Source: an uncultured Oscillospiraceae bacterium
GTDB lineage: Bacteria > Bacillota > Clostridia > Oscillospirales > Oscillospiraceae
Assembly: GCA_947627735.1 (NCBI GenBank)
Contig: CANQXG010000001.1
Location: 1-64,000 of the forward strand
Reading direction: 5' to 3'
Length of the DNA stretch: 64,000 bases
A program made the translations under genes and the position numbers. Positions 1 to 64,000 of the stretch are shown piece by piece. The notes beneath the pieces are model-generated. The model saw only the letters and a program-made list of their open reading frames with translations, did not search any database and was not told the origin of the DNA. Positions within the stretch are counted from its first letter, which is position 1, and the number at the start of each line of letters is the position of its first letter.

Positions 1-848
1 GGCCGGTTGGTGTGGCCCGCCTGGCAGAACCGGCAGCCCCGGATGCAGCCCCGGAACACCTCCAGGCTCACCCGGTCGTGGACCACCTCCGTGGAGGGCA
101 CGATGGGCCGGGTGGGGAAATAGGCGGCGTCGAAGTCCTCCACGATGCGCTTGCACACCTTCGCCGGCGCGCCGTCCTTCGGCGTGATGGATGCCACGGT
201 GCCGTCGGCGTTGTAGGCCACGTCATAGAGGCTGGGCACATACACCCCCTCTATCCCCGCCGCCCGGCGCAGGAAGGCCTCCTTCGTCCAGCCCTCCCGT
301 TTGGCCTGGCGGTAAAGCTCGATGACCTCCCGGTCCACGTCCTCGCCCTCGCCCAAAAAGCACAGGTCGATGAAATCCGCCATAGGTTCGATGTTGCAGA
401 TGCACCCGCCCCCGGCCATGACCATGTGCTCCAGGCCGGGCCGATCCTTGGCGCGCAGGGGGATGCCACCCATGGCCAGCATGTCCAGCACCGTGGTGTA
501 GGCCATCTCGTAGCCCAGGGAGAAGGCGATGATGTCGAACTTGTCCAGGTTGTCGCCGCTCTCCAGCGCCCACAGGGGGATGTGCTCCCGGCCCATGGCC
601 TGGGCCATGTCCCCCCAGGGGGCGAACACCCGCTCACACCACACCCCGGGCATGTCGTTGATGATCCCGTACAGGATCTTCACGCCCAGGTTGGACATGC
701 CGATCTCATAGGTGTCCGGGAAGCAAAAGGCGAAGCGCACGTCCACGTCCCGGACGTCCTTCACCACCTGATTGTACTCTCCGCCCACGTATCGGGCGGG
801 ACGCTGTACCTGCCGGAGCAGGGCGTCGATCTTCTCGTTCATTTCCAT
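1..848 (-). CDS. TIGR03960-type B12-binding/radical SAM protein, N-terminal part (runs off window)
   Basis: The frame opens at ATG 848 and continues without a stop to the window edge, giving about 282 residues. The first part resembles the cobalamin-binding-like fold of the TIGR03960 family: FCFPDTYEIGMSNLG near residue 40, then LESGDNLDKFDIIAFSLGYE. The window edge falls just after the radical SAM cysteines (CIRGCRFC), so the catalytic barrel is outside. Members of this family are usually neighbours of a small TIGR03936 gene and ribosomal or RNase G genes in Clostridia. The exact reaction is not known to me. The family call is good; the function is not assigned. Confidence 0.8.
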   Translation of the reverse strand, partial: MEMNEKIDALLRQVQRPARYVGGEYNQVVKDVRDVDVRFAFCFPDTYEIGMSNLGVKILYGIINDMPGVWCERVFAPWGDMAQAMGREHIPLWALESGDNLDKFDIIAFSLGYEMAYTTVLDMLAMGGIPLRAKDRPGLEHMVMAGGGCICNIEPMADFIDLCFLGEGEDVDREVIELYRQAKREGWTKEAFLRRAAGIEGVYVPSLYDVAYNADGTVASITPKDGAPAKVCKRIVEDFDAAYFPTRPIVPSTEVVHDRVSLEVFRGCIRGCRFCQAGHTNR

Positions 849-890
849 GGCGGCATTGTACCACGTCCCGGCCCGCCGCGCAAGCGCTCA

Positions 891-1451
891 TCAGCGCAGA
901 TCGGGAAAATTGGCAAGCAGCCCCATCCATATCCCCGCCGCTGCCGCCGCGGCGGAGCGGATGTATATCCCCGTGGCCAGCACGCCTAGGGCGCATGCCG
1001 TGCCCAGGATACGCAGCACCGCGTCCGCCGCGCGGCTGCTCATCACCGTTTCCAGGGCGTACTGGGCCAGCCGCCCGCCGTCCATGGGCAGCGCCGGCAG
1101 GAGGTTAAAAAGCGCCGCCAGCAGGGCGATGGCGCCGGTGTAGATCAAAAAGGGCACGTCCGTGACGAAGCACAGCGCCGCGAACAGCAGCCCCGCCACC
1201 GGCCCCGCCGCCACGATGCCCATCTCCTCCCGGGCCGACAGGGCGCCGCTGTAGTCGATCACCGGTCCCGCCGCCGTCAGGTGCACCCCCCGCACATGGG
1301 CATCCGCCAGGAACATGGCCGCCAGATGGCCCAGCTCATGGGCCAGCGCCGCCGCCCCCATGGCCGCCAGCGCGCCCGCCCCGCCCAGGAAGTATACCGC
1401 CGCCGCCAGCAGCACGAACCCCGGGCTGACGCTCAGGGCCAGTCCAGCCAT
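891..1451 (-). CDS. Site-2 protease (M50) family membrane metalloprotease
   Basis: An intramembrane zinc protease of the SpoIVFB/S2P type. The zinc motif HELGH follows the first hydrophobic segments, and NLLPALPMDGG supplies the second conserved motif with the third zinc ligand. About five hydrophobic stretches are visible in roughly 187 residues, a normal length for the small bacterial S2P class. I chose ATG 1451 because a GGAGGGGG run lies just upstream and because the preceding small gene ends at 1433, giving translational coupling. The substrate could be a sporulation or stress factor, but nothing here identifies it. A longer frame to 1508 lacks a better start. Confidence 0.8.
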   Translation of the reverse strand: MAGLALSVSPGFVLLAAAVYFLGGAGALAAMGAAALAHELGHLAAMFLADAHVRGVHLTAAGPVIDYSGALSAREEMGIVAAGPVAGLLFAALCFVTDVPFLIYTGAIALLAALFNLLPALPMDGGRLAQYALETVMSSRAADAVLRILGTACALGVLATGIYIRSAAAAAAGIWMGLLANFPDLR

Positions 1452-1603
1452 GCCGCCGCCCCCTCCGGCAGGGCCAGGGTGTCCCTGCTCACCGCCTGCT
1501 GCAGCCATGCCGCCGCTTCCTCCCCCGCCTGGGGCAGGAATATCCGCGCCGCCACCAGCGCCAGAAACAGCGCCGCCGCGGCCAGCGCCCTCCGATCGGT
1601 CAT
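1433..1603 (-). CDS. Small membrane-anchored protein coupled to the M50 protease
   Basis: A 56-residue frame starting at ATG 1603, preceded by GGGAGGGG at good spacing. One N-terminal hydrophobic segment (about residues 8-22) is followed by a short polar tail. It overlaps the start of the M50 protease by 19 bases, so the two are likely co-translated. In sporulating Firmicutes SpoIVFA precedes SpoIVFB and holds it. This product is far shorter than SpoIVFA and lacks its peptidase-like domain, so it is at most a reduced analogue. That link is inference from position only. Confidence 0.45.
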   Translation of the reverse strand: MTDRRALAAAALFLALVAARIFLPQAGEEAAAWLQQAVSRDTLALPEGAAAWLDWP

Positions 1604-1649
1604 GTCATCCCCTCCCGGTACAAGCTATGCCCGGCGCGGAATTTTATGC

Positions 1650-1678
1650 TTGCAATCTTCCAGGGAGGGTGCTATAAT
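1650..1678 (+). promoter_or_regulatory. Sigma-A-type promoter for the tRNA-Gly/tRNA-Pro unit
   Basis: TTGCAA at 1650-1655 and a perfect TATAAT at 1673-1678 are separated by exactly 17 bp. The predicted start falls 5-10 bases upstream of the tRNA-Gly acceptor stem. No other gene lies in this direction before the tRNAs. Confidence 0.75.
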
Positions 1679-1689
1679 CTTTAAGCCGT

Positions 1690-1763
1690 GCAGGTGTAGT
1701 TCAATGGCAGAACATCAGCTTCCCAAGCTGAATACGAGGGTTCGATTCCCTTCACCTGCTCCA
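1690..1763 (+). tRNA. tRNA-Gly (anticodon CCC)
   Basis: A cloverleaf can be folded by eye. The acceptor GCAGGTG pairs with CACCTGC, and the anticodon arm TCAGC-TTCCCAA-GCTGA gives anticodon CCC. The T arm contains GGTTCGATTCC, and the CCA end (1761-1763) is encoded. It reads codon GGG. Confidence 0.93.
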
Positions 1764-1956
1764 CAACGTCGAAAGTTTCCCGAAGATGTCGAAGTCCCGC
1801 AAGCGGGTCTTCTCCATCGGTCGGAAAACTTTCTCCTCTTCCCCAAAAGGCAAGCGTGCCTTTTGGGGGGCCAAAATGTCAAGGCCAAAAAACTTCCCCC
1901 TCTTCCCCACGCGACAGGCGTGCCGCGTGGGGACCCCAAGCGGGGGAATAAGGTAT
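1764..1956 (+). repeat. Tandem hairpin repeats between two tRNA genes
   Basis: Two related units of about 45 bp each read AAAACTT, a pyrimidine-rich CTCTTCC, then a 12-bp stem with a 4-nt loop. Unit A has its stem at 1841-1852/1857-1868. Unit B has its stem at 1905-1916/1921-1932, with one A-C mismatch. Several stem bases differ between the units yet pairing is kept (AAAAGG/CCTTTT against a CG-rich version), which suggests selection on structure. A third, shorter hairpin (CCCGC-AA-GCGGG) lies around 1795-1808. The elements could be tRNA-processing spacers or a dispersed REP-like family. Confidence 0.6.
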
Positions 1957-2032
1957 CGGGGTGTAGCGCAGTTGGTAGCGCGCTTGGTTCGGGACCAAGA
2001 GGCCGGGTGTTCAAGTCACCTCACTCCGACCA
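1957..2032 (+). tRNA. tRNA-Pro (anticodon CGG)
   Basis: The acceptor CGGGGTG pairs with CACTCCG (one G-T pair). The anticodon arm CTTGG-TTCGGGA-CCAAG gives anticodon CGG. The T arm contains GTTCAAGTC, and CCA is encoded at 2030-2032. It reads codon CCG and is co-transcribed with the upstream tRNA-Gly. Confidence 0.93.
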
Positions 2033-2040
2033 CAATGGGA

Positions 2041-2077
2041 AAAGACCTCTGAAAACCTCAGAGGTCTTCTTCTTTTT
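2041..2077 (+). terminator. Rho-independent terminator after tRNA-Pro
   Basis: A perfect 10-bp stem, AGACCTCTGA (2043-2052) with TCAGAGGTCT (2058-2067), has a short A-rich loop and a downstream TCTTCTTTTT run on the plus strand. Confidence 0.85.
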
Positions 2078-2145
2078 CAACTGGATCATGATATAATTAT
2101 GACAGAGGACTGCACGGTAGATCGGCGTTTGTGGGAGAGAACATC

Positions 2146-2535
2146 ATGTTATTCCATGTTTTTGACTCTCAGGAAAAGCGAAAAGAATACGGCGGCTCTG
2201 CGTTTATAGAAATACAGTTCTGCAGGCTTCCCGCCGGAGCTTCGCTCAAAGATATCGTTGCGATAGACGCAATACATCATTGGCAGAACGACTCCCTGTA
2301 TGCAGATGACGATGATACATTTTACCGGGAGTACAGCCGGATCTTCGACTGTGGGACCTATAACGACCTGAAAAGCGGCGTAGTCGATATATGCGGCATC
2401 AATTATTATGCGCCGGAATCGATCGACCCCATCATTGGAAAGATCCGCAACGAGAAACCTCTGGAGTATGAAGTCCTGGCCAACTGGCTGTATGACGCCA
2501 AAGAATATAACGGGTTCTACATTTTGGGGATTTGA
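2146..2535 (+). CDS. Orphan protein of 129 residues, no family recognised
   Basis: I do not recognise this protein. It starts at ATG 2146 after GGGAGAG; a GTG at 2131 in the same frame lacks a ribosome site. A TATAAT-like -10 lies at 2092-2097, with only a poor -35. The product is acidic and soluble-looking, with a run of four aspartates and several tyrosine/tryptophan positions. Composition is more AT-rich than neighbouring housekeeping genes. It sits in a small accessory patch beside an endonuclease-like remnant, so it may be an immunity, toxin-associated or phage-derived protein. That is a guess from context only. Confidence 0.5.
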   Translation: MLFHVFDSQEKRKEYGGSAFIEIQFCRLPAGASLKDIVAIDAIHHWQNDSLYADDDDTFYREYSRIFDCGTYNDLKSGVVDICGINYYAPESIDPIIGKIRNEKPLEYEVLANWLYDAKEYNGFYILGI

Positions 2536-2662
2536 GCAATTCCCGTACAGCCGCTTCACGAAGGGAGCCGTGGAAGCCGCCAAAGCTACCGGCGTCTGGC
2601 TATGGGACAGGGACAAACTGGCCCAGATGATCCAGACCGGGAAGCAACAATCGAACACTTGA
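2525..2662 (+). pseudogene. C-terminal remnant resembling an Mrr/NERD-type restriction endonuclease
   Basis: An open stretch overlapping the end of the orphan gene encodes ...FTKGAVEAAKATGVWLWDRD plus KL. This resembles the C-terminal helix and strand of Mrr-like restriction endonuclease domains, where an FT..A...A...G..LWD..+L pattern is common. No catalytic core (D...ExK) is present and there is no good start codon. The simplest reading is a decayed gene end left by deletion. The similarity is from memory of the motif, so confidence is low. Confidence 0.35.
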
Positions 2663-2680
2663 AAAGACAGGGCGCGGGTA

Positions 2681-2830
2681 TCAAAACTTTTCTTTGATCT
2701 CGCGCCCCTCCTTTCGGTCCTTGAACGCCTGAATCACGGCGGCGAAGTAGTCGTGCGCCCTCTGGCGTTCTATCTCGTACTCTCTCGATCTCCTCTTTGG
2801 TCTTTGGCCGTTCAAACACAGCCCTATCAC
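2681..2830 (-). other. Small charged open frame downstream of the phosphoesterase (49 codons)
   Basis: A GTG at 2830 opens a 49-codon frame directly after, and in frame with, the stop of the metallophosphoesterase gene. It has protein-like composition (REYEIERQRAHDYFAAV, then KEGREIKEKF), suggesting an amphipathic helix. It has no clear ribosome site. It could be a C-terminal extension lost by a stop mutation, a remnant, or chance. Confidence 0.2.
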
Positions 2831-2833
2831 GCT

Positions 2834-3928
2834 CTATTCGATGTCGATGACCACAAATTCCGAGATGCACCCGGTCTTGAAGGGGATGGCCCAGCCGGAC
2901 ACGCCGGAGGTGACGAGAAAGTCCGTGCTGCCCCGGCGCTGGACGCCGTAAACGCTGTCGTTGATACCCAAGGCCAGGCCGATCTGCCCCGCCGGGAAGA
3001 TGTGCCCGCCGTGGGTGTGGCCGCTGATGACCAGGTCGGCCCCGGCAGCGGCCTCGGCATCATAGTCGTTGGGCTGGTGATCCAGCATGACGATATATCT
3101 GGACGGGTCGAGCACCGCCGTCAAATCCGCGGCGTCCTCCCGGCCGAAACGGGACCGGTCCTTCCGCCCTACGATGGTGAAGCTGTCCCCCAGCGGCGCC
3201 GCCTCGTCCTCCAGCACGGTGACGCCGTTTTCCGCCAGCGCCTGCCGCAGCTCCGCCGACGAAAAGTTGCGGTAATCAAAATACCCGTCGTCGTGGTTGC
3301 CGTAGACAAAGTACACGCCGTAGGTCGTGTCCAGCTCTCCCAGGGCTTCACAGGCCCGGAGCATATCCGCCCGGTCGGTGTCGTCATCCACGAAGTCTCC
3401 CACGATCACCACCGCGTCCGGCGACTTCTCCTGCACCCGGTCCATCAGTGCGGCGAACCCCTCGCCGTCCAATGTAATGCCCAAATGGCTGTCCGACAGC
3501 GCCGCGATGCGGATGCTCTCCCCACCCAGGTCCTTGTCCGTGGTGAAGGTCCGGTCCGTTTCATATACATGGTGTGCGAAAAACCAGCCCGCCCCCAGGT
3601 ACAGCACTGTGAGCGCCAGCGCCGCCGTCCCGGCCCAATAGTGCCGGACGGGCTTCTTCAGATGGGGCTTTACGAGCAGCCACACGCCGTCGCAGACAAG
3701 CCACGCCAGCAGCAGATGGAGGAACACCACGGCCATGGCGGTGAGGTTGAACGCCAGTCCAAACAGGCCCACCAGCCCCATGGGGATCAGCGCCAGCAGC
3801 CAGGAGAGAAGTTTGTGCCGCTGTGCCAACGCCCGCAGGAAGCCGAACCGATGGGTGCGGACGACGATATACGCGCTCCCGCCGATAACCATCGCGGCGG
3901 CCAGCACAGGCATCATTCTCCAGAGCAT
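2834..3928 (-). CDS. Membrane-anchored calcineurin-like metallophosphoesterase (YkuE/YaeI-like)
   Basis: A 364-residue protein with about four N-terminal hydrophobic segments (to roughly residue 130), followed by a full metallophosphoesterase domain. Visible metal-ligand motifs in order are SDSHLG, VGDFVDD, YGNHDD and SGHTHGGH. Relatives hydrolyse phosphodiester or pyrophosphate bonds on lipid-linked substrates at the membrane. The exact substrate is not readable here. The start at ATG 3928 has AAGGAGGA five bases upstream. It appears to be a single-gene unit, with the DUF6199-like lipoprotein gene upstream on the same strand. Confidence 0.85.
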   Translation of the reverse strand: MLWRMMPVLAAAMVIGGSAYIVVRTHRFGFLRALAQRHKLLSWLLALIPMGLVGLFGLAFNLTAMAVVFLHLLLAWLVCDGVWLLVKPHLKKPVRHYWAGTAALALTVLYLGAGWFFAHHVYETDRTFTTDKDLGGESIRIAALSDSHLGITLDGEGFAALMDRVQEKSPDAVVIVGDFVDDDTDRADMLRACEALGELDTTYGVYFVYGNHDDGYFDYRNFSSAELRQALAENGVTVLEDEAAPLGDSFTIVGRKDRSRFGREDAADLTAVLDPSRYIVMLDHQPNDYDAEAAAGADLVISGHTHGGHIFPAGQIGLALGINDSVYGVQRRGSTDFLVTSGVSGWAIPFKTGCISEFVVIDIE

Positions 3929-4092
3929 GACATTCCTCCTTCTATGATCTGTGAGTTTATTCTACCCCATGCCTACCTGCGGGAGAAGTCTCCTTTGGTT
4001 CACGGGTCCACACCAAAAGTTATAACCGCGGCGGGGGCACGCCCTGCCGCTATGATCGTTTGTATACAGTTTTCCGCCTGCCAAACGGGAAG

Positions 4093-4656
4093 TTAAAGCG
4101 CTGCCACCAGGCAGATGATGCCGGCGAAGATCAGCAAAACGCCCACGGCCCGATTCACGGTCAAAGCCAGTTCCGAGGGTTCGGCATTTTTGAAATGCCA
4201 GCCATATCCCAGCATCCACGCCTTCCGGGGCGAGATGGCCGGGAACGTGCCCAATGCCAGCAGAAGGACTGCCAGCACGGGACTGGGGCCGGAACGCTCC
4301 TGCCCGGCCGACTCCAGAGATAACACATCCCACAGCACATCTCCCGGCACATAGCCCGCAGCCTCCGGGTCATAGTCGTCGCTCCATCCGCCGTGGCCAA
4401 AGCTTCCGTCCTTCGTCCAATAGTACCTGGAACCGTCCGGGTACGTGATATCCAGATCAACGGAGCTTCCGCCACTGCCGGAAACCTCAAACCGGTAGAC
4501 GACCCCGTCGCAGGTGATCGTTCCCTGTTCCTGATCCACGGTGTATGTCTTTCCGTTATAAGCGACGTCATAATGATCCGGGTCTTCTTTGTTTTGGCAG
4601 CCACATAGGGCGAGCGCAGACAATAAAACCGCGATCCAAAAACAAAAGCGTTTCAT
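4093..4656 (-). CDS. Putative lipoprotein with C-terminal DUF6199-like membrane domain
   Basis: A signal peptide with a lipobox-like ALCGC motif lies near residues 16-20. A polar extracellular part contains YNGKTYTV and VYRFEVSG strands and TYPDGSRYYW. The C-terminus has two hydrophobic helices with GYGWHFKNAEPSELAL between them, the hallmark of DUF6199-type small membrane domains. The combination suggests a cell-surface protein of unknown role. It is not obviously part of the glycan operon: 155 bp and a 35-bp palindrome separate them. Start is ATG 4656 behind GGGGAAAAG. Confidence 0.6.
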   Translation of the reverse strand: MKRFCFWIAVLLSALALCGCQNKEDPDHYDVAYNGKTYTVDQEQGTITCDGVVYRFEVSGSGGSSVDLDITYPDGSRYYWTKDGSFGHGGWSDDYDPEAAGYVPGDVLWDVLSLESAGQERSGPSPVLAVLLLALGTFPAISPRKAWMLGYGWHFKNAEPSELALTVNRAVGVLLIFAGIICLVAAL

Positions 4657-4715
4657 CAAGATCTTTTCCCCTCAAATCCCGATCGGCCCTTTTCTTTCCT
4701 GTCACGAGTATAACA

Positions 4716-4750
4716 TGTAAATTCCCCGGCTTCAAGCCGGGGAATTTACA
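4716..4750. repeat. 35-bp near-perfect palindrome at the 3' end of the glycan operon
   Basis: Arms of 17 bp (4716-4732 and 4734-4750) pair perfectly around a single central C. The core is AATTCCCCGGC with its complement. On the minus strand it follows the last glycan gene by about 60 bases, but no clean U-run follows, so a terminator role is possible rather than proven. REP-like elements and transposase-recognised hairpins have similar form. Confidence 0.6.
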
Positions 4751-4811
4751 TCAGGCGCAGATCGCGGGCACAGGCCGCCGACCGGGATATGCCTTTTACG
4801 CCTTCGCCTCT

Positions 4812-6395
4812 CTATATCTCCTGTGCCGCCCGGTCCAGCGCCGCGGCGATGGCGTCGTCCATGTCGTAGTATCGATACTCCCCCAGCCGTCCGCCGAAGA
4901 TCACCTCCGGCCGTTCCGCCGCCAGGGTCAGGTATTTCCCGTACAGCGCCATGTTCTTCTCATTCCGCACAGGCCGGCACATCATCCGCCCCGGCAGCCA
5001 CTCCTGGGGGTATTCAAAGGCTACGACCGTTTTCTTGCTCTTTTCATCCAAGAAGTGCTTGTATTCGACCACGCGGGTGCAGCCTGTGTGCTCCTCGTCG
5101 TCCTCCTTCGGGGCGGCAACGGCCCCCTCCTGATAATACTCCTGTTCCAGCTCCTCCAGCTCTATTTTTAGGCCGTCATATTCCAGATGCCCCTCGCTGT
5201 ACTCGAAGAATCCGTCTATGGCGCCGGTGTACAGCACCCTGTCCGCGATATCCGGGAACGCCGACCTCAGCATCTGCCAGCTCACGCCCGTCACCGCCGG
5301 GACGCCTTTCAGCAGCCCCTCCACGAGGCCGTTATATCCGCCCTTGGGGATGCCCTGGTGGGCCTCTCCATAGCCTCCGTCATAGGGAACGAAGGAAACG
5401 AATCGGTTAACATAATTCCACACCTCTTCGCTGTCCGTGTGGAAGATGTGCGCCCCATACTTGTGGACGGTGACGCCGTCCATGTCCTCGCAGGCCACAT
5501 TGCCGCCCAGCTGGGGGCGTTCGTCTATCACCAGGCACTTTTTGCCCCGGTCCGCCATCTCCCGGGCGAAGGTGCAGCCGTAGAGGCCGCTGCCCACGAT
5601 GAGGTAATCGTAATGCCCGCTGAGGCTGGCCCAGATGGCCTTGGCCCGGTCCAGGGTGATGGTCTTGTCCAGGTATTGCTGATAAAGGCCGCAGAGGATG
5701 GCCGTGTCCCCGCAGGCGATCTGCTCCCCATGCTCCAGCCACAGCACCTTCGTACACAGCTCCTCTACCTGGCCCAGAGAGTGGGACACCAGGATGGTCG
5801 CCGCGCCGCCGGCGATGATCTCCTTCATCTTCGCTTCGCTCTTTTTTCGGAACGCGCCGTCGCCTACGGAGAGCACCTCGTCCAATATGAGGATGTCCGG
5901 CTGGACCATGCTGGCGATGGCGAAGGCCAGGCGGCTCTTCATACCAGAGGACAGCTGCTTGAAGGGCCGGTCCTGGAAGTCCTGCAGCTCCGCAAAAGCA
6001 ATGATCTCGTCATATGTTTCGTCCATGAACTTCCGGGTATACCCCAGCATGGCCCCGCGAAGATACGCGTTTTCTTTTACGGTAAGTTCCCCGTCAAAGC
6101 CGGAAGCCAGCTCCAGCAGCGCCGCCACGTTCCCCTGGCGCGTCACCCAGCCCTCGGTGGGTTCCATGATCCCGGCCACGGCCTTCAAAAGCGTGGACTT
6201 GCCCGCGCCGTTGGAGCCGATGATGCCCAGCATCTCGCCTTTTTCCAGGGTGAAGCTCACGCGCCGGTCCGCCCAGAACTCGTTGACGTGGTAGTTGCGG
6301 GTGAGCTTGCGCATGACATATTCTTTTAAGCCGATCTCTTTGAAATCCCCGGTCAGGTACCGGATGGAAACATTGTTCACTTCCAATATGCTCAT
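4812..6395 (-). CDS. Wzt/TagH-like ABC exporter ATPase fused to an internally deleted UDP-galactopyranose mutase
   Basis: Residues 1-250 are an ABC ATPase of the polysaccharide exporter type: Walker A GSNGAGKS at 60-67, signature LSSGMKS near 148-154, Walker B ILILDE near 168-173 and a switch histidine in SHSLG. From about residue 262 the chain becomes a UDP-galactopyranose mutase with FAD motif GSGLYG, LGGNV, KYGAHIFHT and the C-terminal FGGRLGEYRYYDM. Compared with the full Glf of this cluster (25545-26639), about 98 residues are missing between WNYVNRF and the QGIP motif. This region normally forms the mobile substrate-binding helical part. The ATPase should pair with the permease 6405-7172. 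The mutase part may be inactive or a regulatory/sensing module. Confidence 0.88.
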   Translation of the reverse strand: MSILEVNNVSIRYLTGDFKEIGLKEYVMRKLTRNYHVNEFWADRRVSFTLEKGEMLGIIGSNGAGKSTLLKAVAGIMEPTEGWVTRQGNVAALLELASGFDGELTVKENAYLRGAMLGYTRKFMDETYDEIIAFAELQDFQDRPFKQLSSGMKSRLAFAIASMVQPDILILDEVLSVGDGAFRKKSEAKMKEIIAGGAATILVSHSLGQVEELCTKVLWLEHGEQIACGDTAILCGLYQQYLDKTITLDRAKAIWASLSGHYDYLIVGSGLYGCTFAREMADRGKKCLVIDERPQLGGNVACEDMDGVTVHKYGAHIFHTDSEEVWNYVNRFVSFVPYDGGYGEAHQGIPKGGYNGLVEGLLKGVPAVTGVSWQMLRSAFPDIADRVLYTGAIDGFFEYSEGHLEYDGLKIELEELEQEYYQEGAVAAPKEDDEEHTGCTRVVEYKHFLDEKSKKTVVAFEYPQEWLPGRMMCRPVRNEKNMALYGKYLTLAAERPEVIFGGRLGEYRYYDMDDAIAAALDRAAQEI

Positions 6396-6404
6396 ACGCC
6401 GGCC

Positions 6405-7172
6405 TCACACATAGTACAGGAATTTTGTGTTGTACTTCTTATACATGAAGCATCCGGCGCCCAGCGCGATGACCACGTCCGCCGCCATGAGCAGGTGGAA
6501 CCATATGGTCGGTACCGTGGCCTCGATGACGATCTTGCGGAAGTACCGGATGAACAGATACATCGGGTTGAGCAAAAACGCGCACTGCACATTATAGCTG
6601 TACCGGTCGATGGTGTAGAAGATGGCGGACAGGTACATCAGCAGCATGGTGAACACATCGTATAAATACTGGATATCCCGGAAGAAAACGAACAGCGCCG
6701 AGAGGATCATGCCGACGCCGATGTTGAAAAGAATGAGGCAGCAGATAGGATACAGAAGGCACAGGAACCTCCATGTGAACGGCAGGCCGTCAAAGGCCAC
6801 GAAGATGAAGAACACCACCAGGATCAGGCAGAAGTTGATGAGCGCCTGAATGTTACGGGAAAGCAGGAAGAGGTACTTCGGCACATTGACCTTGGTGAAG
6901 ATCCCCGCGTTGCCCATGATGGTGCTCATGCCGCCCTTGGTAGCGTCGGAGAAAAAGCTGAACACCAGGTTGCCGCAAAAGATGTAGATCATGTAGTGGG
7001 GCGTATTGCGGCCAAAGAACTTGGTGAACACCAATGTCATGACCGCCAGCTGCAGCAGGGGCGACAGGATGCTCCAGGCCATGCCCAGCACGGTCCGTTT
7101 ATATTTCTTTTTGAAGTCCCGCTTCACCAGCTCCTCGAACAGGAAGCGGTGCTGGATCAATTTTTTGAACAT
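6405..7172 (-). CDS. ABC-2 type polysaccharide export permease (Wzm/TagG-like)
   Basis: A 255-residue integral membrane protein with six predicted helices. The N-terminal motif KRDFKKKYKRTVLGMAWS is typical of O-antigen/teichoic acid exporter permeases. It should combine with the fused ATPase immediately downstream (10-bp gap) to move the undecaprenyl-linked glycan across the membrane. It follows the heptose kinase/guanylyltransferase gene by 21 bp and belongs to the long glycan operon. No Wzx flippase or Wzy polymerase was seen in the cluster, which supports an ABC-dependent route. Confidence 0.9.
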   Translation of the reverse strand: MFKKLIQHRFLFEELVKRDFKKKYKRTVLGMAWSILSPLLQLAVMTLVFTKFFGRNTPHYMIYIFCGNLVFSFFSDATKGGMSTIMGNAGIFTKVNVPKYLFLLSRNIQALINFCLILVVFFIFVAFDGLPFTWRFLCLLYPICCLILFNIGVGMILSALFVFFRDIQYLYDVFTMLLMYLSAIFYTIDRYSYNVQCAFLLNPMYLFIRYFRKIVIEATVPTIWFHLLMAADVVIALGAGCFMYKKYNTKFLYYV

Positions 7173-7193
7173 AGATCTTCTCCTGAAGGAACC

Positions 7194-8435
7194 CTACCGC
7201 GCCAGAATGACCTTCACCGCGTCCAGCAGCGTCATTCCCCCGCCAAGTTTCACCGTCCGGCAGCCGGCGGCCTCGCCGGCCTGAATGTCGCTGTCCGAAT
7301 CTCCCACCATCCAGCTCTCTGCCAGATCAATGTTGTACTTCTCCGCCGCCTGGAGCAGCAGTCCTGGCTTTGGTTTCCGGCAGTCACAGTCGATCTTGTA
7401 CTCCGGCCTTTCTCCTGCAAAGCCCCTGTCCGGGTGATGGGGGCAGACGAAGATGTCGTCCACATAGGCCCCCTCCCGGCCCAAAAGCGTCTCCAGCTTT
7501 CGGTGTATATCGTCCAGCTCATCCCAGGTGACCTCCCCCCGGGCGATGACCGGCTGATTGGTCACGACGATGGCCAGATAACCGCTGCGGTCGATCATCT
7601 GGATCGCCTCCGCCGCGCCGGGCAGCAGCTCCATCTCGCCGATATCCCGCAGAAAACCCACGTATTTGTTGATGGTCCCGTCCCGGTCCAGAAAGACGGC
7701 CCGCTGCTTTTCCCGGAGGTTTTTCCTCTGCACCAGTCCGCTCCGGATATCCCGCTCCACCGCCGCGATCCGCTCCGGCGTGCCCATGTCCTTCACATAC
7801 TCCGGCGACCGGTAGGCGTATACCTCGCCCGTGGGGATGAGGGGCCGGATGAGTTCCCGGTCCAGGTCGGTCTTTCGCGGCGTTTGCAGCTTTTCCAGCA
7901 GCCGGGGCGACAGTACGTGCAGCCCCGCGTTGACGCAGTTTTTATACCAGGTCCGCTCATCTTCCTTCGTGAGCCAGCCCCGCACGCGCCCATTGTTATC
8001 CGCGATGACGAGGCCGCTGTCATAGGGATGGTCGTTGGGATGGACCAGCAGCGTCACCATCGCCTCATGCGCCTTATGGAAGGCCATGAGCCGGGCAAAA
8101 TCCACGCCGAAGATAAGGTCCCCGTTGAGCAGCAGGAAATCGTCCCGGAGCCGGGCCTTGAGGTGATACAGCGCTCCGGCGGTACCCAGGGGCGTTTCCT
8201 CCCTGAAGTATTCGATATGGACGCCGAAGTCCCGTCCATCCCCGAAATAGTTCACGATCTGCTCCCCCAGATGCCCCACCACCAGGATGATGTCGGTGAT
8301 GTCCTGCCGCCGAAGGCACTCGATCTCATGGAGCAGCACCGGTTTTCCGGCCACCGGCAGCAGCGGCTTCGGTATCTGGCTGTTGACGGAGGCCACCCGG
8401 GTGCCTTTGCCCCCGGCCATGATGACGGCTGTCAT
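7194..8435 (-). CDS. Fused heptose-1-phosphate guanylyltransferase and heptose bisphosphate phosphatase (HddC-GmhB)
   Basis: Residues 1 to about 230 are a sugar nucleotidyltransferase (MAGGKGTR, KPLLPVAGKP, LLLNGD, VNAGLHVL), like HddC, which makes GDP-D-glycero-alpha-D-manno-heptose. From about residue 243 a GmhB-like HAD phosphatase follows: FLDRDGTIN nucleophile loop, a CPHH...CDCRKPKPG zinc loop and MVGDSDSDI. Together with GmhA and HddA encoded directly upstream this gives the whole four-step GDP-heptose pathway in three genes. The frame begins right at the gmhA stop, so translation is coupled. The fusion order differs from the usual separate genes, but all motifs appear intact. Confidence 0.88.
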   Translation of the reverse strand: MTAVIMAGGKGTRVASVNSQIPKPLLPVAGKPVLLHEIECLRRQDITDIILVVGHLGEQIVNYFGDGRDFGVHIEYFREETPLGTAGALYHLKARLRDDFLLLNGDLIFGVDFARLMAFHKAHEAMVTLLVHPNDHPYDSGLVIADNNGRVRGWLTKEDERTWYKNCVNAGLHVLSPRLLEKLQTPRKTDLDRELIRPLIPTGEVYAYRSPEYVKDMGTPERIAAVERDIRSGLVQRKNLREKQRAVFLDRDGTINKYVGFLRDIGEMELLPGAAEAIQMIDRSGYLAIVVTNQPVIARGEVTWDELDDIHRKLETLLGREGAYVDDIFVCPHHPDRGFAGERPEYKIDCDCRKPKPGLLLQAAEKYNIDLAESWMVGDSDSDIQAGEAAGCRTVKLGGGMTLLDAVKVILAR

Positions 8436-9074
8436 TCACTCACCCCAAAACTCATTTTCCAGCGCCGCGCAAAGGATATGGTACAGCGTGGAGTGGATAT
8501 CCTGGACATCCTCGGTGTTGTCCGCCGGGGCACGCAGAAGAAGATCGAAGCACTCCTTCATCTTCCCGCCGTCCCTGCCGGTCAGGGCCACGGTCTTCAT
8601 GCCCATGGCCCGGGCCGCCTCAGCGGCGTACAGGATGTTCCGGGAGTTGCCCGACGTGCTGATGCCCAGCAGCACGTCCCCCGGCCTGCCGTAGCCGATG
8701 ACCTGCTGGGCGTAGATATAGTCCGCCCCCACGTCGTTGGACTGGGCCGTGACAAGGGCCGTGTGTGCGCTAAGGTTTATTGCTGGAAGGGAACCTTCCA
8801 GCATCTCAGCTAGCTGAGATGACCCGTTCTCCTTCAGTCTTTGACCGGTCTTGGCATCCAGGGGCCGACGGATGCGAAAGGCCTTCATGAGTTCCCCCAC
8901 GATGTGGTCCGCGTCGGCGCTGCTGCCGCCGTTGCCGCACACGAGCAGCTTCCCGCCGCTCCGGTAGGATGCCGTCAGCAGCTCCACCGTTTCGCACAGT
9001 TCCGGTCCCAAGGCCTCTACGAAGGCGTGCTTGTCCCGATATTTTTGAAATATGTACTCCGTGCTCTGCTTCAT
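8436..9074 (-). CDS. gmhA: Phosphoheptose isomerase
   Basis: An SIS-domain protein of 212 residues that converts sedoheptulose 7-phosphate to D-glycero-D-manno-heptose 7-phosphate. Typical motifs are CGNGGSSADADHIVGEL near 46-62, SAHTALVTA, ISTSGNSRNI and the C-terminal QDIHSTLYHILC metal/active-site helix. It overlaps the HddA-like kinase by 4 bp and abuts HddC-GmhB. It is the committed step of the operon's GDP-heptose branch. Length is normal for the family. Confidence 0.93.
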   Translation of the reverse strand: MKQSTEYIFQKYRDKHAFVEALGPELCETVELLTASYRSGGKLLVCGNGGSSADADHIVGELMKAFRIRRPLDAKTGQRLKENGSSQLAEMLEGSLPAINLSAHTALVTAQSNDVGADYIYAQQVIGYGRPGDVLLGISTSGNSRNILYAAEAARAMGMKTVALTGRDGGKMKECFDLLLRAPADNTEDVQDIHSTLYHILCAALENEFWGE

Positions 9075-10081
9075 AGGCTCGTTCTCTCTTCCTTCGGAAC
9101 ATATGTTTCCGGTCGATAATACAGCACCTTGGCCCCGCCGTTCTCGAACCGGAACGGGATCTCCAGCAAATTGGACAGCGCCTGCCGGACCTCCGGCTGC
9201 TTGTCCTTAGGCACATGCAGCAGCAGAAATCCTCCGCCGCCGGCGCCCAGCAGCTTCCCGCCCAGCGCGCCGGCCTCCATGGCCCGGCTGTAATACTCAT
9301 CGATGACCGGATTGGACACCTTGCCGTTGATCTCCCGCTTCAGTTTCCATTCCACGTCCAGCAGCCGGCCGAAGTCGTCCACCCGGCCCTGCACCAGCGC
9401 CATCTCCGCCTCGTCCACCAAGTCCTTCATCCGCAGCAGCTGCTGGTTTTTGATCTTAAGATTCTTCTCCTGCTCCTCCTGGATGGTGAAGGAGTACCGG
9501 GAGATGCCCGTAAAGAACAGCATCAGGTCATCTTCCAGCGTGGTCTTGTTCTTGTCGCTCACCACCACCGGCTGCACCTCATACCCGGCGGAGCTGAACA
9601 CGATCTTGTTAAGTCCGCCAAAGGCCGCCGCGATCTGGTCCTGAACACCGCCCTTTTCGTTGCACAGCACCCGCTCCAGATAGATGGCCTCGTCCGCAAG
9701 ACGCTTTTTGTCCGCGTATTTCCCTTTCAAAGAATGGAAGGCCAGAAGCATCGCCACCGCGAAAGAGCTGCTCGTACCAAGGCCCGTCCGGGCAGGCAGA
9801 TCGGCATCGTACACGATGGACAGCTCGTGCATGTCCAGATACTTCATCGCCTCCCGCACCGCCGGATGCTCGATCTCGCTCACATGTTTCACCCGCTCGA
9901 TCTGGGAATAGGCGATGCTGTTGCTATACTCGAAAAACGGAGGGAGATGCCGCACAGTCAGATAGCAATATTTGTCTATGCTGGTGGACAGGACCTGCCC
10001 GCCGTATTTCTCATAAAACCCCGGAAAATCCGTGCCGCCGCCAAAAAAGGAGATGCGAAACGGCGCTTGGGTGATAATCAT
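9071..10081 (-). CDS. hddA: D-glycero-alpha-D-manno-heptose 7-phosphate kinase (GHMP family)
   Basis: A 336-residue GHMP kinase. The N-terminus APFRISFFGGGTDFP, the phosphate loop LPARTGLGTSSSFAVA near 100-115 and the C-terminal GGKLLGAGGGGFLLL are diagnostic of the HddA branch. It phosphorylates heptose 7-phosphate at C1, before dephosphorylation by the GmhB domain and guanylylation by HddC. The overlap with gmhA (ATGA type) and the 34-bp gap to the upstream dehydratase place it in the same transcript. Confidence 0.9.
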   Translation of the reverse strand: MIITQAPFRISFFGGGTDFPGFYEKYGGQVLSTSIDKYCYLTVRHLPPFFEYSNSIAYSQIERVKHVSEIEHPAVREAMKYLDMHELSIVYDADLPARTGLGTSSSFAVAMLLAFHSLKGKYADKKRLADEAIYLERVLCNEKGGVQDQIAAAFGGLNKIVFSSAGYEVQPVVVSDKNKTTLEDDLMLFFTGISRYSFTIQEEQEKNLKIKNQQLLRMKDLVDEAEMALVQGRVDDFGRLLDVEWKLKREINGKVSNPVIDEYYSRAMEAGALGGKLLGAGGGGFLLLHVPKDKQPEVRQALSNLLEIPFRFENGGAKVLYYRPETYVPKEERTSL

Positions 10082-10115
10082 ATCTTTTCCTCTCTATCTC
10101 TTCTGTTCGATGGCC

Positions 10116-11138
10116 TCACCGGGTCAGGAACTGCTCCCCCCGCCGCACGCGCTCACGCCAATAGTCCAACAGATCGTGCATGGTCTTCTCATAGGGGATC
10201 TCCGGCTCCCAGCCGGAGTGTGCCTTGAACTTCCGGCAGTCCGGCACCTGCAGGTCCGCGTCGATGGGCCGCAGCCGCTCCGGGTCCACCTCCACCCGGA
10301 TGATGTCCTTCTTCGGGGAGAAGGACAGAAGGGTGTTGAGGGTATCTCCCACTGTGCAGGTATAGCTGCCGCCGATGTTGTAATACTCCCCGGGGATGGG
10401 GTCCACCGTCACCAGCATGTAATAGGCCCGCACCGCGTCCCGCACGTCGGCGTAGGTCCGCAGGCTCTTCAGGTTGCCCACCTTCACCACCGGCTCTATC
10501 ATCCCCTCCTCGATCATGGCGATCTGCTTGGCGAAGGTGCTCTCGTGAAACACATCCCCCCGCCGGGGGCCGGTGTGGGTGAACATGCGGGTGGTCATCA
10601 CCTTCATGCCGTAGGCCTCGGCGTAATACCGGCCCAGCAGGTCCGTCCCCACCTTGGAGATGGCATAGGGGCTGGCCGGATGGAAGGGGCACTCCTCATG
10701 GATGCCCGTGGCCGGTTTCTTCTCCGGGGGGATCTTGCCGAACACCTCCGAGGAGGCGCACACGTGGATGACCGGGTCCAGCCCCGCTATCCGCACCGCC
10801 TCCAGCAGGCGGCTGGTGCCCAGGATATTGGTGCCCAAGGTGTCGATGGGCGAATCGAAGCTGGTCTGCGGATAGCTCTGGGCCGCCAGATGGAAGATAT
10901 AGTCCGGCCTGACCTTCTCCACGATCTTCACCAGGGACACGGCGTCGTTCAGGTCCGCGTACTCGAAAAACACCCGGTCTTTCCTGTTCGCCCGGTCCAG
11001 CAGATGGGACACGTTGTCCAAAGGGCTACGCCACCGGCAGGCGCCGTACACGTCCCAGTCCGTATTTTCCAGCAGAAAGTCCGCCAGATGGGACCCCACC
11101 ATCCCGGTGACGCCCGTTATCAATGCTCTTGTTGTCAT
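10116..11138 (-). CDS. GDP-sugar 4,6-dehydratase (Gmd/DmhA-like)
   Basis: An extended SDR of 340 residues: GVTGMVGSH cofactor loop, HLAAQSYPQTSF, CASSEVFG and YAISK (Y/K catalytic pair). The pattern matches GDP-mannose 4,6-dehydratase. Because the neighbouring genes make GDP-D-glycero-D-manno-heptose, the likely substrate is GDP-heptose, as for DmhA of Yersinia and related Campylobacter enzymes, giving a 4-keto-6-deoxy-heptose. GDP-mannose cannot be excluded from sequence. The product would feed the 3-dehydrase (12147-13313) and the reductases or epimerases around it. Confidence 0.82.
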   Translation of the reverse strand: MTTRALITGVTGMVGSHLADFLLENTDWDVYGACRWRSPLDNVSHLLDRANRKDRVFFEYADLNDAVSLVKIVEKVRPDYIFHLAAQSYPQTSFDSPIDTLGTNILGTSRLLEAVRIAGLDPVIHVCASSEVFGKIPPEKKPATGIHEECPFHPASPYAISKVGTDLLGRYYAEAYGMKVMTTRMFTHTGPRRGDVFHESTFAKQIAMIEEGMIEPVVKVGNLKSLRTYADVRDAVRAYYMLVTVDPIPGEYYNIGGSYTCTVGDTLNTLLSFSPKKDIIRVEVDPERLRPIDADLQVPDCRKFKAHSGWEPEIPYEKTMHDLLDYWRERVRRGEQFLTR

Positions 11139-11156
11139 ATCCAGTCAACCTCTCTT

Positions 11157-12128
11157 TCAGTCGGCAGCGGGATGCGCCCGATACCACGCCATGGTTTTCC
11201 GTATCCCTTCCTCCAGGGATGTCTTTGCCTCGAAACCCAGTTCTCTGCGGGCCTTTTCCACAGACAAGACCTTATAGGGGATCATCGTGGGCATGTCCGC
11301 GTTGTAGACGATCCTAGCGTCCTCGTAATCCGCACATTTCAGGATGATCTTCAGCGCGTCGTTGATCGTCACGTTCCGTCCGGTGGCCAGATTGTATACG
11401 TTGTACCCGCCCGCCTTTTTCAGCGCCAGCACGATGCCCTCCGCCAGGTCCTCAATATAGATAAAATCCTTGTAGTCCTTCCCGTCGCCCCATACCTCAA
11501 AGGGGTCCATGCGCTCCACCGCCTTGCGGATCAGGGACGCCATCACGTGGGACTTGGCCCGCTCGAACTTGTCGCATGGGCCATAGAGGTTATCTATCCG
11601 CAGCACCGTGATATCCATGGCCTTCAGCTTTTCCGCGTACATCCGGCAGACCACCTCGATGAACCGGCGGCTCCAGCCGCCTGTAAAATACTTCTCAAAG
11701 GGGTCGCCGATGTATCCCTGATCCTCCGTCAGCGGCTCTTTGGAAAAGGGATAGACCATGCCGCTGCTGATATAGACGCACTTCTTTACGCCGCTTTCAT
11801 AGGCCGCCTCCAGGATGCGCAGATCCATGATGACCGTATCCGTGACGAGGCCCATGGGCCGGGCCAGCATGCCCTGCGCCCCCGCCACGAAGGCCGCCGT
11901 CAGGATCACCGCGTCCATGCCCTCCATGACGCGGCGGCAGTCCTCCTTCTGCGTCAGGTCTGCCTGCACATAGGCCGCGCCGTCCACTGGGAACCGAGGC
12001 AGACCCTTGTGGTATGTCCCCGTCACGGAGAGGCCCTCCGACACAAGACGCCTTATCACGTTCGTGCCGACGAAGCCCCCTCCGCCCGTCACAAGGACCT
12101 TCATATCTTTTTCGCCGTTATCCGTCAT
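11157..12128 (-). CDS. NAD-dependent epimerase/reductase-like protein with altered catalytic motif
   Basis: An extended SDR of 323 residues with a normal nucleotide loop (TGGGGFVGTN) and YISSGMVYP. Where GDP-fucose synthase and related enzymes have YxxxK, this protein reads TGGWSRRFIE (Trp 152), so the usual tyrosine and lysine appear absent. The C-terminal DFIYIEDLAEGI and YNLATGRNVTI motifs are intact. It may be a ColC-like epimerase/reductase variant, or an enzyme relying on other residues. It sits between the 4,6-dehydratase and the 3-dehydrase, so a late step on a keto-deoxy GDP-sugar is the natural inference. Start MTDNGEK is preceded by GGGAGAG. Confidence 0.75.
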   Translation of the reverse strand: MTDNGEKDMKVLVTGGGGFVGTNVIRRLVSEGLSVTGTYHKGLPRFPVDGAAYVQADLTQKEDCRRVMEGMDAVILTAAFVAGAQGMLARPMGLVTDTVIMDLRILEAAYESGVKKCVYISSGMVYPFSKEPLTEDQGYIGDPFEKYFTGGWSRRFIEVVCRMYAEKLKAMDITVLRIDNLYGPCDKFERAKSHVMASLIRKAVERMDPFEVWGDGKDYKDFIYIEDLAEGIVLALKKAGGYNVYNLATGRNVTINDALKIILKCADYEDARIVYNADMPTMIPYKVLSVEKARRELGFEAKTSLEEGIRKTMAWYRAHPAAD

Positions 12129-12146
12129 GATCTCTCCCGTTTCCGT

Positions 12147-13313
12147 TCACAGGCTGTTGAGCTTTTCGCACAGCTTCAGTATCTTTTCCTTTGCCAGCGT
12201 GGGATAGTTGCCCGTATACAGGCCGTAGAAGTGGATGATATCCGCGTTTTTCAGCGTCGCCGGGTCAAAGCCGGGCAGGCGGTCCCGCACAAAGGGCTGC
12301 CGGGCCATGTTCCCACCGCCGGCAGTGCCCCGCCGGAACTCCACGTTTTCCGCGCGCAGAAGCTCCGTCAGCGCCTCGAACTTCTCCTTGCTGGGCTGGC
12401 GCAGCATGACCACGAAGGCGTAGTTCACGTTGCCCTCCAGGGCAAAGTCCGTGAAATACTTCTCCGGGTCCAGATGGTCCAGGAACAGCTTCCAGTTCTC
12501 CACCCGCTTGACGTTGTTGGCGTCCAGCCGCTTCAGCTGGCTCAGGCCCATCACCGCGTTCAGCTCCGTACTGCGCATGTTGTATCCGGGCACCGCGAAC
12601 AGAAATTCCGGCCTCAGATCGGGATACTTCTCCGCGTAGGACCGCTTCAGCTCCTCGTCCGTCAGCTCCCGCACCATGCCGTGGCTCCGGTACAGGCGGC
12701 ACTGCTGGTAAAACCGGTCGTCATCCGTGCAGACCACGCCGCCCTCGATGGTGCTCATATGGTGGGCGTAATAGAACGAGAAGTTGGAGGCAAGCCCGAA
12801 GGTGCCGCACTTTTTGCCGTTCATGCTGGTGCCGTGGGACTCGCACACGTCCTCGATGAGGGGGATGTTCCGCGCCTTCAGCGCATCCAGCAGCCGCTGA
12901 GAAAGGCCGTTGAAGCCCAGCACGTGGGTCAGGAACACCGCCCGGGTATTCTCATTCAGGCGGGCGATGACCTCGTCCGCGTTCATGGCGAGGGTGCTCA
13001 TGTCCACGTCCACGAACACCGGCGTCAGCCCGGCGGCGAACACGGAGGAGATATCGCTGCTCCAGGTGATGGGCGGCACGATGACCTCTCCCGGTCCGTA
13101 CAGGTCCCGGAGCGCCGCCATGGTTATGTAGTTGGCGGAGGCGCCGGAGCCGACGAACAGGCTGTGCTTCACGCCCAGCCACTGGCTCCAAGCCTGCTCA
13201 AATTCCACTACCTTCGGTCCGTTGGTCAGCCGGTCCGACGTGCGCAGGAAATCCACCACCGCGTCGATGTCCTCCGGTATGATGTTGTTGTCCATCAGGG
13301 GTATGTTCAGCAT
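12147..13313 (-). CDS. ColD/RfbH-like sugar 3-dehydrase (PLP aminotransferase fold, Lys replaced by His)
   Basis: A 388-residue DegT/StrS-fold protein. The usual Schiff-base lysine segment reads FSFYYAHHMSTIEGG, with His 184/185 in place of lysine. This substitution is the signature of GDP-4-keto-6-deoxymannose 3-dehydrase (ColD) and of the RfbH/E1 enzymes, which remove the 3-hydroxyl instead of transaminating. With the upstream GDP-heptose pathway and a 4,6-dehydratase, the predicted product is a GDP-4-keto-3,6-dideoxy-heptose (or hexose, if GDP-mannose is the substrate). ColD needs no separate reductase partner, and none is seen here. Confidence 0.82.
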   Translation of the reverse strand: MLNIPLMDNNIIPEDIDAVVDFLRTSDRLTNGPKVVEFEQAWSQWLGVKHSLFVGSGASANYITMAALRDLYGPGEVIVPPITWSSDISSVFAAGLTPVFVDVDMSTLAMNADEVIARLNENTRAVFLTHVLGFNGLSQRLLDALKARNIPLIEDVCESHGTSMNGKKCGTFGLASNFSFYYAHHMSTIEGGVVCTDDDRFYQQCRLYRSHGMVRELTDEELKRSYAEKYPDLRPEFLFAVPGYNMRSTELNAVMGLSQLKRLDANNVKRVENWKLFLDHLDPEKYFTDFALEGNVNYAFVVMLRQPSKEKFEALTELLRAENVEFRRGTAGGGNMARQPFVRDRLPGFDPATLKNADIIHFYGLYTGNYPTLAKEKILKLCEKLNSL

Positions 13314-13344
13314 GATCGTCCTCCTTTACAATGACAAAAATACG

Positions 13345-14307
<963 letters not shown>

Positions 14308-14311
<4 letters not shown>

Positions 14312-15249
14312 TCTTTTCTCTCCTCTCTTCCTCTAAGAAACCATGCATATGTCTTTTCCAATCCATCCTCCAGAGAGATACGGGGCTTCCAGCCAAGCTC
14401 CGTGATATTCGTGCTGTCCAGCAGGCGGCGGGGCATCCCGTCCGGCTTGGAGGTGTCATAGCGTATCTCTCCCTCATAGCCCACCACCTGGCGGATCTTT
14501 TCTGCCAGCTCCCGGATGGATGTGGTCTTTCCCATACCGATGTTGATCGTACCGGGTCCCTCATACCTCTCCATCACATAGAGGCAGGCATCCGCCCCAT
14601 CGTCGATGTACATGAACTCCCGCTCGGCACTGCCGGTGCCCCAGATCTCCACATAGGGACGGTTTTCCGTTTTTGCCTCATGGAACCGCCGGATCAGCGC
14701 GGGGATCACATGGCTGTTGCGGGGGTCCAGGTCATCGTTCTCCCCATATACGTTGGCGGGGATGCAGCTGATGAAGTTGTCGCCGTACTGCCGCTTGTAG
14801 TAGTCGCACATACGTACGCCGGCGATCTTCGCGATGGCGTATCCCTCGTTCGTAGGCTCCGGCAGACCGGTCAAAAGGTACTCCTCTTTCACCGGCTGCG
14901 CCGACTCCCGCGGATAGATGCAGGACGAGCCGAGATACAAAAGCTTCTTCACACCTATCTCATGGGCCGCGCGCAGCACATTACAGGTGATGAGGAGATT
15001 TTCCATGGCGAAGTCCGCCATATATGTATCGTTCGCCTGGATGCCGCCCACCAGCGCCGCGGCCACGAACACGTACTCCGGCCTCTCCTTTTCAAAAAAC
15101 GCCATCGCCGCCGCGCCGTCGGTCAGGTCCAGCTCAGCATGGGTGCGCGTCAGGATATCCGTATATCCCGCTCTTTTCAGGGTCCGGACGATGGCCGAGC
15201 CAAACAGGCCCGTGTGCCCCGCCACATAGATCTTCGCGTTCTTCTCCAT
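14308..15249 (-). CDS. GDP-L-fucose synthase-like epimerase/reductase (Fcl/WcaG family)
   Basis: A 313-residue extended SDR with AGHTGLFGSAI, AALVGGI, YLGSSCIYP and YAIAKIAG (catalytic Tyr and Lys), plus PANVYGENDD and HVIPALI, all typical of GDP-fucose synthase. In this operon it could perform 3,5-epimerisation and 4-reduction of a 4-keto-6-deoxy GDP-hexose or GDP-heptose, as WcaG-like enzymes do in Campylobacter heptose pathways. Start ATG 15249 has GAGGGG five bases upstream; a GTG two codons earlier is possible. Its stop overlaps the start of the repeat-containing gene, so the phase-variable gene depends on its translation. Confidence 0.85.
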
Positions 15250-15251
15250 AT

Positions 15252-16031
15252 TCACCCCTCGCCTCTCAGCTCACCCATAAGGGTCCTCCAGTCCGTTCCC
15301 GGCTTTACCATGTCCTCTTTCTTCGCGAATCTCCACCGGAATGCAGGCCGCAGGTAAGCAAAATTTGCCATGAGCGGGTTCACCGTTTCTTCGTCCGGCA
15401 TATGGCAGATGGCCGGTACCTCGTGGAATCTCACGCCCAGCCGCAGGGGGATGACCACGCGCTCGATGTTGATGGGGTGCTTCACTTCCTCATAGTCGAT
15501 CGCCTGGGCCAGGATCGTCGGCGTCAGCTGGTTGCCCCATGTAAAATCAGATAGTGCAGTCAGATAGAGCACATCCAGAAACTTCTGAGAGAACCAGTTC
15601 CAAACCTTTTTCACGGGGTCATAGTTCTCAAAGCCGCCGCCCTTCTTCCAGCGGGAGCCGATGACGATATCGCCGGGGTACTTCTTTGCCATGGCGATCA
15701 TCTCCGGCAGCTTGTCCGGCGCCGTGTCCAGGTCCGGCGTCACCATGCACACATGGGACCCCTTGGCCGCGTCAAAACCGTCCCGGATGGCCCCGCCGAA
15801 GAAAGGCCGCGTCTGGTACAGCATCGACAGCGGCACGCCCGCCGCCTCCGCCAGCTTTTGTCCTTCTTCTATGCTTTTGAAGCTGTCGGGATTGGTCCTG
15901 TCGCATACCACCGCTATAAATTCCGCGATATCCTTCGGATCGTTCATCCCCAAGATCATTTTCACCGCCTGCACGAAGGAGTCCGTCTCCTTCAGTGTTG
16001 GCAATATGATACTGACGGATCGAAATACCAC
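15252..16031 (-). CDS. Family 2 glycosyltransferase
   Basis: A GT-A type transferase of about 259 residues: SIILPTLKET at the start, TPDLDTAPDKLPEM as the DxD region and GSRWKKGGGF downstream. It has no clear C-terminal membrane helices. AAAGGAGG lies 9 bases before GTG 16031, whereas the in-frame ATG at 16040 is too close to it, so I prefer GTG. The upstream gene's stop overlaps this region. It probably adds a sugar to the lipid-linked or growing glycan; donor and acceptor cannot be read. Confidence 0.8.
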   Translation of the reverse strand: MVFRSVSIILPTLKETDSFVQAVKMILGMNDPKDIAEFIAVVCDRTNPDSFKSIEEGQKLAEAAGVPLSMLYQTRPFFGGAIRDGFDAAKGSHVCMVTPDLDTAPDKLPEMIAMAKKYPGDIVIGSRWKKGGGFENYDPVKKVWNWFSQKFLDVLYLTALSDFTWGNQLTPTILAQAIDYEEVKHPINIERVVIPLRLGVRFHEVPAICHMPDEETVNPLMANFAYLRPAFRWRFAKKEDMVKPGTDWRTLMGELRGEG

Positions 16032-16032
16032 T

Positions 16033-17199
16033 TCACACATCCTCCTTTCCCGCGGCCAGGTCATCCTTTGGCCGCTGCTGCGTCTTGTTTCTGAACACGA
16101 CCTTGCTCAGCACATAGTTCAGAACGATCACGACCACCGCGTCCAGTATCTTTGGGAACGGCCCTTGAATGGCCATCACGTCCACCATGAACCACAGCAT
16201 CAGCATGTCCAGCACGCCGGTGGCCACACGGGACCCGACAAACCCGGCAAATTCCTTCCGAAGGGCCTCCCCCTTCCAGTTCCAGCTGTTGAATACGACA
16301 GCCTTGTTGGCAACGAATGAGAACAGCAGCGCGATCACCCACGCGACGACGTTCGCCGCCAGATAATACATGACGCCATCCAGCAGGAAGTAGACCAGCA
16401 GGTTGATGGCCGTTGTGAGCGCGCCCACCACGCAGTACAGCAGAAGGTCCACGAGCTGCTGGGCACGGGCGTCATGCTTTTGCGGGTCATACTTCTTCCC
16501 CGCCAGAATGCGCAGGAGGAAGGAGTACACCAGCATCCGCCCGAAGCAGACGATAAATTTCATCAGCGACCGCTTGGACTGGCCCATGATGCGCTTTTTG
16601 AATGAGATGGGCACCTCTCTGATGGTGATGGCGCCGCCCTTCATGAGCTTCAGCTTCAGGATGAGTTCTTCCGAGATATCAAAGTTCTCGCTGGTGAGAT
16701 GGAGCTGCCGCAGGTCCGCTGTCCGGCACAGGCGCAGACTGTCGGAAAAGTCATGGACGTTGACGCCGATGCCGATCCGGAAGCAGAAGTTGAGGACCCT
16801 GGACATGATCTGGGAGCTTTTGGCGTCATCCGTGGACCCGCCCGGTATGTACCGCGAGCCGATGACCACGTCCGTGTCGGGCGTCATCGCCTCATACATC
16901 TTCGGTATCTGGGTATAGTCCTGGGACCCGTCCGCGTCCAGGATCAGGAACAGCTCCTCGCCGGCATAACGGATGGCGGTCCTGTAGGCGCCGCCGTATC
17001 CCGGCTCCTCCTGGTTCACATACTTAGCGCCGAACGCCCGGCACACCTCCGGCGTGTCATCCGTAGGCTCCGCGGAGTCCACGATCAGATATTCCACCCG
17101 GTCGATGACCAGCGGGTCGATGACCTCTTTCAGATCCGGCAGCAGCCATTTCAGGTTTTCCGCCTCGTGATAGGCCAGGATCGTAACAGTCAGTCCCAC
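16033..17199 (-). CDS. Polyprenyl-phosphate glycosyltransferase fused to a GtrA-like flippase domain
   Basis: The N-terminal part (about 1-235) is a DPM1/CsbB-like family 2 transferase: TVTILAYHEAENL, LILDADGSQDY and GSRYIPGGS. From about residue 243 four hydrophobic helices form a GtrA domain (LLLYCVVGALTTAINLLVYF, later FSFVANKAVVFNSWNW). In Bacillus and Listeria the CsbB transferase, GtcA flippase and YfhO transferase are separate proteins that glycosylate lipoteichoic acid from the outside. Here the first two are one protein and two YfhO genes lie directly upstream, so the same three-step system is inferred. Confidence 0.87.
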   Translation of the reverse strand: MGLTVTILAYHEAENLKWLLPDLKEVIDPLVIDRVEYLIVDSAEPTDDTPEVCRAFGAKYVNQEEPGYGGAYRTAIRYAGEELFLILDADGSQDYTQIPKMYEAMTPDTDVVIGSRYIPGGSTDDAKSSQIMSRVLNFCFRIGIGVNVHDFSDSLRLCRTADLRQLHLTSENFDISEELILKLKLMKGGAITIREVPISFKKRIMGQSKRSLMKFIVCFGRMLVYSFLLRILAGKKYDPQKHDARAQQLVDLLLYCVVGALTTAINLLVYFLLDGVMYYLAANVVAWVIALLFSFVANKAVVFNSWNWKGEALRKEFAGFVGSRVATGVLDMLMLWFMVDVMAIQGPFPKILDAVVVIVLNYVLSKVVFRNKTQQRPKDDLAAGKEDV

Positions 17200-17200
17200 G

Positions 17201-19954
17201 TCAGCACGCCTCCATCTGTCCCCTTTTTTTCTTTCTGTCCCGCACCAGCATCCAGATCACGATCCCGGCGCTGCACACCGTCATCACGGCGCCCAGCCTG
17301 ATGCCCGGCGAACAGTAGTGGAACTCGATGTCGTGGTGGCCCGCCGTCAGGGGCAGGCACATGAACATGTAGTTGCCTTTCAGTATCTCCGCTTTCTCCC
17401 CGTCCACCGTGGCGGTCCAGCCCTTGCTGTAGGGCACGCTGACGCACAGGATCTTGTCCTTGGACAGGTCCACCGTACCGGTCAGGCTGTTGGCGCCCCA
17501 GTGGATGTTCTCCAGCGGCTCCGCCCGCAGGGCCTCCACCTGCTCGGGATAGCTGTCCATGGGCAGGGCATACAGTTCGATGTCATCCAGCTGGGAAGTC
17601 CCTCTGTTGGCGAGTGTGATCGTCAGCGACGTGCGCTCCTGGTCGCTGTAGCCCAGATTTATCAGGTAATCCTCCTGGCCCTCGTAATAGGCGCTGTTAG
17701 AAGTACAGAGCGTAAAAGTACGGGAAACGCCTCCACACAGCACGCTCACAGAAGCCAATGAATCCGTGACAAGTCCTTTCAGCCGCACATATCCCTCCAC
17801 ACCGCCAGGCATCGAGAACGAGAGCACGAGCCTGCTGTTGTCCCTATCGGCCCGCAGCTGTCCGTCCTCCCATGCGCAGCCGTCGTAAGTGATCTCAAAG
17901 GGGACAGGCTTTTCGTCAAACGCCACGCTGCCCGCTCTCAGGTCCGTCGGCTCCTCCAGGGCCACTGTCTGGAGCATGGCCTCCCGTTTCTGAAGGCCGT
18001 TCATGGCGTTCAGCTCTTCATAGGATATCGTGGAATCATAGGTATATCCCCAGGGGAGAGCATAATCATTCTCGTAAATGCAATTTCCGTTGTCCGTTGT
18101 TTCTATCAAGCTATATCCATAGGGGACATAGGCTGTATTATTCTCTTTTTCAAAATGATACTTTTCCGATAGCAATGTCCCAACGCTGGTCGATTGGCCT
18201 GTATTGAGTATCTTAAAATATACTCCACAGCTCCACTGCTCCAGACCAGTCCAGAAATCGGCGACCGCTGACGGCAGCAGCGAACTATAATCCAGCATCG
18301 TGGGGATCTGCCATACGCCGGCTGTAAGCGGAACATAAGAAGTGCTGTCTGTCCTTCCCTGCGGCTCGTCCAGCAAATAGGGTTCCAGCTCTCTCTCCGC
18401 TACGTTCTGCAAATAGGCATTTTCATAACCGGCATCAAAGGTAAAGGTGGCCCACCCGACCATGTTCGGTAAAAACTTATAAAGTCCGATCGTGGCCATA
18501 TTTGCCGCGATCAGCAATACGATGACGGCCACGCGGATATCGGCGTACATCCTCTCCCGTTTCGCATAGAGCCTGTTTTTTGACCGCTTAGTACCGGGCA
18601 TGTTGAGTTCCGGACCGCTCACGATCGCCAGCGCGGCCAGCGTCGCGGCCAAAAAGATCGCTCCCACATATATGTAAGCCGGCGGTTTTGCTTTCTTCAA
18701 ATAGAACAGATTTATGAACAGCAGCGCGGCCATGTAGCATCCGGTGACCGCGATACACATCGTCCGCTGCCGCCCGGAAAACTTCATCAACTGGGGAAGC
18801 ATCTCCACCGTGATATATGCGATCAGCAATATCAGGCCAAATGTCCATCGGGATGACGGGTATTGAAAGCCGTTCATCATCATGCTTCCGGCGGGCAGGA
18901 TATAGAACAGCAGCCCCACGATCAGCAGCAGCTTCAGCGCTCTCTTTCCCTTGGACAGCATCAATCCGACCAGCGCGAACAGGCAGACTGCCGCAACTGA
19001 GAGCATGGTGTCACTTGCCGCCGGCACGATCAGTTGGATGATCCTGTTCCAATAAATACTGGCCGCATACAGCCACTGAAATCCCGCGACATGACCATAT
19101 CTCCCGGCGTCCAGAAATACCGCCGCCGCGGGGACAAACACGACAGCCGCCAGCCCGAGGCCAAGGGCATAGCCCCCGACGGCACGGAGGACCGTTTTAA
19201 CAAGTCCGCGTCCGCCGCTCTCCCGGAACATGCAGTACGCTCTGACCAGCCCATAAACGCCGATCATGATCGTTATCTCGTACAGGAAGTAGTAGCTGCA
19301 CAGCCCGCCATAAAATGTGGCAAATATGAGCGTATACGGCCTCTCCTTCCGCAGGACCTTTTCCACGCCCACGACCATCAGCGGCAGGACGATCATCGGA
19401 CTGACAAAATACGGATGCGTGGAAACGGCATACAGTGCGATCCCGCTGAAGCAGTAGATCATACTGCCCGCAAGACTGACCCCCCCCCGCTTGTTAAAAT
19501 AGTCACAAAGATATAGGAAGCTCAATCCGGCAAGGTACAGTCTGAAAAAATCAATGAAAGTGTAGGCGAACTCCCCGTATTTCGTCAGGACCAGCGCGGC
19601 GAGAAGGGAGATCGGGTCCGTATCTCCGTGCGGGTTCAGCGTCCCGATCACATCACTTCCCATGCCCATGCTCAGATCGAACATCGGCACCCCGAACTTC
19701 CCGTGCAGCGCATTGAGGATCACCCGCCGCACTGCCCTGGCGGTATAGATCAGGAATCTGTAATGCTGGTCCCGCGCGTCACCGGCTTTCATAATCGTTC
19801 GCGCCTCGGCCCAAAAGGGACTGAATATGCATACCGAGAGCAGCAGGAAAAGCACGGTGTACATCCCGTACCATATCCATGTCCGCCTGCGGCGCGAACT
19901 TAAATCCCAGCGTTCCGTCAGCCGGTCATAGGTATTAAAACAGCGATCCGTCAT
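17201..19954 (-). CDS. YfhO-family membrane glycosyltransferase, copy 1
   Basis: About 917 residues with some 12-14 predicted membrane helices in the first two thirds and a large extracytoplasmic C-terminal beta-rich part, ending in one more helix. YfhO proteins transfer sugars from undecaprenyl phosphate to surface polymers. LNPHGDTDPISLLAAL and TFYGGLCSYYF are characteristic loops. A run of nine G (minus strand; 19480-19488) lies inside the coding sequence at NKRGGVSL and is currently in frame. About 200 bp near the 3' end is almost identical to copy 2, although the genes are otherwise diverged. Start ATG 19954 follows GGAGGAGAAATAAG. Confidence 0.85.
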   Translation of the reverse strand: MTDRCFNTYDRLTERWDLSSRRRRTWIWYGMYTVLFLLLSVCIFSPFWAEARTIMKAGDARDQHYRFLIYTARAVRRVILNALHGKFGVPMFDLSMGMGSDVIGTLNPHGDTDPISLLAALVLTKYGEFAYTFIDFFRLYLAGLSFLYLCDYFNKRGGVSLAGSMIYCFSGIALYAVSTHPYFVSPMIVLPLMVVGVEKVLRKERPYTLIFATFYGGLCSYYFLYEITIMIGVYGLVRAYCMFRESGGRGLVKTVLRAVGGYALGLGLAAVVFVPAAAVFLDAGRYGHVAGFQWLYAASIYWNRIIQLIVPAASDTMLSVAAVCLFALVGLMLSKGKRALKLLLIVGLLFYILPAGSMMMNGFQYPSSRWTFGLILLIAYITVEMLPQLMKFSGRQRTMCIAVTGCYMAALLFINLFYLKKAKPPAYIYVGAIFLAATLAALAIVSGPELNMPGTKRSKNRLYAKRERMYADIRVAVIVLLIAANMATIGLYKFLPNMVGWATFTFDAGYENAYLQNVAERELEPYLLDEPQGRTDSTSYVPLTAGVWQIPTMLDYSSLLPSAVADFWTGLEQWSCGVYFKILNTGQSTSVGTLLSEKYHFEKENNTAYVPYGYSLIETTDNGNCIYENDYALPWGYTYDSTISYEELNAMNGLQKREAMLQTVALEEPTDLRAGSVAFDEKPVPFEITYDGCAWEDGQLRADRDNSRLVLSFSMPGGVEGYVRLKGLVTDSLASVSVLCGGVSRTFTLCTSNSAYYEGQEDYLINLGYSDQERTSLTITLANRGTSQLDDIELYALPMDSYPEQVEALRAEPLENIHWGANSLTGTVDLSKDKILCVSVPYSKGWTATVDGEKAEILKGNYMFMCLPLTAGHHDIEFHYCSPGIRLGAVMTVCSAGIVIWMLVRDRKKKRGQMEAC
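19480..19488. repeat. Poly-C9 (G9 on coding strand) inside yfhO copy 1
   Basis: Nine consecutive C on the plus strand, read as GGG codons for glycine in the minus-strand gene. The paralogue at 19956-22697 has no such run at the equivalent place (FRCKDWAALIGS). A one-base slip would truncate the protein early, so it may act as a contingency locus. Current state: in frame. Confidence 0.7.
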
Positions 19955-19955
19955 C

Positions 19956-22697
19956 TTATTTCTCCTCCGAACTACCATTCACGGCGGCCCTTCGTTTTTT
20001 TCTGTCCCAGAGCAGCATGTAAGCCACGATCCCGGTACAGCACACCGTCATCACGGCGCCCAGCCTGATGCCCGGCGAACAGTAGTGGAACTCGATGTCA
20101 TGGTGGCCCGCCGTCAGGGGCAGGCACATGAACATGTAGTTGCCTTTCAGTATCTCCGCTTTCTCTCCGTCCACCGTGGCGGTCCAGCCCTTGCTGTAGG
20201 GCACGCTGACGCACAGGATCTTGTCCTTGGACAGGTCCACCGTGCCGGTCAGGCTGTCGGTCCCCCAGTGGATATTCTCCATAGGCTCCGCCCGCAGGGC
20301 CTCCACCTGCTCCGGGTAATCATCCATCGGCAGGGCATACAGTTCGATGTCCTCCAACCGAAACGTGCCTTTATCGGGGAAGGTGATCGACAAAGAGTCG
20401 CGTTTCTGGTCGCTGTAGCTCAGATTAAAGAGGTAATCTTCCCGTCCGATATAGTGAGAACTAGATTTCATGGTCGCCTTCAGCGTCCTGGATATGGGGC
20501 CGCAATCCATTTGTATAGTGATCTCTTTGTTTACTGTGTCATAACCGATCAGACGGACATAACCCTCCACGCTTTCGGGCATATCAAAATGCAGAATGAT
20601 CTTGGAGCCTGCACCGTCAACCTTGAGCTGACCGTCCTCCCATGAACAACCTTCACACTCCACCTCGTAAGGCAGTTCCGTTTCCGCAAACTCGATCTCG
20701 CACCCATCCTCCCAGGACGCTCCCTCCTCCAGCGCGATCGCCTGGAGCATGGCCTGCTGCTTTTGGATCCCATTCAGACCGTCCAGCTGTTCATACGAGA
20801 TGGCGTTGTCATAGGTATATCCCCAGGGAAGGGCGTACTCGTTCTCAAAGATGAGGTTGCCCTTTGCCGTTTCCTCGATCAGCCTGTATCCATAGGCCGC
20901 ATAGGCGGCCCTGTTTGCGGGTTCCACCTGATACTTTTCCGACAGAAGGGTCCCGGCGATGGTCTGCTGGCTCGTGTCTGAAATGCTGAAATAGAAGGGA
21001 CACCACTCGGTATGCTCTATCGCCTGCCAGAAATCCGACACATCGCCCAGCATCAGAGAGTTGTACTCCAGCATTCCCGGGATCATCCATACAGAGGACG
21101 CATTTCTGAAAAATATCGAACCATCTCCCCTGCCGCTCGGATCGTCCAGCAAATACGGCTCCAGCTCCCGCTCAAGCTGCCGGGTCTCCCCCGTAACACG
21201 GGATATCTCCGTGCCGGACACCGCATGATTCTTGGTATAGTTCCCCTGATCCGCCGCGAGATAATAGATCCCGTTCGCAGCAACATTGGCAACGACGAGC
21301 ACGGTGCACACAGCGATCCGCAGCGTCTGCCCGGTCCGCTTCCCGGCCTGCCGCCCGGCAGGCCGGGGCGCCACATCCCCGATCAGGACAAGAAGCGTCA
21401 TCACGAGAAACGCGACGGCGGACAGGATATAGGGAAGCGTCCGGATCTGCTTCACAAAGAGCACCGCCGCCATATAAATGCATGCCAGGCATACACATAT
21501 GGTCCTTTGCTTAACGGACATGTCCATGAGTTCCGGCAGCTCGTATACCACGACAAAGGAGAGCAGCAGGGCCAGACCAAAGACCCAGCGCTCACTGGGA
21601 TACTGAAAGCCGTTCATAAAGGTGTTCCCGATCGGCGTCAGGAACACGGCGAACAAAACGACGGTCAGGGCCTTCAGCGTCCTTTTCCGCCGGGAGCACA
21701 GAAGGAGCACTACAGCGAACAAACTGATCGCGGCAAGCCCCAAGACGACCGGCGCCGCCATCTGTACTCTGATCATGTTGAATATCCGATTCAATATTTC
21801 TCGGGCACTGTACAGTATCGGTATCCGATTGCGCTCGCCGGACCTCGCCGACTGCAGGAAATTCGTGGCAGCCGGCAGAAACACGACCGCCGCCATGCCA
21901 AGGCCAATACCGTATCCCCACGCGGCACGCCAGGCGGCAAGAACGAGTTCTTTCAGCTTTTTCGTTCTATAGATGTCGAAAAGCCGGATGAGTGCGTATA
22001 TCCCCACCAGGATCGTCATCATGTAAAAATGGTAAAAGCTGCACAGCCCGGCGTAGAAGGTCGCGAAGATGAGCACGTACGGTCTCTCCCGCCGCAGGAC
22101 CTTTTCCATGCCCACGACCAGGAGCGGGAGCGTTATCATGGGCGTGACGAAATAGGGATGAAACGTGCTCGAATACATCGCGTATCCGCAAAAGCAGTAG
22201 ATCACGCTGCCGATCAGGGCCGCCCAATCCTTGCACCTGAACGTATGGCAGAGGTAGAGAAAGCTCAGTCCGGCGAGGTACAGCCGCAGGAAAATGAGGA
22301 ACGTATAGGTATATTCACCGTATCTGGTGGGGACCAGCGCCGCGATGAGCATGAGCGGATCGGTATAGCCATGGGGATTCAGAACACCGATCACGTCATT
22401 CCCCAAACCGAGGCTCAGTCCGAAAAGAGGAAAAGAAAAGTCCCCTTTCAGCAGGCTCAGGACAACACGCCGCACACTCCTCCCCAGATACAGCATGAAG
22501 GGAAAATGCTGCGATCTTCCGTCGCCCGTTTCTATAAACGATTTATGCCCGACTATAAGCGGACTGTATGCCAGCGCGGCCGCCACTATAAACAGCGCCG
22601 CATACGCCGCGATCAGCAGCCATATCCTCCTGCGGCGGGAGCTGCGGTCATACCGATCCGCCAGACGCCCGCAGGTATTTTCCAGCCTCTCTATCAT
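19956..22697 (-). CDS. YfhO-family membrane glycosyltransferase, copy 2
   Basis: A 913-residue paralogue of the preceding gene with the same layout: many N-terminal helices (LNPHGYTDPLMLIAAL, TFYAGLCSFYHFY) and a C-terminal extracytoplasmic domain. It is 1 bp away from copy 1. The two share an identical protein stretch from SLTGTVDLSKD through GAVMTVC. Having two YfhO copies with one CsbB/GtcA-like partner suggests one lipid-linked sugar placed on two acceptors, or redundancy protecting against phase loss of copy 1. Start ATG 22697 has GGGGAGAAAA upstream. Confidence 0.85.
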   Translation of the reverse strand: MIERLENTCGRLADRYDRSSRRRRIWLLIAAYAALFIVAAALAYSPLIVGHKSFIETGDGRSQHFPFMLYLGRSVRRVVLSLLKGDFSFPLFGLSLGLGNDVIGVLNPHGYTDPLMLIAALVPTRYGEYTYTFLIFLRLYLAGLSFLYLCHTFRCKDWAALIGSVIYCFCGYAMYSSTFHPYFVTPMITLPLLVVGMEKVLRRERPYVLIFATFYAGLCSFYHFYMMTILVGIYALIRLFDIYRTKKLKELVLAAWRAAWGYGIGLGMAAVVFLPAATNFLQSARSGERNRIPILYSAREILNRIFNMIRVQMAAPVVLGLAAISLFAVVLLLCSRRKRTLKALTVVLFAVFLTPIGNTFMNGFQYPSERWVFGLALLLSFVVVYELPELMDMSVKQRTICVCLACIYMAAVLFVKQIRTLPYILSAVAFLVMTLLVLIGDVAPRPAGRQAGKRTGQTLRIAVCTVLVVANVAANGIYYLAADQGNYTKNHAVSGTEISRVTGETRQLERELEPYLLDDPSGRGDGSIFFRNASSVWMIPGMLEYNSLMLGDVSDFWQAIEHTEWCPFYFSISDTSQQTIAGTLLSEKYQVEPANRAAYAAYGYRLIEETAKGNLIFENEYALPWGYTYDNAISYEQLDGLNGIQKQQAMLQAIALEEGASWEDGCEIEFAETELPYEVECEGCSWEDGQLKVDGAGSKIILHFDMPESVEGYVRLIGYDTVNKEITIQMDCGPISRTLKATMKSSSHYIGREDYLFNLSYSDQKRDSLSITFPDKGTFRLEDIELYALPMDDYPEQVEALRAEPMENIHWGTDSLTGTVDLSKDKILCVSVPYSKGWTATVDGEKAEILKGNYMFMCLPLTAGHHDIEFHYCSPGIRLGAVMTVCCTGIVAYMLLWDRKKRRAAVNGSSEEK

Positions 22698-22765
22698 TTT
22701 TCTCCCCCTGTTTCACTTGATCCCGCGACGCTGCCACCGGGACATCCGGCCATAACATACCGTAA

Positions 22766-25516
22766 TCATTTCAAATCGATAGAGTCAAAATCCACCCGCG
22801 GGAACACCTCAAGCGCTCCGCCCCTTGTGGCGTTAAAGATCTTGACCCCGTTCTCTCCGGCGACTTTCGCCATATATTCGTAGCCATTCTGCATAAGACG
22901 GGTGCTGTGATCCTGAAGTCTCTGTCGTCCGGGCGTATGCCGCTGCATCTCGTCGATATCAGTTTCAACAACATGGATCTTTCCGTTTGAACCGGAATAG
23001 TCACAATCGACGCCCAAAAGGTATATCTCTGTGAATCCCATATACATAGCTATCTCGATCGCCGCATTTGTGACAGTAAACAGGTCATATAATGCGATCG
23101 ATATATCGCCGCATCTCTTCATATGCTTCGTCAGCATTCGATTCCGTGTGTGATTGCCAAAATGGATATGCAGGAATCTCTCTTTGCCCGTTAATTTACT
23201 GAGTTTAAGTCTGGACGAGAGATAGGCTTCTCTTTGCGGGATCTCCCCTTCTGAAACGACCCCCTGCTTCATACTGTTGATGAATCGCTCATGCCCCTTT
23301 GCGTCGATACACGTATAGTACGTCGGCCTCCAATCTGTCTTGTCAAATAACAGAAAAACGCTGTTGGAGGCAAATGTATACTCATTTTTTAGCCGCTCCA
23401 GGTCCTCGACCCTCAAACTCGGCCCCAGTCCGATCACAAAGCATCGCTCGCCGGCATGTCTGCCGCGTGCCTGCCGGATCGCCGTCATTCTGGGGTCCAA
23501 TCCGCTCAGATGCAGCCAGCTCAGGACTCTGCATGCGGCGATCTTCAGATGTGTGTCCCATGACGCCCGGAACGAGAAAGGGGGCGGATTGAAAATTTTA
23601 TATGTGCGGCTCCATATCCTGGGGAAATGTTTTTTTAACCACTGCGCTTTGGGGGGCGGCGGCGCGACCGACAGCTTGCCCTTTGGGGCGACGAGAGCGG
23701 CACTTCCCGCTGGCAGCGGCTCCAGATGGAGATACCCGCGCCAATAATCTTCTGTTATCAATTCCGTGTACCGGGACCTGTATTCGGCGCTCACTTCACC
23801 AAGACGCTTGTAGATGAGCCTGCGGACCCTGAAGTAGTGATCGATGGTACGGAACAGTTCAATGTAGCTTTTCTCCGTCACGATCCCGGTGTCATTGGTT
23901 TGGTTATACTGGATCGCCTGTTTTACCTTATAAAAGTTGATCGGTCTGCAGGACAGCAGCGAAACTGTGACAATACGCCTGGACTTGGTCAGCCACCCGT
24001 TTAGGGTGATCTTCCTCCGTATTTTCCTCCACTTGCTTTCGTTGAATTTGAAACTTGCAAGGAATTGCGGGTAGTTGATCTGTTGGGGCAGCTCGTCAAC
24101 CTTGACCGGTCGATATCCCAGCCCGGACACCTCTTTGTGCAGCTCGATCGGGTCCTGTTCCTTCAGCCAATCCACACCCCGGCAAAAATCTTCAACGCCC
24201 CGCAGCATTTGTTCCACCTCGCCATAGCGGAAGCGGAGCACCGACTGGACAGCTCTGTTCCGGATATACCGGATAAGGCGCTTTTCTCCTATCTCGCTGC
24301 CGGTATAGTGGATGGCATTGGCGATCAGGGCGTTGCGCATGTCATAGTAGTGATAGGCACCTGGATAGGAGGCGCCAAATGAGTGCCAGACACCTACGCC
24401 GTGGATAAAAATGACCGGCGCGCCACTTCTCAGGCCATACTCGACGTCGTCCCGGTGGATAAAGATAGGAAGCGGTAAACCAATTCTCCGGACGACCGAA
24501 AGCGGAACACAGCAAAACGTCCATGGGGAATACTGGACCCTCTCCTCGATCTCGTTGCTCAGCAGGTCGTTCAAGCGCGTCAGATCATATTTGTCCTTAA
24601 CATGGGTCTGTTTCCCGAAGCCGCCGTTCCAGCAATCCCCTCGTGTGTGCTGTATCTTCATATCTTCCAGGCGCATCGTCGCCCCGCCCACGGAACAATG
24701 TCTGTATTTGGACTTCAGGCAGCATAGAAATGCGTACGTCCGGGAGAAAATGTCCGGCTCAAAGACGATATCATCATCTGTAAACAGAACGTGGGTGAAT
24801 TTCGTCGGTCCATAGTGCAGGATCTCGATCAGCGACCTGGTAAAGCCGCCTGTGCCCCCGACGTTCATATTCTTAAATATGTGAACATGCTCGTTCGACA
24901 GTTCAGATGCGTCCAGCGTGCAGCCGTTGTCGGAAACGAAAACATCCATATTCCCGCATGTCGGAGCACCCGGGTCGTCTATCACTTCCCTGTTGAGAGA
25001 ATCCAGGTTTTTCTTAAGGTATTTTTCCCTTTTATATGTGCAGATCGCAATGCCTATCCTGACATCATTCTGTTTGGCCTCAGCCAAAGTCGTATAATAG
25101 TTTCCGCCATATATAAACGTTTCCTTCTTCTTTGCCTGTACCGCAAAATAATACAAGCCGGCGGAACAGTCCATCGGGAAAGAAAGCGATATGTTCTCCC
25201 GTTCGCGCAGATGAAATGATCTTGCTTGGAGCATCTTCGTGCGGACCGTATTATTGATCTTTTCAGCGTGCATCAGTGTTACCGTAAAATCACCGCATGC
25301 ATCCAATTCAACACTCAGATCATCAATACATGTATATTTTTTCCACTTTCCAATAGAAAACGAGCCAAAAAGCGTGTCAAATGTTACCGCGTCGCCTTCG
25401 TTCAATGTCAGGCGCTGCTCGGTAATATCGTAAGCGTTCTTATTTGAACAGCGAAAGTACAAGTCATTGATCGTGCATGTTTCTATGCGCGGCAATAAAA
25501 TTTTCTGCAATATCAT
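22766..25516 (-). CDS. GlfT2-like galactofuranosyltransferase fused to a DUF115/MptE-like domain
   Basis: Residues 1 to about 620 match the galactofuranosyltransferase GlfT2 layout: an N-terminal beta-sandwich, a GT-A domain with FTDDDIVFE, HRDDVEYGLR and GVGVWH, then a helical C-terminal part. From about residue 690 a second module (CFVIGLGPSLRVEDL, LLGVDCDYSG) resembles DUF115/6-hydroxymethylpterin-pyrophosphokinase-like proteins, often found next to nonulosonate and flagellar glycosylation genes. The gene is adjacent to glf (25545), which makes its donor UDP-Galf. Base composition is visibly more AT-rich than the rest of the operon, suggesting recent acquisition. Confidence 0.82.
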   Translation of the reverse strand: MILQKILLPRIETCTINDLYFRCSNKNAYDITEQRLTLNEGDAVTFDTLFGSFSIGKWKKYTCIDDLSVELDACGDFTVTLMHAEKINNTVRTKMLQARSFHLRERENISLSFPMDCSAGLYYFAVQAKKKETFIYGGNYYTTLAEAKQNDVRIGIAICTYKREKYLKKNLDSLNREVIDDPGAPTCGNMDVFVSDNGCTLDASELSNEHVHIFKNMNVGGTGGFTRSLIEILHYGPTKFTHVLFTDDDIVFEPDIFSRTYAFLCCLKSKYRHCSVGGATMRLEDMKIQHTRGDCWNGGFGKQTHVKDKYDLTRLNDLLSNEIEERVQYSPWTFCCVPLSVVRRIGLPLPIFIHRDDVEYGLRSGAPVIFIHGVGVWHSFGASYPGAYHYYDMRNALIANAIHYTGSEIGEKRLIRYIRNRAVQSVLRFRYGEVEQMLRGVEDFCRGVDWLKEQDPIELHKEVSGLGYRPVKVDELPQQINYPQFLASFKFNESKWRKIRRKITLNGWLTKSRRIVTVSLLSCRPINFYKVKQAIQYNQTNDTGIVTEKSYIELFRTIDHYFRVRRLIYKRLGEVSAEYRSRYTELITEDYWRGYLHLEPLPAGSAALVAPKGKLSVAPPPPKAQWLKKHFPRIWSRTYKIFNPPPFSFRASWDTHLKIAACRVLSWLHLSGLDPRMTAIRQARGRHAGERCFVIGLGPSLRVEDLERLKNEYTFASNSVFLLFDKTDWRPTYYTCIDAKGHERFINSMKQGVVSEGEIPQREAYLSSRLKLSKLTGKERFLHIHFGNHTRNRMLTKHMKRCGDISIALYDLFTVTNAAIEIAMYMGFTEIYLLGVDCDYSGSNGKIHVVETDIDEMQRHTPGRQRLQDHSTRLMQNGYEYMAKVAGENGVKIFNATRGGALEVFPRVDFDSIDLK

Positions 25517-25544
25517 GTTCCGGTGTTTGCTCCTTCTGTCTTTG

Positions 25545-26639
25545 TTATATTCTTCTGCTCAACGCGAGCGCCGATGCTATGACCTCATGCATATCGTAAT
25601 ATCTGTACTCGCCCAGCCTGCCGCCAAAAAAGATATTGGGCTGATCCATCGCCAAGGCTTTATAGCGTTCATATTTCTGCTGGTTCTTATCATCGTTGAT
25701 CGGATAATACGGCTCACTGCCCGGCGTCCACGTCATTGGATACTCGTGGGAGATGACCGTCCGCGGCTGCGTGCCAAATTCAAAGTGCTTATGCTCGATG
25801 ATCCGTGTGAACGGCGTTTCTCTGTCGGTGTAATTCATCACGGCCACGCCCTGATAATTGTCTGTATCCCTTACCTCCGTTTCAAAGCGGAGAGTGCGGT
25901 ATTCAAGCGGACCATAGCAATAGTCGAAATAGGAGTCGATCGTGCCGGTGTAGACGGTCGTTTCAGCGATGTTTTCAAACTCCGAACGGTTCTCGTTGTA
26001 GTCCGCGCCAAGGATGACCTCACTGCCGGACAGGAGCTTTTCAAATATCTGCGTATATCCACCGACCGGAATGCCCTGATAGGGGTCATTGAAGTAGTTG
26101 TTGTCATATGTAAAACGCACCGGCAGCCGGCGGATGATAAATTCCGGCAGCTCGCTGCACGGCCTGCCCCACTGTTTCTCCGTGTAGCCTTTCACCAGCT
26201 TTTCATATATATCTCTGCCGACCAGCTGTATCGCATGTTCCTCCAAATTCCGGGGCGGCGCCTTCAACTCCTGCCGCTGCGCTTCAATGATCGCCTTCGC
26301 CTGCTGCGGCGTACTGATGTTCCACATCCGGCTGAAGGTGTTCATGTTGAACGGTATGTTGTATAGCTCCCCGTGGTAATTCGCTATCGGAGAGTTGATG
26401 AAGTGGTTGAACTGCGCGAACTGCCGGATATAGTCCCATACCTCTTTATTTGACGTATGGAAAATATGGGCCCCATAGGTGTGGACCTGTATCCCTTCGA
26501 TCTGTTCCGTATAGCAGTTGCCGCCGATATGGCTCCGCCGGTCGATGACCAGACAGCGCTTTCCGCGTATTGTGGCCTCATGGGCAAACACGGCGCCGAA
26601 CAGGCCCGCTCCCACGATCAAATAATCATATTTTTCCAT
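25545..26639 (-). CDS. glf: UDP-galactopyranose mutase
   Basis: A complete 364-residue flavoenzyme converting UDP-galactopyranose to UDP-galactofuranose. Motifs are YLIVGAGLFGAVFAHE (FAD), HIGGNCYTE, TYGAHIFHT, the mobile-loop region EKQWGRP..LP..IIRRLPVR, and FGGRLGEYRYYDM. I chose ATG 26639 because the similarity begins there; the frame upstream is uninterrupted but unrelated. It supplies the donor for the two GlfT2-like transferases. It serves as the in-window reference that shows the deletion in the fused Glf at 4812-6395. Confidence 0.93.
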   Translation of the reverse strand: MEKYDYLIVGAGLFGAVFAHEATIRGKRCLVIDRRSHIGGNCYTEQIEGIQVHTYGAHIFHTSNKEVWDYIRQFAQFNHFINSPIANYHGELYNIPFNMNTFSRMWNISTPQQAKAIIEAQRQELKAPPRNLEEHAIQLVGRDIYEKLVKGYTEKQWGRPCSELPEFIIRRLPVRFTYDNNYFNDPYQGIPVGGYTQIFEKLLSGSEVILGADYNENRSEFENIAETTVYTGTIDSYFDYCYGPLEYRTLRFETEVRDTDNYQGVAVMNYTDRETPFTRIIEHKHFEFGTQPRTVISHEYPMTWTPGSEPYYPINDDKNQQKYERYKALAMDQPNIFFGGRLGEYRYYDMHEVIASALALSRRI

Positions 26640-26655
26640 CGCCCATGTCCACCTA

Positions 26656-27918
26656 TCACTCACTGCAGTTCCGGCAGGACGGATAGTCCTGCAGCTGGTT
26701 TGTTCGCAGATGCCGGATAAAATCAAGATATGTCTTGCTTGTATATATTTCTTCCAAACTCTGTTCTCTCAGGTTGCCCAGTACGATCTCGTTATTGAAG
26801 ACCATGGGGCACGGGATCACATTCAGATCCCAGGTGACATATAGCTTGTTCTCCCGCATGGGGTATGGGTCGATAAAGCACTTTTTGACGCCCTCATTCG
26901 GCGCGGCAAAGTGAAACGCCTGCCCTCGGTTGTGGAGCGTCCTCCGGATCACTCGCACCGAGGGATGATCTTTCAGCCCGCCCTCGAATCGTTCTCTTAA
27001 TTCCGTCTGCCTCGCGTAGTCCAGCCCGCGCTGTTCAAAAAACGCCTGCCCAAAGTCCTCGACACCTACCACTATCTCTATCGGTCCGCCCAATGCCTCA
27101 TTTTTCTCGATCAGCGTATCGAGGTTTTTGCGCACGAGCTGCAGGCGGTCGGCGCCATGCAGCAATTTATACGTTTCGTCGTCGTACCCGTAGATGCTCA
27201 CCTGTATGCGTTTTATGCCCACGCGAAGGAACTCATCCCAGAAGGCGTCATCCTTTTCATATCCCAGCGTTGAAACCACTATCGGCATGCAGTTCGGCAT
27301 ACACTGTCTGATCTGGCGAATCTTGTCAAAGAAATCGTCCAGCAGCAGCACCTCGCCCATCCCATCTGTCCACACGACCATTTTTTTGCTCGCCTGAACG
27401 CCCAGCCGGGAGGCCACGAGCCGGATATCTTCCTCGCTCATAACGCCCTTCGGCCTGGTCATCTGCTCCCGGGGACAGAACACGCAGTTATATCCGCAAT
27501 AGTTCGTCAGCTCCAGCCCTACTTCAATATAATTTGGCACCTGGCCAAATACCGACTGCTCGATGAAACGCTTGTCCTGCAGGAGCCTGTTTTCTCTATA
27601 CGCAAGCTTCTGCAGTTTCCTTTTATTATCTGCCGCTTCCCGGTCGATTTTCGCGACGCAGTCCTTTTGGATTCGTTCAATCCGCTGTAGATCGCCCCTC
27701 AAATCATCAACAGACTTTTTGATCTTTGCCTGTTCCTGCCTTAAAAGGGCTATATCGTCATGTATGCTTCCCGCCTTGTTTGCAATGGCGCGATCTATCT
27801 CTGACAACCTGCTGTTGAGCATGTCGATCTCGCGCATAAAGCTCTTTGTCGGCGGCGGGAATACATGCTTTAACAGATCCTTTATCTTGCTGATGAAACT
27901 ATCGGGCAATTCCGTCAC
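26656..27918 (-). CDS. Radical SAM/SPASM protein with N-terminal coiled coil
   Basis: A 420-residue protein. Residues about 25-110 are highly charged with heptad-like repeats (coiled coil). The radical SAM cluster motif CGYNCVFC has Cys 141, 145 and 148, and the C-terminal FNNEIVLGNL...CRNCSE looks like a short SPASM-type auxiliary cluster site. SPASM proteins in glycan clusters can deoxygenate, epimerise or link sugars or cyclitols, but the substrate is unknown here. It overlaps the CBS-cupin gene by 4 bp, and a second radical SAM protein (29663-30757) lies three genes upstream. Confidence 0.78.
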   Translation of the reverse strand: MTELPDSFISKIKDLLKHVFPPPTKSFMREIDMLNSRLSEIDRAIANKAGSIHDDIALLRQEQAKIKKSVDDLRGDLQRIERIQKDCVAKIDREAADNKRKLQKLAYRENRLLQDKRFIEQSVFGQVPNYIEVGLELTNYCGYNCVFCPREQMTRPKGVMSEEDIRLVASRLGVQASKKMVVWTDGMGEVLLLDDFFDKIRQIRQCMPNCMPIVVSTLGYEKDDAFWDEFLRVGIKRIQVSIYGYDDETYKLLHGADRLQLVRKNLDTLIEKNEALGGPIEIVVGVEDFGQAFFEQRGLDYARQTELRERFEGGLKDHPSVRVIRRTLHNRGQAFHFAAPNEGVKKCFIDPYPMRENKLYVTWDLNVIPCPMVFNNEIVLGNLREQSLEEIYTSKTYLDFIRHLRTNQLQDYPSCRNCSE

Positions 27919-28661
27919 CCCCTGCCATACTTGTCCGCATACCGCTTCACGTCGTCCTCGCCGAAATACTCACCCAGCTGGACCTCCGTGAAAATCAGCA
28001 TATCTGTTTCCGAGATATTGGTGAGCCGGTGCCTGCAGCCTCGGGGGATAAAAATGCTCTGCCCAGGCGCGACCGTATGTACGGACTCGTCCAGCTGTAC
28101 CCAGCCTGTCCCGTTGACGATGATCCAGTACTCCTCCCGCCGCTCATGGCTCTGCAGGCTCAGTGCCTGGCCCGGCATGATGTACACCACCTTCGACTGG
28201 AACAAGTCGTTCAGGACCGTGGTCTTGTACCATCCCCAGGGCCGGGCAAATATCTCGTGCTCCAGCTCGGCTTCATCGATGCTGTCGAAATCATAGCCGA
28301 TCTGGAACCGCTGGTTTTTCAGCAGCAGCACGTTCAGCCCCCGGCGGGTGATGATATTGCGGAGCCTGCCAGCCTCGTCCAGGACCGGCAGAAACTCGAT
28401 CCGAGGCGACTGGAACCGGTCCAATATCCCGGACAGGTCCTCCCCGTCCCGCACATAGGTGAAATCCCTGCATATCACCGACTCGATGGGTTCGTCCATG
28501 CCCACGCCACGCAGCACGGCCCGCCGGATGTCCCCGTCCGTCAATGTTCCCGCCACGGTCCCGTCCCCGGCCAGTGCCACCAGGAACTTGACGTGGTTTT
28601 CATTCATATGGTCCAGCGACTGGAACAGGCTCCTATCCGCGCTGATGACGTGTTTTTTCAT
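27915..28661 (-). CDS. CBS-pair plus mannose-6-phosphate-isomerase-type cupin protein
   Basis: A 248-residue protein. The N-terminal half has two CBS motifs (VAGTLTDGDIRRAVLRG and LRNIITRRGLNVL) and the C-terminal half a type II mannose-6-phosphate isomerase cupin (ARPWGWYKT, QALSLQSHERREEYW, IFIPRGCRHRL). In Campylobacter Ptm/legionaminic clusters the CBS pair is joined to a nucleotidyltransferase (PtmE). Here the nucleotidyltransferase part is missing and a cupin takes its place. A role in making a phosphosugar precursor of the nonulosonate branch is plausible. The gene overlaps 26656-27918. Confidence 0.72.
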   Translation of the reverse strand: MKKHVISADRSLFQSLDHMNENHVKFLVALAGDGTVAGTLTDGDIRRAVLRGVGMDEPIESVICRDFTYVRDGEDLSGILDRFQSPRIEFLPVLDEAGRLRNIITRRGLNVLLLKNQRFQIGYDFDSIDEAELEHEIFARPWGWYKTTVLNDLFQSKVVYIMPGQALSLQSHERREEYWIIVNGTGWVQLDESVHTVAPGQSIFIPRGCRHRLTNISETDMLIFTEVQLGEYFGEDDVKRYADKYGRG

Positions 28662-28680
28662 GTGTTGTTTTGTCCTTTGC

Positions 28681-29572
28681 TTACCAAATCGTTCTTCCGC
28701 CGTCCAGCACCACCGTCGCGCCGGTCATGTAGGAGCTGGCGTCGGAGAGCATATACAGCACCGTCCCCACATACTCGTCCGGTCGGGACATCCGCCCCAT
28801 GGGGATGAGCTGTGATATCTTCTGCACGAACGCCGGGTCCTGGCCGTTCTCCAGGCTGGCCGGGCACAGGGTGTTGACCCGAACGCCCTTCTTCGCCCAG
28901 TAGACCGCCAGATACTTCGTCAGCCCCATGATGCCGTGTTTCACCACGGAATAGGACACCGGCTTGACGATCTGCTGGTCCTCCGGGACCCCCTCCTTGC
29001 GGTAGATGCTCTGGTTGGGCGCGATGATACCGTAATCGGAGGAGATGTTGATGATGACGCCCTTTCCCTGCTCCGCCATCACCTGGCCGAACACCTGGGC
29101 GCACAGGAGCGAACCCGTCAGGCCCACGGCGATGTCCTCGTTCCACATCTCCACGGGGAAGTTGTGGAACTGGATAGCCCCCAGGTTCTTGGACCCGCCC
29201 TCCACCTTTGGGTTGTTGGCGGCGTTGTTGATGAGGCCGTCGATGTGCCCGTACTTTGAAAGCAGCGCGTCCCGGACCTGACACAGGGCGTCCCGGCTGG
29301 TGATATCCGTCACGAACGTTTCTATGCGCGCGCCGGGATATGCCTTTTCCAGGTCGGCCTTCGTCCGCTCCATGCCGCCCGGGAATATGTCAAGCAGCAC
29401 GGCCACGCCGTCGCCGGACAGGATCGCCTCGGCGTGCTTCTTCCCCAGCAGTCCTCCGCCGCCGGTGACTATAAAGACCTTATCTCTGATCGAAAACAGC
29501 CGCTCCGCCGCGCCGCGGCCGGCTCTCTCTCTCTCTCTCTCTCTCTCTCGTATGGGTCGGATCGTCTTTCAT
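28681..29572 (-). CDS. PtmA-like SDR oxidoreductase, phase-variable, currently frame OFF
   Basis: ATG 29572 starts MKDDPTHT, then an (AG)13 tract of 26 nt puts translation out of frame, and a TAA stops it about 41 bases past the tract. The SDR body is intact in the next frame: VTGGGGLLGKKHAEA, NNAANNP, YSVVKHGIMGLTKYLAV (Tyr and Lys) and a C-terminal DGGRTIW. With 11 or 14 units the frame would be restored; 14 units give about 297 residues. No start codon in the body frame lies between the preceding stop (at 29571) and the Rossmann motif, so a full product needs tract change. The neighbouring CBS-cupin, Gfo/Idh and NeuB-like genes recall Campylobacter Ptm cassettes. Confidence 0.83.
29523..29549. 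repeat. Dinucleotide tract (CT)13 plus C within a coding region
   Basis: Thirteen CT units at 29523-29548 plus one C; coding strand AG, starting after codon 8 of the SDR gene. The coding-strand 3' flank is CCGGCCGCGGCGCGG, sharing GGCCGCGG with the other two tracts. Confidence 0.95.
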
Positions 29573-29662
29573 TTCTGCACCTCTGTTGTATTTCGGCAGC
29601 CGGACCGGCAGGGCCTTCGGCTGACCTTTATGCTTGTTCGAGGCGCAGAAACGATTCAGCGG

Positions 29663-30757
<1,095 letters not shown>

Positions 30758-30812
30758 TGTTTTTTCTCCTTTTGATCTCAAATGTAATCTTTTGCAGACG
30801 TTTTCTTTTTGC

Positions 30813-31850
30813 CTAAAACGGAAGGTCCACCGATCTGTGTTCCTCCGACGCTTTTTTGGCGGCGCAGGCCATGCGCAGGCTCACGGCGCCCTCCTCCAAT
30901 GTCAGCATATCCTGCCGGCGGCTCTTCACCGCCGCGAGGAACGCCTTCATCTCGTCCACGAACATCTGGTTGCGCTGGAAATCCGAAAACTCCTCCCGCG
31001 TTACCTGATCGCCCCGGGCCACCGTCACGCTCGCCCCCAGCAGGTCCGCCTCCGCCCAGCCGTTCTCCCATATCACCCGGCAGCACCGCCGGGGCGGATA
31101 TTGGAAGAAGTCCGCGTGAGCGCTCACCGGGAAGGCCCCCAGGGGTCCGTCCATCCAATAGATGGCCTCGCAGTAGTCCTCCACGCTGAGCGCAAGGCAG
31201 CTGTTGGTCCCGCAGAAGGCCGTGACCGCCTTCGGCGCGCCAAATATCCACTGCAGGTAGTCCAGCTCGTGGATCTGCTGGTTCATGATAACGCCGCCGC
31301 CCTGGTCCTTCCGGGCCATGTATGTGTCGGCGTAGTTCTCATAGGTGTGCATGGTGGTCAGCCGCTCGCCGATCTCCGAGCGCACGGATATGATGGGACC
31401 AAATTCCCGGGACCGCACCAGCTCCCGCAGCCGCCGCAGGCAGGGGTGGAACCGGTTCTGGAACCCCACGAACACGATGCGGCCGCCGTCCTTCGCCGCC
31501 TGGATCAGCTCGTCCACGCCCGCCATGTCATAGGATATGGGCTTTTCCAGGAACACGTCGCAGCCCGCCCGGACGGCCTTCAGGGCACAGGGGATGTGCT
31601 GGCTGGTGATGTTCGTCACATAGGCGACGTCCGGCCTCTGGGCCAGGGCCTCGTCCAGGTCGGAGAAGCTGCGGATGGCAAATGCGTCCTCCAGCCGGAC
31701 CCCCTCCCGGATCTGCATCGTGTCGGAGAACGTCCGCTGCAGGCCCCGGACGCGGTAGGCCAGAAACTCCGCCTCATCGCCCAGATACGCCCGCAGATTG
31801 CGCAGATGCCGCTGGCCGATGCTCCCCAGGCCGATCATCAGTATTTTCAT
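30813..31850 (-). CDS. Gfo/Idh/MocA-family oxidoreductase
   Basis: A 345-residue NAD(P)-dependent sugar dehydrogenase. The Rossmann start is MKILMIGLGSIGQRHLRNL, then VFLEKPIS (the EKP catalytic lysine motif) and IHELDYLQWIFG. ATG 31850 is preceded by GAAGGAG and overlaps the upstream cytidylyltransferase stop by 4 bp. In nonulosonate and Ptm-type clusters such enzymes oxidise or reduce an intermediate; the exact substrate is not readable. It lies directly upstream of the ON-state radical SAM gene. Confidence 0.85.
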   Translation of the reverse strand: MKILMIGLGSIGQRHLRNLRAYLGDEAEFLAYRVRGLQRTFSDTMQIREGVRLEDAFAIRSFSDLDEALAQRPDVAYVTNITSQHIPCALKAVRAGCDVFLEKPISYDMAGVDELIQAAKDGGRIVFVGFQNRFHPCLRRLRELVRSREFGPIISVRSEIGERLTTMHTYENYADTYMARKDQGGGVIMNQQIHELDYLQWIFGAPKAVTAFCGTNSCLALSVEDYCEAIYWMDGPLGAFPVSAHADFFQYPPRRCCRVIWENGWAEADLLGASVTVARGDQVTREEFSDFQRNQMFVDEMKAFLAAVKSRRQDMLTLEEGAVSLRMACAAKKASEEHRSVDLPF

Positions 31851-32611
31851 GGCTGCTCCTTCTCCGCCTCGCACCGGCGCAGATACGCCATGATCTCGTT
31901 ATCGAACAGCGACACCGCCTCCGTCGTTTCCTCAAACTCCCGGATGCTGTCTATGTCGACGGTCTCCGGGACCTCGAATCCGATCATCCTCTCCCCGTGC
32001 AGCAGATGGTGCTCAACGATGTATTCCGTTCGCAGCACATCCACATACCCGTCCGGGATATACATGGCCGGGAACCCCTGTCGCGGGCCGTTGGCCCGGT
32101 CCAGGGAGATGCCGTTGAACGCCTGATAATAGCCGTCCTCCGAGCGCCAGAACCACTTGAACGGGCACAGGTCCGTTCTGTGGGCCGAGCGCAGGGAATC
32201 CGCCGTGCTGTCGGCGGTCATCTGCCCGATGGCGCTGCGGATCACCGATATCTCCCGCAGCGGCGTGGTGGGCCGCAGATGGACCCAATACTCCGGCAGC
32301 ACATCCTCGTGCTCGTCCAGCCAGTGGATGGCGTGGAGCATGAACTCCACATCCGTCGCCATGTTCCCCGCTATCTCCGCCGGGCGCAGGAAGGGCACGT
32401 CCGCCCCGTAGGACCTGGCGATCTGGGCGTACTGCTCCGAGTCGGTGGACACGATGACCCGCCGCACCTCCGGCGTCAGCTTGCCTGCCGCGATGCTGTA
32501 CGCCATGAGCGGGTGTCCCGCCAGGGGCTTGATATTCTTGTTCTTCACGCCCGTGGACCCGGACCGGGCCGGCACGATGGCATAGATCAGGCCCTTTTGG
32601 ATAGGCTTCAT
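31847..32611 (-). CDS. CMP-nonulosonate (acylneuraminate/Kdn-like) cytidylyltransferase
   Basis: A NeuA-like cytidylyltransferase of 254 residues: YAIVPARSGSTGVKNKNI, LAGHPLMAYSI, VSTDSEQYAQIA and LRPTTPLRE are all family signatures. It activates the nine-carbon keto acid as CMP-sugar for transfer. ATG 32611 follows GGAGG at 10 bases. It forms an overlapping chain with the HAD phosphatase and NeuB-like synthase genes. The set NeuB-like without SAF, KdsC-like phosphatase and CMP-transferase equals the three-enzyme Kdn pathway described in Bacteroides thetaiotaomicron, so CMP-Kdn is one candidate product. Confidence 0.88.
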   Translation of the reverse strand: MKPIQKGLIYAIVPARSGSTGVKNKNIKPLAGHPLMAYSIAAGKLTPEVRRVIVSTDSEQYAQIARSYGADVPFLRPAEIAGNMATDVEFMLHAIHWLDEHEDVLPEYWVHLRPTTPLREISVIRSAIGQMTADSTADSLRSAHRTDLCPFKWFWRSEDGYYQAFNGISLDRANGPRQGFPAMYIPDGYVDVLRTEYIVEHHLLHGERMIGFEVPETVDIDSIREFEETTEAVSLFDNEIMAYLRRCEAEKEQP

Positions 32612-33099
32612 TTCCCGCTGTCCTCCCGACTGTTCAGAATTTCCCGGCACAGCTGGCGGATCACACCGCAGCCGCCGTCTTTCTCGGATACCCAGCCGCT
32701 TATGGCCAGCACCTCCGGCTCCGCGTCCCGCGGGCAGCCGCAGGCGCCCACCGCCTGCATCGCCGCCAGATCGTTGACGTCGTTGCCGATGAACATCGCC
32801 TCCTGGGGCGAGAAGCCGTTTTCCCCGCAGTAATCCAGGACGGCCTGCCGTTTATCCTCCACGGCGTGGAGAACGCCGATCTTCAGCTTCCGCGCCCGCT
32901 GCTCCACGATGGGATTGACCTCCGTGGAGATGATAACCTGGCGGATGCCGGCCTCCCGGAGCAGCCGCACGCCCGTGCCGTCACCGCGATGGAAGACGGC
33001 CGACTCCTCGCCCGTCTCCGACACGATGACCCGGTTGTCCGTGAGCACCCCATCACAGTCGTAGATGAGGAGCCTGACCCTGGAAAAGTCCATGCTCAC
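32608..33099 (-). CDS. KdsC-like HAD phosphatase (nonulosonate 9-phosphate phosphatase)
   Basis: A 163-residue C0-type HAD protein: YDCDGVLTDN nucleophile loop, IISTEVNPIV, EDKRQAVLDY and IGNDVNDLAAM. The absence of a cap domain and the length match KDO-8-phosphate and Kdn-9-phosphate phosphatases. It overlaps both neighbours by 4 bp, so it most likely removes the phosphate left by the NeuB-like condensation. Its presence implies that the synthase uses a phosphorylated aldose. Confidence 0.87.
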   Translation of the reverse strand: MSMDFSRVRLLIYDCDGVLTDNRVIVSETGEESAVFHRGDGTGVRLLREAGIRQVIISTEVNPIVEQRARKLKIGVLHAVEDKRQAVLDYCGENGFSPQEAMFIGNDVNDLAAMQAVGACGCPRDAEPEVLAISGWVSEKDGGCGVIRQLCREILNSREDSGK

Positions 33100-33974
33100 C
33101 GGCCCCGATATTTTAGCTTGTCCCGCTGCACCTGCTCGATGGGCAGGATCTCGCTGTCCTTATAGGTCAGCGCCTGCTGCACGTCGTGCAGGTCTTTTAC
33201 CAGCTTTCTGAACTCGTCCGGCTCCAGGGAGGCTGCGTGGTCCGTCCCCTTCCAGGTCTTGTCCAGCGTATAGTGGCGCTCTATGACCTCCGCCCCCAGC
33301 GTATAGGCGGCGATATCCACCGCCGTGCCCAGATGGTGGCCGGAGAATCCGATCTTCTTCACCGTGCTGCCGAAGGTCTTTTTAAGCCTCGTCAGCTCCA
33401 GCAGGCACACGTCCCCGTAAGGCACCGGGTACCCGGAGGTGCAGTCGAAGATCACCAGGTCCTTGTTCCGCCCGCTTTTGACGAATAGGTCCACGATCTT
33501 CTCCTCCTCCTCGTGGGTGGTCATACCGAAGGAGAGCTGGACCTCGCCGCCGTAGTTGTCGCACAGCCACTGGAGCATGGCGAAGTTGTTGTTGCTGGCG
33601 GAGGGGATCTTGATGAACTGCGGCTCGATGGCGGCGATCTCCTTGGCGGAGGTCATGTCCCACACAGAGGTGGAATAGACGATACCGAACTGCTCGCACC
33701 AGGCCTTCAGCTGCCGGTGCTGCTCCGCCGTGAACTCCAGGAATTCCCGGTGCTCCCCGTAGGTCTTTCCGTAGGAATTGGCGGGATTGGGATGGGGCGC
33801 GTTATACTGCTCCGGGGTCAGCAGCTCCCGGTTGCAGCGCTTCTGAAACTTGATGGCGTCCGCCTTGCAATACAGCGCCGCCGTGGCGATCAGGTCCCGG
33901 GCGATGGACATCTCGCCCTTGTGATTGCACCCCGCCTCGGCGATGATGAACGGTTTAGTGTAGGTCGTTTTCAT
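33096..33974 (-). CDS. NeuB-family nonulosonate (Kdn/sialate-type) synthase lacking the SAF domain
   Basis: A 292-residue PEP-condensing TIM barrel: FIIAEAGCNHKGEM at the start, then AIKFQKR, FGIVYSTSVWD, FIKIPSASNNN and the C-terminal VIERHYTLDKTWKGTDHAAS. Standard NeuB proteins are about 340 residues and end with an antifreeze-like SAF domain; here the chain stops after the barrel. SAF-less forms include the Kdn-9-phosphate synthase type. Start ATG 33974. A phosphorylated hexose plus PEP is the likely substrate pair because a KdsC-like phosphatase follows. Confidence 0.85.
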   Translation of the reverse strand: MKTTYTKPFIIAEAGCNHKGEMSIARDLIATAALYCKADAIKFQKRCNRELLTPEQYNAPHPNPANSYGKTYGEHREFLEFTAEQHRQLKAWCEQFGIVYSTSVWDMTSAKEIAAIEPQFIKIPSASNNNFAMLQWLCDNYGGEVQLSFGMTTHEEEEKIVDLFVKSGRNKDLVIFDCTSGYPVPYGDVCLLELTRLKKTFGSTVKKIGFSGHHLGTAVDIAAYTLGAEVIERHYTLDKTWKGTDHAASLEPDEFRKLVKDLHDVQQALTYKDSEILPIEQVQRDKLKYRGR

Positions 33975-34007
33975 TTGATCTATCTTCCTCCGGTCTTATA
34001 TAACTTG

Positions 34008-34997
34008 TCATAGGGCATTCTGTTGCGCCCTTCTCATCTCTCCGTCCTGCCATCGGAACCATTCCCGGGCCGGCACGTCAAACAGGGCCGTGGACGCGAT
34101 CGCCGTGACACAGTCAAAGCTGACCCCGGCCAGACGGAACATCTCCGCCGGGATAGTCCGGTCAAGGACGACTACCCCCATGCCGGAATAGTCCGCCGCG
34201 TCCCGGGGATGGGGCTTGAGCATCACCGCATATCCCCGCGCTCTCAGCGCCCTCACGATATCCCGGTAGACGGCCAGCTGCTCCTCCTCGGTGTCCATCA
34301 GCCCGTCTTCCACGAATGGCTGTGTCAGCACCAGCGCCGTCTTTCCCTGGACCGGCGGCACCTCCGGCCTGCCGAACACATCCAAAAGGAGCTGTTTGTC
34401 CTCCGGCCTCAACGCGTCGAACAGGGGCTTTCGCGGCACCTCCACCAGCCGCTCCCGGGGCAGCTCCACGCCGTCCAGGTCGTTGACCTCGATCTCCCGG
34501 ACCAGCCCGTCCTCCCCGAAGTACAGATACCCGATGTGGAACAGCCGCTTTATCAGCGCCTTCAGGCCCTTCTGAGGCAGCATATGGGCAAAGGGTCCGG
34601 TGGTGAGGATCTTGTAGCTGTCCAGCCCGTCCTCCACGATCCGGTAGGGCAGCCGCCGGTCCTTCATGTAATGGGCCATCCAGGTCCCGTCGTGGAAGAT
34701 GTTCACCTCGTCGTAGTCCTCAAACCGGAATCCCGCCGGGAAGCTTTTCTCGATGGCCGCCGCGCTTTTCCGGTGGTAGAACAGGGCGTGGTCTATCGCA
34801 TTGGAAAAGACATACTCCTCCACGCCGCCTATGTACACCGTCCGGCGAAACAGCCCGCTTTCCTCGATCCTGCGGGCCAGCGCCGCCCCCTCCGGGATGT
34901 ACCCAGTGATGAGGATATCCGCCTCCTGCCGGTCCACCAGCTGCTTCACGCAGGCGATCAGGGCGTGGTAATAGGTGGAGCATACGTAGAGCTTCAT
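34008..34997 (-). CDS. Putative sialyltransferase-like glycosyltransferase (GT52-like)
   Basis: A 329-residue protein. The start MKLYVCSTYYHALIACVKQL and VMLKPHPRD with CVTAIASTALFD resemble the bacterial alpha-2,3-sialyltransferase/GT52 and polysialyltransferase groups (HP motif and S/T pair near the C-terminus). YRIVEDGLDSYKI in the middle is also typical. It sits immediately after the CMP-nonulosonate genes, so it probably transfers that sugar to the glycan. The assignment is by motif memory and context and is moderately sure. Confidence 0.72.
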   Translation of the reverse strand: MKLYVCSTYYHALIACVKQLVDRQEADILITGYIPEGAALARRIEESGLFRRTVYIGGVEEYVFSNAIDHALFYHRKSAAAIEKSFPAGFRFEDYDEVNIFHDGTWMAHYMKDRRLPYRIVEDGLDSYKILTTGPFAHMLPQKGLKALIKRLFHIGYLYFGEDGLVREIEVNDLDGVELPRERLVEVPRKPLFDALRPEDKQLLLDVFGRPEVPPVQGKTALVLTQPFVEDGLMDTEEEQLAVYRDIVRALRARGYAVMLKPHPRDAADYSGMGVVVLDRTIPAEMFRLAGVSFDCVTAIASTALFDVPAREWFRWQDGEMRRAQQNAL

Positions 34998-36526
34998 ATC
35001 CCCAGATACCTCTCCCAGAACTCCAAACTCGTCAGCTCTCCCAGCTGGGCCTGATACGCCGCCCGCACCTTTTTATAGCCCCGGACGAACGCCCCCATCA
35101 CCGGCAGCAGCCGGATCGGGTCCGTCAGGATGCTGGCCAGGCGGCTCTTGCCCGGCTTTTTCATCTCCGCCAGAAGCGCCTCATTCAGCGCCTCGCCGTC
35201 TGTTTCCAGGAAGAGATCCGGCCCACGCAGAAAGTCCCGGTACGCCCGCAGCAAAAAACCTATCGCCCGTGTGTCCCCCAGCAGCACCGCTTTCCCCGCC
35301 CCCCGGATCAGCTTCATCAAACCGGGCCATACGCCCGCGCCGCTGCCGTGGAGTGCACTAGTCACCAGCTCGTTGCGCTTGATGTAATACTCCAGATGGA
35401 CGCTGTACTTCTCGTCGAACCGCCGATGCCACACGCCGATGCCGTTCATCAGCAAAAAGGCAGCATCCATCCGCAGGCCGTACTCCACATCGTCTATTTT
35501 GATGAACAGCGGCAGCGGCAGCCCGATCATATCGACCGCTCCCAGAGGGATACAGCAATACCACCAAGCGTTATACTGCACGCGGCGCTCTCTCTCATTC
35601 GCCAAAAGAGCTGCCGGACCCGTCAGTTCCAGGCCCTGTCCCATCGGCCTTAAGCGGCCCTTTTGAAACAGCGCTCCCGCCTCATACTGCACCGTGGGCG
35701 CATCCTCCAGGAGCATCTGCCCGCCGACGCACAGGGGCCTGTCCGACGGCTTGGCATACCGCAGCAGCTGCACCGTCTTTACCAGCGCCTCCGTTTCAAA
35801 GGAGATGTCGTCGTCCATGAACAGGACGTGGGTGTATGTGTCCCGCCGGCGATATGCCTCCATGAGGCCCCGGGTAAAACCCCCGCTGCCGCCGCAGTTC
35901 CGGTTGGGGAACAGCTTCACATGGTCATCCTCCGCCAGCGTCAGCGTCCGGCCGTTGTCCACCACGAACAGGTCCAGCGCCTCCCGGATGGGGCAGTTTT
36001 CATCCCCCCACACCGTCTGGCGCAGCTGGGCCAGGTTCCGGGCCACATAGTCCTCCCGGCGGTAGGTGCACATCACTGCCGCCACCTTCACACCATTCAC
36101 AGGCGGCAGGTCAGACTCCCATTGGCCCCGGAGAAACCGGACAGTCCCGTCCGCCGCCTGCACCGTCAGGTACAGCATCCCCTCCGCCGGCAGCGGCGCC
36201 AGGTCTATGGCGGGCAGATGAACCTCGCCGGACACGCGCTTTTCAAGCAGCGTCCTCTCCCCGTCCTGCGTGAACAGACGCACCGAGAGCAGGACTTCGC
36301 CCTCTACCTCCGCCCGGAGGGATACGCCGGTCACATGGGTGTACCGCAGGTACTTGGGATAGAAAAAGCCGTTGAAGTAGCTGTCGAAGGTCACGACGCC
36401 TCCCGCGGGGATTGTCATTCCATCCCGGTCACAGGTGGCTGCGTCGTCTGCGTGGTAGTAGAGCGCGGACCGGTCCGTCCTGTCCGGGCCGGGAAGGATG
36501 ATGCGCGACAATACCGTTCCCATCAT
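34994..36526 (-). CDS. GlfT2-like galactofuranosyltransferase
   Basis: A 510-residue protein with the GlfT2 arrangement: an N-terminal beta-sandwich (about 1-150), a GT-A core with FMDDDISFE (metal site), KIDDVEYGLR and GIGVWHRRFDEKYSVHLEYY, then helical tail. It is the single-domain counterpart of the fused gene at 22766-25516. Two enzymes may add Galf at different positions. It overlaps the DUF4422 gene and the sialyltransferase-like gene by 4 bp each. Confidence 0.85.
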   Translation of the reverse strand: MMGTVLSRIILPGPDRTDRSALYYHADDAATCDRDGMTIPAGGVVTFDSYFNGFFYPKYLRYTHVTGVSLRAEVEGEVLLSVRLFTQDGERTLLEKRVSGEVHLPAIDLAPLPAEGMLYLTVQAADGTVRFLRGQWESDLPPVNGVKVAAVMCTYRREDYVARNLAQLRQTVWGDENCPIREALDLFVVDNGRTLTLAEDDHVKLFPNRNCGGSGGFTRGLMEAYRRRDTYTHVLFMDDDISFETEALVKTVQLLRYAKPSDRPLCVGGQMLLEDAPTVQYEAGALFQKGRLRPMGQGLELTGPAALLANERERRVQYNAWWYCCIPLGAVDMIGLPLPLFIKIDDVEYGLRMDAAFLLMNGIGVWHRRFDEKYSVHLEYYIKRNELVTSALHGSGAGVWPGLMKLIRGAGKAVLLGDTRAIGFLLRAYRDFLRGPDLFLETDGEALNEALLAEMKKPGKSRLASILTDPIRLLPVMGAFVRGYKKVRAAYQAQLGELTSLEFWERYLGI

Positions 36527-37335
36527 GTCCTCCCGATAACGCCCTTTACTGCTGCCCGGCGCTTCGTCCCCGGGGGCAGTAGCACGTTCAGCGCCCGGCG
36601 CTTGTAATACGCCCCGCCGGCATAGAAATGCGCCCGGGGCAGCTCCAGTGTCCGCAGCTCATGCCGCCGGTATGTGGCGTACACCCCCAGCAGCCGCTCC
36701 GCCAGGTACCCATCCACCCGGGGTCCCGGGTCCGATACCTCGCCGTCAAAGGCCGCCAGCAGCGGGAACAGCCAGGCGCAGTAGTCCTGAAACACGTCCC
36801 GGCCCATGATGAAGATGTTGCCGAAGAACTGCACCGTGCCGCCCAGATATGTGTCCAGGGCCGCCGCCATCTCCGGATGCGTCTGGCGGACCAGTTCCTC
36901 CGCCAGGGCCAGGTCTGCGGCCCGATGATGCCGGGCGTAATGGTCCCGCACGGGCACACGCATATCCTCCCCCATGGGTAGGATCATGTCGTATCGCCCG
37001 ATCAGCGCCGCAAAGCGGTCATAGCCCAGCGCCTCCAGATCCGGATCCCGCCGGATGATGTAGGGCCGCTTGGCGTCCGTGTCCGGGTAAAGATACCGCC
37101 GGTAGTGGAAAAAGCCGTACCGGTCCGCCCGGACGTTCTTCCAAGCCCAGTATTGGCCGGTGAGTTCGCAGTAGGAGCGGTTTTTATCGGAGATGTTCTC
37201 CCCCTCGTCGTCATGGGCAAAGCCGGGGAACCGCTCTCCCGCCAGCGCCGCGCCCACCTGCAGGGGCCGCAGCAGCGGGTGCGCCGGCACCGCCTGCCGC
37301 TCATGGCAGCAGATGAACAGCTTTATGTCGGACAA
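36523..37335 (-). CDS. DUF4422 glycosyltransferase-like protein
   Basis: A 270-residue protein beginning MSDIKLFICCHE and containing ENISDKNRSYCELTGQYWAW and YGFFHYRRYL, the hallmark of DUF4422 proteins in capsule clusters. A later DHYARHHRAADL and FFGNIFIMGRDVFQDYC are also typical. The family is thought to be glycosyltransferases; neither donor nor acceptor is known. It is the first glycan gene after the recombinase-like genes, 3 bp downstream of one of them. Confidence 0.82.
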   Translation of the reverse strand: MSDIKLFICCHERQAVPAHPLLRPLQVGAALAGERFPGFAHDDEGENISDKNRSYCELTGQYWAWKNVRADRYGFFHYRRYLYPDTDAKRPYIIRRDPDLEALGYDRFAALIGRYDMILPMGEDMRVPVRDHYARHHRAADLALAEELVRQTHPEMAAALDTYLGGTVQFFGNIFIMGRDVFQDYCAWLFPLLAAFDGEVSDPGPRVDGYLAERLLGVYATYRRHELRTLELPRAHFYAGGAYYKRRALNVLLPPGTKRRAAVKGVIGRT

Positions 37336-37338
37336 TGC

Positions 37339-38154
37339 TCAGCTCTCCCACCCATGCTCCGTCTGCTCCTGCTCTGCTCGTTCTATCATCAGCCGCTCCA
37401 CAGTCTGCGCTGTTATCTCAACCCGGGTCTGCTCGTACAGCTTCCTTAGCGTGCGGACACAGGCCTTGCCGGCCCCGAACCCTGTCGCCTTGCTCACCGC
37501 CTTGATGTGCAGCCGCACGGTCTCCGCCCGCAGCGGCTCCCCGCCCCTGCCCACGAATATCCGCCCGCCGCGGACGCCATTGTGCAGGGCATAGTCCAAA
37601 AGCTCCTCCCGCAGGCTGTCCGGCAGGCGGACAGCGGTGGTCCCGTCCCGCACCGCCTCCACCGTCAGGGCCAGGAAGTCCGCCATCTCCATGTCCGTGC
37701 AGGCGAAGGCCCGCATGGCCAGATAGGCCAGGGGCTTTCCCATCGCCCGCGCCGTCGTCAGCAGGTGCAGGTATTCCTCCCGGGTGAGCGCCGCCGGGGA
37801 CGGCTCCTGTTTCCCGATATAGCTGGTGAGCTGATAGCTCTCGTAGCCCCTGTAGCGCAAAAAGGCGTTGCAAGCACTGGTGAGCATGTTCACATGGGCG
37901 GCGGAATAGGTGTCTGTCAGGCTCTCCACCCAGTTGGCCAGCGTATCCTCCCGGACCCGCTTGTCCGCCGGCAGGGCGTCGTAAAAGGCCAGCAGCGCCC
38001 TGCGGTAGCGGGCGACCGTACTGGGGCTGAGGTCCGCCTTCAGCCGCCCGACAAAGTCCTCGATATCCGACCGCCCCATCTGAAAGCCGGCCTCCGCCGC
38101 CGCACCGGCGCGGCCCCGCGCCGCACGCTCCCGGACGGGAAATATCTCCCGCAT
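37339..38154 (-). CDS. Degenerate tyrosine-recombinase-like protein 3
   Basis: A 271-residue protein with both recombinase regions: an N-terminal SAM-like helical domain (GRLKADLSPSTVARYRRALL) and a catalytic-fold domain (ALTREEYLHLLTTA). The arginine I position is lost (ACTDMEMADFLALT), the HxxRH box reads RTLRKLY, and no C-terminal nucleophile tyrosine is visible. Strand transfer is therefore unlikely. Start ATG 38154 lies behind GGGAGG at somewhat long spacing. It could bind DNA or an active recombinase, as an accessory or regulator. It is co-transcribed with the other two degenerate copies. Confidence 0.78.
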   Translation of the reverse strand: MREIFPVRERAARGRAGAAAEAGFQMGRSDIEDFVGRLKADLSPSTVARYRRALLAFYDALPADKRVREDTLANWVESLTDTYSAAHVNMLTSACNAFLRYRGYESYQLTSYIGKQEPSPAALTREEYLHLLTTARAMGKPLAYLAMRAFACTDMEMADFLALTVEAVRDGTTAVRLPDSLREELLDYALHNGVRGGRIFVGRGGEPLRAETVRLHIKAVSKATGFGAGKACVRTLRKLYEQTRVEITAQTVERLMIERAEQEQTEHGWES

Positions 38155-38159
38155 CCTTT

Positions 38160-38618
38160 TTACACCTCCCGGTCCGCCAGTTCGTTCATGAGCTGCTCCG
38201 CCTCGCCGGCGGCCATGGCCTCGGCCTCCGCCCGCGCCGCCAGATACAGCCGCTGCAGGGCCTTGGGCCGGCACATGCCCTCGCCCAGGCCCGCCGCCGC
38301 GCCCAGGCCGCGCAGGATCGCGGACACCCGCTGCACGTCCAGAGGCCGGCCGCTGCGGGTGGCAAATACCGGCCCGGACAGGATGTTCTTCCGGGCGGCA
38401 TAGGCCAGCAGCTCACTTTTAAGGCCCTCGGGCAGCGGAACATCTCTTACTCGGCCCGCCCGGACGGCCTCCACCGTCAGCACCGGCAGTTCGGACACGG
38501 AGATGCCCGTCAGGGCAAACACCTTCACCAGCAGGTAAGCCGGCTCCCGGCCCAAAACCCTGGCCGTGTCCAGCAGATGGAGATACTCCGCCCGGGTAAG
38601 CTCTTCCGTCCCCGCCAT
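38160..38618 (-). CDS. Degenerate tyrosine-recombinase-like protein 2 (catalytic-fold half only)
   Basis: A 152-residue protein comprising only the C-terminal catalytic fold: ELTRAEYLHLLDTARVLG, ALTGISVSELPVLT (arginine I replaced by serine) and PKALQRLYLAARAE in place of the HxxRH box; no nucleophile tyrosine. The N-terminal DNA-binding domain is absent, so it may be a dimerisation partner or a remnant. Start at 38618 is 4 bp after the preceding stop, consistent with translational coupling; the open frame extends upstream only inside that gene. Confidence 0.72.
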   Translation of the reverse strand: MAGTEELTRAEYLHLLDTARVLGREPAYLLVKVFALTGISVSELPVLTVEAVRAGRVRDVPLPEGLKSELLAYAARKNILSGPVFATRSGRPLDVQRVSAILRGLGAAAGLGEGMCRPKALQRLYLAARAEAEAMAAGEAEQLMNELADREV

Positions 38619-38622
38619 GGCG

Positions 38623-39438
38623 TCACACGTCCCAGCCGCAGAGGGCCTGTTCCCGTTCAAGCAGCGCGTCCATGGCCTCCTCGTCCCGCAGCTCCGCCAG
38701 CGTGTTTTGATATAGCTTCTGCAGGCTCCGGGGCGTACCCTTGCCGCCCGTCAGACCCGCCGCCAGGCTCACTTCCCGCAGGCACTTGGCAACGCCCGCT
38801 TCCTGGGGCGCCGTGCCGGCCCGGGTGCCAAAGATCATCCCCGTCCGGCCGTGGAAGGCGGCATAGCTCAGCAGTTCCCGGCACAGGCACGGCGGCAGAC
38901 GGACCGCCCTGGTCCAGCATATGACCTCCCCCGCGCGCACCGAATCCACGGTGAGAAGGCCCAGGTCCCGCACCGGGATGCCCGTCACGGCGAACAGCTT
39001 GATGAGCAGATAGGACCGCTCCTTCCGCAGCGCTTTCGCCGCGGCCAGCAGGCGGTGATACTCCTCCCGGGTCACGGCGGGCAGGCTCGTCTTGCCCGGC
39101 GCATACCGCCCGCTCCGCCGGTACTGCTCCGCGCCCATATACTGCAGCCAGCGGTCGCATACGGCGCCGAAGTAGTTCAGCGTGTTGGGGGAATACCCCT
39201 CGCCCGCCAGCTCTTCCAGCCACAGGTCCACGGTCCCCCGGCGGATGCGCTTGTCCTCCGGAAGCCACTCATGGAGCATCCGCAGTGTCCGGTCATACCG
39301 CATCGCGGTGCCCGGCTGGCTCCGCTCGCCCAGCGCGGCGATGAAGCGTCCGATGTCCTCTTCCCCCATCCGGACGCCCTCGTCCTGGACGGGCCGCGCC
39401 GCCCGGCGCGGGGAGGGCTGCCGCGCAAGCTCCTGCAT
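38623..39438 (-). CDS. Degenerate tyrosine-recombinase-like protein 1 (first gene after the invertible segment)
   Basis: A 271-residue protein with N-terminal (GRFIAALGERSQPGTAMRYD) and catalytic-fold domains. Arginine I is proline (VTGIPVRDL, Pro 155), box II reads RSLQK at 237-241 instead of HxxRH, and there is no tyrosine nucleophile. Start ATG 39438 follows AGGAG at 8 bases; a longer open frame runs through the left inverted repeat but has no ribosome site. Being the first gene transcribed from the invertible promoter, its level should follow the switch state, which would suit a feedback or directionality role (inference). Confidence 0.8.
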   Translation of the reverse strand: MQELARQPSPRRAARPVQDEGVRMGEEDIGRFIAALGERSQPGTAMRYDRTLRMLHEWLPEDKRIRRGTVDLWLEELAGEGYSPNTLNYFGAVCDRWLQYMGAEQYRRSGRYAPGKTSLPAVTREEYHRLLAAAKALRKERSYLLIKLFAVTGIPVRDLGLLTVDSVRAGEVICWTRAVRLPPCLCRELLSYAAFHGRTGMIFGTRAGTAPQEAGVAKCLREVSLAAGLTGGKGTPRSLQKLYQNTLAELRDEEAMDALLEREQALCGWDV

Positions 39439-39515
39439 GGGCCGAACTCCTTTCTCCGCAGGCGGAATAGTCAAAATAAAGCGTCTGTCCAAAAATACTG
39501 TACACAACATTAGAA

Positions 39516-39544
39516 ATAATAACACATTTCTATATCATTGACAA
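39516..39544 (-). promoter_or_regulatory. Glycan-operon promoter inside the invertible segment
   Basis: On the minus strand TTGTCA (39539-39544) and TATTAT (39516-39521) are separated by 17 bp, a near-consensus sigma-A promoter. The start would be near 39508, giving a leader of about 70 nt that crosses the left repeat arm before the AGGAG site of the first gene. I saw no other comparable promoter in the short gaps of the operon, although internal ones inside genes cannot be excluded. Confidence 0.78.
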
Positions 39545-39666
39545 GTGGAAAACAGCGCAATAACAGCGCCTGATTGTCTGATTTGGAAAATACGGGCATG
39601 AACACAGGGCCGTTGACAAAATCGCTTTCAACGGCCCGCTTCAGTGCGCTCTTAAGGCCCGATCTG

Positions 39667-39700
39667 CCGCCCCGCAAGAAGTCTTGCGGGGCGGTTTTTT
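39667..39700 (+). terminator. Rho-independent terminator inside the invertible segment, plus-strand orientation
   Basis: A perfect 13-bp stem, CCGCCCCGCAAGA (39667-39679) with TCTTGCGGGGCGG (39682-39694), is followed by six T. No plus-strand gene lies upstream of it. A weak plus-strand promoter (TTGACA at 39538-39543, 17 bp, TAACAG) could make a short RNA of about 130 nt ending here. After inversion the terminator would face the glycan operon. Confidence 0.88.
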
Positions 39701-39760
39701 GCTCTGATCTCCATGAGATATCTGCTCATGATAGACAGACGCTTTATTTTGTTTGCATCG

Positions 39761-40603
39761 CTAACTGACCAGCCCCAGCCGGTCCAGGGTCCGGGCGTGC
39801 TCCATGCCGGTGGTGATGAGGTATATCCGCGTCGTGTTTATGCTGGAGTGGCCCAGCACGTCCGCCAGCTTCACGATGTCCCGGCAGGCCCGGTAGAACA
39901 CCGTGGCGAACAGGTGCCGCAGGTTGTGGGGAAACACCTTCCCCGTTTCCACCCCCGCCAGTGTACATACCGCCTTCATCTCCGCCCATATCTGCCGCCG
40001 GCTCAGGCTCTTTCCGCTTCTGGTGAGAAAGATCTCGCCGGAGGCGATTTTGTTTTTCCTGGCGTATTTCAAAAGCTTCCGGCACAGCTTCCCCGGCAGC
40101 ATGATGGTCCGTATTTTCCCCTTCAGGGCGATCTCCGCCCTGCCCATTTGGGCTGCTTCCACCGTTATGTACCGCACTTCCGACACCCGGATGCCGGTGC
40201 CGCAGATGGTCTCCATGAGCAGGGCCAGACGCGATTTTCCGCCGTCCTTCGCGGCGGCCACCAGCTTTTCATACTCCGCCTTGGTCAGCTCCCGGCCCGG
40301 GTCCCGGAAGGCCCGGCGCTGGAGCCGCAGGGCCTTGACGCGGCAGTCCTCCCAGCCACAGAACTTGAAAAACGCATTCACCGCCGCCAGCTTGGCGTTC
40401 ACCGTCGCCGGGGCATATCCCCGGGCCATAAGCTGTTCCTTCCATGCCACCGCCAGGTCCTTAGTGACCTCCCGCCCGTCCAGCCATGCGGCGAACCCGC
40501 GGACGCTCCGCAGATACGCCTCGACGGTGCCCTCCGCCCGCTCGTCACCGCGAAGGTACGTAGCAAATGCCTCAACGCTCCGGATATCCATCTCTCTACT
40601 CAT
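39761..40603 (-). CDS. Catalytically complete tyrosine recombinase (putative invertase of the promoter segment)
   Basis: A 280-residue XerC/D-like recombinase with all six catalytic residues visible: Arg 139 (GTGIRVSEV), Lys 163, His 226 and Arg 229 (HNLRH), His 252 (GHSSINTT) and nucleophile Tyr 261 (RIYL). The N-terminal core-binding domain spans about 6-90. Start ATG 40603 has AGGAGG 9 bases upstream; the longer frame to 40879 crosses a terminator and is rejected. Its stop is 9 bp from the right repeat arm. Transcription reading through it would enter the invertible segment. Its own promoter is probably in 40604-40690, where an AT-rich TATAAA stretch occurs. Confidence 0.9.
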   Translation of the reverse strand: MSREMDIRSVEAFATYLRGDERAEGTVEAYLRSVRGFAAWLDGREVTKDLAVAWKEQLMARGYAPATVNAKLAAVNAFFKFCGWEDCRVKALRLQRRAFRDPGRELTKAEYEKLVAAAKDGGKSRLALLMETICGTGIRVSEVRYITVEAAQMGRAEIALKGKIRTIMLPGKLCRKLLKYARKNKIASGEIFLTRSGKSLSRRQIWAEMKAVCTLAGVETGKVFPHNLRHLFATVFYRACRDIVKLADVLGHSSINTTRIYLITTGMEHARTLDRLGLVS

Positions 40604-40687
40604 GCATGTCGCCCTCCTCATGAAAGAATGGATATATTTTATATTCATAGAGGCTCCATGGACACACAGGAAATACACACAGAGGAT

Positions 40688-40723
40688 ACAAAACGGGACC
40701 GGCGGTGATCCGTCGGTCCCGTT
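40688..40723 (-). terminator. Terminator-like hairpin after the CHAP gene
   Basis: CGGTCCCGTT/AACGGGACCG arms (40692-40701 and 40714-40723) form a 10-bp stem; on the minus strand TTTTG follows. It separates the hydrolase gene from the recombinase gene. Confidence 0.65.
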
Positions 40724-40757
40724 CATGCAGATAATCGGTATCCGCGTAAGAGCATTT

Positions 40758-41567
40758 TTATTCCGCCTGCAGCAGCGCCGACCAGGTGCGGCGGCCCACC
40801 TGGCCGTCCCACTGGTCCGGCTCATCGGGAAACAGCGCCTTTTGGGCCTGGAGCACCGCCCTGGCGGTAGCGGGGCCAAAGACGCCGTCCGCCTCCAGGC
40901 GCTGCCCCTCCCCGCCGGTGAAGCCCGCCCCGGCCAGCAGCCGCTGCAGCGTGCGCACCTGGGGTCCGCTGTGGCCCTGAAAGAGCAGATTCGCCTGCAC
41001 GCTCACCGCCGGACCCACCTGGGCGGCGGGAAACCCGCCGGCGGCAGCGCTGCCCGCCTCCCCGTCGAACAACGGATGGCCGAAGCCCGCCACATAGGGA
41101 TCGTCCAGCCGGTGGGTGCGCTTCTCCACCCGGTCGCCGGCGTTGCCCTCCACGGTGACCACGGCGTCCGCCAGCACCTGCGTGACGATGCCGGTGTGGA
41201 CCAGCGCACCATTTTCCTGGAAGAAAACCTGGTCCCCCGCCCTCGGGCTGCGGTCATACCGCCCCTGGGCCTGATAGTACCCCGCGGAGAAGGGCACCGC
41301 CGCCCCCAAAGGGCCGCTCTGGCACTGGATGCGCTGGGCATCCGGGCCGAAGGCGCGGTAAAAGCACCAGTCCGCGAACACGTCGCACCACTCGAAGCCG
41401 TTTTTGTTGCCGTTATAATACCCCGCCGCGGCCAGGTCCCGGGCGTATTTCGTCCAGTTGGCGCTGCCGGCGTTGGCCGCCGGGTCATCCAGGGAGGCGT
41501 TGGAGGCCTTCTCCCGGTACCCCACCTCCACCAGGGCTATGTCGATCAGTTTTTCTGCGTCGCGCAA
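40758..41567 (-). CDS. CHAP-domain peptidoglycan hydrolase with C-terminal peptidoglycan-binding domain
   Basis: A 269-residue protein. A CHAP amidase/endopeptidase core (about 30-165) contains EWCDVFADWCFYRAFG with the catalytic cysteine and ALVHTGIVTQV with the histidine. A PG_binding_1 domain (about 200-267) shows VRTLQRLLAGAGF and ADGVFGPATARAVLQAQ. No signal peptide is visible. That is common in phage-derived or endolysin-like enzymes, so it may be a domesticated lysin. The frame begins at TTG 41567 with GGGTGATG upstream; this start is uncertain. Confidence 0.82.
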   Translation of the reverse strand: MRDAEKLIDIALVEVGYREKASNASLDDPAANAGSANWTKYARDLAAAGYYNGNKNGFEWCDVFADWCFYRAFGPDAQRIQCQSGPLGAAVPFSAGYYQAQGRYDRSPRAGDQVFFQENGALVHTGIVTQVLADAVVTVEGNAGDRVEKRTHRLDDPYVAGFGHPLFDGEAGSAAAGGFPAAQVGPAVSVQANLLFQGHSGPQVRTLQRLLAGAGFTGGEGQRLEADGVFGPATARAVLQAQKALFPDEPDQWDGQVGRRTWSALLQAE

Positions 41568-41612
41568 AGATCATCACCCGACTCATCCTATGCCGGGCGG
41601 CGGGCACAGGTG

Positions 41613-41643
41613 AAGGCCGCCGGGATCGCCGGCGGCCTTTTCC
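41613..41643. terminator. Bidirectional terminator between tmk and the CHAP gene
   Basis: Perfect 11-bp arms AAGGCCGCCGG (41613-41623) and CCGGCGGCCTT (41629-41639), with T-runs on both outer sides. It should terminate tmk transcripts on the minus strand. Confidence 0.7.
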
Positions 41644-41656
41644 GTTTATTTGTCAT

Positions 41657-42316
41657 TCAAAGCAGCCCCATGATCTCGGCATGGATGTCCTCCACCGGAC
41701 GCATGGCCCCCTGGCGCAGGCACTCCACCGCCGTCCAGCCCAAATGCCGGGCGCAGTACTCCGCCGCCGTCCGGCTGCGGGCCATATAGGCCGCGTCCGC
41801 CTCGTGGATATCCTCCCGGCTTACGTCCCCGCCGTAGCGCTTCAGCAGCAGGTCGTGGGTGGTCTCGGCGCTGGTGCGCAGATAGATCACCCTGTCCGGC
41901 GCGGGGATGGCCAGCAGATCGTATTCAAAGTGGAAAAGCCACCGCAAAAACCTGTCCCACTGCTCCTCCGGCAGCTTGGAGCACTGGTGTACCGCGTTGG
42001 AGGTGGTGTACCTGTCGGCCACGACGGTGCCCCCGGCGCGGTAGAAGTCCTCCCAGTCCCGCTTGAAGCTGGCGTAGCGGTCCACAGCGTAAAAGGCGGA
42101 GGCCGCGTAGGCGTTCACATCCCCCGGCTCGGCCCCGAAATCCCCCCGCAGGTACATCTTCACCAGCGCGGAGGAGTCGCTGGCATAGTCTGGGAAGGAC
42201 ACCGCCCGCACCATCTCGCCCCGGTCAGCCAATGCCTGGTAGAGCGCCTTCGCCTGGGTGGCCTTGCCGCTGCCGTCCAGCCCCTCGATGACGATCAGTT
42301 TTCCCTTTTTCTCCAT
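41657..42316 (-). CDS. tmk: Thymidylate kinase
   Basis: A 219-residue P-loop kinase phosphorylating dTMP to dTDP. P-loop GLDGSGKATQAK has alanine where most have threonine or serine, a variation seen in some thymidylate kinases. DRY motif is VVADRYTTSN, and VIYLRTSAETT with a LID follows. Start ATG 42316 lies behind GGAGAGG. It is downstream of the purine operon's last gene but separated by a terminator, so it is probably expressed separately. Confidence 0.87.
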   Translation of the reverse strand: MEKKGKLIVIEGLDGSGKATQAKALYQALADRGEMVRAVSFPDYASDSSALVKMYLRGDFGAEPGDVNAYAASAFYAVDRYASFKRDWEDFYRAGGTVVADRYTTSNAVHQCSKLPEEQWDRFLRWLFHFEYDLLAIPAPDRVIYLRTSAETTHDLLLKRYGGDVSREDIHEADAAYMARSRTAAEYCARHLGWTAVECLRQGAMRPVEDIHAEIMGLL

Positions 42317-42364
42317 TTCGCCACACCTCTCCAAGCGAGTATATCATAACGCCGCCCCGGTTGC

Positions 42365-42396
42365 AAGAAAGCCTCCCGTCCGGGAGGCTTTCTTTG
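42365..42396. terminator. Terminator after fhs (end of the purine operon)
   Basis: Perfect 14-bp arms AAGAAAGCCTCCCG (42365-42378) and CGGGAGGCTTTCTT (42381-42394). T-rich sides on both strands make it bidirectional. Confidence 0.85.
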
Positions 42397-42408
42397 GGAA
42401 GCTGTATC

Positions 42409-44076
42409 TCAGAACAGGCCGGAGATGACGCCCTTGTCGTCCACGTCGATCTTCTCGGCCGCCGGCACCTTCGGCAGGCCCGGCATGGTCATGATGTCGC
42501 CGGTGAGCACCACGGCAAAGCCCGCGCCGGCGGAGACCTTGACCTCCTTCACCGTGACGGTGAAGCCCTCCGGCGCGCCCAGCAGGGCCGGATCGTCGGA
42601 GAAGCTGTACTGGGTCTTGGCGATGCACACGGGCAGGCCGCCGAAGCCCAGGTCGGTGAGCCGGGCGACCTGCTTCTGGGCCGCCGGCAGGATGTTGACG
42701 GCCTTGCCGCCGTAGACCTTCTGCACCACCGCCTCGATCTTCTTGTCCAGGGGCATGTCCAGCTCATAGCTGAAGCGGAAGTCCGGCTTTTCCTCGCCAC
42801 ACACCCGGACCACCTCGGCGGCCAGGTCCATGGCGCCGGCGCCGCCCTTGGCCCAGAACTCGCCCAGCACCGCCTTCACACCCAGCTTGGCACAGCTGGC
42901 GATGACCTGCTCTACCTCCGCGTCCGTGTCCGTGGGGAAGCGGTTCACCGCCACCACGCAGGGCAGGCCGTAGACGTTTTTGATATTGCCGACGTGCCGC
43001 AGAAGGTTCGGCATGCCCTTTTCCAGGGCCGCCAGGTCCTCGTGGCCCAGCTCGGTCTTGGCAAGGCCGCCGTGCATCTTCAGCGCCCGGATGGTGGCCA
43101 CCACCACCACCGCCGACGGGGTCAGCCCGGCGTAGCGGCACTTGATGTCCAGGAATTTCTCCGCCCCCAGGTCCGCGCCGAAGCCGGCCTCGGTGACGGC
43201 GTAATCCCCCAGGCGCATGGCCATGCGGGTGGCCAGAACGCTGTTGCACCCGTGGGCGATGTTGGCGAAGGGTCCGCCGTGGACGAAGGCGGGGGTGCCC
43301 TCCAGGGTCTGGACCAGGTTGGGCTTGAGCGCGTCCTTCAAAAGGGCCGCCATGGCCCCCACGGCCTTCAGGTCCCTGGCCGTCACCGGCGCGCCGTCGT
43401 AGGTATAGGCCACCACGATGCGGCCCAGCCGCTCCTTCAGGTCATGGATGGAACTGGCCAGGCAGAACACCGCCATGATCTCCGTGGCCACGGTGATGTC
43501 GTAGCCGTCCTCCCGGGGCACGCCGTTGACCCGGCCGCCGATGCCGTCGATGACGTGGCGCAGCTGCCGGTCGTTCATATCCACGCAGCGCTTCCAGGTG
43601 ACGGTCTTGGGGTCGATGTGCAGGGCGTTGCCCTGATAGATGTGGTTGTCCAGCATGGCGGCCAGCAGGTTATTGGCCGCGCCGATGGCGTGGAAGTCCC
43701 CGGTGAAGTGGAGGTTGATGTCCTCCATGGGCACCACCTGGGCGTATCCGCCGCCGGCGGCGCCGCCCTTGATGCCGAACACGGGACCCAGGGACGGCTC
43801 CCGCAGGGCCAGGACCGCGTTTTTGCCGATCCGGCGCAGGCCGTCGGCCAGGCCGATGCTGGTGGTGGTCTTGCCCTCCCCCGCGGGGGTGGGGGTGATG
43901 GCGGTGACCAGGATCAGCTTCCCGTCCGGGCGGGAATCATCGTCCAGCAGGGCGTAATCCACTTTTGCCTTGTACTTGCCGTAAGGCTCCAGATATTTTT
44001 CGTCCACGCCGGCCTTGTCGGCGATGGCGGCGATGGGCTGCATCTGACAGGCCTGGGCGATCTCGATATCGGTCAT
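42409..44076 (-). CDS. fhs: Formate-tetrahydrofolate ligase
   Basis: A 555-residue enzyme making 10-formyl-THF from formate, ATP and THF. Motifs are [19 protein letters not shown] (ATP loop near 55-73), [23 protein letters not shown] and [16 protein letters not shown]. As the last gene of the purine operon it can supply the formyl donor used by PurN and the AICAR transformylase, and it also belongs to one-carbon/acetogenic metabolism. It lies 13 bp after guaB with GAGGAGG before ATG 44076. Confidence 0.97.
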
Positions 44077-44089
44077 AGAGGTGTCCTCC

Positions 44090-45592
44090 TCACTTGATAG
44101 AGCTGGTGGTGCGCAGCGTCACGTCGTGATAGCCGCCCTCCACGATGCTGGTGGCGCTCACCAGGGTGAGCTTGGCGTCCCGCTGCAGCTCGGGGATGGT
44201 GGTCACGCCGCAGTTGCACATGGTGGACTTGACCTTGTAAAGGGTCTTCTGGACGTTCTCATGCAGGCCGCCGGCGTAGGTGACGTAGCTGTCCACGCCC
44301 TCCTCGAAGCTGAGGCCCTCCGCCCCGCCCAGGTCATAGCGCTGCCAGTTCCTGGCCCGGTTGGAACCCTCGCCCCAGTATTCCTTGACGATGGTGCCGT
44401 TGATGTTCAGCTTGGGGGTGGGGCTTTCGTCGAAGCGGGCGAAGTACCGGCCCAGCATGACGAAGTCCGCGCCCATGGCCAGCGCCAGGGTGATGTGGTG
44501 GTCGTATACGATGCCGCCGTCGGAGCAGATGGGCACGTAGATGCCCGTCTCGGCGTAATACTCGTCCCGGGCCTTGGCCACCTCGATCAGCGCCGTGGCC
44601 TGGCCCCTGCCGATGCCCTTGGTCTCCCGGGTGATGCAGATGGAGCCGCCGCCGATGCCCACCTTCACAAAGTCGGCCCCCGCCGCCGCCAAAAAGCGGA
44701 ACCCGGCCTCGTCCACCACGTTGCCCGCGCCCACCTTGACGCTGTCGCCGTAGTGCTCCCGGATCCAGGCGATGGTCCGCTTCTGCCACACGGAGTGGCC
44801 CTCGGACGAGTCGATGCACAGCGCGTCCGCGCCGGCCTCGATCAGCGCCGGCACCCGCTGGGCATAGTCCCGGGAGTTGATGCCCGCGCCCACCATCAGC
44901 CGCTTTCCGGCGTCCAGCAGCTCGTCGGGGTTCTCCTTGTGGCTGTCGTAGTCCTTGCGGAACACGAAATACTGCAGCCGCCCGTCATCGGACAAGATGG
45001 GCAGGGCGTTGAGCTTGTGGTCCCAGATGATGTCGTTGGCCTCCTTCAGGCTGGTGCCCTCGGGGGCGGTGACCAGCTTCTCCCGGGGGGTCATGAAGTC
45101 CCGGACGATCTCCGTGGTCTCCATGCGGCTGACCCGGTAGTCCCGGCTGGTGACGATGCCCAGCAGCTTTCCGTTGGCGGTGCCGTCGTCGGTGACGGCC
45201 ACGGTGGAGAAGCCGTTTTTCGCCTTCAGCCGCAGGATGTCCCCCAGCGTGGCGTCGGGGGTGACGTTGGAGGCGCTGACCACGAAGCCGGACTTGTAGT
45301 TCTTCACCCGGGCGACCATGGCCGCCTCATCCTCGATAGACTGGGAGCCGTAGATAAAGCTCAGGCCCCCCTCCCGGGCCAGGGCGATGGCCAGGGTATC
45401 GTTGGACACCGACTGCATGATGGCCGACACCATGGGGATGCTCAGGCTGATGGCCGGCTTCTCCCCCCGGCGGTAGCGCACCAGGGGCGTTTTCAGGCTG
45501 ATGTTGTCCGGCACGCAGCTCTCCGAGGTGTAGCCGGGGATCAGCAGGTACTCGCTGAAGGTATGGGACGGCTCATTGTAGTAGTACGCCAT
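44090..45592 (-). CDS. guaB: IMP dehydrogenase
   Basis: A 500-residue TIM-barrel enzyme with two inserted CBS motifs (around 95-220: [22 protein letters not shown]). The catalytic loop reads [15 protein letters not shown], with cysteine in place and GG instead of the common GP. The flap contains SNRARNW. It converts IMP to XMP, linking the operon to guanine nucleotides. AAAGGAG precedes the start; 12 bp separate it from purL. It is slightly unusual in lacking the canonical GPGS(I)C motif, but all other features match. Confidence 0.9.
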
Positions 45593-45604
45593 ATGCTTCT
45601 CCTT

Positions 45605-48600
45605 TCAATTCGCGCGGAAATACTCCACCGCGGAGCGGAACAGACCCATGTCGTACGCTCCGGGAACGTTCTTGTAAAGGTGCTGGCCCACCCGCTCGGA
45701 GTGGCCCATCTTCCCCAGCACTCGCCCATCGGGACTGGTGATGCCCTCGATGGCATAGACGGAGCCGTTGGGGTTGTGGGCAGTGTCCATGGAGGGCACG
45801 CCGGCCAGATCCACGTACTGGGTGGCGATCTGTCCGTTTTCTGCCAGGGCGCGCACCGTTTCCTCCGAGGCCAAAAACCGGCCCTCGCCGTGGGAGATGG
45901 GCACGCAGTACACCTGCCCCGGCTCCGTGGCGGCCAGCCAGGGGGACTTGTTGGAGGCCACCCGGGTGCGCACGATCCTGGACTGGTGGCGGCCGATGGT
46001 GTTGTAGCTCAATGTGGGGCAGTTTTCGTCGGTGTCCATGATCTTTCCGAAAGGCACCAGGCCCAGCTTGATAAGCGCCTGGAAGCCGTTGCAGATGCCC
46101 AGCATCAGCCCGTCCCGCTGCTCCAAAAGCCTCGTCACCTGCTCCCGCACCGGGCCGCCCCGGAAGAAGGCGGCGATGAACTTGGCGCTGCCCTCCGGCT
46201 CGTCGCCGCCGGAGAAGCCGCCGGGGAGCACGATCATCTGGGCGCGGGCGATGGCCCCGGCGGCCTGCTCGATGCTCCGGGCGGTGTCCGCCGCGGTCAG
46301 GTTGCGCACCACCAGGATCTCCGCCTCGCCGCCGGCCTCGGTCACGGCCCTGGCGGTGTCATACTCGCAGTTGGTGCCCGGGAACACGGGGATCAGGACC
46401 CGGGGCCTGGCGTGCCTCACCGCCGGCGCGGTGCGCTCCTTGGCGGCATAGGAAAACGCCTCCACGGCGCCGGTCTCACCGGTACGGGTGGGATATACGT
46501 CCTCCAGCACGGCCTCGTTCAGGGCCAGCAGCTCGTCGATGGGCGCGGCGTCGCCACCCAGGGCGATGACCGGCTCGGCACTGGTAACGCCGATCTTCAT
46601 GGCGCAGCCGCAGTCCACTTCTTCCGACAGCTCCGCCACGATGGCATGGGGCCAGGGGGCATACCAGTCAAACTCTGCGTTCCCGTCCATGGCAAAGCCC
46701 ACGCGGTTGCCGAAGCTCATCTTCATCACGGCCTCGGCCACGCCGTTCTCCACCGCCCACGCGGCCTTGACCTTGCCGGCCCGGCACAGGCCGTGGAAGG
46801 TCTCCCAGGCGGCTTTCCGGCTCTCCGCAGTGGGATTGCCCGCGAACAGGTACACCGGATGTCCGGCTTCCTTGAACTCGGGGGACAGCACCTCCCCCGC
46901 TTTTACGGGGGCGATGGCGAAGGAGATCAGCGTGGGGGGAACGTCCTTGTCCATGAACGAGCCGGACATGGAGTCCTTGCCGCCGATGGCGGCGGCCCCC
47001 AGCTCCAGCTGGGCGTCCAGTGCCCCCAGCAGAGCCTGGAAGGGCTTGCCCCAGCGCTCCGGATCGTCCCGCAGCTTCTCGAAAAACTCCTGGAAGGTCA
47101 GGTACGCGTCTTTATAGTCCGCGCCGGCGGCCACGATCTTGGCCACCGAGGTGACCACCGCGTGGCAGGCCCCCTCGTAGGGGTCGGCGCTCATCCAGTC
47201 CGGGTCGCAGCCCCAGGCCATGACGCTGGCCTGATCCGTGTGCTGCCCCGGCAGCACCGGCAGCAGCGCCGCCATGGCCTGGGCCGGAGTGGTCTGGGTC
47301 CGGCCGCCGAAGGGCATGAGCACGCTGCCCGCGCCGATGGAGCCGTCGAACCGCTCGGTCAAGCCCCGCCGGGAGCCGCATTTCAGACTGCCGGCCATAT
47401 CCCGCAGGGAGCTGAACCGGGCCTGGCCCAGCGCGGCCCGGTCGGTCGCGGGCACACGCACCGCGGCGTGCTTCACCGCGCCGTTGGTGTTGAGGAATGC
47501 CCGGCTCAGGTCGGCGATGGTCCTCCCCTTCCAGGTCATCACCATCCGGGGGCTTTCCGTGACCACGGCCACCTGATAGGCCTCCAGGTTCTCCGCCTGG
47601 GCGGCGGCGATGAACGCCTCCGCGTCGGAGCGGGCCACCACCACGGCCATGCGCTCCTGGCTCTCGGATATGGCCAGCTCCGTGCCGTCCAGGCCCTCGT
47701 ATTTCTTGCGCACCGCGTCCAGATCGATGGCCAGGCCGTCCGCCAGCTCGCCGATGGCCACGCTGACGCCGCCGGCGCCGAAGTCGTTGCAGCGCTTTAT
47801 CATCCTGGTGACGTCCCCGTCCCGGAAGAGCCGCTGGATCTTCCGCTCCTCGGGGGCGTTGCCCTTTTGCACCTCGGAGGCCATGGTCTGCAGGGATTTG
47901 GTGTTGTGGCTCTTGGACGAGCCGGTGGCGCCGCCGATGCCGTCCCGGCCGGTGCGGCCGCCCAGCAGGATCACCACGTCCCCGGGCACAGGCTCCTCCC
48001 GGCGCACGTTCTCCGCCGGGGCCGCCGCCACCACCACGCCGCACTCCAGCCGCTTGGCCACATACCCCTCGTGGTACATCTCCGCCACATGGCCGGTGGC
48101 CAGGCCGATCTGGTTGCCGTAGGAGGAATAGCCCGCCGCGGCGGTCTGGGCCAACTTCCTCTGGGGCAGCTTTCCGGGCAGGGTCCTATCCAGCGCCGCC
48201 CGGGGGTCGCCGCCGCCGGTGACCCGCATGGCCTGGTGCACGTAGGCCCGGCCCGACAGGGGGTCCCGGATGCAGCCGCCGATGCAGGTGGCCGCGCCGC
48301 CGAAGGGTTCGATCTCCGTGGGGTGGTTGTGGGTCTCGTTTTTGAACATCAAAAGCCAGTCCTGCGTCTGGCCGTCCACCTGGGCGGGCACATGGATGGA
48401 GCAGGCGTTGATCTCCTCGCTCTCGTCCAGCTCGGGAAGCAGGCCCCGCTTTTTCAGCACCTTGGTGCCCAAGGTGGCGATGTCCATCAGGGTCTGCGGC
48501 CGCGCGGCGGCCTTCTCGGGCCCGTAGACTTCCTCCCGGGCCGCCAGATACCGCTCATAGGACGATCGCACCGCACAGTCGGCGATGTCCACGTCGTCGA

Positions 48601-49303
48601 TGTGGGTGGAGAAGGTGGTGTGGCGGCAGTGGTCGGACCAGTAGGTGTCCACCACCCGCACCTCGGTGATGGTGGGGTCCCGGTGCTCCTCGCCCTTAAA
48701 ATAATCCTGCAGGAACTTCAGGTCGTCCAGGTCCATGGCCAGGCCCAGCTCGTCCAGCAGGGCCGCCAGGGCCGGCTCGTCCATGGCGGTGAAGCCCTCC
48801 ACCGTCCGGACGTGGTCCGGCACGGCGTAGGTCCGCTCCAGGGTCCGGGGCTTGTCCATGGAGGCCCGGCGGCTCTCCACCGGGTTGATGACGTAGCCGG
48901 CGATGCGCTCCACATCCTCAGCCGTCAGCGCGCCCCGCAGCAGATACACCTTGGCGTAGGACACCAGCGGCCTCTCCGCCCCGGCCATGAGCTGGATGCA
49001 CTGGGCGGCGGAGTCGGCCCGCTGGTCGAACTGCCCCGGCAGGGCCTCCACGGCCAGCACCGTCCACTGCCCCTCCGGGGCGGGGAACATCTCGTCGTAG
49101 GTCCGGTCCACCTGAGGCTCGGAAAACACCACGCTTTTTGCCCGCTCAAAGACCTCCCGGTCGATGTGGTCCACATCGTACCGGTTCAGAATGCGCACTT
49201 CCTCCAGGGCCTTCACCCCCAGGAAGTCCCGCAGATCGGCCAGCAGGCCGGCGCTCTCCGGGGACACGCCCGGCTTTTTTTCTACATATATCCGATAGAC
49301 CAT
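45605..49303 (-). CDS. purL: Phosphoribosylformylglycinamidine synthase, single-chain
   Basis: A 1232-residue FGAM synthase carrying both the ATP-grasp-like synthetase (TYWSDHCRHTTF, FKNETHNHPTEIEPFGGA) and a C-terminal glutaminase (PGTNCEYD, VLPGGFSGGDEPEG, LGICNGFQAL with the nucleophile cysteine, ISHGEGRF). Most Firmicutes split this into PurS/PurQ/PurL; the fused form is the clostridial TIGR01857 type. It catalyses the fourth step of IMP synthesis. It follows purD by 10 bp. Confidence 0.95.
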   Translation of the reverse strand: MVYRIYVEKKPGVSPESAGLLADLRDFLGVKALEEVRILNRYDVDHIDREVFERAKSVVFSEPQVDRTYDEMFPAPEGQWTVLAVEALPGQFDQRADSAAQCIQLMAGAERPLVSYAKVYLLRGALTAEDVERIAGYVINPVESRRASMDKPRTLERTYAVPDHVRTVEGFTAMDEPALAALLDELGLAMDLDDLKFLQDYFKGEEHRDPTITEVRVVDTYWSDHCRHTTFSTHIDDVDIADCAVRSSYERYLAAREEVYGPEKAAARPQTLMDIATLGTKVLKKRGLLPELDESEEINACSIHVPAQVDGQTQDWLLMFKNETHNHPTEIEPFGGAATCIGGCIRDPLSGRAYVHQAMRVTGGGDPRAALDRTLPGKLPQRKLAQTAAAGYSSYGNQIGLATGHVAEMYHEGYVAKRLECGVVVAAAPAENVRREEPVPGDVVILLGGRTGRDGIGGATGSSKSHNTKSLQTMASEVQKGNAPEERKIQRLFRDGDVTRMIKRCNDFGAGGVSVAIGELADGLAIDLDAVRKKYEGLDGTELAISESQERMAVVVARSDAEAFIAAAQAENLEAYQVAVVTESPRMVMTWKGRTIADLSRAFLNTNGAVKHAAVRVPATDRAALGQARFSSLRDMAGSLKCGSRRGLTERFDGSIGAGSVLMPFGGRTQTTPAQAMAALLPVLPGQHTDQASVMAWGCDPDWMSADPYEGACHAVVTSVAKIVAAGADYKDAYLTFQEFFEKLRDDPERWGKPFQALLGALDAQLELGAAAIGGKDSMSGSFMDKDVPPTLISFAIAPVKAGEVLSPEFKEAGHPVYLFAGNPTAESRKAAWETFHGLCRAGKVKAAWAVENGVAEAVMKMSFGNRVGFAMDGNAEFDWYAPWPHAIVAELSEEVDCGCAMKIGVTSAEPVIALGGDAAPIDELLALNEAVLEDVYPTRTGETGAVEAFSYAAKERTAPAVRHARPRVLIPVFPGTNCEYDTARAVTEAGGEAEILVVRNLTAADTARSIEQAAGAIARAQMIVLPGGFSGGDEPEGSAKFIAAFFRGGPVREQVTRLLEQRDGLMLGICNGFQALIKLGLVPFGKIMDTDENCPTLSYNTIGRHQSRIVRTRVASNKSPWLAATEPGQVYCVPISHGEGRFLASEETVRALAENGQIATQYVDLAGVPSMDTAHNPNGSVYAIEGITSPDGRVLGKMGHSERVGQHLYKNVPGAYDMGLFRSAVEYFRAN

Positions 49304-49313
49304 ATATCCTCTC

Positions 49314-50582
49314 TCAGTCCGCCAGCGCCTTCATGGCCCTGGCTCCGATGTCACGGCGATAATAGGCGTTGCCGAAGTGGACCTTCTCCGCGTCGGCATA
49401 GGCCGCGGCGATGGCCGCGGGCAGGCTCTCCGCCACGGCGGTGACGCCCAGCACCCGACCGCCGCTGGTCAGCAGCTTTCCGTCCGTCAGCTTCGCCCCG
49501 GCCACGTACACCTGGGCGGTCAGCCCCGCGTCATAGGTGATCTCATAGCCCTTTTCATAGTGCTCCGGGTATCCGTCGCTGGCCAGGATGACGCAGCAGG
49601 CGTGCTTTTCGGAAAAGCGCACCTCGGTCTTATCCAGCGTCCCGTTGCGGCAGGCCATCATCACGGTCAGCAGGTCCGACTCCATCAGCGGCAGCACCAC
49701 CTGGGTTTCCGGGTCGCCGAAGCGGCAGTTGTACTCGATCACCTTCGGCCCGTCGGGGGTGAGCATCAGCCCAAAGTAGAGGCAGCCTTTGAAGGGCCGG
49801 CCCTCCGCCGCCATGGCGGCGATGGTGGGCTGGAAGATGGTCTGCATGCACACGTCTGCGATCTCGTCGGTGTAATAGGGGTTGGGGGCCACGGTGCCCA
49901 TGCCGCCGGTGTTGAGGCCCTCGTCGCCGTCGTGTGCCCGCTTGTGGTCCATGGAGGACACCATGGGTTTGACCGTTTTCCCGTCGGTGAAGGCCAGCAC
50001 GGACACCTCCGGGCCGGTCAAAAACTCCTCCACCACGATCCGGTCGCCGCTGGCGCCGAATTTTTTGTCCTCCATGATGGACTTCACGGCCTCCTCGGCC
50101 TCGGCGTGGGTCTGGGCGATCAGCACGCCCTTTCCCAGGGCCAGGCCGTCGGCCTTCACCACCGTGGGCAGCGGGGCGGTCCGCACATATCCAAGCGCCG
50201 CCGCCGCGTCGTCGAACACCTCGTAGCGGGCGGTGGGGATGGCGTACTTTTTCATCAGCTCCTTGGCGAACACCTTGCTGCCCTCGATGACGGCGGCCTT
50301 CTTATCCGGCCCGAAGCATGGCACCCCCGCCGCCTCCAGGGCGTCCACCATCCCCAGGGCCAGGGGGTCGTCCGGGGTGACCACGGCGAAGTCGATGGCG
50401 TTTTCCTTTGCAAAGCGCACCGCGCCGTCAATGTCCTTCGCGCCCACGTCCACGCACACCGCGTCCGCGGCGATGCCCCCGTTGCCGGGCAGGGCGTAGA
50501 CCGTCTCCACGGCGGGGTTTTCTTTCAGCTTGCGGATGACGGCGTGTTCCCGGCCGCCGCTGCCGATGACCATGAGTTTCAT
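49314..50582 (-). CDS. purD: Phosphoribosylamine-glycine ligase
   Basis: A 422-residue ATP-grasp enzyme (second step). Start MKLMVIGSGGREHAV at ATG 50582 behind AGGAG. VTPDDPLALGMVDALE, the ATP-grasp ADGLALGKGVLIA and the metal-site EYNCRFGDPETQ are visible. Length is normal. It sits unusually after the mutS-like gene within the purine operon. Confidence 0.95.
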   Translation of the reverse strand: MKLMVIGSGGREHAVIRKLKENPAVETVYALPGNGGIAADAVCVDVGAKDIDGAVRFAKENAIDFAVVTPDDPLALGMVDALEAAGVPCFGPDKKAAVIEGSKVFAKELMKKYAIPTARYEVFDDAAAALGYVRTAPLPTVVKADGLALGKGVLIAQTHAEAEEAVKSIMEDKKFGASGDRIVVEEFLTGPEVSVLAFTDGKTVKPMVSSMDHKRAHDGDEGLNTGGMGTVAPNPYYTDEIADVCMQTIFQPTIAAMAAEGRPFKGCLYFGLMLTPDGPKVIEYNCRFGDPETQVVLPLMESDLLTVMMACRNGTLDKTEVRFSEKHACCVILASDGYPEHYEKGYEITYDAGLTAQVYVAGAKLTDGKLLTSGGRVLGVTAVAESLPAAIAAAYADAEKVHFGNAYYRRDIGARAMKALAD

Positions 50583-50607
50583 AGGTTTCTTCTCCTGCCT
50601 CCAAATC

Positions 50608-52191
50608 TTATTCCCACGCGCCTGTTTCCAGATATTTCTTCGCCCGGCGCTCCGCCTTGGCCACGAGCGCGGCGTCAAAGCCCATCAGCCCCAACAGCCG
50701 GATGGCGTTCCGGGACCGGGCCGGTCCCTCCCGGAGCCGGTAGTCGAACTGCATCGAATCCTCGCCCACCGTCTCCGCAAAGTGGCACATCCGGCACTTC
50801 CCCGCCAGCAGGGCGCACAACTCCAGATCGTGGGTGGCCGCCAGGCACAGGACCCCCGCGTCAAAGAGCGTCTCCAAAATGGCGCTTGACGCCGCGATGC
50901 GCTCGGCGGTGTTGGTGCCCCGCAGGACCTCGTCCACCACGCATAGGACGGGCCGTTCCCTCTCCGCCGCCGTCAGGATGCGGCGGATGGACTTGATCTC
51001 CGTGACGTAATAACTCTCCCCCGCCAGCAGATCGTCCTCCAGGGCCATGGACGAATAGAGGGTAAACACGCCGCCTTGGTAACTCTCCGCCGCCGCCGTA
51101 CACAGGCTCTGGGCCAGCAGGACGTTCAAAAGCGCGGTACGCAGATAGGTGCTTTTGCCGGAGGCATTGGAGCCGGTGAGCAGCATGGGGCCGCCCAGGT
51201 CCAGATCGTTGGGCACAGCGGCGTCCAGCAGCGGGTGGACCATGCCCCGGATGTGCAGCTGGGCCGAGCCGTCAAAGGCGATGTCCGGCACGGCGTACAC
51301 CTCCATGCTCTTGCGCCAGGAGGCCGCCGCGATGGCCGTATCCAGCCGTCCCAGGCCCTCGATGACGGCCATCAGGTCCTTTTGGTTGGCCCACAGCTTG
51401 TTCTTCAGATATTCATAGGTGATAAGGTCCAGCAAGAGCAGCGAGGCCAGCAGGTCCCCCACGTTGCCGGTATCCATGCCAGAAATGCCGCCGGTACGCA
51501 GCACGAACCGCAGCTTTTTCAACGCCTCGTAGGCCCCCGCCAGTTCCCGGTCCAGGTCCGGCGCGCCCAGCTTTTGGACCCGCCGCAGGGCGAACACCTC
51601 CGCCACCGAGTAGTTGAGGGTGTCAAACTCCCGACGCACCCGCCGCAGCATGAACTCCCGGAGCGCCATATTGAAGGACATGAGCAATATCGCCGCCATG
51701 ATCGGAACGACGCCCAGCACTCCCAGCACAAGGCTGGCCACGAACGCTACCGACAGGGTCACATAGAGGCCAAACAGGCTCCGTCCCCCGGCATCCGGCG
51801 CGAACGCCGTGCAGAGGTCCGACCGCCGGGTCCGGCCCAGTTTGTCCAAAATGGCCTGGACCTCCAGCCGCTTTTCCGGCCGGGCCTCCATGAACGCGAT
51901 GAGCCTGGCCCGGCGGCCGTATTCCTCCCCGGTCAGGGCGGGGTGGCGCAGGGTGTCGTAAAGCACCTGCTCCCCCGGCGTGGACAGGCCCGGATCGATG
52001 CGCCGGAACACCCGGTCCATATCCAGGTCGTGCCAGGTGACATCATCCACGCTGTAACCGTCCTCCCGCTCCCGGCGGTAGTCCGACCAGGCCCGGATGC
52101 GCTCCATGTCCCCGCCGGTAAAGTACACGTCCGGCCTCTTTCCGAAGGCCGCCTCCAGCCGGCGCCGACGCTTTTTCTCCTGCCCGAACAC
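50608..52191 (-). CDS. MutS-related ATPase with two membrane helices, inside the purine operon
   Basis: About 527 residues from a GTG at 52191 that touches the purH stop (translational coupling); the open frame before it overlaps purH and is a shadow. The C-terminal half is a MutS ATPase: TGSNASGKSTYLRTALLN (Walker A), LCVVDEVLRGTNTAER (Walker B/signature) and LAATHDLELCALL. Two hydrophobic helices lie near 145-185 (VTLSVAFVASLVLGVLGVV and the following stretch). Mismatch-recognition domains I-II are absent, so it is not canonical MutS. Such membrane MutS relatives are widespread in Clostridia; function unknown. Its place between purH and purD is odd. Confidence 0.8.
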   Translation of the reverse strand: MFGQEKKRRRRLEAAFGKRPDVYFTGGDMERIRAWSDYRREREDGYSVDDVTWHDLDMDRVFRRIDPGLSTPGEQVLYDTLRHPALTGEEYGRRARLIAFMEARPEKRLEVQAILDKLGRTRRSDLCTAFAPDAGGRSLFGLYVTLSVAFVASLVLGVLGVVPIMAAILLMSFNMALREFMLRRVRREFDTLNYSVAEVFALRRVQKLGAPDLDRELAGAYEALKKLRFVLRTGGISGMDTGNVGDLLASLLLLDLITYEYLKNKLWANQKDLMAVIEGLGRLDTAIAAASWRKSMEVYAVPDIAFDGSAQLHIRGMVHPLLDAAVPNDLDLGGPMLLTGSNASGKSTYLRTALLNVLLAQSLCTAAAESYQGGVFTLYSSMALEDDLLAGESYYVTEIKSIRRILTAAERERPVLCVVDEVLRGTNTAERIAASSAILETLFDAGVLCLAATHDLELCALLAGKCRMCHFAETVGEDSMQFDYRLREGPARSRNAIRLLGLMGFDAALVAKAERRAKKYLETGAWE

Positions 52192-52193
52192 GG

Positions 52194-53372
52194 TCAGTGG
52201 TGGAACAGCCGCATGCCTGTGAAGGCCATGACGATGCCGTACTTGTCCGCGGTCTCGATCACGTTGTCGTCCCGGATGCTGCCGCCCGGCTCGGCGATAT
52301 AGGCCACGCCGGACTTGCGGGCGCGCTCCACGTTGTCCCCGAAGGGGAAGAAGGCGTCGCTGCCCACGGTGACGCCGGACTGGGTGGCCAGCCACGCCTT
52401 TTTTTCCGCGGCGGTCAGCGGCTCGGGCCGGCTGGTGAACACGTTCTGCCACGCCCCGTCGGCAAGCACATCCTCCCACTCGTCGGAGATGTACACGTCG
52501 ATGGCGTTGTCCCGGTCCGGCCGGCGGATATCCGCCCTGAAGGGCAGGGAGAGCACCTTTTCGTGCTGGCGCAGGTACCAGTTGTCCGCCTTGTTGCCGG
52601 CCAGGCGTGTGCAGTGGATACGGCTCTGCTGGCCGGCGCCCACGCCGATGGCCTGTCCGTCCTTCACATAGCAGACGGAGTTGGACTGGGTGTACTTCAA
52701 AGTGATGAGGGCCACGGTCATGTCGATGACCGCCTCGGGGGGCAGGGTCTTGTTCTTGGTCACGATGTTGGAAAACACGTCCGCCGTGACCTTGTAGTCG
52801 TTCCGCCCCTGCTGGAAGGTGACGCCGAACACGTCCTTGCGCTCTACCGGGGCGGGGACGTAGGCGGGGTCGATCCTGACCACGTTATAATTGCCCTTTT
52901 TCTTCGTCTTGAGGATGGCCAATGCCCCGTCGGTGTAGCCCGGGGCGATGACGCCGTCGGACACCTCCGCCTTCAGGTACCGGGCCGTGGCCTCGTCGCA
53001 TACCTCGGACAGCGCCGCCCAGTCGCCGTAGGAACTCATCCGGTCCGCGCCCCTGGCCCGGATATAGGCGCAGGCGATGGGACTCAGCTCCGCGTCGGGG
53101 TCCACGAAATAGATCTTCCTGTCCGTTTCGGACAGGGGCTTTCCCACGGCGGCTCCCGCTGGGGAGACGTGCTTGAAGCTGGCGGCGGCGGGCAGGCCCG
53201 TGGCCTCGGAGAGTTCCTTCACCAGCTGCCAGGAGTTGAACGCGTCCAGCAGGTTGATGTAGCCCGGCTTGCCGTTGAGCACCTCTATGGGCAGGTCGCT
53301 GCCGTCGGACATAAAGATGCAGGAGGGCTTCTGGTTAGGGTTGCAGCCGTATTTCAGTTCCAGTTGGTTCAT
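52194..53372 (-). CDS. purH: AICAR transformylase without the IMP cyclohydrolase (MGS) domain
   Basis: A 392-residue AICARFT-type enzyme: ELKYGCNPNQKPS at the start, AASFKHVSPAGAAVG (catalytic Lys-His) and YTQSNSVCYVKDGQAIGVGAGQQSR, ending FPFGDNVERARKSGV. Ordinary PurH has about 510 residues with an N-terminal MGS-like cyclohydrolase domain, missing here. The neighbouring PurO-like gene (53385-54092) probably supplies the cyclohydrolase, so steps nine and ten are split. 10-formyl-THF comes from fhs of the same operon. Confidence 0.92.
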   Translation of the reverse strand: MNQLELKYGCNPNQKPSCIFMSDGSDLPIEVLNGKPGYINLLDAFNSWQLVKELSEATGLPAAASFKHVSPAGAAVGKPLSETDRKIYFVDPDAELSPIACAYIRARGADRMSSYGDWAALSEVCDEATARYLKAEVSDGVIAPGYTDGALAILKTKKKGNYNVVRIDPAYVPAPVERKDVFGVTFQQGRNDYKVTADVFSNIVTKNKTLPPEAVIDMTVALITLKYTQSNSVCYVKDGQAIGVGAGQQSRIHCTRLAGNKADNWYLRQHEKVLSLPFRADIRRPDRDNAIDVYISDEWEDVLADGAWQNVFTSRPEPLTAAEKKAWLATQSGVTVGSDAFFPFGDNVERARKSGVAYIAEPGGSIRDDNVIETADKYGIVMAFTGMRLFHH

Positions 53373-53384
53373 ACTCTCTCCCTC

Positions 53385-54092
53385 TCAGTCAGTGTGCTTG
53401 TTGACGATCACCGTGTCCCGCTCCCCCGTCGCCAGGTCGATATAGGACACGTACAGGGACACCTTGTTGTCCTCGTTCAGCCCCGCCCAGACCTGGTCCG
53501 CCAGGGTCCTGGCGTCGGGGGCGTCAAAGGTCACGGGCGCCGGCTCCCCCACGTAGGAGGGCAGCGGCTCGCCGTCCGCGGCATAGGTGTGGATGATGTG
53601 GGCCAGGCCCGCCTGAGGCTTGTCGTACTCGTAAAAATACCGGCAGCAGCAGGCCGGGTCTCCGTCCAGGCTTTTGAGGATGGACAGCTTATAGCTGCCG
53701 TCCGGAGCCGCCAGCCCGGAGATGCGGGGGGTCCAGTTGGGTCCGTCCGGCTCAAAGGTGCGGGTGCGCAGGGCGGCGGCAAAGGTCTGCCCTGCCAGCA
53801 GCGCGTCCCGGATAGTGTCGGTCTGGTCGCCGTTGGTGACCACGGTGTCCCTCCCCACCACCCGCACCGGGTGATAGATGATCAGGCTGGGGTCGGACAT
53901 CTTGGCCGGGTCGTGGGCCTGGGTGCGGATGCCGTCGTCGGTGGCGACGAACACCCGGTTGCGGCTGTTGACGCTGCGGCCCATGATGAAATAGACGATC
54001 ACCGCCTTTTTATCATCGGCGCTCCGGCCCAGGGCGATGCCCCGGCCGGGATAGGTCCTCTCGCTCAAATAGGCTTTCAGATCAGTCGGCAT
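53385..54092 (-). CDS. purO: Archaeal-type IMP cyclohydrolase
   Basis: A 235-residue protein related to PurO of methanogens: YLSERTYPGRGIALG, YFIMGRSVNSRNRVF and a terminal TDTIRDALLAG-type region with DPSLIIYHPVR. PurO closes the ring of FAICAR to IMP. Its position beside an MGS-less PurH strongly supports this role. It overlaps purN by 11 bp, with AAAGGAAAG before ATG 54092. The enzyme class is found in archaea and some Clostridia. Confidence 0.88.
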   Translation of the reverse strand: MPTDLKAYLSERTYPGRGIALGRSADDKKAVIVYFIMGRSVNSRNRVFVATDDGIRTQAHDPAKMSDPSLIIYHPVRVVGRDTVVTNGDQTDTIRDALLAGQTFAAALRTRTFEPDGPNWTPRISGLAAPDGSYKLSILKSLDGDPACCCRYFYEYDKPQAGLAHIIHTYAADGEPLPSYVGEPAPVTFDAPDARTLADQVWAGLNEDNKVSLYVSYIDLATGERDTVIVNKHTD

Positions 54093-54702
54093 GTTCTTTC
54101 CTTTCTGCGATCTGGGCGGCGACCATCTCTGCCGCCTGGGGCAGGATGATCCACTCCGCCTGTTCCATGACCCGCCGCTGCAGTGTCTGCGGCGTGTCTC
54201 CGTCGGCCACCAGCACGGGTTTCTGGGCGATGATCCGCCCCCCGTCGGGGATCTCGTTGACAAAATGCACCGTGGCGCCGGTGACCTTCACGCCCCGCTT
54301 CAGGGCCTCCTCGTGGACCTTCAGGCCGTAATAGCCCTTGCCGCAGAAGGACGGGACCAGCGCCGGGTGGACGTTCAAAATGCGCTCCGGGAACCGGTCG
54401 GTGAAGTCCTTGCTCAGGATGCTCATAAACCCCGCCAGCACGATCATCTCCGCGCCGGCCCGGTCGAGCGCCTCCAGGATGGCCGCCTCGAAAGCCGCCT
54501 GGCCGCCCAGCTCCTTCTTGGAGCAGACCACCGACGGCACGCCGGCCTTTTCCGCCCGGGTCAGGGCGTAGGCGTCCGGCTGGCTGGACACCACCAGCAC
54601 GATCTGGCCATGGGGCAGCTTTCCCGCCGCCTGGGCGTCCAGCAGGGCCTGCAGATTGGTGCCGCCGCCGGAGACGAACACGGCGATGCGCGTTCTCGTC
54701 AT
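54082..54702 (-). CDS. purN: Phosphoribosylglycinamide formyltransferase
   Basis: A 206-residue formyl-THF-dependent transferase (third step): AVFVSGGGTNLQALLD, NVHPALVPSFCGKGYYG (catalytic His) and GATVHFVNEIPDGG with the catalytic Asp. Overlaps purM by 4 bp and purO by 11 bp. Length is typical. Confidence 0.95.
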   Translation of the reverse strand: MTRTRIAVFVSGGGTNLQALLDAQAAGKLPHGQIVLVVSSQPDAYALTRAEKAGVPSVVCSKKELGGQAAFEAAILEALDRAGAEMIVLAGFMSILSKDFTDRFPERILNVHPALVPSFCGKGYYGLKVHEEALKRGVKVTGATVHFVNEIPDGGRIIAQKPVLVADGDTPQTLQRRVMEQAEWIILPQAAEMVAAQIAERKEHAD

Positions 54703-55751
54703 AGAAGCTGCACCCTCTCTCCGTCCTCGCCGGCCACGATCCGGCCCAGCTCATAGGCCTCCTCCCCGCCGGCCCGCAGCACCGCCAGGGCCTTCTCCCC
54801 GTCTTCGGCGGCCACGGTAACGGTCATGCCCACGCCCATGTTGAAGGTGTTGAACATGTCCCGCTCCGGGATGTTCCCCTCCTTTTGGATGAGGCCGAAT
54901 ATGGCGGGCGTGCGCACCGCCTTCTTCTCGATGGCGGCGGCCAGCCCCTCCGGGATGCTCCGGGGGATGTTCTCATAAAACCCGCCGCCGGTGATGTGGC
55001 TGACGCCCTTCACGGTCACGGCCTCCATCAGGGCCAGCACGGGCTTGACATAGATGCGCGTGGGCGCCAGCAGGGCCTCGCCCAGGGTCATGCCCAGCTC
55101 CTCCCGGTACTCTCCCAGGACCCGGGGCCGCTCGTCCAGGCCGAACACCTTCCGCACCAGGGAGAAGCCGTTGGAGTGCACCCCGCTGGAGGGCAGGGCC
55201 AGCAGCACGTCCCCGGGCTGGGTGGCAGCGTTGTCCAGGATCTTGCTCTTGTCCACCACGCCCACGGTGAAGCCCGCCAGGTCGTAGTCGTCCGAGTCCA
55301 TGACACCGGGGTGCTCGGCGGTCTCCCCGCCCACCAGGGCGCATCCGGCCCGGACGCAGCCCTCCGCCACCCCCGCCACGATGGCGGCGATGCGCTCGGG
55401 CACGTTTTTTCCGCAGGCGATATAGTCCAGGAAGATCAGCGGCTTTGCCCCGGCGCAGACCACGTCGTTGACGCACATGGCCACGCAGTCGATGCCCACG
55501 GTGTCGTGCTTGTCCATATACTGGGCCAGCTTCAGCTTCGTGCCCACGCCGTCGGTGCCGGAGATGAGCACCGGGTGCTCCATGCCCCCCAGGTCCGGCT
55601 CAAACAGCCCGCCGAACCCGCCGATGTCCCCCAGCACCCCGGGGATGCGGGTGCGGGCGATGTGCTTTTTCATCCGCTCCACGGACTCGTACCCGGCGGT
55701 GATGTCCACGCCGGCGGCGGCGTAGCTGGCGGAATAGCTGTCCTTATTCAT
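54699..55751 (-). CDS. purM: Phosphoribosylformylglycinamidine cyclo-ligase
   Basis: A 350-residue AIR synthase (fifth step): SYAAAGVDITAGYESVERMK at the start, GTDGVGTKLKLA, DCVAMCVNDVVCAGAKP and HITGGGFYENIPR. It overlaps purF by 8 bp and purN by 4 bp, in the usual order for Firmicutes. All expected motifs are present. Confidence 0.96.
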   Translation of the reverse strand: MNKDSYSASYAAAGVDITAGYESVERMKKHIARTRIPGVLGDIGGFGGLFEPDLGGMEHPVLISGTDGVGTKLKLAQYMDKHDTVGIDCVAMCVNDVVCAGAKPLIFLDYIACGKNVPERIAAIVAGVAEGCVRAGCALVGGETAEHPGVMDSDDYDLAGFTVGVVDKSKILDNAATQPGDVLLALPSSGVHSNGFSLVRKVFGLDERPRVLGEYREELGMTLGEALLAPTRIYVKPVLALMEAVTVKGVSHITGGGFYENIPRSIPEGLAAAIEKKAVRTPAIFGLIQKEGNIPERDMFNTFNMGVGMTVTVAAEDGEKALAVLRAGGEEAYELGRIVAGEDGERVQLL

Positions 55752-57186
55752 CCCGGCCTCTCCCCTCGCTGATCTTGTACTCGAACCGGCTCTTGGACGA
55801 CACCGACGGGATGGCGGTGGGATAGTTGTTGGTGAAGCAGGCGTCGCAGTAGCCCGTGCACGCCTCCCCGCCCAGCAGCCAGGGCAGGTCCTCCGCCGGC
55901 AGGTATCCCAGGGTGTCCGCGCCGATGATGGCGCATGTCTCCTCCACCGTGTGGCGGCAGGCGATCAGGTTCTCCCGCGAGTCGATGTCCGTGCCGTAAT
56001 AGCAGGGGTTCAAAAACGGCGGCGCGGAGATGCGCATGTGGACCTCCGCCGCGCCCGCCTCCCGCAGCAGACGCACGAACCGGGCGCTGGTGGTGCCCCG
56101 GACGATGGAGTCGTCCACCACCACCACCCGCTTGCCCCGGACCACGCTGGCCACGGGGTTGAGCTTGATGCGCACCAGGTCCTCCCGGGTGCTCTGCCCC
56201 GGGGCGATGAAAGTCCGGCCTATATACTTGTTCTTGATAAAGCCCACCCCATAGGGGATGCCGGAGCGGCGGGCATAGCCCAGGGCCGCGTCCAACCCCG
56301 AGTCGGGCACGCCCACCACCACGTCCGCCTCCACCGGATGGCGGATGGCCAGCCGCTCGCCGGCCCGGACGCGGGCCTCGTGGACGCTGACACCGTCGAT
56401 GACGGAGTCGGGCCGGGCGAAGTAGATGTGCTCGAAGATGCACAGTTTCTTCTCCGCCTTGCCGCAGTGGTCCCGGATGCTCTGCACCCCGTCCTTGGAG
56501 AACACCACGATCTCCCCGGGTTCCAGATCCCGGATGAAGCGGGCGTTCACCGCCTCCAGGGCGCATGTCTCCGACGCCACCACATAGGCCCCGTCCTCCC
56601 TCTGGCCGTAGCACAGGGGACGGAAGCCGTTCTCATCCCGGACCGCCAGCAGCTTGGACGGACTCATCACCACCATGGAGTAGGCGCCCTTGATCAGGAA
56701 CATGGCCTGGTTGACCGCCTGCTCGATGGAAGGGGCGGTGAGCCGCTCCTTGGTGATGACGTAGGAGATGACCTCGGTGTCGCTGGAGGTGTGGAAGATG
56801 GACCCCTGCAGCTCCAGGGCCTTGCGCAGCTCCGCGGAGTTGACCAGGTTGCCGTTGTGGGCCAGGGCCATACGGCCCTTGATGTGGTTGACCACCATGG
56901 GCTGGCAGTTCTCCCGGCCATTGCAGCCGGTGGTGCCGTAGCGGACGTGGCCCACGGCCATGTTCCCCTCCGGCAGGTGCTCCAGCACCGGTCCGGAGAA
57001 CACTTCGCTCACCAGGCCCAGGTCCTTATAGAAGCTGAACAGGCCGTCGTCGTTGATGACGATGCCGCAGCTCTCCTGGCCCCGGTGCTGCAGGGCATAC
57101 AGGCCGTAATAGGCCATGGGCGCCAGGGGCGTGCGCTCAGGGGCAAATATGCCGAACACGCCGCATTCTTCGTGAATCTTTCCCAT
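55744..57186 (-). CDS. purF: Amidophosphoribosyltransferase
   Basis: A 480-residue committed-step enzyme. MGKIHEE is a short propeptide before the catalytic Cys 8 (CGVFGIF); RYGTTG and AHNGNLVN belong to the glutaminase domain. The PRPP site VVVVDDSIVRGTTSARF is C-terminal. Four or more cysteines (CRHTVEETCAIIG, CTGYCDACF) suggest the Fe-S-containing, oxygen-sensitive Bacillus type. It sits 9 bp after purC. Confidence 0.96.
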   Translation of the reverse strand: MGKIHEECGVFGIFAPERTPLAPMAYYGLYALQHRGQESCGIVINDDGLFSFYKDLGLVSEVFSGPVLEHLPEGNMAVGHVRYGTTGCNGRENCQPMVVNHIKGRMALAHNGNLVNSAELRKALELQGSIFHTSSDTEVISYVITKERLTAPSIEQAVNQAMFLIKGAYSMVVMSPSKLLAVRDENGFRPLCYGQREDGAYVVASETCALEAVNARFIRDLEPGEIVVFSKDGVQSIRDHCGKAEKKLCIFEHIYFARPDSVIDGVSVHEARVRAGERLAIRHPVEADVVVGVPDSGLDAALGYARRSGIPYGVGFIKNKYIGRTFIAPGQSTREDLVRIKLNPVASVVRGKRVVVVDDSIVRGTTSARFVRLLREAGAAEVHMRISAPPFLNPCYYGTDIDSRENLIACRHTVEETCAIIGADTLGYLPAEDLPWLLGGEACTGYCDACFTNNYPTAIPSVSSKSRFEYKISEGRGRDE

Positions 57187-57195
57187 TGAGTTCCC

Positions 57196-57903
57196 TTATC
57201 CCAAAATGCGCTTCATCATCTCGGCGTAGGCGTCCTCCACCCCGCCCAGGTCCCGGCGGAAGCGGTCCTTGTCCAGCTTCTCGTGGGTGGTGCTGTCCCA
57301 GAACCGGCAGGTGTCGGGGCTGATCTCGTCGGCCAGGACCAGCCTGCCGTCGGAGGTCTTGCCGAACTCCAGCTTGAAGTCCACCAGGTCCACGTTCACC
57401 GCCTTGAAAAAGGCCTTCAGCACATCGTTGACCTTGAAGGCCATGGCCTTGATGGTGTCCAGCTCCTCTTTGGTGCACAGGCCCAGGGCCAGGGCGTGAT
57501 AGTCGTTGATGAGCGGGTCGCCCAGCGCGTCGTTTTTATAGGAGGTCTCGAAGGTGGGCGCGGCGAACACGATGCCCTCCTCCACGCCGTAGCGCTTGGC
57601 AAAGCTGCCGGCGGAGATGTTGCGGATGATGACCTCCAGGGGCACGATGGAAACCTTTCTCACCACCGTTTCCCGGTCGTTCAGCTCCTCCACGAAGTGG
57701 GTGGGCACGCCCTCTTTCTCCAGCAGGCCCATCAGGTAGTTGGTGACCCGGTTGTTGATGGCGCCCTTGCCGGCGATCTGGCCCTTTTTCAGGCCGTTGA
57801 AGGCGGTGGCGTCGTCCTTGTAGGAGACGATGACCAGGTCCGGATCGTCGGTGGCGTAGACCTTCTTGGCCTTGCCCTCATAAAGCTGCTCTTTCTTCTG
57901 CAT
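57196..57903 (-). CDS. purC: SAICAR synthetase
   Basis: A 235-residue enzyme with [17 protein letters not shown] at the start, [32 protein letters not shown] and [12 protein letters not shown] (metal/ATP site). It joins aspartate to CAIR. Start ATG 57903 matches the family N-terminus; the open frame to 58146 is a shadow. It follows purE by 28 bp. Confidence 0.96.
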
Positions 57904-57931
57904 GGTATTACCTCCCATAAAGATGGTTGTT

Positions 57932-58429
57932 TCAGTGTTTGTTGAACCGGGCCTCCACGGCCGCGTTCTTCGCCAGGACGCTCTCCCGACCGGCGGCGCG
58001 GGCCGCGTCCAGCTTCTCCGCCAGGACCTCGTCCGACAGGGCCAGGATCTGCACGGAAAGCAGCGCGGCGTTGACGGCCCCGTCGATGCCCACGGCGGCG
58101 ACAGGGATGCCCGAGGGCATCTGCACCGTGGACAGAAGGGCGTCAACGCCGTCCAGCGCTTTGGATTTGAGGGGGATGCCGATCACCGGCAGGGTGGTGT
58201 TCGCCGCCAGGGTGCCGGCCAGGTGTGCCGCCATGCCGGCGGCGGCTATGAGCACGCCGAAGCCGGCCTCCCGTGCGCCCAGGGCGAACTGCCGGGCCTC
58301 GTCCGGCGTCCGGTGGGCGGACAGCACGTGCACCTCGTAGGGCACGGCGAACTCCTCCAGCTTCGCGGCGGCCTTCTCCACAACGGGCAGGTCGCTGTCG
58401 CTGCCCATGATGATGGCTACTTTCTTCAT
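57932..58429 (-). CDS. purE: N5-carboxyaminoimidazole ribonucleotide mutase (class I)
   Basis: A 165-residue enzyme with [31 protein letters not shown] (catalytic His) and [20 protein letters not shown]. It is the first gene of the purine operon, about 185 nt downstream of the predicted transcription start, behind a ZTP-riboswitch-like leader. No purK was seen in the window; class I PurE normally needs PurK, so it is elsewhere or CO2 supply suffices. Confidence 0.95.
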
Positions 58430-58481
58430 TTGAGCACTCCCTTAAAGTAATGTGGACAGTCCTATTTTCCCAGAAATAGAA

Positions 58482-58600
58482 CTGCCCAGACGGTCGGCCG
58501 CGGCGGCAGAGATCGGCTCCGCCCCGCGCAGGAACAATGAAATTGGCTCCCCCGCGTGCCTCGCGTTCCGTCAGTTGCCAACTCACTTCATCGATTGTCC
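58482..58600 (-). ncRNA. ZTP (pfl) riboswitch-like leader of purE
   Basis: The minus-strand leader contains, in order, GAGTTGGCAACTGACGGAA, a stem ending CACGCGGGGGAGCC, a variable linker, and CCGACCGTCTGGGCAG. These match the conserved parts of the pfl motif (GGGGAGC element and the CCGCCUGGGC-type 3' core), which senses ZTP/ZMP when folate-dependent purine steps stall. The core overlaps a following hairpin (58452-58486) close to the purE ribosome site, which could be the expression platform. The call is by motif reading, not by covariance search. Confidence 0.75.
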
Positions 58601-58619
58601 GCACTCAGGATATGTCCAC

Positions 58620-58649
58620 ATTATAGCAAAGGGGCAAAAGGAAAGTCAA
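58620..58649 (-). promoter_or_regulatory. Promoter of the purine operon
   Basis: TTGACT (58644-58649) and TATAAT (58620-58625) on the minus strand with 18-bp spacing. The start would be near 58613, just upstream of the riboswitch-like fold. Confidence 0.8.
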
Positions 58650-58788
58650 TTCTTCCCGTCTTTGTGGGAAAGACATTTTTCTGCCATAAAAATGGTAATT
58701 TTTATCTATTATGACCAGTGTGTACGCACCCCCGCCGGGAATTGATACGGAATTTTAACTTGTATGCCGTCCAGTTGTGATATAAGAT

Positions 58789-58804
58789 AAACTTAGGTAA
58801 GTTT
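58789..58804. promoter_or_regulatory. Palindrome AAACTTAGGTAAGTTT, possible operator of the phosphate transporter gene
   Basis: A perfect dyad with 7-bp arms around GG lies 37 bp upstream of the transporter start, overlapping or following weak promoter elements (TTGTAT and TAAGAT near 58760-58788). TTAGG half-sites resemble DtxR-family metal-regulator boxes, but the regulator is unknown. Confidence 0.45.
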
Positions 58805-58840
58805 GGGCCTTATTTCACATCGTTCGCAGGGGAGAAACTC

Positions 58841-60658
58841 ATGGAGGTTTTTTATAAGATCATCGCCATGCTGGGCGGGCTGAGCATGTTCCTGTACGGC
58901 ATGCGGGTGATGGGCGACGGGCTGAAGAGCAGCTCCGGCGGGGCCATGAAGGCAGCCCTGTCCAAGGTGACGGGCAAGCCGGCCCTGGGCTTTCTGCTGG
59001 GCATGCTGGTCACCTGCATGATCCAAAGCTCCACCGCCACCATCGTGCTGACGGTGGGCCTGGTGGGCGCGGGGTTCCTCACCTTCCGCCAGTCCATCGG
59101 CATCGTGCTGGGCGCCAATGTGGGCACCGCCATCACCGCCCAGATCATCCGCCTCATGGACGTGAAGGCGGGCGCCACCAGCATCCTGTACCTCTTCAAC
59201 GCGGAGAACCTGGCGCCCATCGCCCTTATCATCGGCATCGTGCTGCTGATGTTCGTGCACAAGGGCGCCGCCGAGAACACGGGCACCATCGCCATGGGCT
59301 TCGGCGTGCTGTTCATGGGCCTGATCGCCATGTCCGACGCGGTCAGCTCCTTCGGCCAGGGGCTGAGCGACCTGCTCACCGCCTTCGAGGGCAACTACCT
59401 GCTGGGCTTTTTGTCCGGCGTGCTGGTCACCGGCATCATCCAAAGCTCCTCGGCGGTCGTGGGCATCCTCCAGTCGCTGGCCAGCTCCGTGGGCGTGCGC
59501 TTCTGCGGGGTGTTCGCCGTCATCATCGGCGTGAACATCGGCGACTGCCTGACCACCTATCTGGTCTGCCGCATCGGCGCCAAGTCCGAGCAGATCCGCA
59601 CCGTCACCGTCCACGTGCTCTACAACATCTGCGCCGCGGCCCTCATCGCCTTGGTCATCACGGTGCTGCGGGCGGCGGGGGTGCTCACCGACGGGCTGTG
59701 GTACACCTCCCTGGACTCCGGCGGCGTTGCCAACGTCCACGGCCTGTTCCGGCTGGTACCGGCGGTGCTGCTGCTGCCCATGAGCGGCGTGTTCGCCCGG
59801 ATCGCGGAAAAGCTGATCCCCGACAAGCCTCTGGACGCGGAGGACGAGGACATCCTGACGAACCTGCGGGAGCTGGACAGCCACCTGGTCACCAACCCGG
59901 CCCTGGCTCTGGATCAGTCCGCCCACCTGATCGGCCACATGGCGGACGTGGCCCTGCACAACTACGACGCCGCGGTGCAGCAGCTTTTCGACTTCGACCC
60001 CAAGCGCTCCGACCGCATCGCCCAGCGGGAGGCCCTGCTGGACCGGATGGCTGACGCGGCCAACCAGTATATCGTGGGCCTGTCCCCCTACGTCACCCGC
60101 TCCGTGGACAACCAGGTTCAGAGCTTCCAGATCAAGGCCCTGACCTGCTTCGAGCGCATCGGTGACCTGGCCCAGAACATCCTCCACGACCAGCAGCGGC
60201 TCAAGGACTCTGACAAGGACCTCTCCCCCGCCGCCCGGGAGGACCTGCAGGGCACCCTGGACGCGGTGCGGGACATCCTGGTGCTGACGGTGGACGTGTT
60301 CAAATCCGACGACCTGGCCCGGGCCAGGACCATAGAGCCGCTGGAGGAGGTCATCGACGACATCGTGGAGGTGATGAAGACCCGCCACGTGGACCGGATG
60401 ACCCGGGGCGTGTGCGACGTGTACATCGGCATCCAGTACGAGAACATCCTCCTGAACCTGGAGCGGGTGTCCGACCAGTGCTCGGACCTGGCGGTGTACA
60501 TGCTGGGCCGGGACGACCAGTCCATCTCCGGCCACGAGCACCTGTACCTGCACCAGCTGCACCACTCCGGCGACCGGGCCTACGGCCAGGCCTTCCGGGA
60601 CAACTGCCGCAAGTACGCCGCCCTCCTCCAGATGGAAGCGCAGAAGCCCGAAAAATAA
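58841..60658 (+). CDS. Na/phosphate cotransporter (NptA/YjbB type) with PhoU-like tail
   Basis: A 605-residue membrane protein. Two inverted repeats carry the QSSTATIVLT and QSSSAVVGIL motifs of the SLC34-like family, with about eight helices to roughly residue 325. A C-terminal PhoU-like helical domain (about 350-590) contains EVMKTRHVDRMTRGVC and ERVSDQCSDLAVYML. It probably takes up phosphate (or a related anion) with sodium. ATG 58841 follows GGGGAG. It is divergent from the purine operon; the 410-bp gap between them holds the riboswitch-like leader and both promoters. Confidence 0.9.
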   Translation: MEVFYKIIAMLGGLSMFLYGMRVMGDGLKSSSGGAMKAALSKVTGKPALGFLLGMLVTCMIQSSTATIVLTVGLVGAGFLTFRQSIGIVLGANVGTAITAQIIRLMDVKAGATSILYLFNAENLAPIALIIGIVLLMFVHKGAAENTGTIAMGFGVLFMGLIAMSDAVSSFGQGLSDLLTAFEGNYLLGFLSGVLVTGIIQSSSAVVGILQSLASSVGVRFCGVFAVIIGVNIGDCLTTYLVCRIGAKSEQIRTVTVHVLYNICAAALIALVITVLRAAGVLTDGLWYTSLDSGGVANVHGLFRLVPAVLLLPMSGVFARIAEKLIPDKPLDAEDEDILTNLRELDSHLVTNPALALDQSAHLIGHMADVALHNYDAAVQQLFDFDPKRSDRIAQREALLDRMADAANQYIVGLSPYVTRSVDNQVQSFQIKALTCFERIGDLAQNILHDQQRLKDSDKDLSPAAREDLQGTLDAVRDILVLTVDVFKSDDLARARTIEPLEEVIDDIVEVMKTRHVDRMTRGVCDVYIGIQYENILLNLERVSDQCSDLAVYMLGRDDQSISGHEHLYLHQLHHSGDRAYGQAFRDNCRKYAALLQMEAQKPEK

Positions 60659-60665
60659 ATATTTC

Positions 60666-60694
60666 TTGACAAATCCAGAAGACGCGCTTATAAT
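60666..60694 (+). promoter_or_regulatory. Consensus sigma-A promoter for asnB
   Basis: TTGACA (60666-60671), 17 bp, TATAAT (60689-60694): both hexamers and the spacing are perfect. It begins 8 bases after the stop of the transporter gene. Confidence 0.88.
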
Positions 60695-60702
60695 CCTTCC
60701 CA

Positions 60703-60744
60703 GAGCAAAGACGTTCTGCACCGCAGAGCGTCTTTGCTCGTTTT
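60703..60744 (+). terminator. T-tailed hairpin at the very start of the asnB transcript
   Basis: An 11-bp stem GAGCAAAGACG (60703-60713)/CGTCTTTGCTC (60729-60739), with an inner CTGC/GCAG helix and a short GTTTTC tail. It starts about 8 bp after the -10, so it is a leader hairpin of the asnB mRNA as well as a terminator for transcripts from the transporter gene. Confidence 0.65.
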
Positions 60745-60769
60745 CATGCAAGGCAAGGAGAAAGAGCAA

Positions 60770-62350
60770 ATGTGCGCGATCATGGGATTCACCAAGAGGA
60801 CACTCACCAAGGAGCAGCTGCAGCCCTATTTTTCCCGGACCAAGTCCCGAGGGCCGGACATGAGCCGGATCGAACCGGCCGGGGACGGATGGCTGTGCTT
60901 CCACCGGCTGGCCATCATGGGCCTGCACCCGGAGGGGATGCAGCCGTTCCATCTGGACGGGGACATGGCGGTGTGCAACGGGGAGCTGTACCTGTTCCGG
61001 CCCCTGAAGGCGGAGCTGGCAAAGGAATACGCATTCATCAGTGATTCGGACTGCGAGATCATCCTGCCCCTGTACCGGAAATACGGTCTGGACATGTTCA
61101 AAATGCTGGACGCGGAGTTCGCCATGCTGATATACGACAGCAAGGCGGACCGGCTCATCGCCGCCCGGGACCCCATCGGGATACGGCCGCTGTACTACGG
61201 CCAGCTCGCCGACGGCAGCATGGTCTTCGCCAGCGAGGCGAAGAACCTGGTGGGTCTGTGCGAGAGGGTGTTCCCCTTCCCTCCCGGTCACTACTGGGCC
61301 GACGGGAAGTTCGTCCGCTACGCCGACCTGACCGGCGTGGATGAGTATCTGCCGGACGACGTGGAAACGGTGTGCAAAAACATCCGGGAGAAGCTGATAT
61401 TGGCCGTGGACAAGCGCCTGGACGCGGACGCGCCTTTGGGCTTTCTCCTGTCCGGCGGGCTGGACTCCAGCCTGGTGTGTGCCATCTCCGCCCGGATACT
61501 GGGCAAACACATCCGCTCCTTCGCCATCGGCATGGACACGGACCCCATCGACCTGAAGTACGCCCGGCAGGCGGCGGACTACCTGGGAGCGGATCACACG
61601 GAGGTGACCATGACCCGGGAGGAGGTGCTCGCCAGCCTGGAGGATGTCATCGCCCTGCTGGGCACCTATGACATCACCACCATCCGGGCCAGCATGGGGA
61701 TGTATCTGTGCTGCAAGGCCATCCATGAGCGTACGGACGTGCGGGTGCTCATGACCGGCGAGATATCCGACGAGCTGTTCGGCTATAAATACACCGACTT
61801 CGCCCCCTCCCCGGAGGCATTCCAGGCAGAGGCGAAAAAGCGGGTGGACGAGCTTCACATGTACGACGTGCTCCGGGCGGACCGGTGCATCTCCGTCAAC
61901 TCCCTGGAGGCCCGGGTGCCCTTCGGAGACCTGGAGTTCGTGCGGTATGTGATGCAGGTGGACCCGAAGCTGAAGGTGAACCGCTACGGCATGGGCAAGT
62001 ATCTTTTGCGCCACGCCTTTGAAAAGGACCACCTGCTGCCCGACTCCATCCTGTGGCGGCAGAAGGCGGCCTTCTCCGACGCGGTGGGCCACTCCATGGT
62101 GGACGACCTGAAGGAATACGCCGAGAGCCTGTACACCGACGCGGCCTTCGAGGCGGCGCGGCAGAAATATTCGTTCGCCCGGCCCTTCACCAAGGAGAGC
62201 CTGCTGTACCGGGAGATATTCGAGAAATACTACCCCGGCCAGGCGGAGATGGTGGCGGATTTCTGGATGCCCAACAAGAGCTGGGCCGGCTGCGACGTGA
62301 ACGACCCCAGCGCCCGGGTGCTGGCAAACTACGGCGCCTGCGGAAAATAA
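60770..62350 (+). CDS. asnB: Asparagine synthetase (glutamine-hydrolysing)
   Basis: A 526-residue class B enzyme. ATG 60770 (AAGGAG upstream) gives the processed N-terminal Cys 2 nucleophile (MCAIMGF). The glutaminase part shows SRGPDMS, FHRLAIMG and CNGELYL. The synthetase part shows LLSGGLDSSLVCA (PP-loop) and GEISDELFGYKY. An upstream in-frame ATG lies inside the leader hairpin and is rejected. Similar in length to E. coli AsnB. Confidence 0.93.
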   Translation: MCAIMGFTKRTLTKEQLQPYFSRTKSRGPDMSRIEPAGDGWLCFHRLAIMGLHPEGMQPFHLDGDMAVCNGELYLFRPLKAELAKEYAFISDSDCEIILPLYRKYGLDMFKMLDAEFAMLIYDSKADRLIAARDPIGIRPLYYGQLADGSMVFASEAKNLVGLCERVFPFPPGHYWADGKFVRYADLTGVDEYLPDDVETVCKNIREKLILAVDKRLDADAPLGFLLSGGLDSSLVCAISARILGKHIRSFAIGMDTDPIDLKYARQAADYLGADHTEVTMTREEVLASLEDVIALLGTYDITTIRASMGMYLCCKAIHERTDVRVLMTGEISDELFGYKYTDFAPSPEAFQAEAKKRVDELHMYDVLRADRCISVNSLEARVPFGDLEFVRYVMQVDPKLKVNRYGMGKYLLRHAFEKDHLLPDSILWRQKAAFSDAVGHSMVDDLKEYAESLYTDAAFEAARQKYSFARPFTKESLLYREIFEKYYPGQAEMVADFWMPNKSWAGCDVNDPSARVLANYGACGK

Positions 62351-62361
62351 AATAGAGAAGC

Positions 62362-62390
62362 GGAGCGGGTCCCCTGCCGGGACCCGCTCC
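62362..62390. terminator. Bidirectional terminator between asnB and the thioesterase gene
   Basis: Perfect 12-bp arms GGAGCGGGTCCC and GGGACCCGCTCC. On the minus strand a TTCTCTATTTTATTTT-like tract follows; the plus side is less T-rich. Confidence 0.75.
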
Positions 62391-62396
62391 GTCCGT

Positions 62397-63128
62397 TCAT
62401 CTCATCCGCAAAGCCATCTGCACGGCGGTGGTGCCGTCGGGCTTGCACACCAGCAGATGCCAGCCCTCCTCGTCCCGCCGGCGGTAGACGCTCAGCTCCT
62501 CCCCCTCCCGGCAGGCGGCGCTGTAGGCGATCTCCGCCTCGGCCACGTCCATGGCCTCCAGCTCCGCAACAGAGAAGGTCCCCATGAGCATGCGCACATA
62601 GGCCACGTTGTTCATGTGCCGGCCCGTGTCGATGTCCCGGGACCCCACGGTATAGCGGGCGCAGAGAGCGCCCTGCTCCGGCTTTTCCCGGAACCGGGTG
62701 AAGGGGCCGTCGCACACCCGCTCCGGCAGGGGCCGCAGGTCCGTGGGATAGCCGAACTCCCCGGGGCGCATCAGCCGGCCGGTGTCCACGTTCTGGGCCG
62801 CCCACTCGGTGCGTCCCTCCGCCAGGACCTCCCCGTCCCGCTTCAGGGTGTAGAACCGGTCGAACTTCACGTTCCCCGCCGTCCCCGGCCAGGTCCGCAC
62901 CGTGACCGCGTCGCCGTAGCCGGGATTTTCGTATATCCGCACCCGGGTCCGGATGGCCAGCCAGAAGGCCCTGTGGGCCATCATGTCGTCGTAGCCCACG
63001 CCCATGCGCTCGGCCTGCTCCGCCGCCAGGTCCATAAAAAGGTCGAACAGCCCCGCCAGCTTCAGCCGCCCGGCGTAGTCCAGCTTGCTCGTGTATAACG
63101 TTTCTTCCTTGTCCAGATAGTTCTCCAT
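62397..63128 (-). CDS. Acyl-ACP thioesterase (FatA-like)
   Basis: A 243-residue double hot-dog thioesterase. LAGLFDLFMDLAAEQAERMG and WLAIRTRVRIYENPGYGD form the first hot-dog; RDIDTGRHMNNVAYVRML contains the Asn-His catalytic motif of the second half. Such enzymes release fatty acids from ACP and are common in Clostridia. A GGAGG-containing leader precedes ATG 63128. It lies 40 bp after nrdG, with a hairpin in between. Confidence 0.87.
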   Translation of the reverse strand: MENYLDKEETLYTSKLDYAGRLKLAGLFDLFMDLAAEQAERMGVGYDDMMAHRAFWLAIRTRVRIYENPGYGDAVTVRTWPGTAGNVKFDRFYTLKRDGEVLAEGRTEWAAQNVDTGRLMRPGEFGYPTDLRPLPERVCDGPFTRFREKPEQGALCARYTVGSRDIDTGRHMNNVAYVRMLMGTFSVAELEAMDVAEAEIAYSAACREGEELSVYRRRDEEGWHLLVCKPDGTTAVQMALRMR

Positions 63129-63155
63129 CGGTCCTCCTGTTATGTGCTGTGATAA

Positions 63156-63185
63156 GACCGGCCTCCCGTCATCGGGAAGCCGGTC
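63156..63185 (-). terminator. Hairpin at the end of nrdG
   Basis: 13-bp arms GACCGGCCTCCCG (63156-63168) and CGGGAAGCCGGTC (63173-63185) with one mismatch. It overlaps the last nrdG codons and is followed on the minus strand by TTATC, so termination may be partial. Confidence 0.5.
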
Positions 63186-63711
63186 CGGTGTGATCGTCCC
63201 ACAGGACGACGCGGTCCGCGCCGCGGGTGGCGTTCATGTCGATCAGCCGCTGGTTGGTGGAACCCCGGAACCGCAGGCCCACCTGGTGCAGCCGCTCCAC
63301 GAAGGGTCCATCCACCAGCACGTCGACCATGGCCAGCATCTCGTCCGTGGCCTCGCAGCGGGGGTGGCTCCCCTCCCGCAGCAGGTCCTCGTACACAAAG
63401 CCGGTGAAGGCCCACACGGTCTTGTCCGGATAGGCCGCCCGTACCCGCCGCAGGAACGGCACCAGCGAGCGCTGGTTCTCCGGCTCGAAAGGGTCGCCTC
63501 CCAGCAGGGTCAGGCCGTTGATATAGGACGGGGCCAGCATCTGCAGAAGCTGCTCCTCCGTTTCGGCGGTGAAGGGCTGGCCGTAGTCGAACGCCCACGT
63601 CTCCGGCTGGAAACAGCCGGGGCACCGGTTGGTGCAGCCGGACACGAACAGTGTCACCCGCACGCCGATGCCGTTGGCTATGTCGCAGTTTTTTATCTCG
63701 CCGTAATACAT
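63169..63711 (-). CDS. nrdG: Anaerobic ribonucleoside-triphosphate reductase activating protein
   Basis: A 180-residue radical SAM activase that installs the glycyl radical on NrdD. The cluster motif is CTNRCPGC, after TLFVSG; LTLLGGDPFEPEN and WAFTGFVYEDLL follow. It lies 12 bp after nrdD. Normal length for the family. Confidence 0.95.
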   Translation of the reverse strand: MYYGEIKNCDIANGIGVRVTLFVSGCTNRCPGCFQPETWAFDYGQPFTAETEEQLLQMLAPSYINGLTLLGGDPFEPENQRSLVPFLRRVRAAYPDKTVWAFTGFVYEDLLREGSHPRCEATDEMLAMVDVLVDGPFVERLHQVGLRFRGSTNQRLIDMNATRGADRVVLWDDHTGPASR

Positions 63712-63723
63712 CCGTTAAGACTC

Positions 63724-64000
63724 TTACAGGTGCAGGACCCGATCCTTGATCTCCTGGGTGCGGCCCTGGTTCCAGAACTGGGTGCCGATGTAGCCGCAGG
63801 TCCGCCGGGCCACGTTCATCTTGCTCTGGTCGGTGTTGCCGCACCGGGGGCAGCGCCAGATCAGCTTGCCGTCGTCCTCGGCGATCTCGATCTCCCCGTC
63901 CCAGCCGCACACCTGGCAGTAGTCGCTCTTGGTGTTCAGCTCGGCATAGATGATGTTGTCATAGATGAACCGCATCACCTGCAGCACGGCCTCCAGGTTG
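63724..64000 (-). CDS. nrdD: Anaerobic ribonucleoside-triphosphate reductase, C-terminal end (runs off window)
   Basis: The last 91 residues are present. Two zinc-binding pairs (CQVCGWDG and CPRCGN) precede the glycyl-radical loop RRTCGYIG, whose glycine is the radical site. The frame continues past the window edge, so the start is outside. Together with nrdG it forms the oxygen-sensitive class III reductase of a strict anaerobe. Confidence 0.95.
   Translation of the reverse strand, partial: NLEAVLQVMRFIYDNIIYAELNTKSDYCQVCGWDGEIEIAEDDGKLIWRCPRCGNTDQSKMNVARRTCGYIGTQFWNQGRTQEIKDRVLHL

Follow-up and report, generated by a model that had tools for sequence, protein, structure and literature searches.

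A 34-kb operon of surface-glycan genes in an uncultured Oscillospiraceae bacterium lies behind a short segment that is very probably a promoter inversion switch, and the first three genes of this operon (37339-39438) are not glycan genes: they encode homologues of the adjacent recombinase that lack the catalytic residues, which had been overlooked in the earlier note on this DNA. We lean, without strong commitment, towards a combined reading in which inversion switches the operon and these dead homologues bind the active enzyme, damping inversion when the switch is ON. The window, that is the whole stretch of DNA analysed, comprises 64,000 nucleotides. Its features are collected in Table 1.

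Table 1. Predicted features of the switch and of the operon behind it (positions in the window)
Feature	Position	Strand	Remarks
Inverted-repeat arm, operon side	39472..39489	+	18 bp, perfect
Inverted-repeat arm, recombinase side	39734..39751	+	18 bp, perfect
Promoter-like site TTGTCA-17-TATTAT, extended -10	39516..39544	-	Directed towards the operon (ON state); consensus match only
Terminator-like hairpin with T run	39666..39701	+	Now directed towards the recombinase, after inversion towards the operon
Second spacer hairpin, GGGCCGTTGA...TCAACGGCCC	39608..39640		No T run
Active tyrosine recombinase P0002, predicted invertase	39761..40603	-	Phage_integrase 3.2e-25; R/E/K/H/R/H/Y complete
Dead recombinase homologue D1	38623..39438	-	Core-binding and truncated catalytic domain
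Dead recombinase homologue D2	38160..38618	-	Catalytic-domain-derived part only
Dead recombinase homologue D3	37339..38154	-	
DUF4422 gene	36523..37335	-	First non-recombinase gene of the operon
Surface-glycan genes	4812..36526	-	Galactofuranosyl- and polysialyltransferase-like enzymes, NeuB, cytidylyltransferase, UDP-galactopyranose mutases, YfhO, GtrA, sugar-nucleotide enzymes, ABC ATPase

The earlier note had described a perfect inverted repeat whose 18-bp arms are separated by 244 bp, and both arms were recovered exactly as described; the element is 280 bp long with both arms included. When the local 650 bp were shuffled 200 times with dinucleotides preserved, the longest perfect arm obtained by chance was 14 bp. 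A second copy of the arm, allowing up to 2 mismatches, was not found elsewhere in the 2.36-Mb, 72-contig assembly, and a search of viral contigs with the arm gave no match. The near-consensus minus-strand promoter was likewise found in place, with 10 of 12 hexamer positions matching and a TG preceding the second hexamer. The plus-strand terminator attributed to the spacer corresponds to a hairpin of 13 pairs (39666-39695) followed by a T run, and this stretch has a folding energy of -29.2 kcal/mol (z -5.3). The second hairpin folds with -18.4 kcal/mol (z -3.1), a value equalled in 2 of 200 shuffles, and hairpins resembling it were recognized by eye in related A-type spacers. The mapping of x to 79223-x upon inversion was correct. 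The inverted terminator including its T tail would occupy 39522-39557 and face the operon, and by the same coordinate mapping the promoter would point into the 3′ end of the recombinase gene, in antisense direction, as had been proposed. Read on the recombinase strand, the site of the window is ACAAAAT-AAAG-CGTCTGTC, with ACAAAAT as outer half and AAAG as centre; this division into halves and centre was made by eye and by analogy with B-type relatives. The exact spacer was absent from the other 34 genomes of the genus when 35 were searched, and occurs in its own genome only.

The recombinase gene ends 9 bp from the nearest arm (stop codon 39761-39763), and the R, E, K, H, R, H and Y expected of a catalytically complete enzyme are all kept, in agreement with the earlier note. 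Its ATG start lies downstream of a GAGGAGG stretch. Among active homologues the catalytic R, K, H, R, H and Y were present in 42 of 42. From its position P0002 is predicted to be the cognate enzyme of the element. Identity with a housekeeping Xer recombinase was considered and rejected, as P0002 reached 117.8 bits against a curated cut-off of 329.6 for XerD and 112.2 bits against 335.15 for XerC.

On the other side of the element, the D1 protein was modelled by AlphaFold with an Xer/integrase-like fold (pLDDT 86.3, pTM 0.65). Within the operon the minus strand showed no strong terminator; terminator candidates on the two strands numbered 17 and 16, compared to 12.1 and 13.4 in shuffles. From the sequence, the promoter is presumably active and the 34 kb may be transcribed as a single unit. 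Within the glycan genes, a single frame at 4812-6395 (minus strand) combines an ABC-transporter ATPase (TagH/Wzt-like) with a UDP-galactopyranose mutase. In addition, two radical-SAM/SPASM proteins are encoded at 29663-30781 and 26656-27918 (minus strand), which is unusual beside sugar genes.

To place the element among its relatives, 35 genomes of the genus were searched with the recombinase, and homologues were listed in 23 of them, dead ones and fragments included. By hand count, one genome carries 12 full-length recombinase copies and another 8, with some contigs apparently duplicated. Forty regions, mostly those of the best-matching homologues, were analysed; the identical loci L052/L061 and L067/L068 were each counted twice, and L035 and L066, like L111, L114, L129 and L130 among the further loci, were dropped before scoring as their downstream DNA was too short. 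In these 40 regions an inverted repeat lies shortly past the 3′ end of the recombinase gene and encloses approximately 217-320 bp. Arms with a score of at least 12 were obtained in 33 of 39 loci and in only 4 of 780 shuffles. Weak arms (score 9) are frequent by chance (215 of 780 shuffles), and L037, L038, L040, L059 and L062 are therefore supported by oppositely oriented homologues and not by the repeat score. In a promoter scan all 40 spacers had a single dominant promoter, which is directed towards the operon in 12 and towards the recombinase in 28, the state of L043 being uncertain with a margin of 1.7 bits. When hairpins with a T run and a stem of 8 or more are considered, the strongest one opposes the promoter in 16 of the 18 loci that have one, the exceptions being L043 and L046. 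In the genome from which the window derives, contigs C1, with the window locus, and C19 are ON and C5 is OFF. At this place behind the recombinase, convincing arms above shuffle level were absent in 8 further homologues of the genus (L112, L113, L115, L118, L120, L121, L149 and L150).

Several of these loci have features of their own. In L041 and L042 an extra copy of the recombinase-side arm is present 9-31 bp past the recombinase match, which leaves two possible left arms. Behind a B2 inverton, L053:3170-5710 (minus strand) encodes a helicase that combines a ResIII domain with six helicase-associated repeats; similar N-termini occur in the first long frames of L057 and L065 and in the second of L048. 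The helicase behind B2 invertons is possibly a phase-variable protein that acts on DNA or in defence. Giant proteins of about 2,070-3,045 aa follow immediately after invertons in L058 (4066-13203, plus strand) and as the first long frames of L045, L047 and L048, and that of L058 contains a Listeria-Bacteroides repeat domain.

Comparison of homologous loci showed both orientations directly. L041 and L042 belong to two different genomes of the genus; their spacers align in opposite orientation over 273 bp with 99.6% identity, and the adjoining flank of 101 bp is colinear with 95% identity. Inverted spacers with about 90% identity were found for L038/L040, L064/L069 and L048/L053. Within the sites, the two halves behave differently: in L059/L062 the inner half-sites show 8 mismatches when compared arm by arm and 0 when crossed, whereas the outer half-sites show 0 arm by arm and 6 when crossed. 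Among seven opposite-state pairs this swap is clear in L059/L062, L034/L072 and L038/L040; a tendency in this direction is seen in L036/L037 and L041/L042, and no conclusion could be drawn from L064/L069 and L048/L053. Comparing L034 with L067 gave the same outcome as with L072. Since outer halves are unchanged and inner halves exchanged, strand exchange is placed within a few central bases, and in the clearest pairs the centre of the swapped sites measures 4-6 bp. As judged from these sequences, related loci have exchanged strands at a short centre that matches between the arms.

The centre was further examined in 26 distinct B-type site pairs from the first 40 regions, with the half-site consensus as the only criterion for choosing sites. 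Read as an inverted repeat, the 4-bp centre was identical between the two arms in 26 of 26 loci; a direct reading gave agreement in 0 of 26. Between different loci the centre agreed in 3.4% of comparisons. This test supersedes a match in 36 of 36 that was obtained when the arms were chosen by complementarity, which is partly circular. A-type sites were compared by eye only, and the centre of the C5 locus, read in this way, is TCTT. Centres are mostly private within a genome; a common centre is shared by L059/L062, by L039/L040 and by near-identical G026 loci. In summary, the arms exceed chance, a consensus-type promoter would drive the operon in one orientation, both orientations occur among relatives and a catalytically complete recombinase is adjacent, which are the features of a tyrosine-recombinase promoter inverton. 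The inverton reading of the earlier note thus gains support from homologous loci in both orientations, with inner half-sites exchanged in the clearest pairs; the relatives are not restricted to one orientation without conserved arms, as arms are present and 12 loci are ON and 28 OFF. The window's own copy would be expected to flip as well, and switching would presumably alter the surface glycan.

We then considered the dead homologues as a family. Their domains have lost the Tyr, the beta-Lys and both His in 38 of 38 cases and the first Arg in 37 of 38, while the second Arg is kept in 30 of 38. In a set of 44 active-dead pairs all 44 dead proteins fell into one clade (support 0.95), which has a conserved C-terminal Glu-Gln-Trp pattern of its own. 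With a strict cut-off the family was detected in 16 of 300 genomes of the bacterial family and 13 of 106 genera, its own genus included. A sample of the order gave 8 of 394 genomes, three of which belong to a second family. In class and phylum samples outside the order, the dead-gene profile gave only weaker matches (155.8-161.7 bits) that stop before the C-terminus; being active-like and short of this end, they were rejected as members and left uncounted. Named relatives matching the profile are mostly uncultured Oscillospiraceae, which fits the Oscillospirales-type organism that had been suggested from the window, and 27 of 38 come from assemblies named 'Lapin...', a prefix that we take to mean rabbit.

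The dead genes are mostly found behind an active relative. An active homologue was present upstream on the same strand for 56 of 84 distinct dead genes, at a distance of 31 to 5,424 bp. For 17 of the other 28 there is less than 4 kb of upstream sequence, and 11, including that of L101, have more. L141:7573-8421 and L142:7731-8579 are solitary dead genes with more than 9 kb upstream that contain no active homologue. In the ON-state cassette at L101:3252-4108 (the same place as L133), the recombinase is split into two overlapping frames; a frameshift may have left the switch stuck, or the split may come from an error of assembly. Arms scoring at least 12 lie immediately behind the active gene in 33 of the 44 active-dead pairs. 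In the remaining 11 the arms score below 12 or are misplaced, and L108 and L178 have no convincing arms. The distances between active proteins correlate with those between their dead partners (Mantel r 0.38, 0 of 2000 permutations), which may reflect joint inheritance only.

The position of the dead gene differs with the type of locus. In A-type loci (the window, L033 and L036-L040) dead genes follow directly after the element, ahead of the glycan genes, and in L033:5869-8070 (plus strand) three dead modules (full, catalytic part only, full) are fused into a protein of 733 aa. B1 loci have a large protein first, in several cases with a signal-peptide-like start, and the dead gene after it. In 16 B2 loci no dead gene was found in the downstream DNA examined, which extends over only 0.8-5 kb for several of them. 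The order active enzyme, element, dead gene is also found outside the genus, in L103 (Ca. Intestinimonas pullistercoris) and L074 (Anaeromassilibacillus), both according to assembly name; in L095, from an assembly named Flavonifractor, the arm score is only 9. Regions with dead genes from other genera contained an active homologue in 11 of 17, with arms scoring at least 11 behind it in 8 of these 11. In the second family an active homologue was present in 2 of 5 regions, with arm scores of 14 and 22.

The dead proteins also differ from the active enzymes in charge. Their mean net charge is +3.8 compared to +21.5 (core-binding +0.2 against +4.6, catalytic +3.6 against +16.9), and of the conserved basic columns 26 were lost, 12 kept and 12 are new. 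Such a large loss of positive charge favours a partner protein over a free DNA binder, so that contact with protein rather than free binding to DNA is the better expectation. This argument is weaker for D1 of the window, whose core-binding charge is +4 compared to +5 in P0002. Both promoter orientations and the arms are present in B2-type loci, where no dead gene was found, and the chemistry of inversion therefore probably does not depend on the dead protein. By hand tally, the ON state occurs in 7 of the 21 loci that carry a dead gene and in 4 of the 16 B2 loci where none was found; the similar fractions give no sign of a lock.

These observations would fit the following mechanism. The recombinase would bind a site of about 24 bp in each arm and exchange strands in the matched 4-6 bp centre. 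In the ON state, that of the window, transcription from the promoter would pass through D1, D2 and D3 into the glycan genes; when OFF, the promoter would read antisense into the 3′ end of the recombinase gene, with the terminator shielding the operon. The dead homologues would be produced only in the ON state, and their dose would therefore report the state of the switch. Mixed assemblies of dead and active enzyme could then slow or bias the return to OFF. Proteins made only from the ON state would thus be state-dependent modulators of the recombinase, most likely damping ones. That the dead proteins act on the recombinase of their own switch is, taken by itself, a close call that falls just short of even. 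More tentatively, the whole clade, as a set of domesticated recombinases, might govern such switches from within, being made only when ON, joining its active sister and setting how long the ON state lasts, with about ten independent switches in one genome. The last part follows from the presence of an own enzyme and an own crossover word at most loci, which would give about ten independently addressed memory switches in one genome. If this is true, these switches would act on surface sugars and giant surface proteins as well as on a helicase.

A minority possibility that deserves attention is that the switch is as described and the dead recombinases are DNA-binding regulators of transcription, acting on the operon or on other loci in the manner of MrpR. 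As far as the available text of PMC10516654 goes, MrpR is a precedent for a recombinase fold without catalysis, and D1-D3 share with repressors of this type a tyrosine-recombinase fold without catalysis; the reduced positive charge argues against such a role, although not decisively. We regard it as improbable that the dead proteins act in trans on the other invertons of the same genome, such that few surface loci are ON together. In eight genomes a tally of the surface-protein cassettes with a dead gene gave at most one ON in each (6 of 18 ON), a pattern that is nevertheless not better than chance (about 0.2, estimated by hand). Moreover, as centres differ between most loci, cross-talk mediated by the sites looks disfavoured.

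The dead genes are very unlikely to be remnants of recombinase duplication that are decaying and are passively carried along with the operon. They are indeed paralogues beside an active copy, and one match in the order sample has an internal stop; against decay, their dN/dS of 0.09-0.36 in 11 dead pairs resembles that of 4 active pairs (0.09-0.34), which points to purifying selection, and the family forms a single clade with its C-terminal pattern conserved and long open frames in many genera. There is an even slimmer chance that the element of this strain is frozen ON with inert repeats. The window copy was observed in one orientation only (ON), but its arms are perfect over 18 bp, its enzyme is intact, and the C5 locus of the same genome, whose recombinase is 92% identical to P0002, has its promoter in the OFF state. 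Least credible is a mobile element of tandem recombinases, similar to RIT elements, that was inserted upstream of the operon by chance. A RIT element consists of three intact tandem recombinases within the element ends. Here four recombinase-like genes do stand in tandem with repeats among them, but a complete catalytic set is kept in just one of them and the repeats enclose 244 bp of promoter DNA instead of genes.

In the usual description, a phase switch consists of an enzyme and its repeats. Here the switched operon returns dead copies of its own enzyme, conserved across many genera, and a state-dependent feedback is directly testable. The natural recombinases of this group, with sites that differ mainly in a short centre, are useful for understanding how paralogous switches avoid cross-talk, and the set of recombinases and sites is useful for building independent switches. 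The data also suggest that many switches for surface glycans and surface proteins operate in parallel in this uncultured Oscillospiraceae group. In E. coli the orientation of the fimS inverton alters the supply of recombinase and thereby biases switching; the protein affected there is an active recombinase, unlike the dead homologues described here. In our literature search, with most subscription journals outside its scope, none of the titles and abstract openings listed told of dead recombinases inside phase-variable operons, and the accessible parts of PMC11892184, PMC5903667 and PMC8371274 mention none in switched operons.

Among known systems, gut invertons with tyrosine recombinases are closest. 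In the accessible part of a 2025 survey (PMC11892184), inverton group 139 of Clostridia is linked to invertase group 35, a tyrosine recombinase, and shows the same short inverted repeats, promoter, local recombinase and surface genes; the lineage of the window may be the same as group 139, which we know by its description and not by its repeat motifs. The difference is that the switched unit described here contains catalytically dead homologues of the invertase. According to the same text, invertase genes are generally not regulatable by inverton promoters, with group 145 as one possible exception. RecV of Clostridioides difficile (PMC5903667, available in part) is likewise a tyrosine recombinase of Firmicutes with invertible segments in front of surface genes; there, one recombinase serves several segments, whereas here the loci examined have their own adjacent recombinase and mostly their own centre. 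Mpi of Bacteroides fragilis, treated in the same source, also inverts promoters in front of multiple surface-glycan loci, but it belongs to the serine recombinases and serves at least thirteen regions, in contrast to the local tyrosine recombinases found here; a Mpi-type enzyme was rejected for the switch of the window as P0002 belongs to Phage_integrase.

The loss of catalysis has parallels elsewhere. In the parts of the sources at hand, MrpR, the master repressor of prophage SPbeta (PMC10516654), has retained a tyrosine-recombinase fold without catalysis, and TnsF of Tn6022 (PMC10293859) is an inactive tyrosine recombinase put to a new use. MrpR is a phage repressor acting on its own repeats, whereas the genes described here mostly lie behind an active relative and its element, and TnsF selects transposon targets, unlike the dead genes here. 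Both examples indicate that inactive recombinases are reused, and MrpR keeps a role as regulator of transcription under consideration. The switch itself is an inverton of a known kind, and it is distinguished by the presence of dead invertase homologues in the operon that it would switch.
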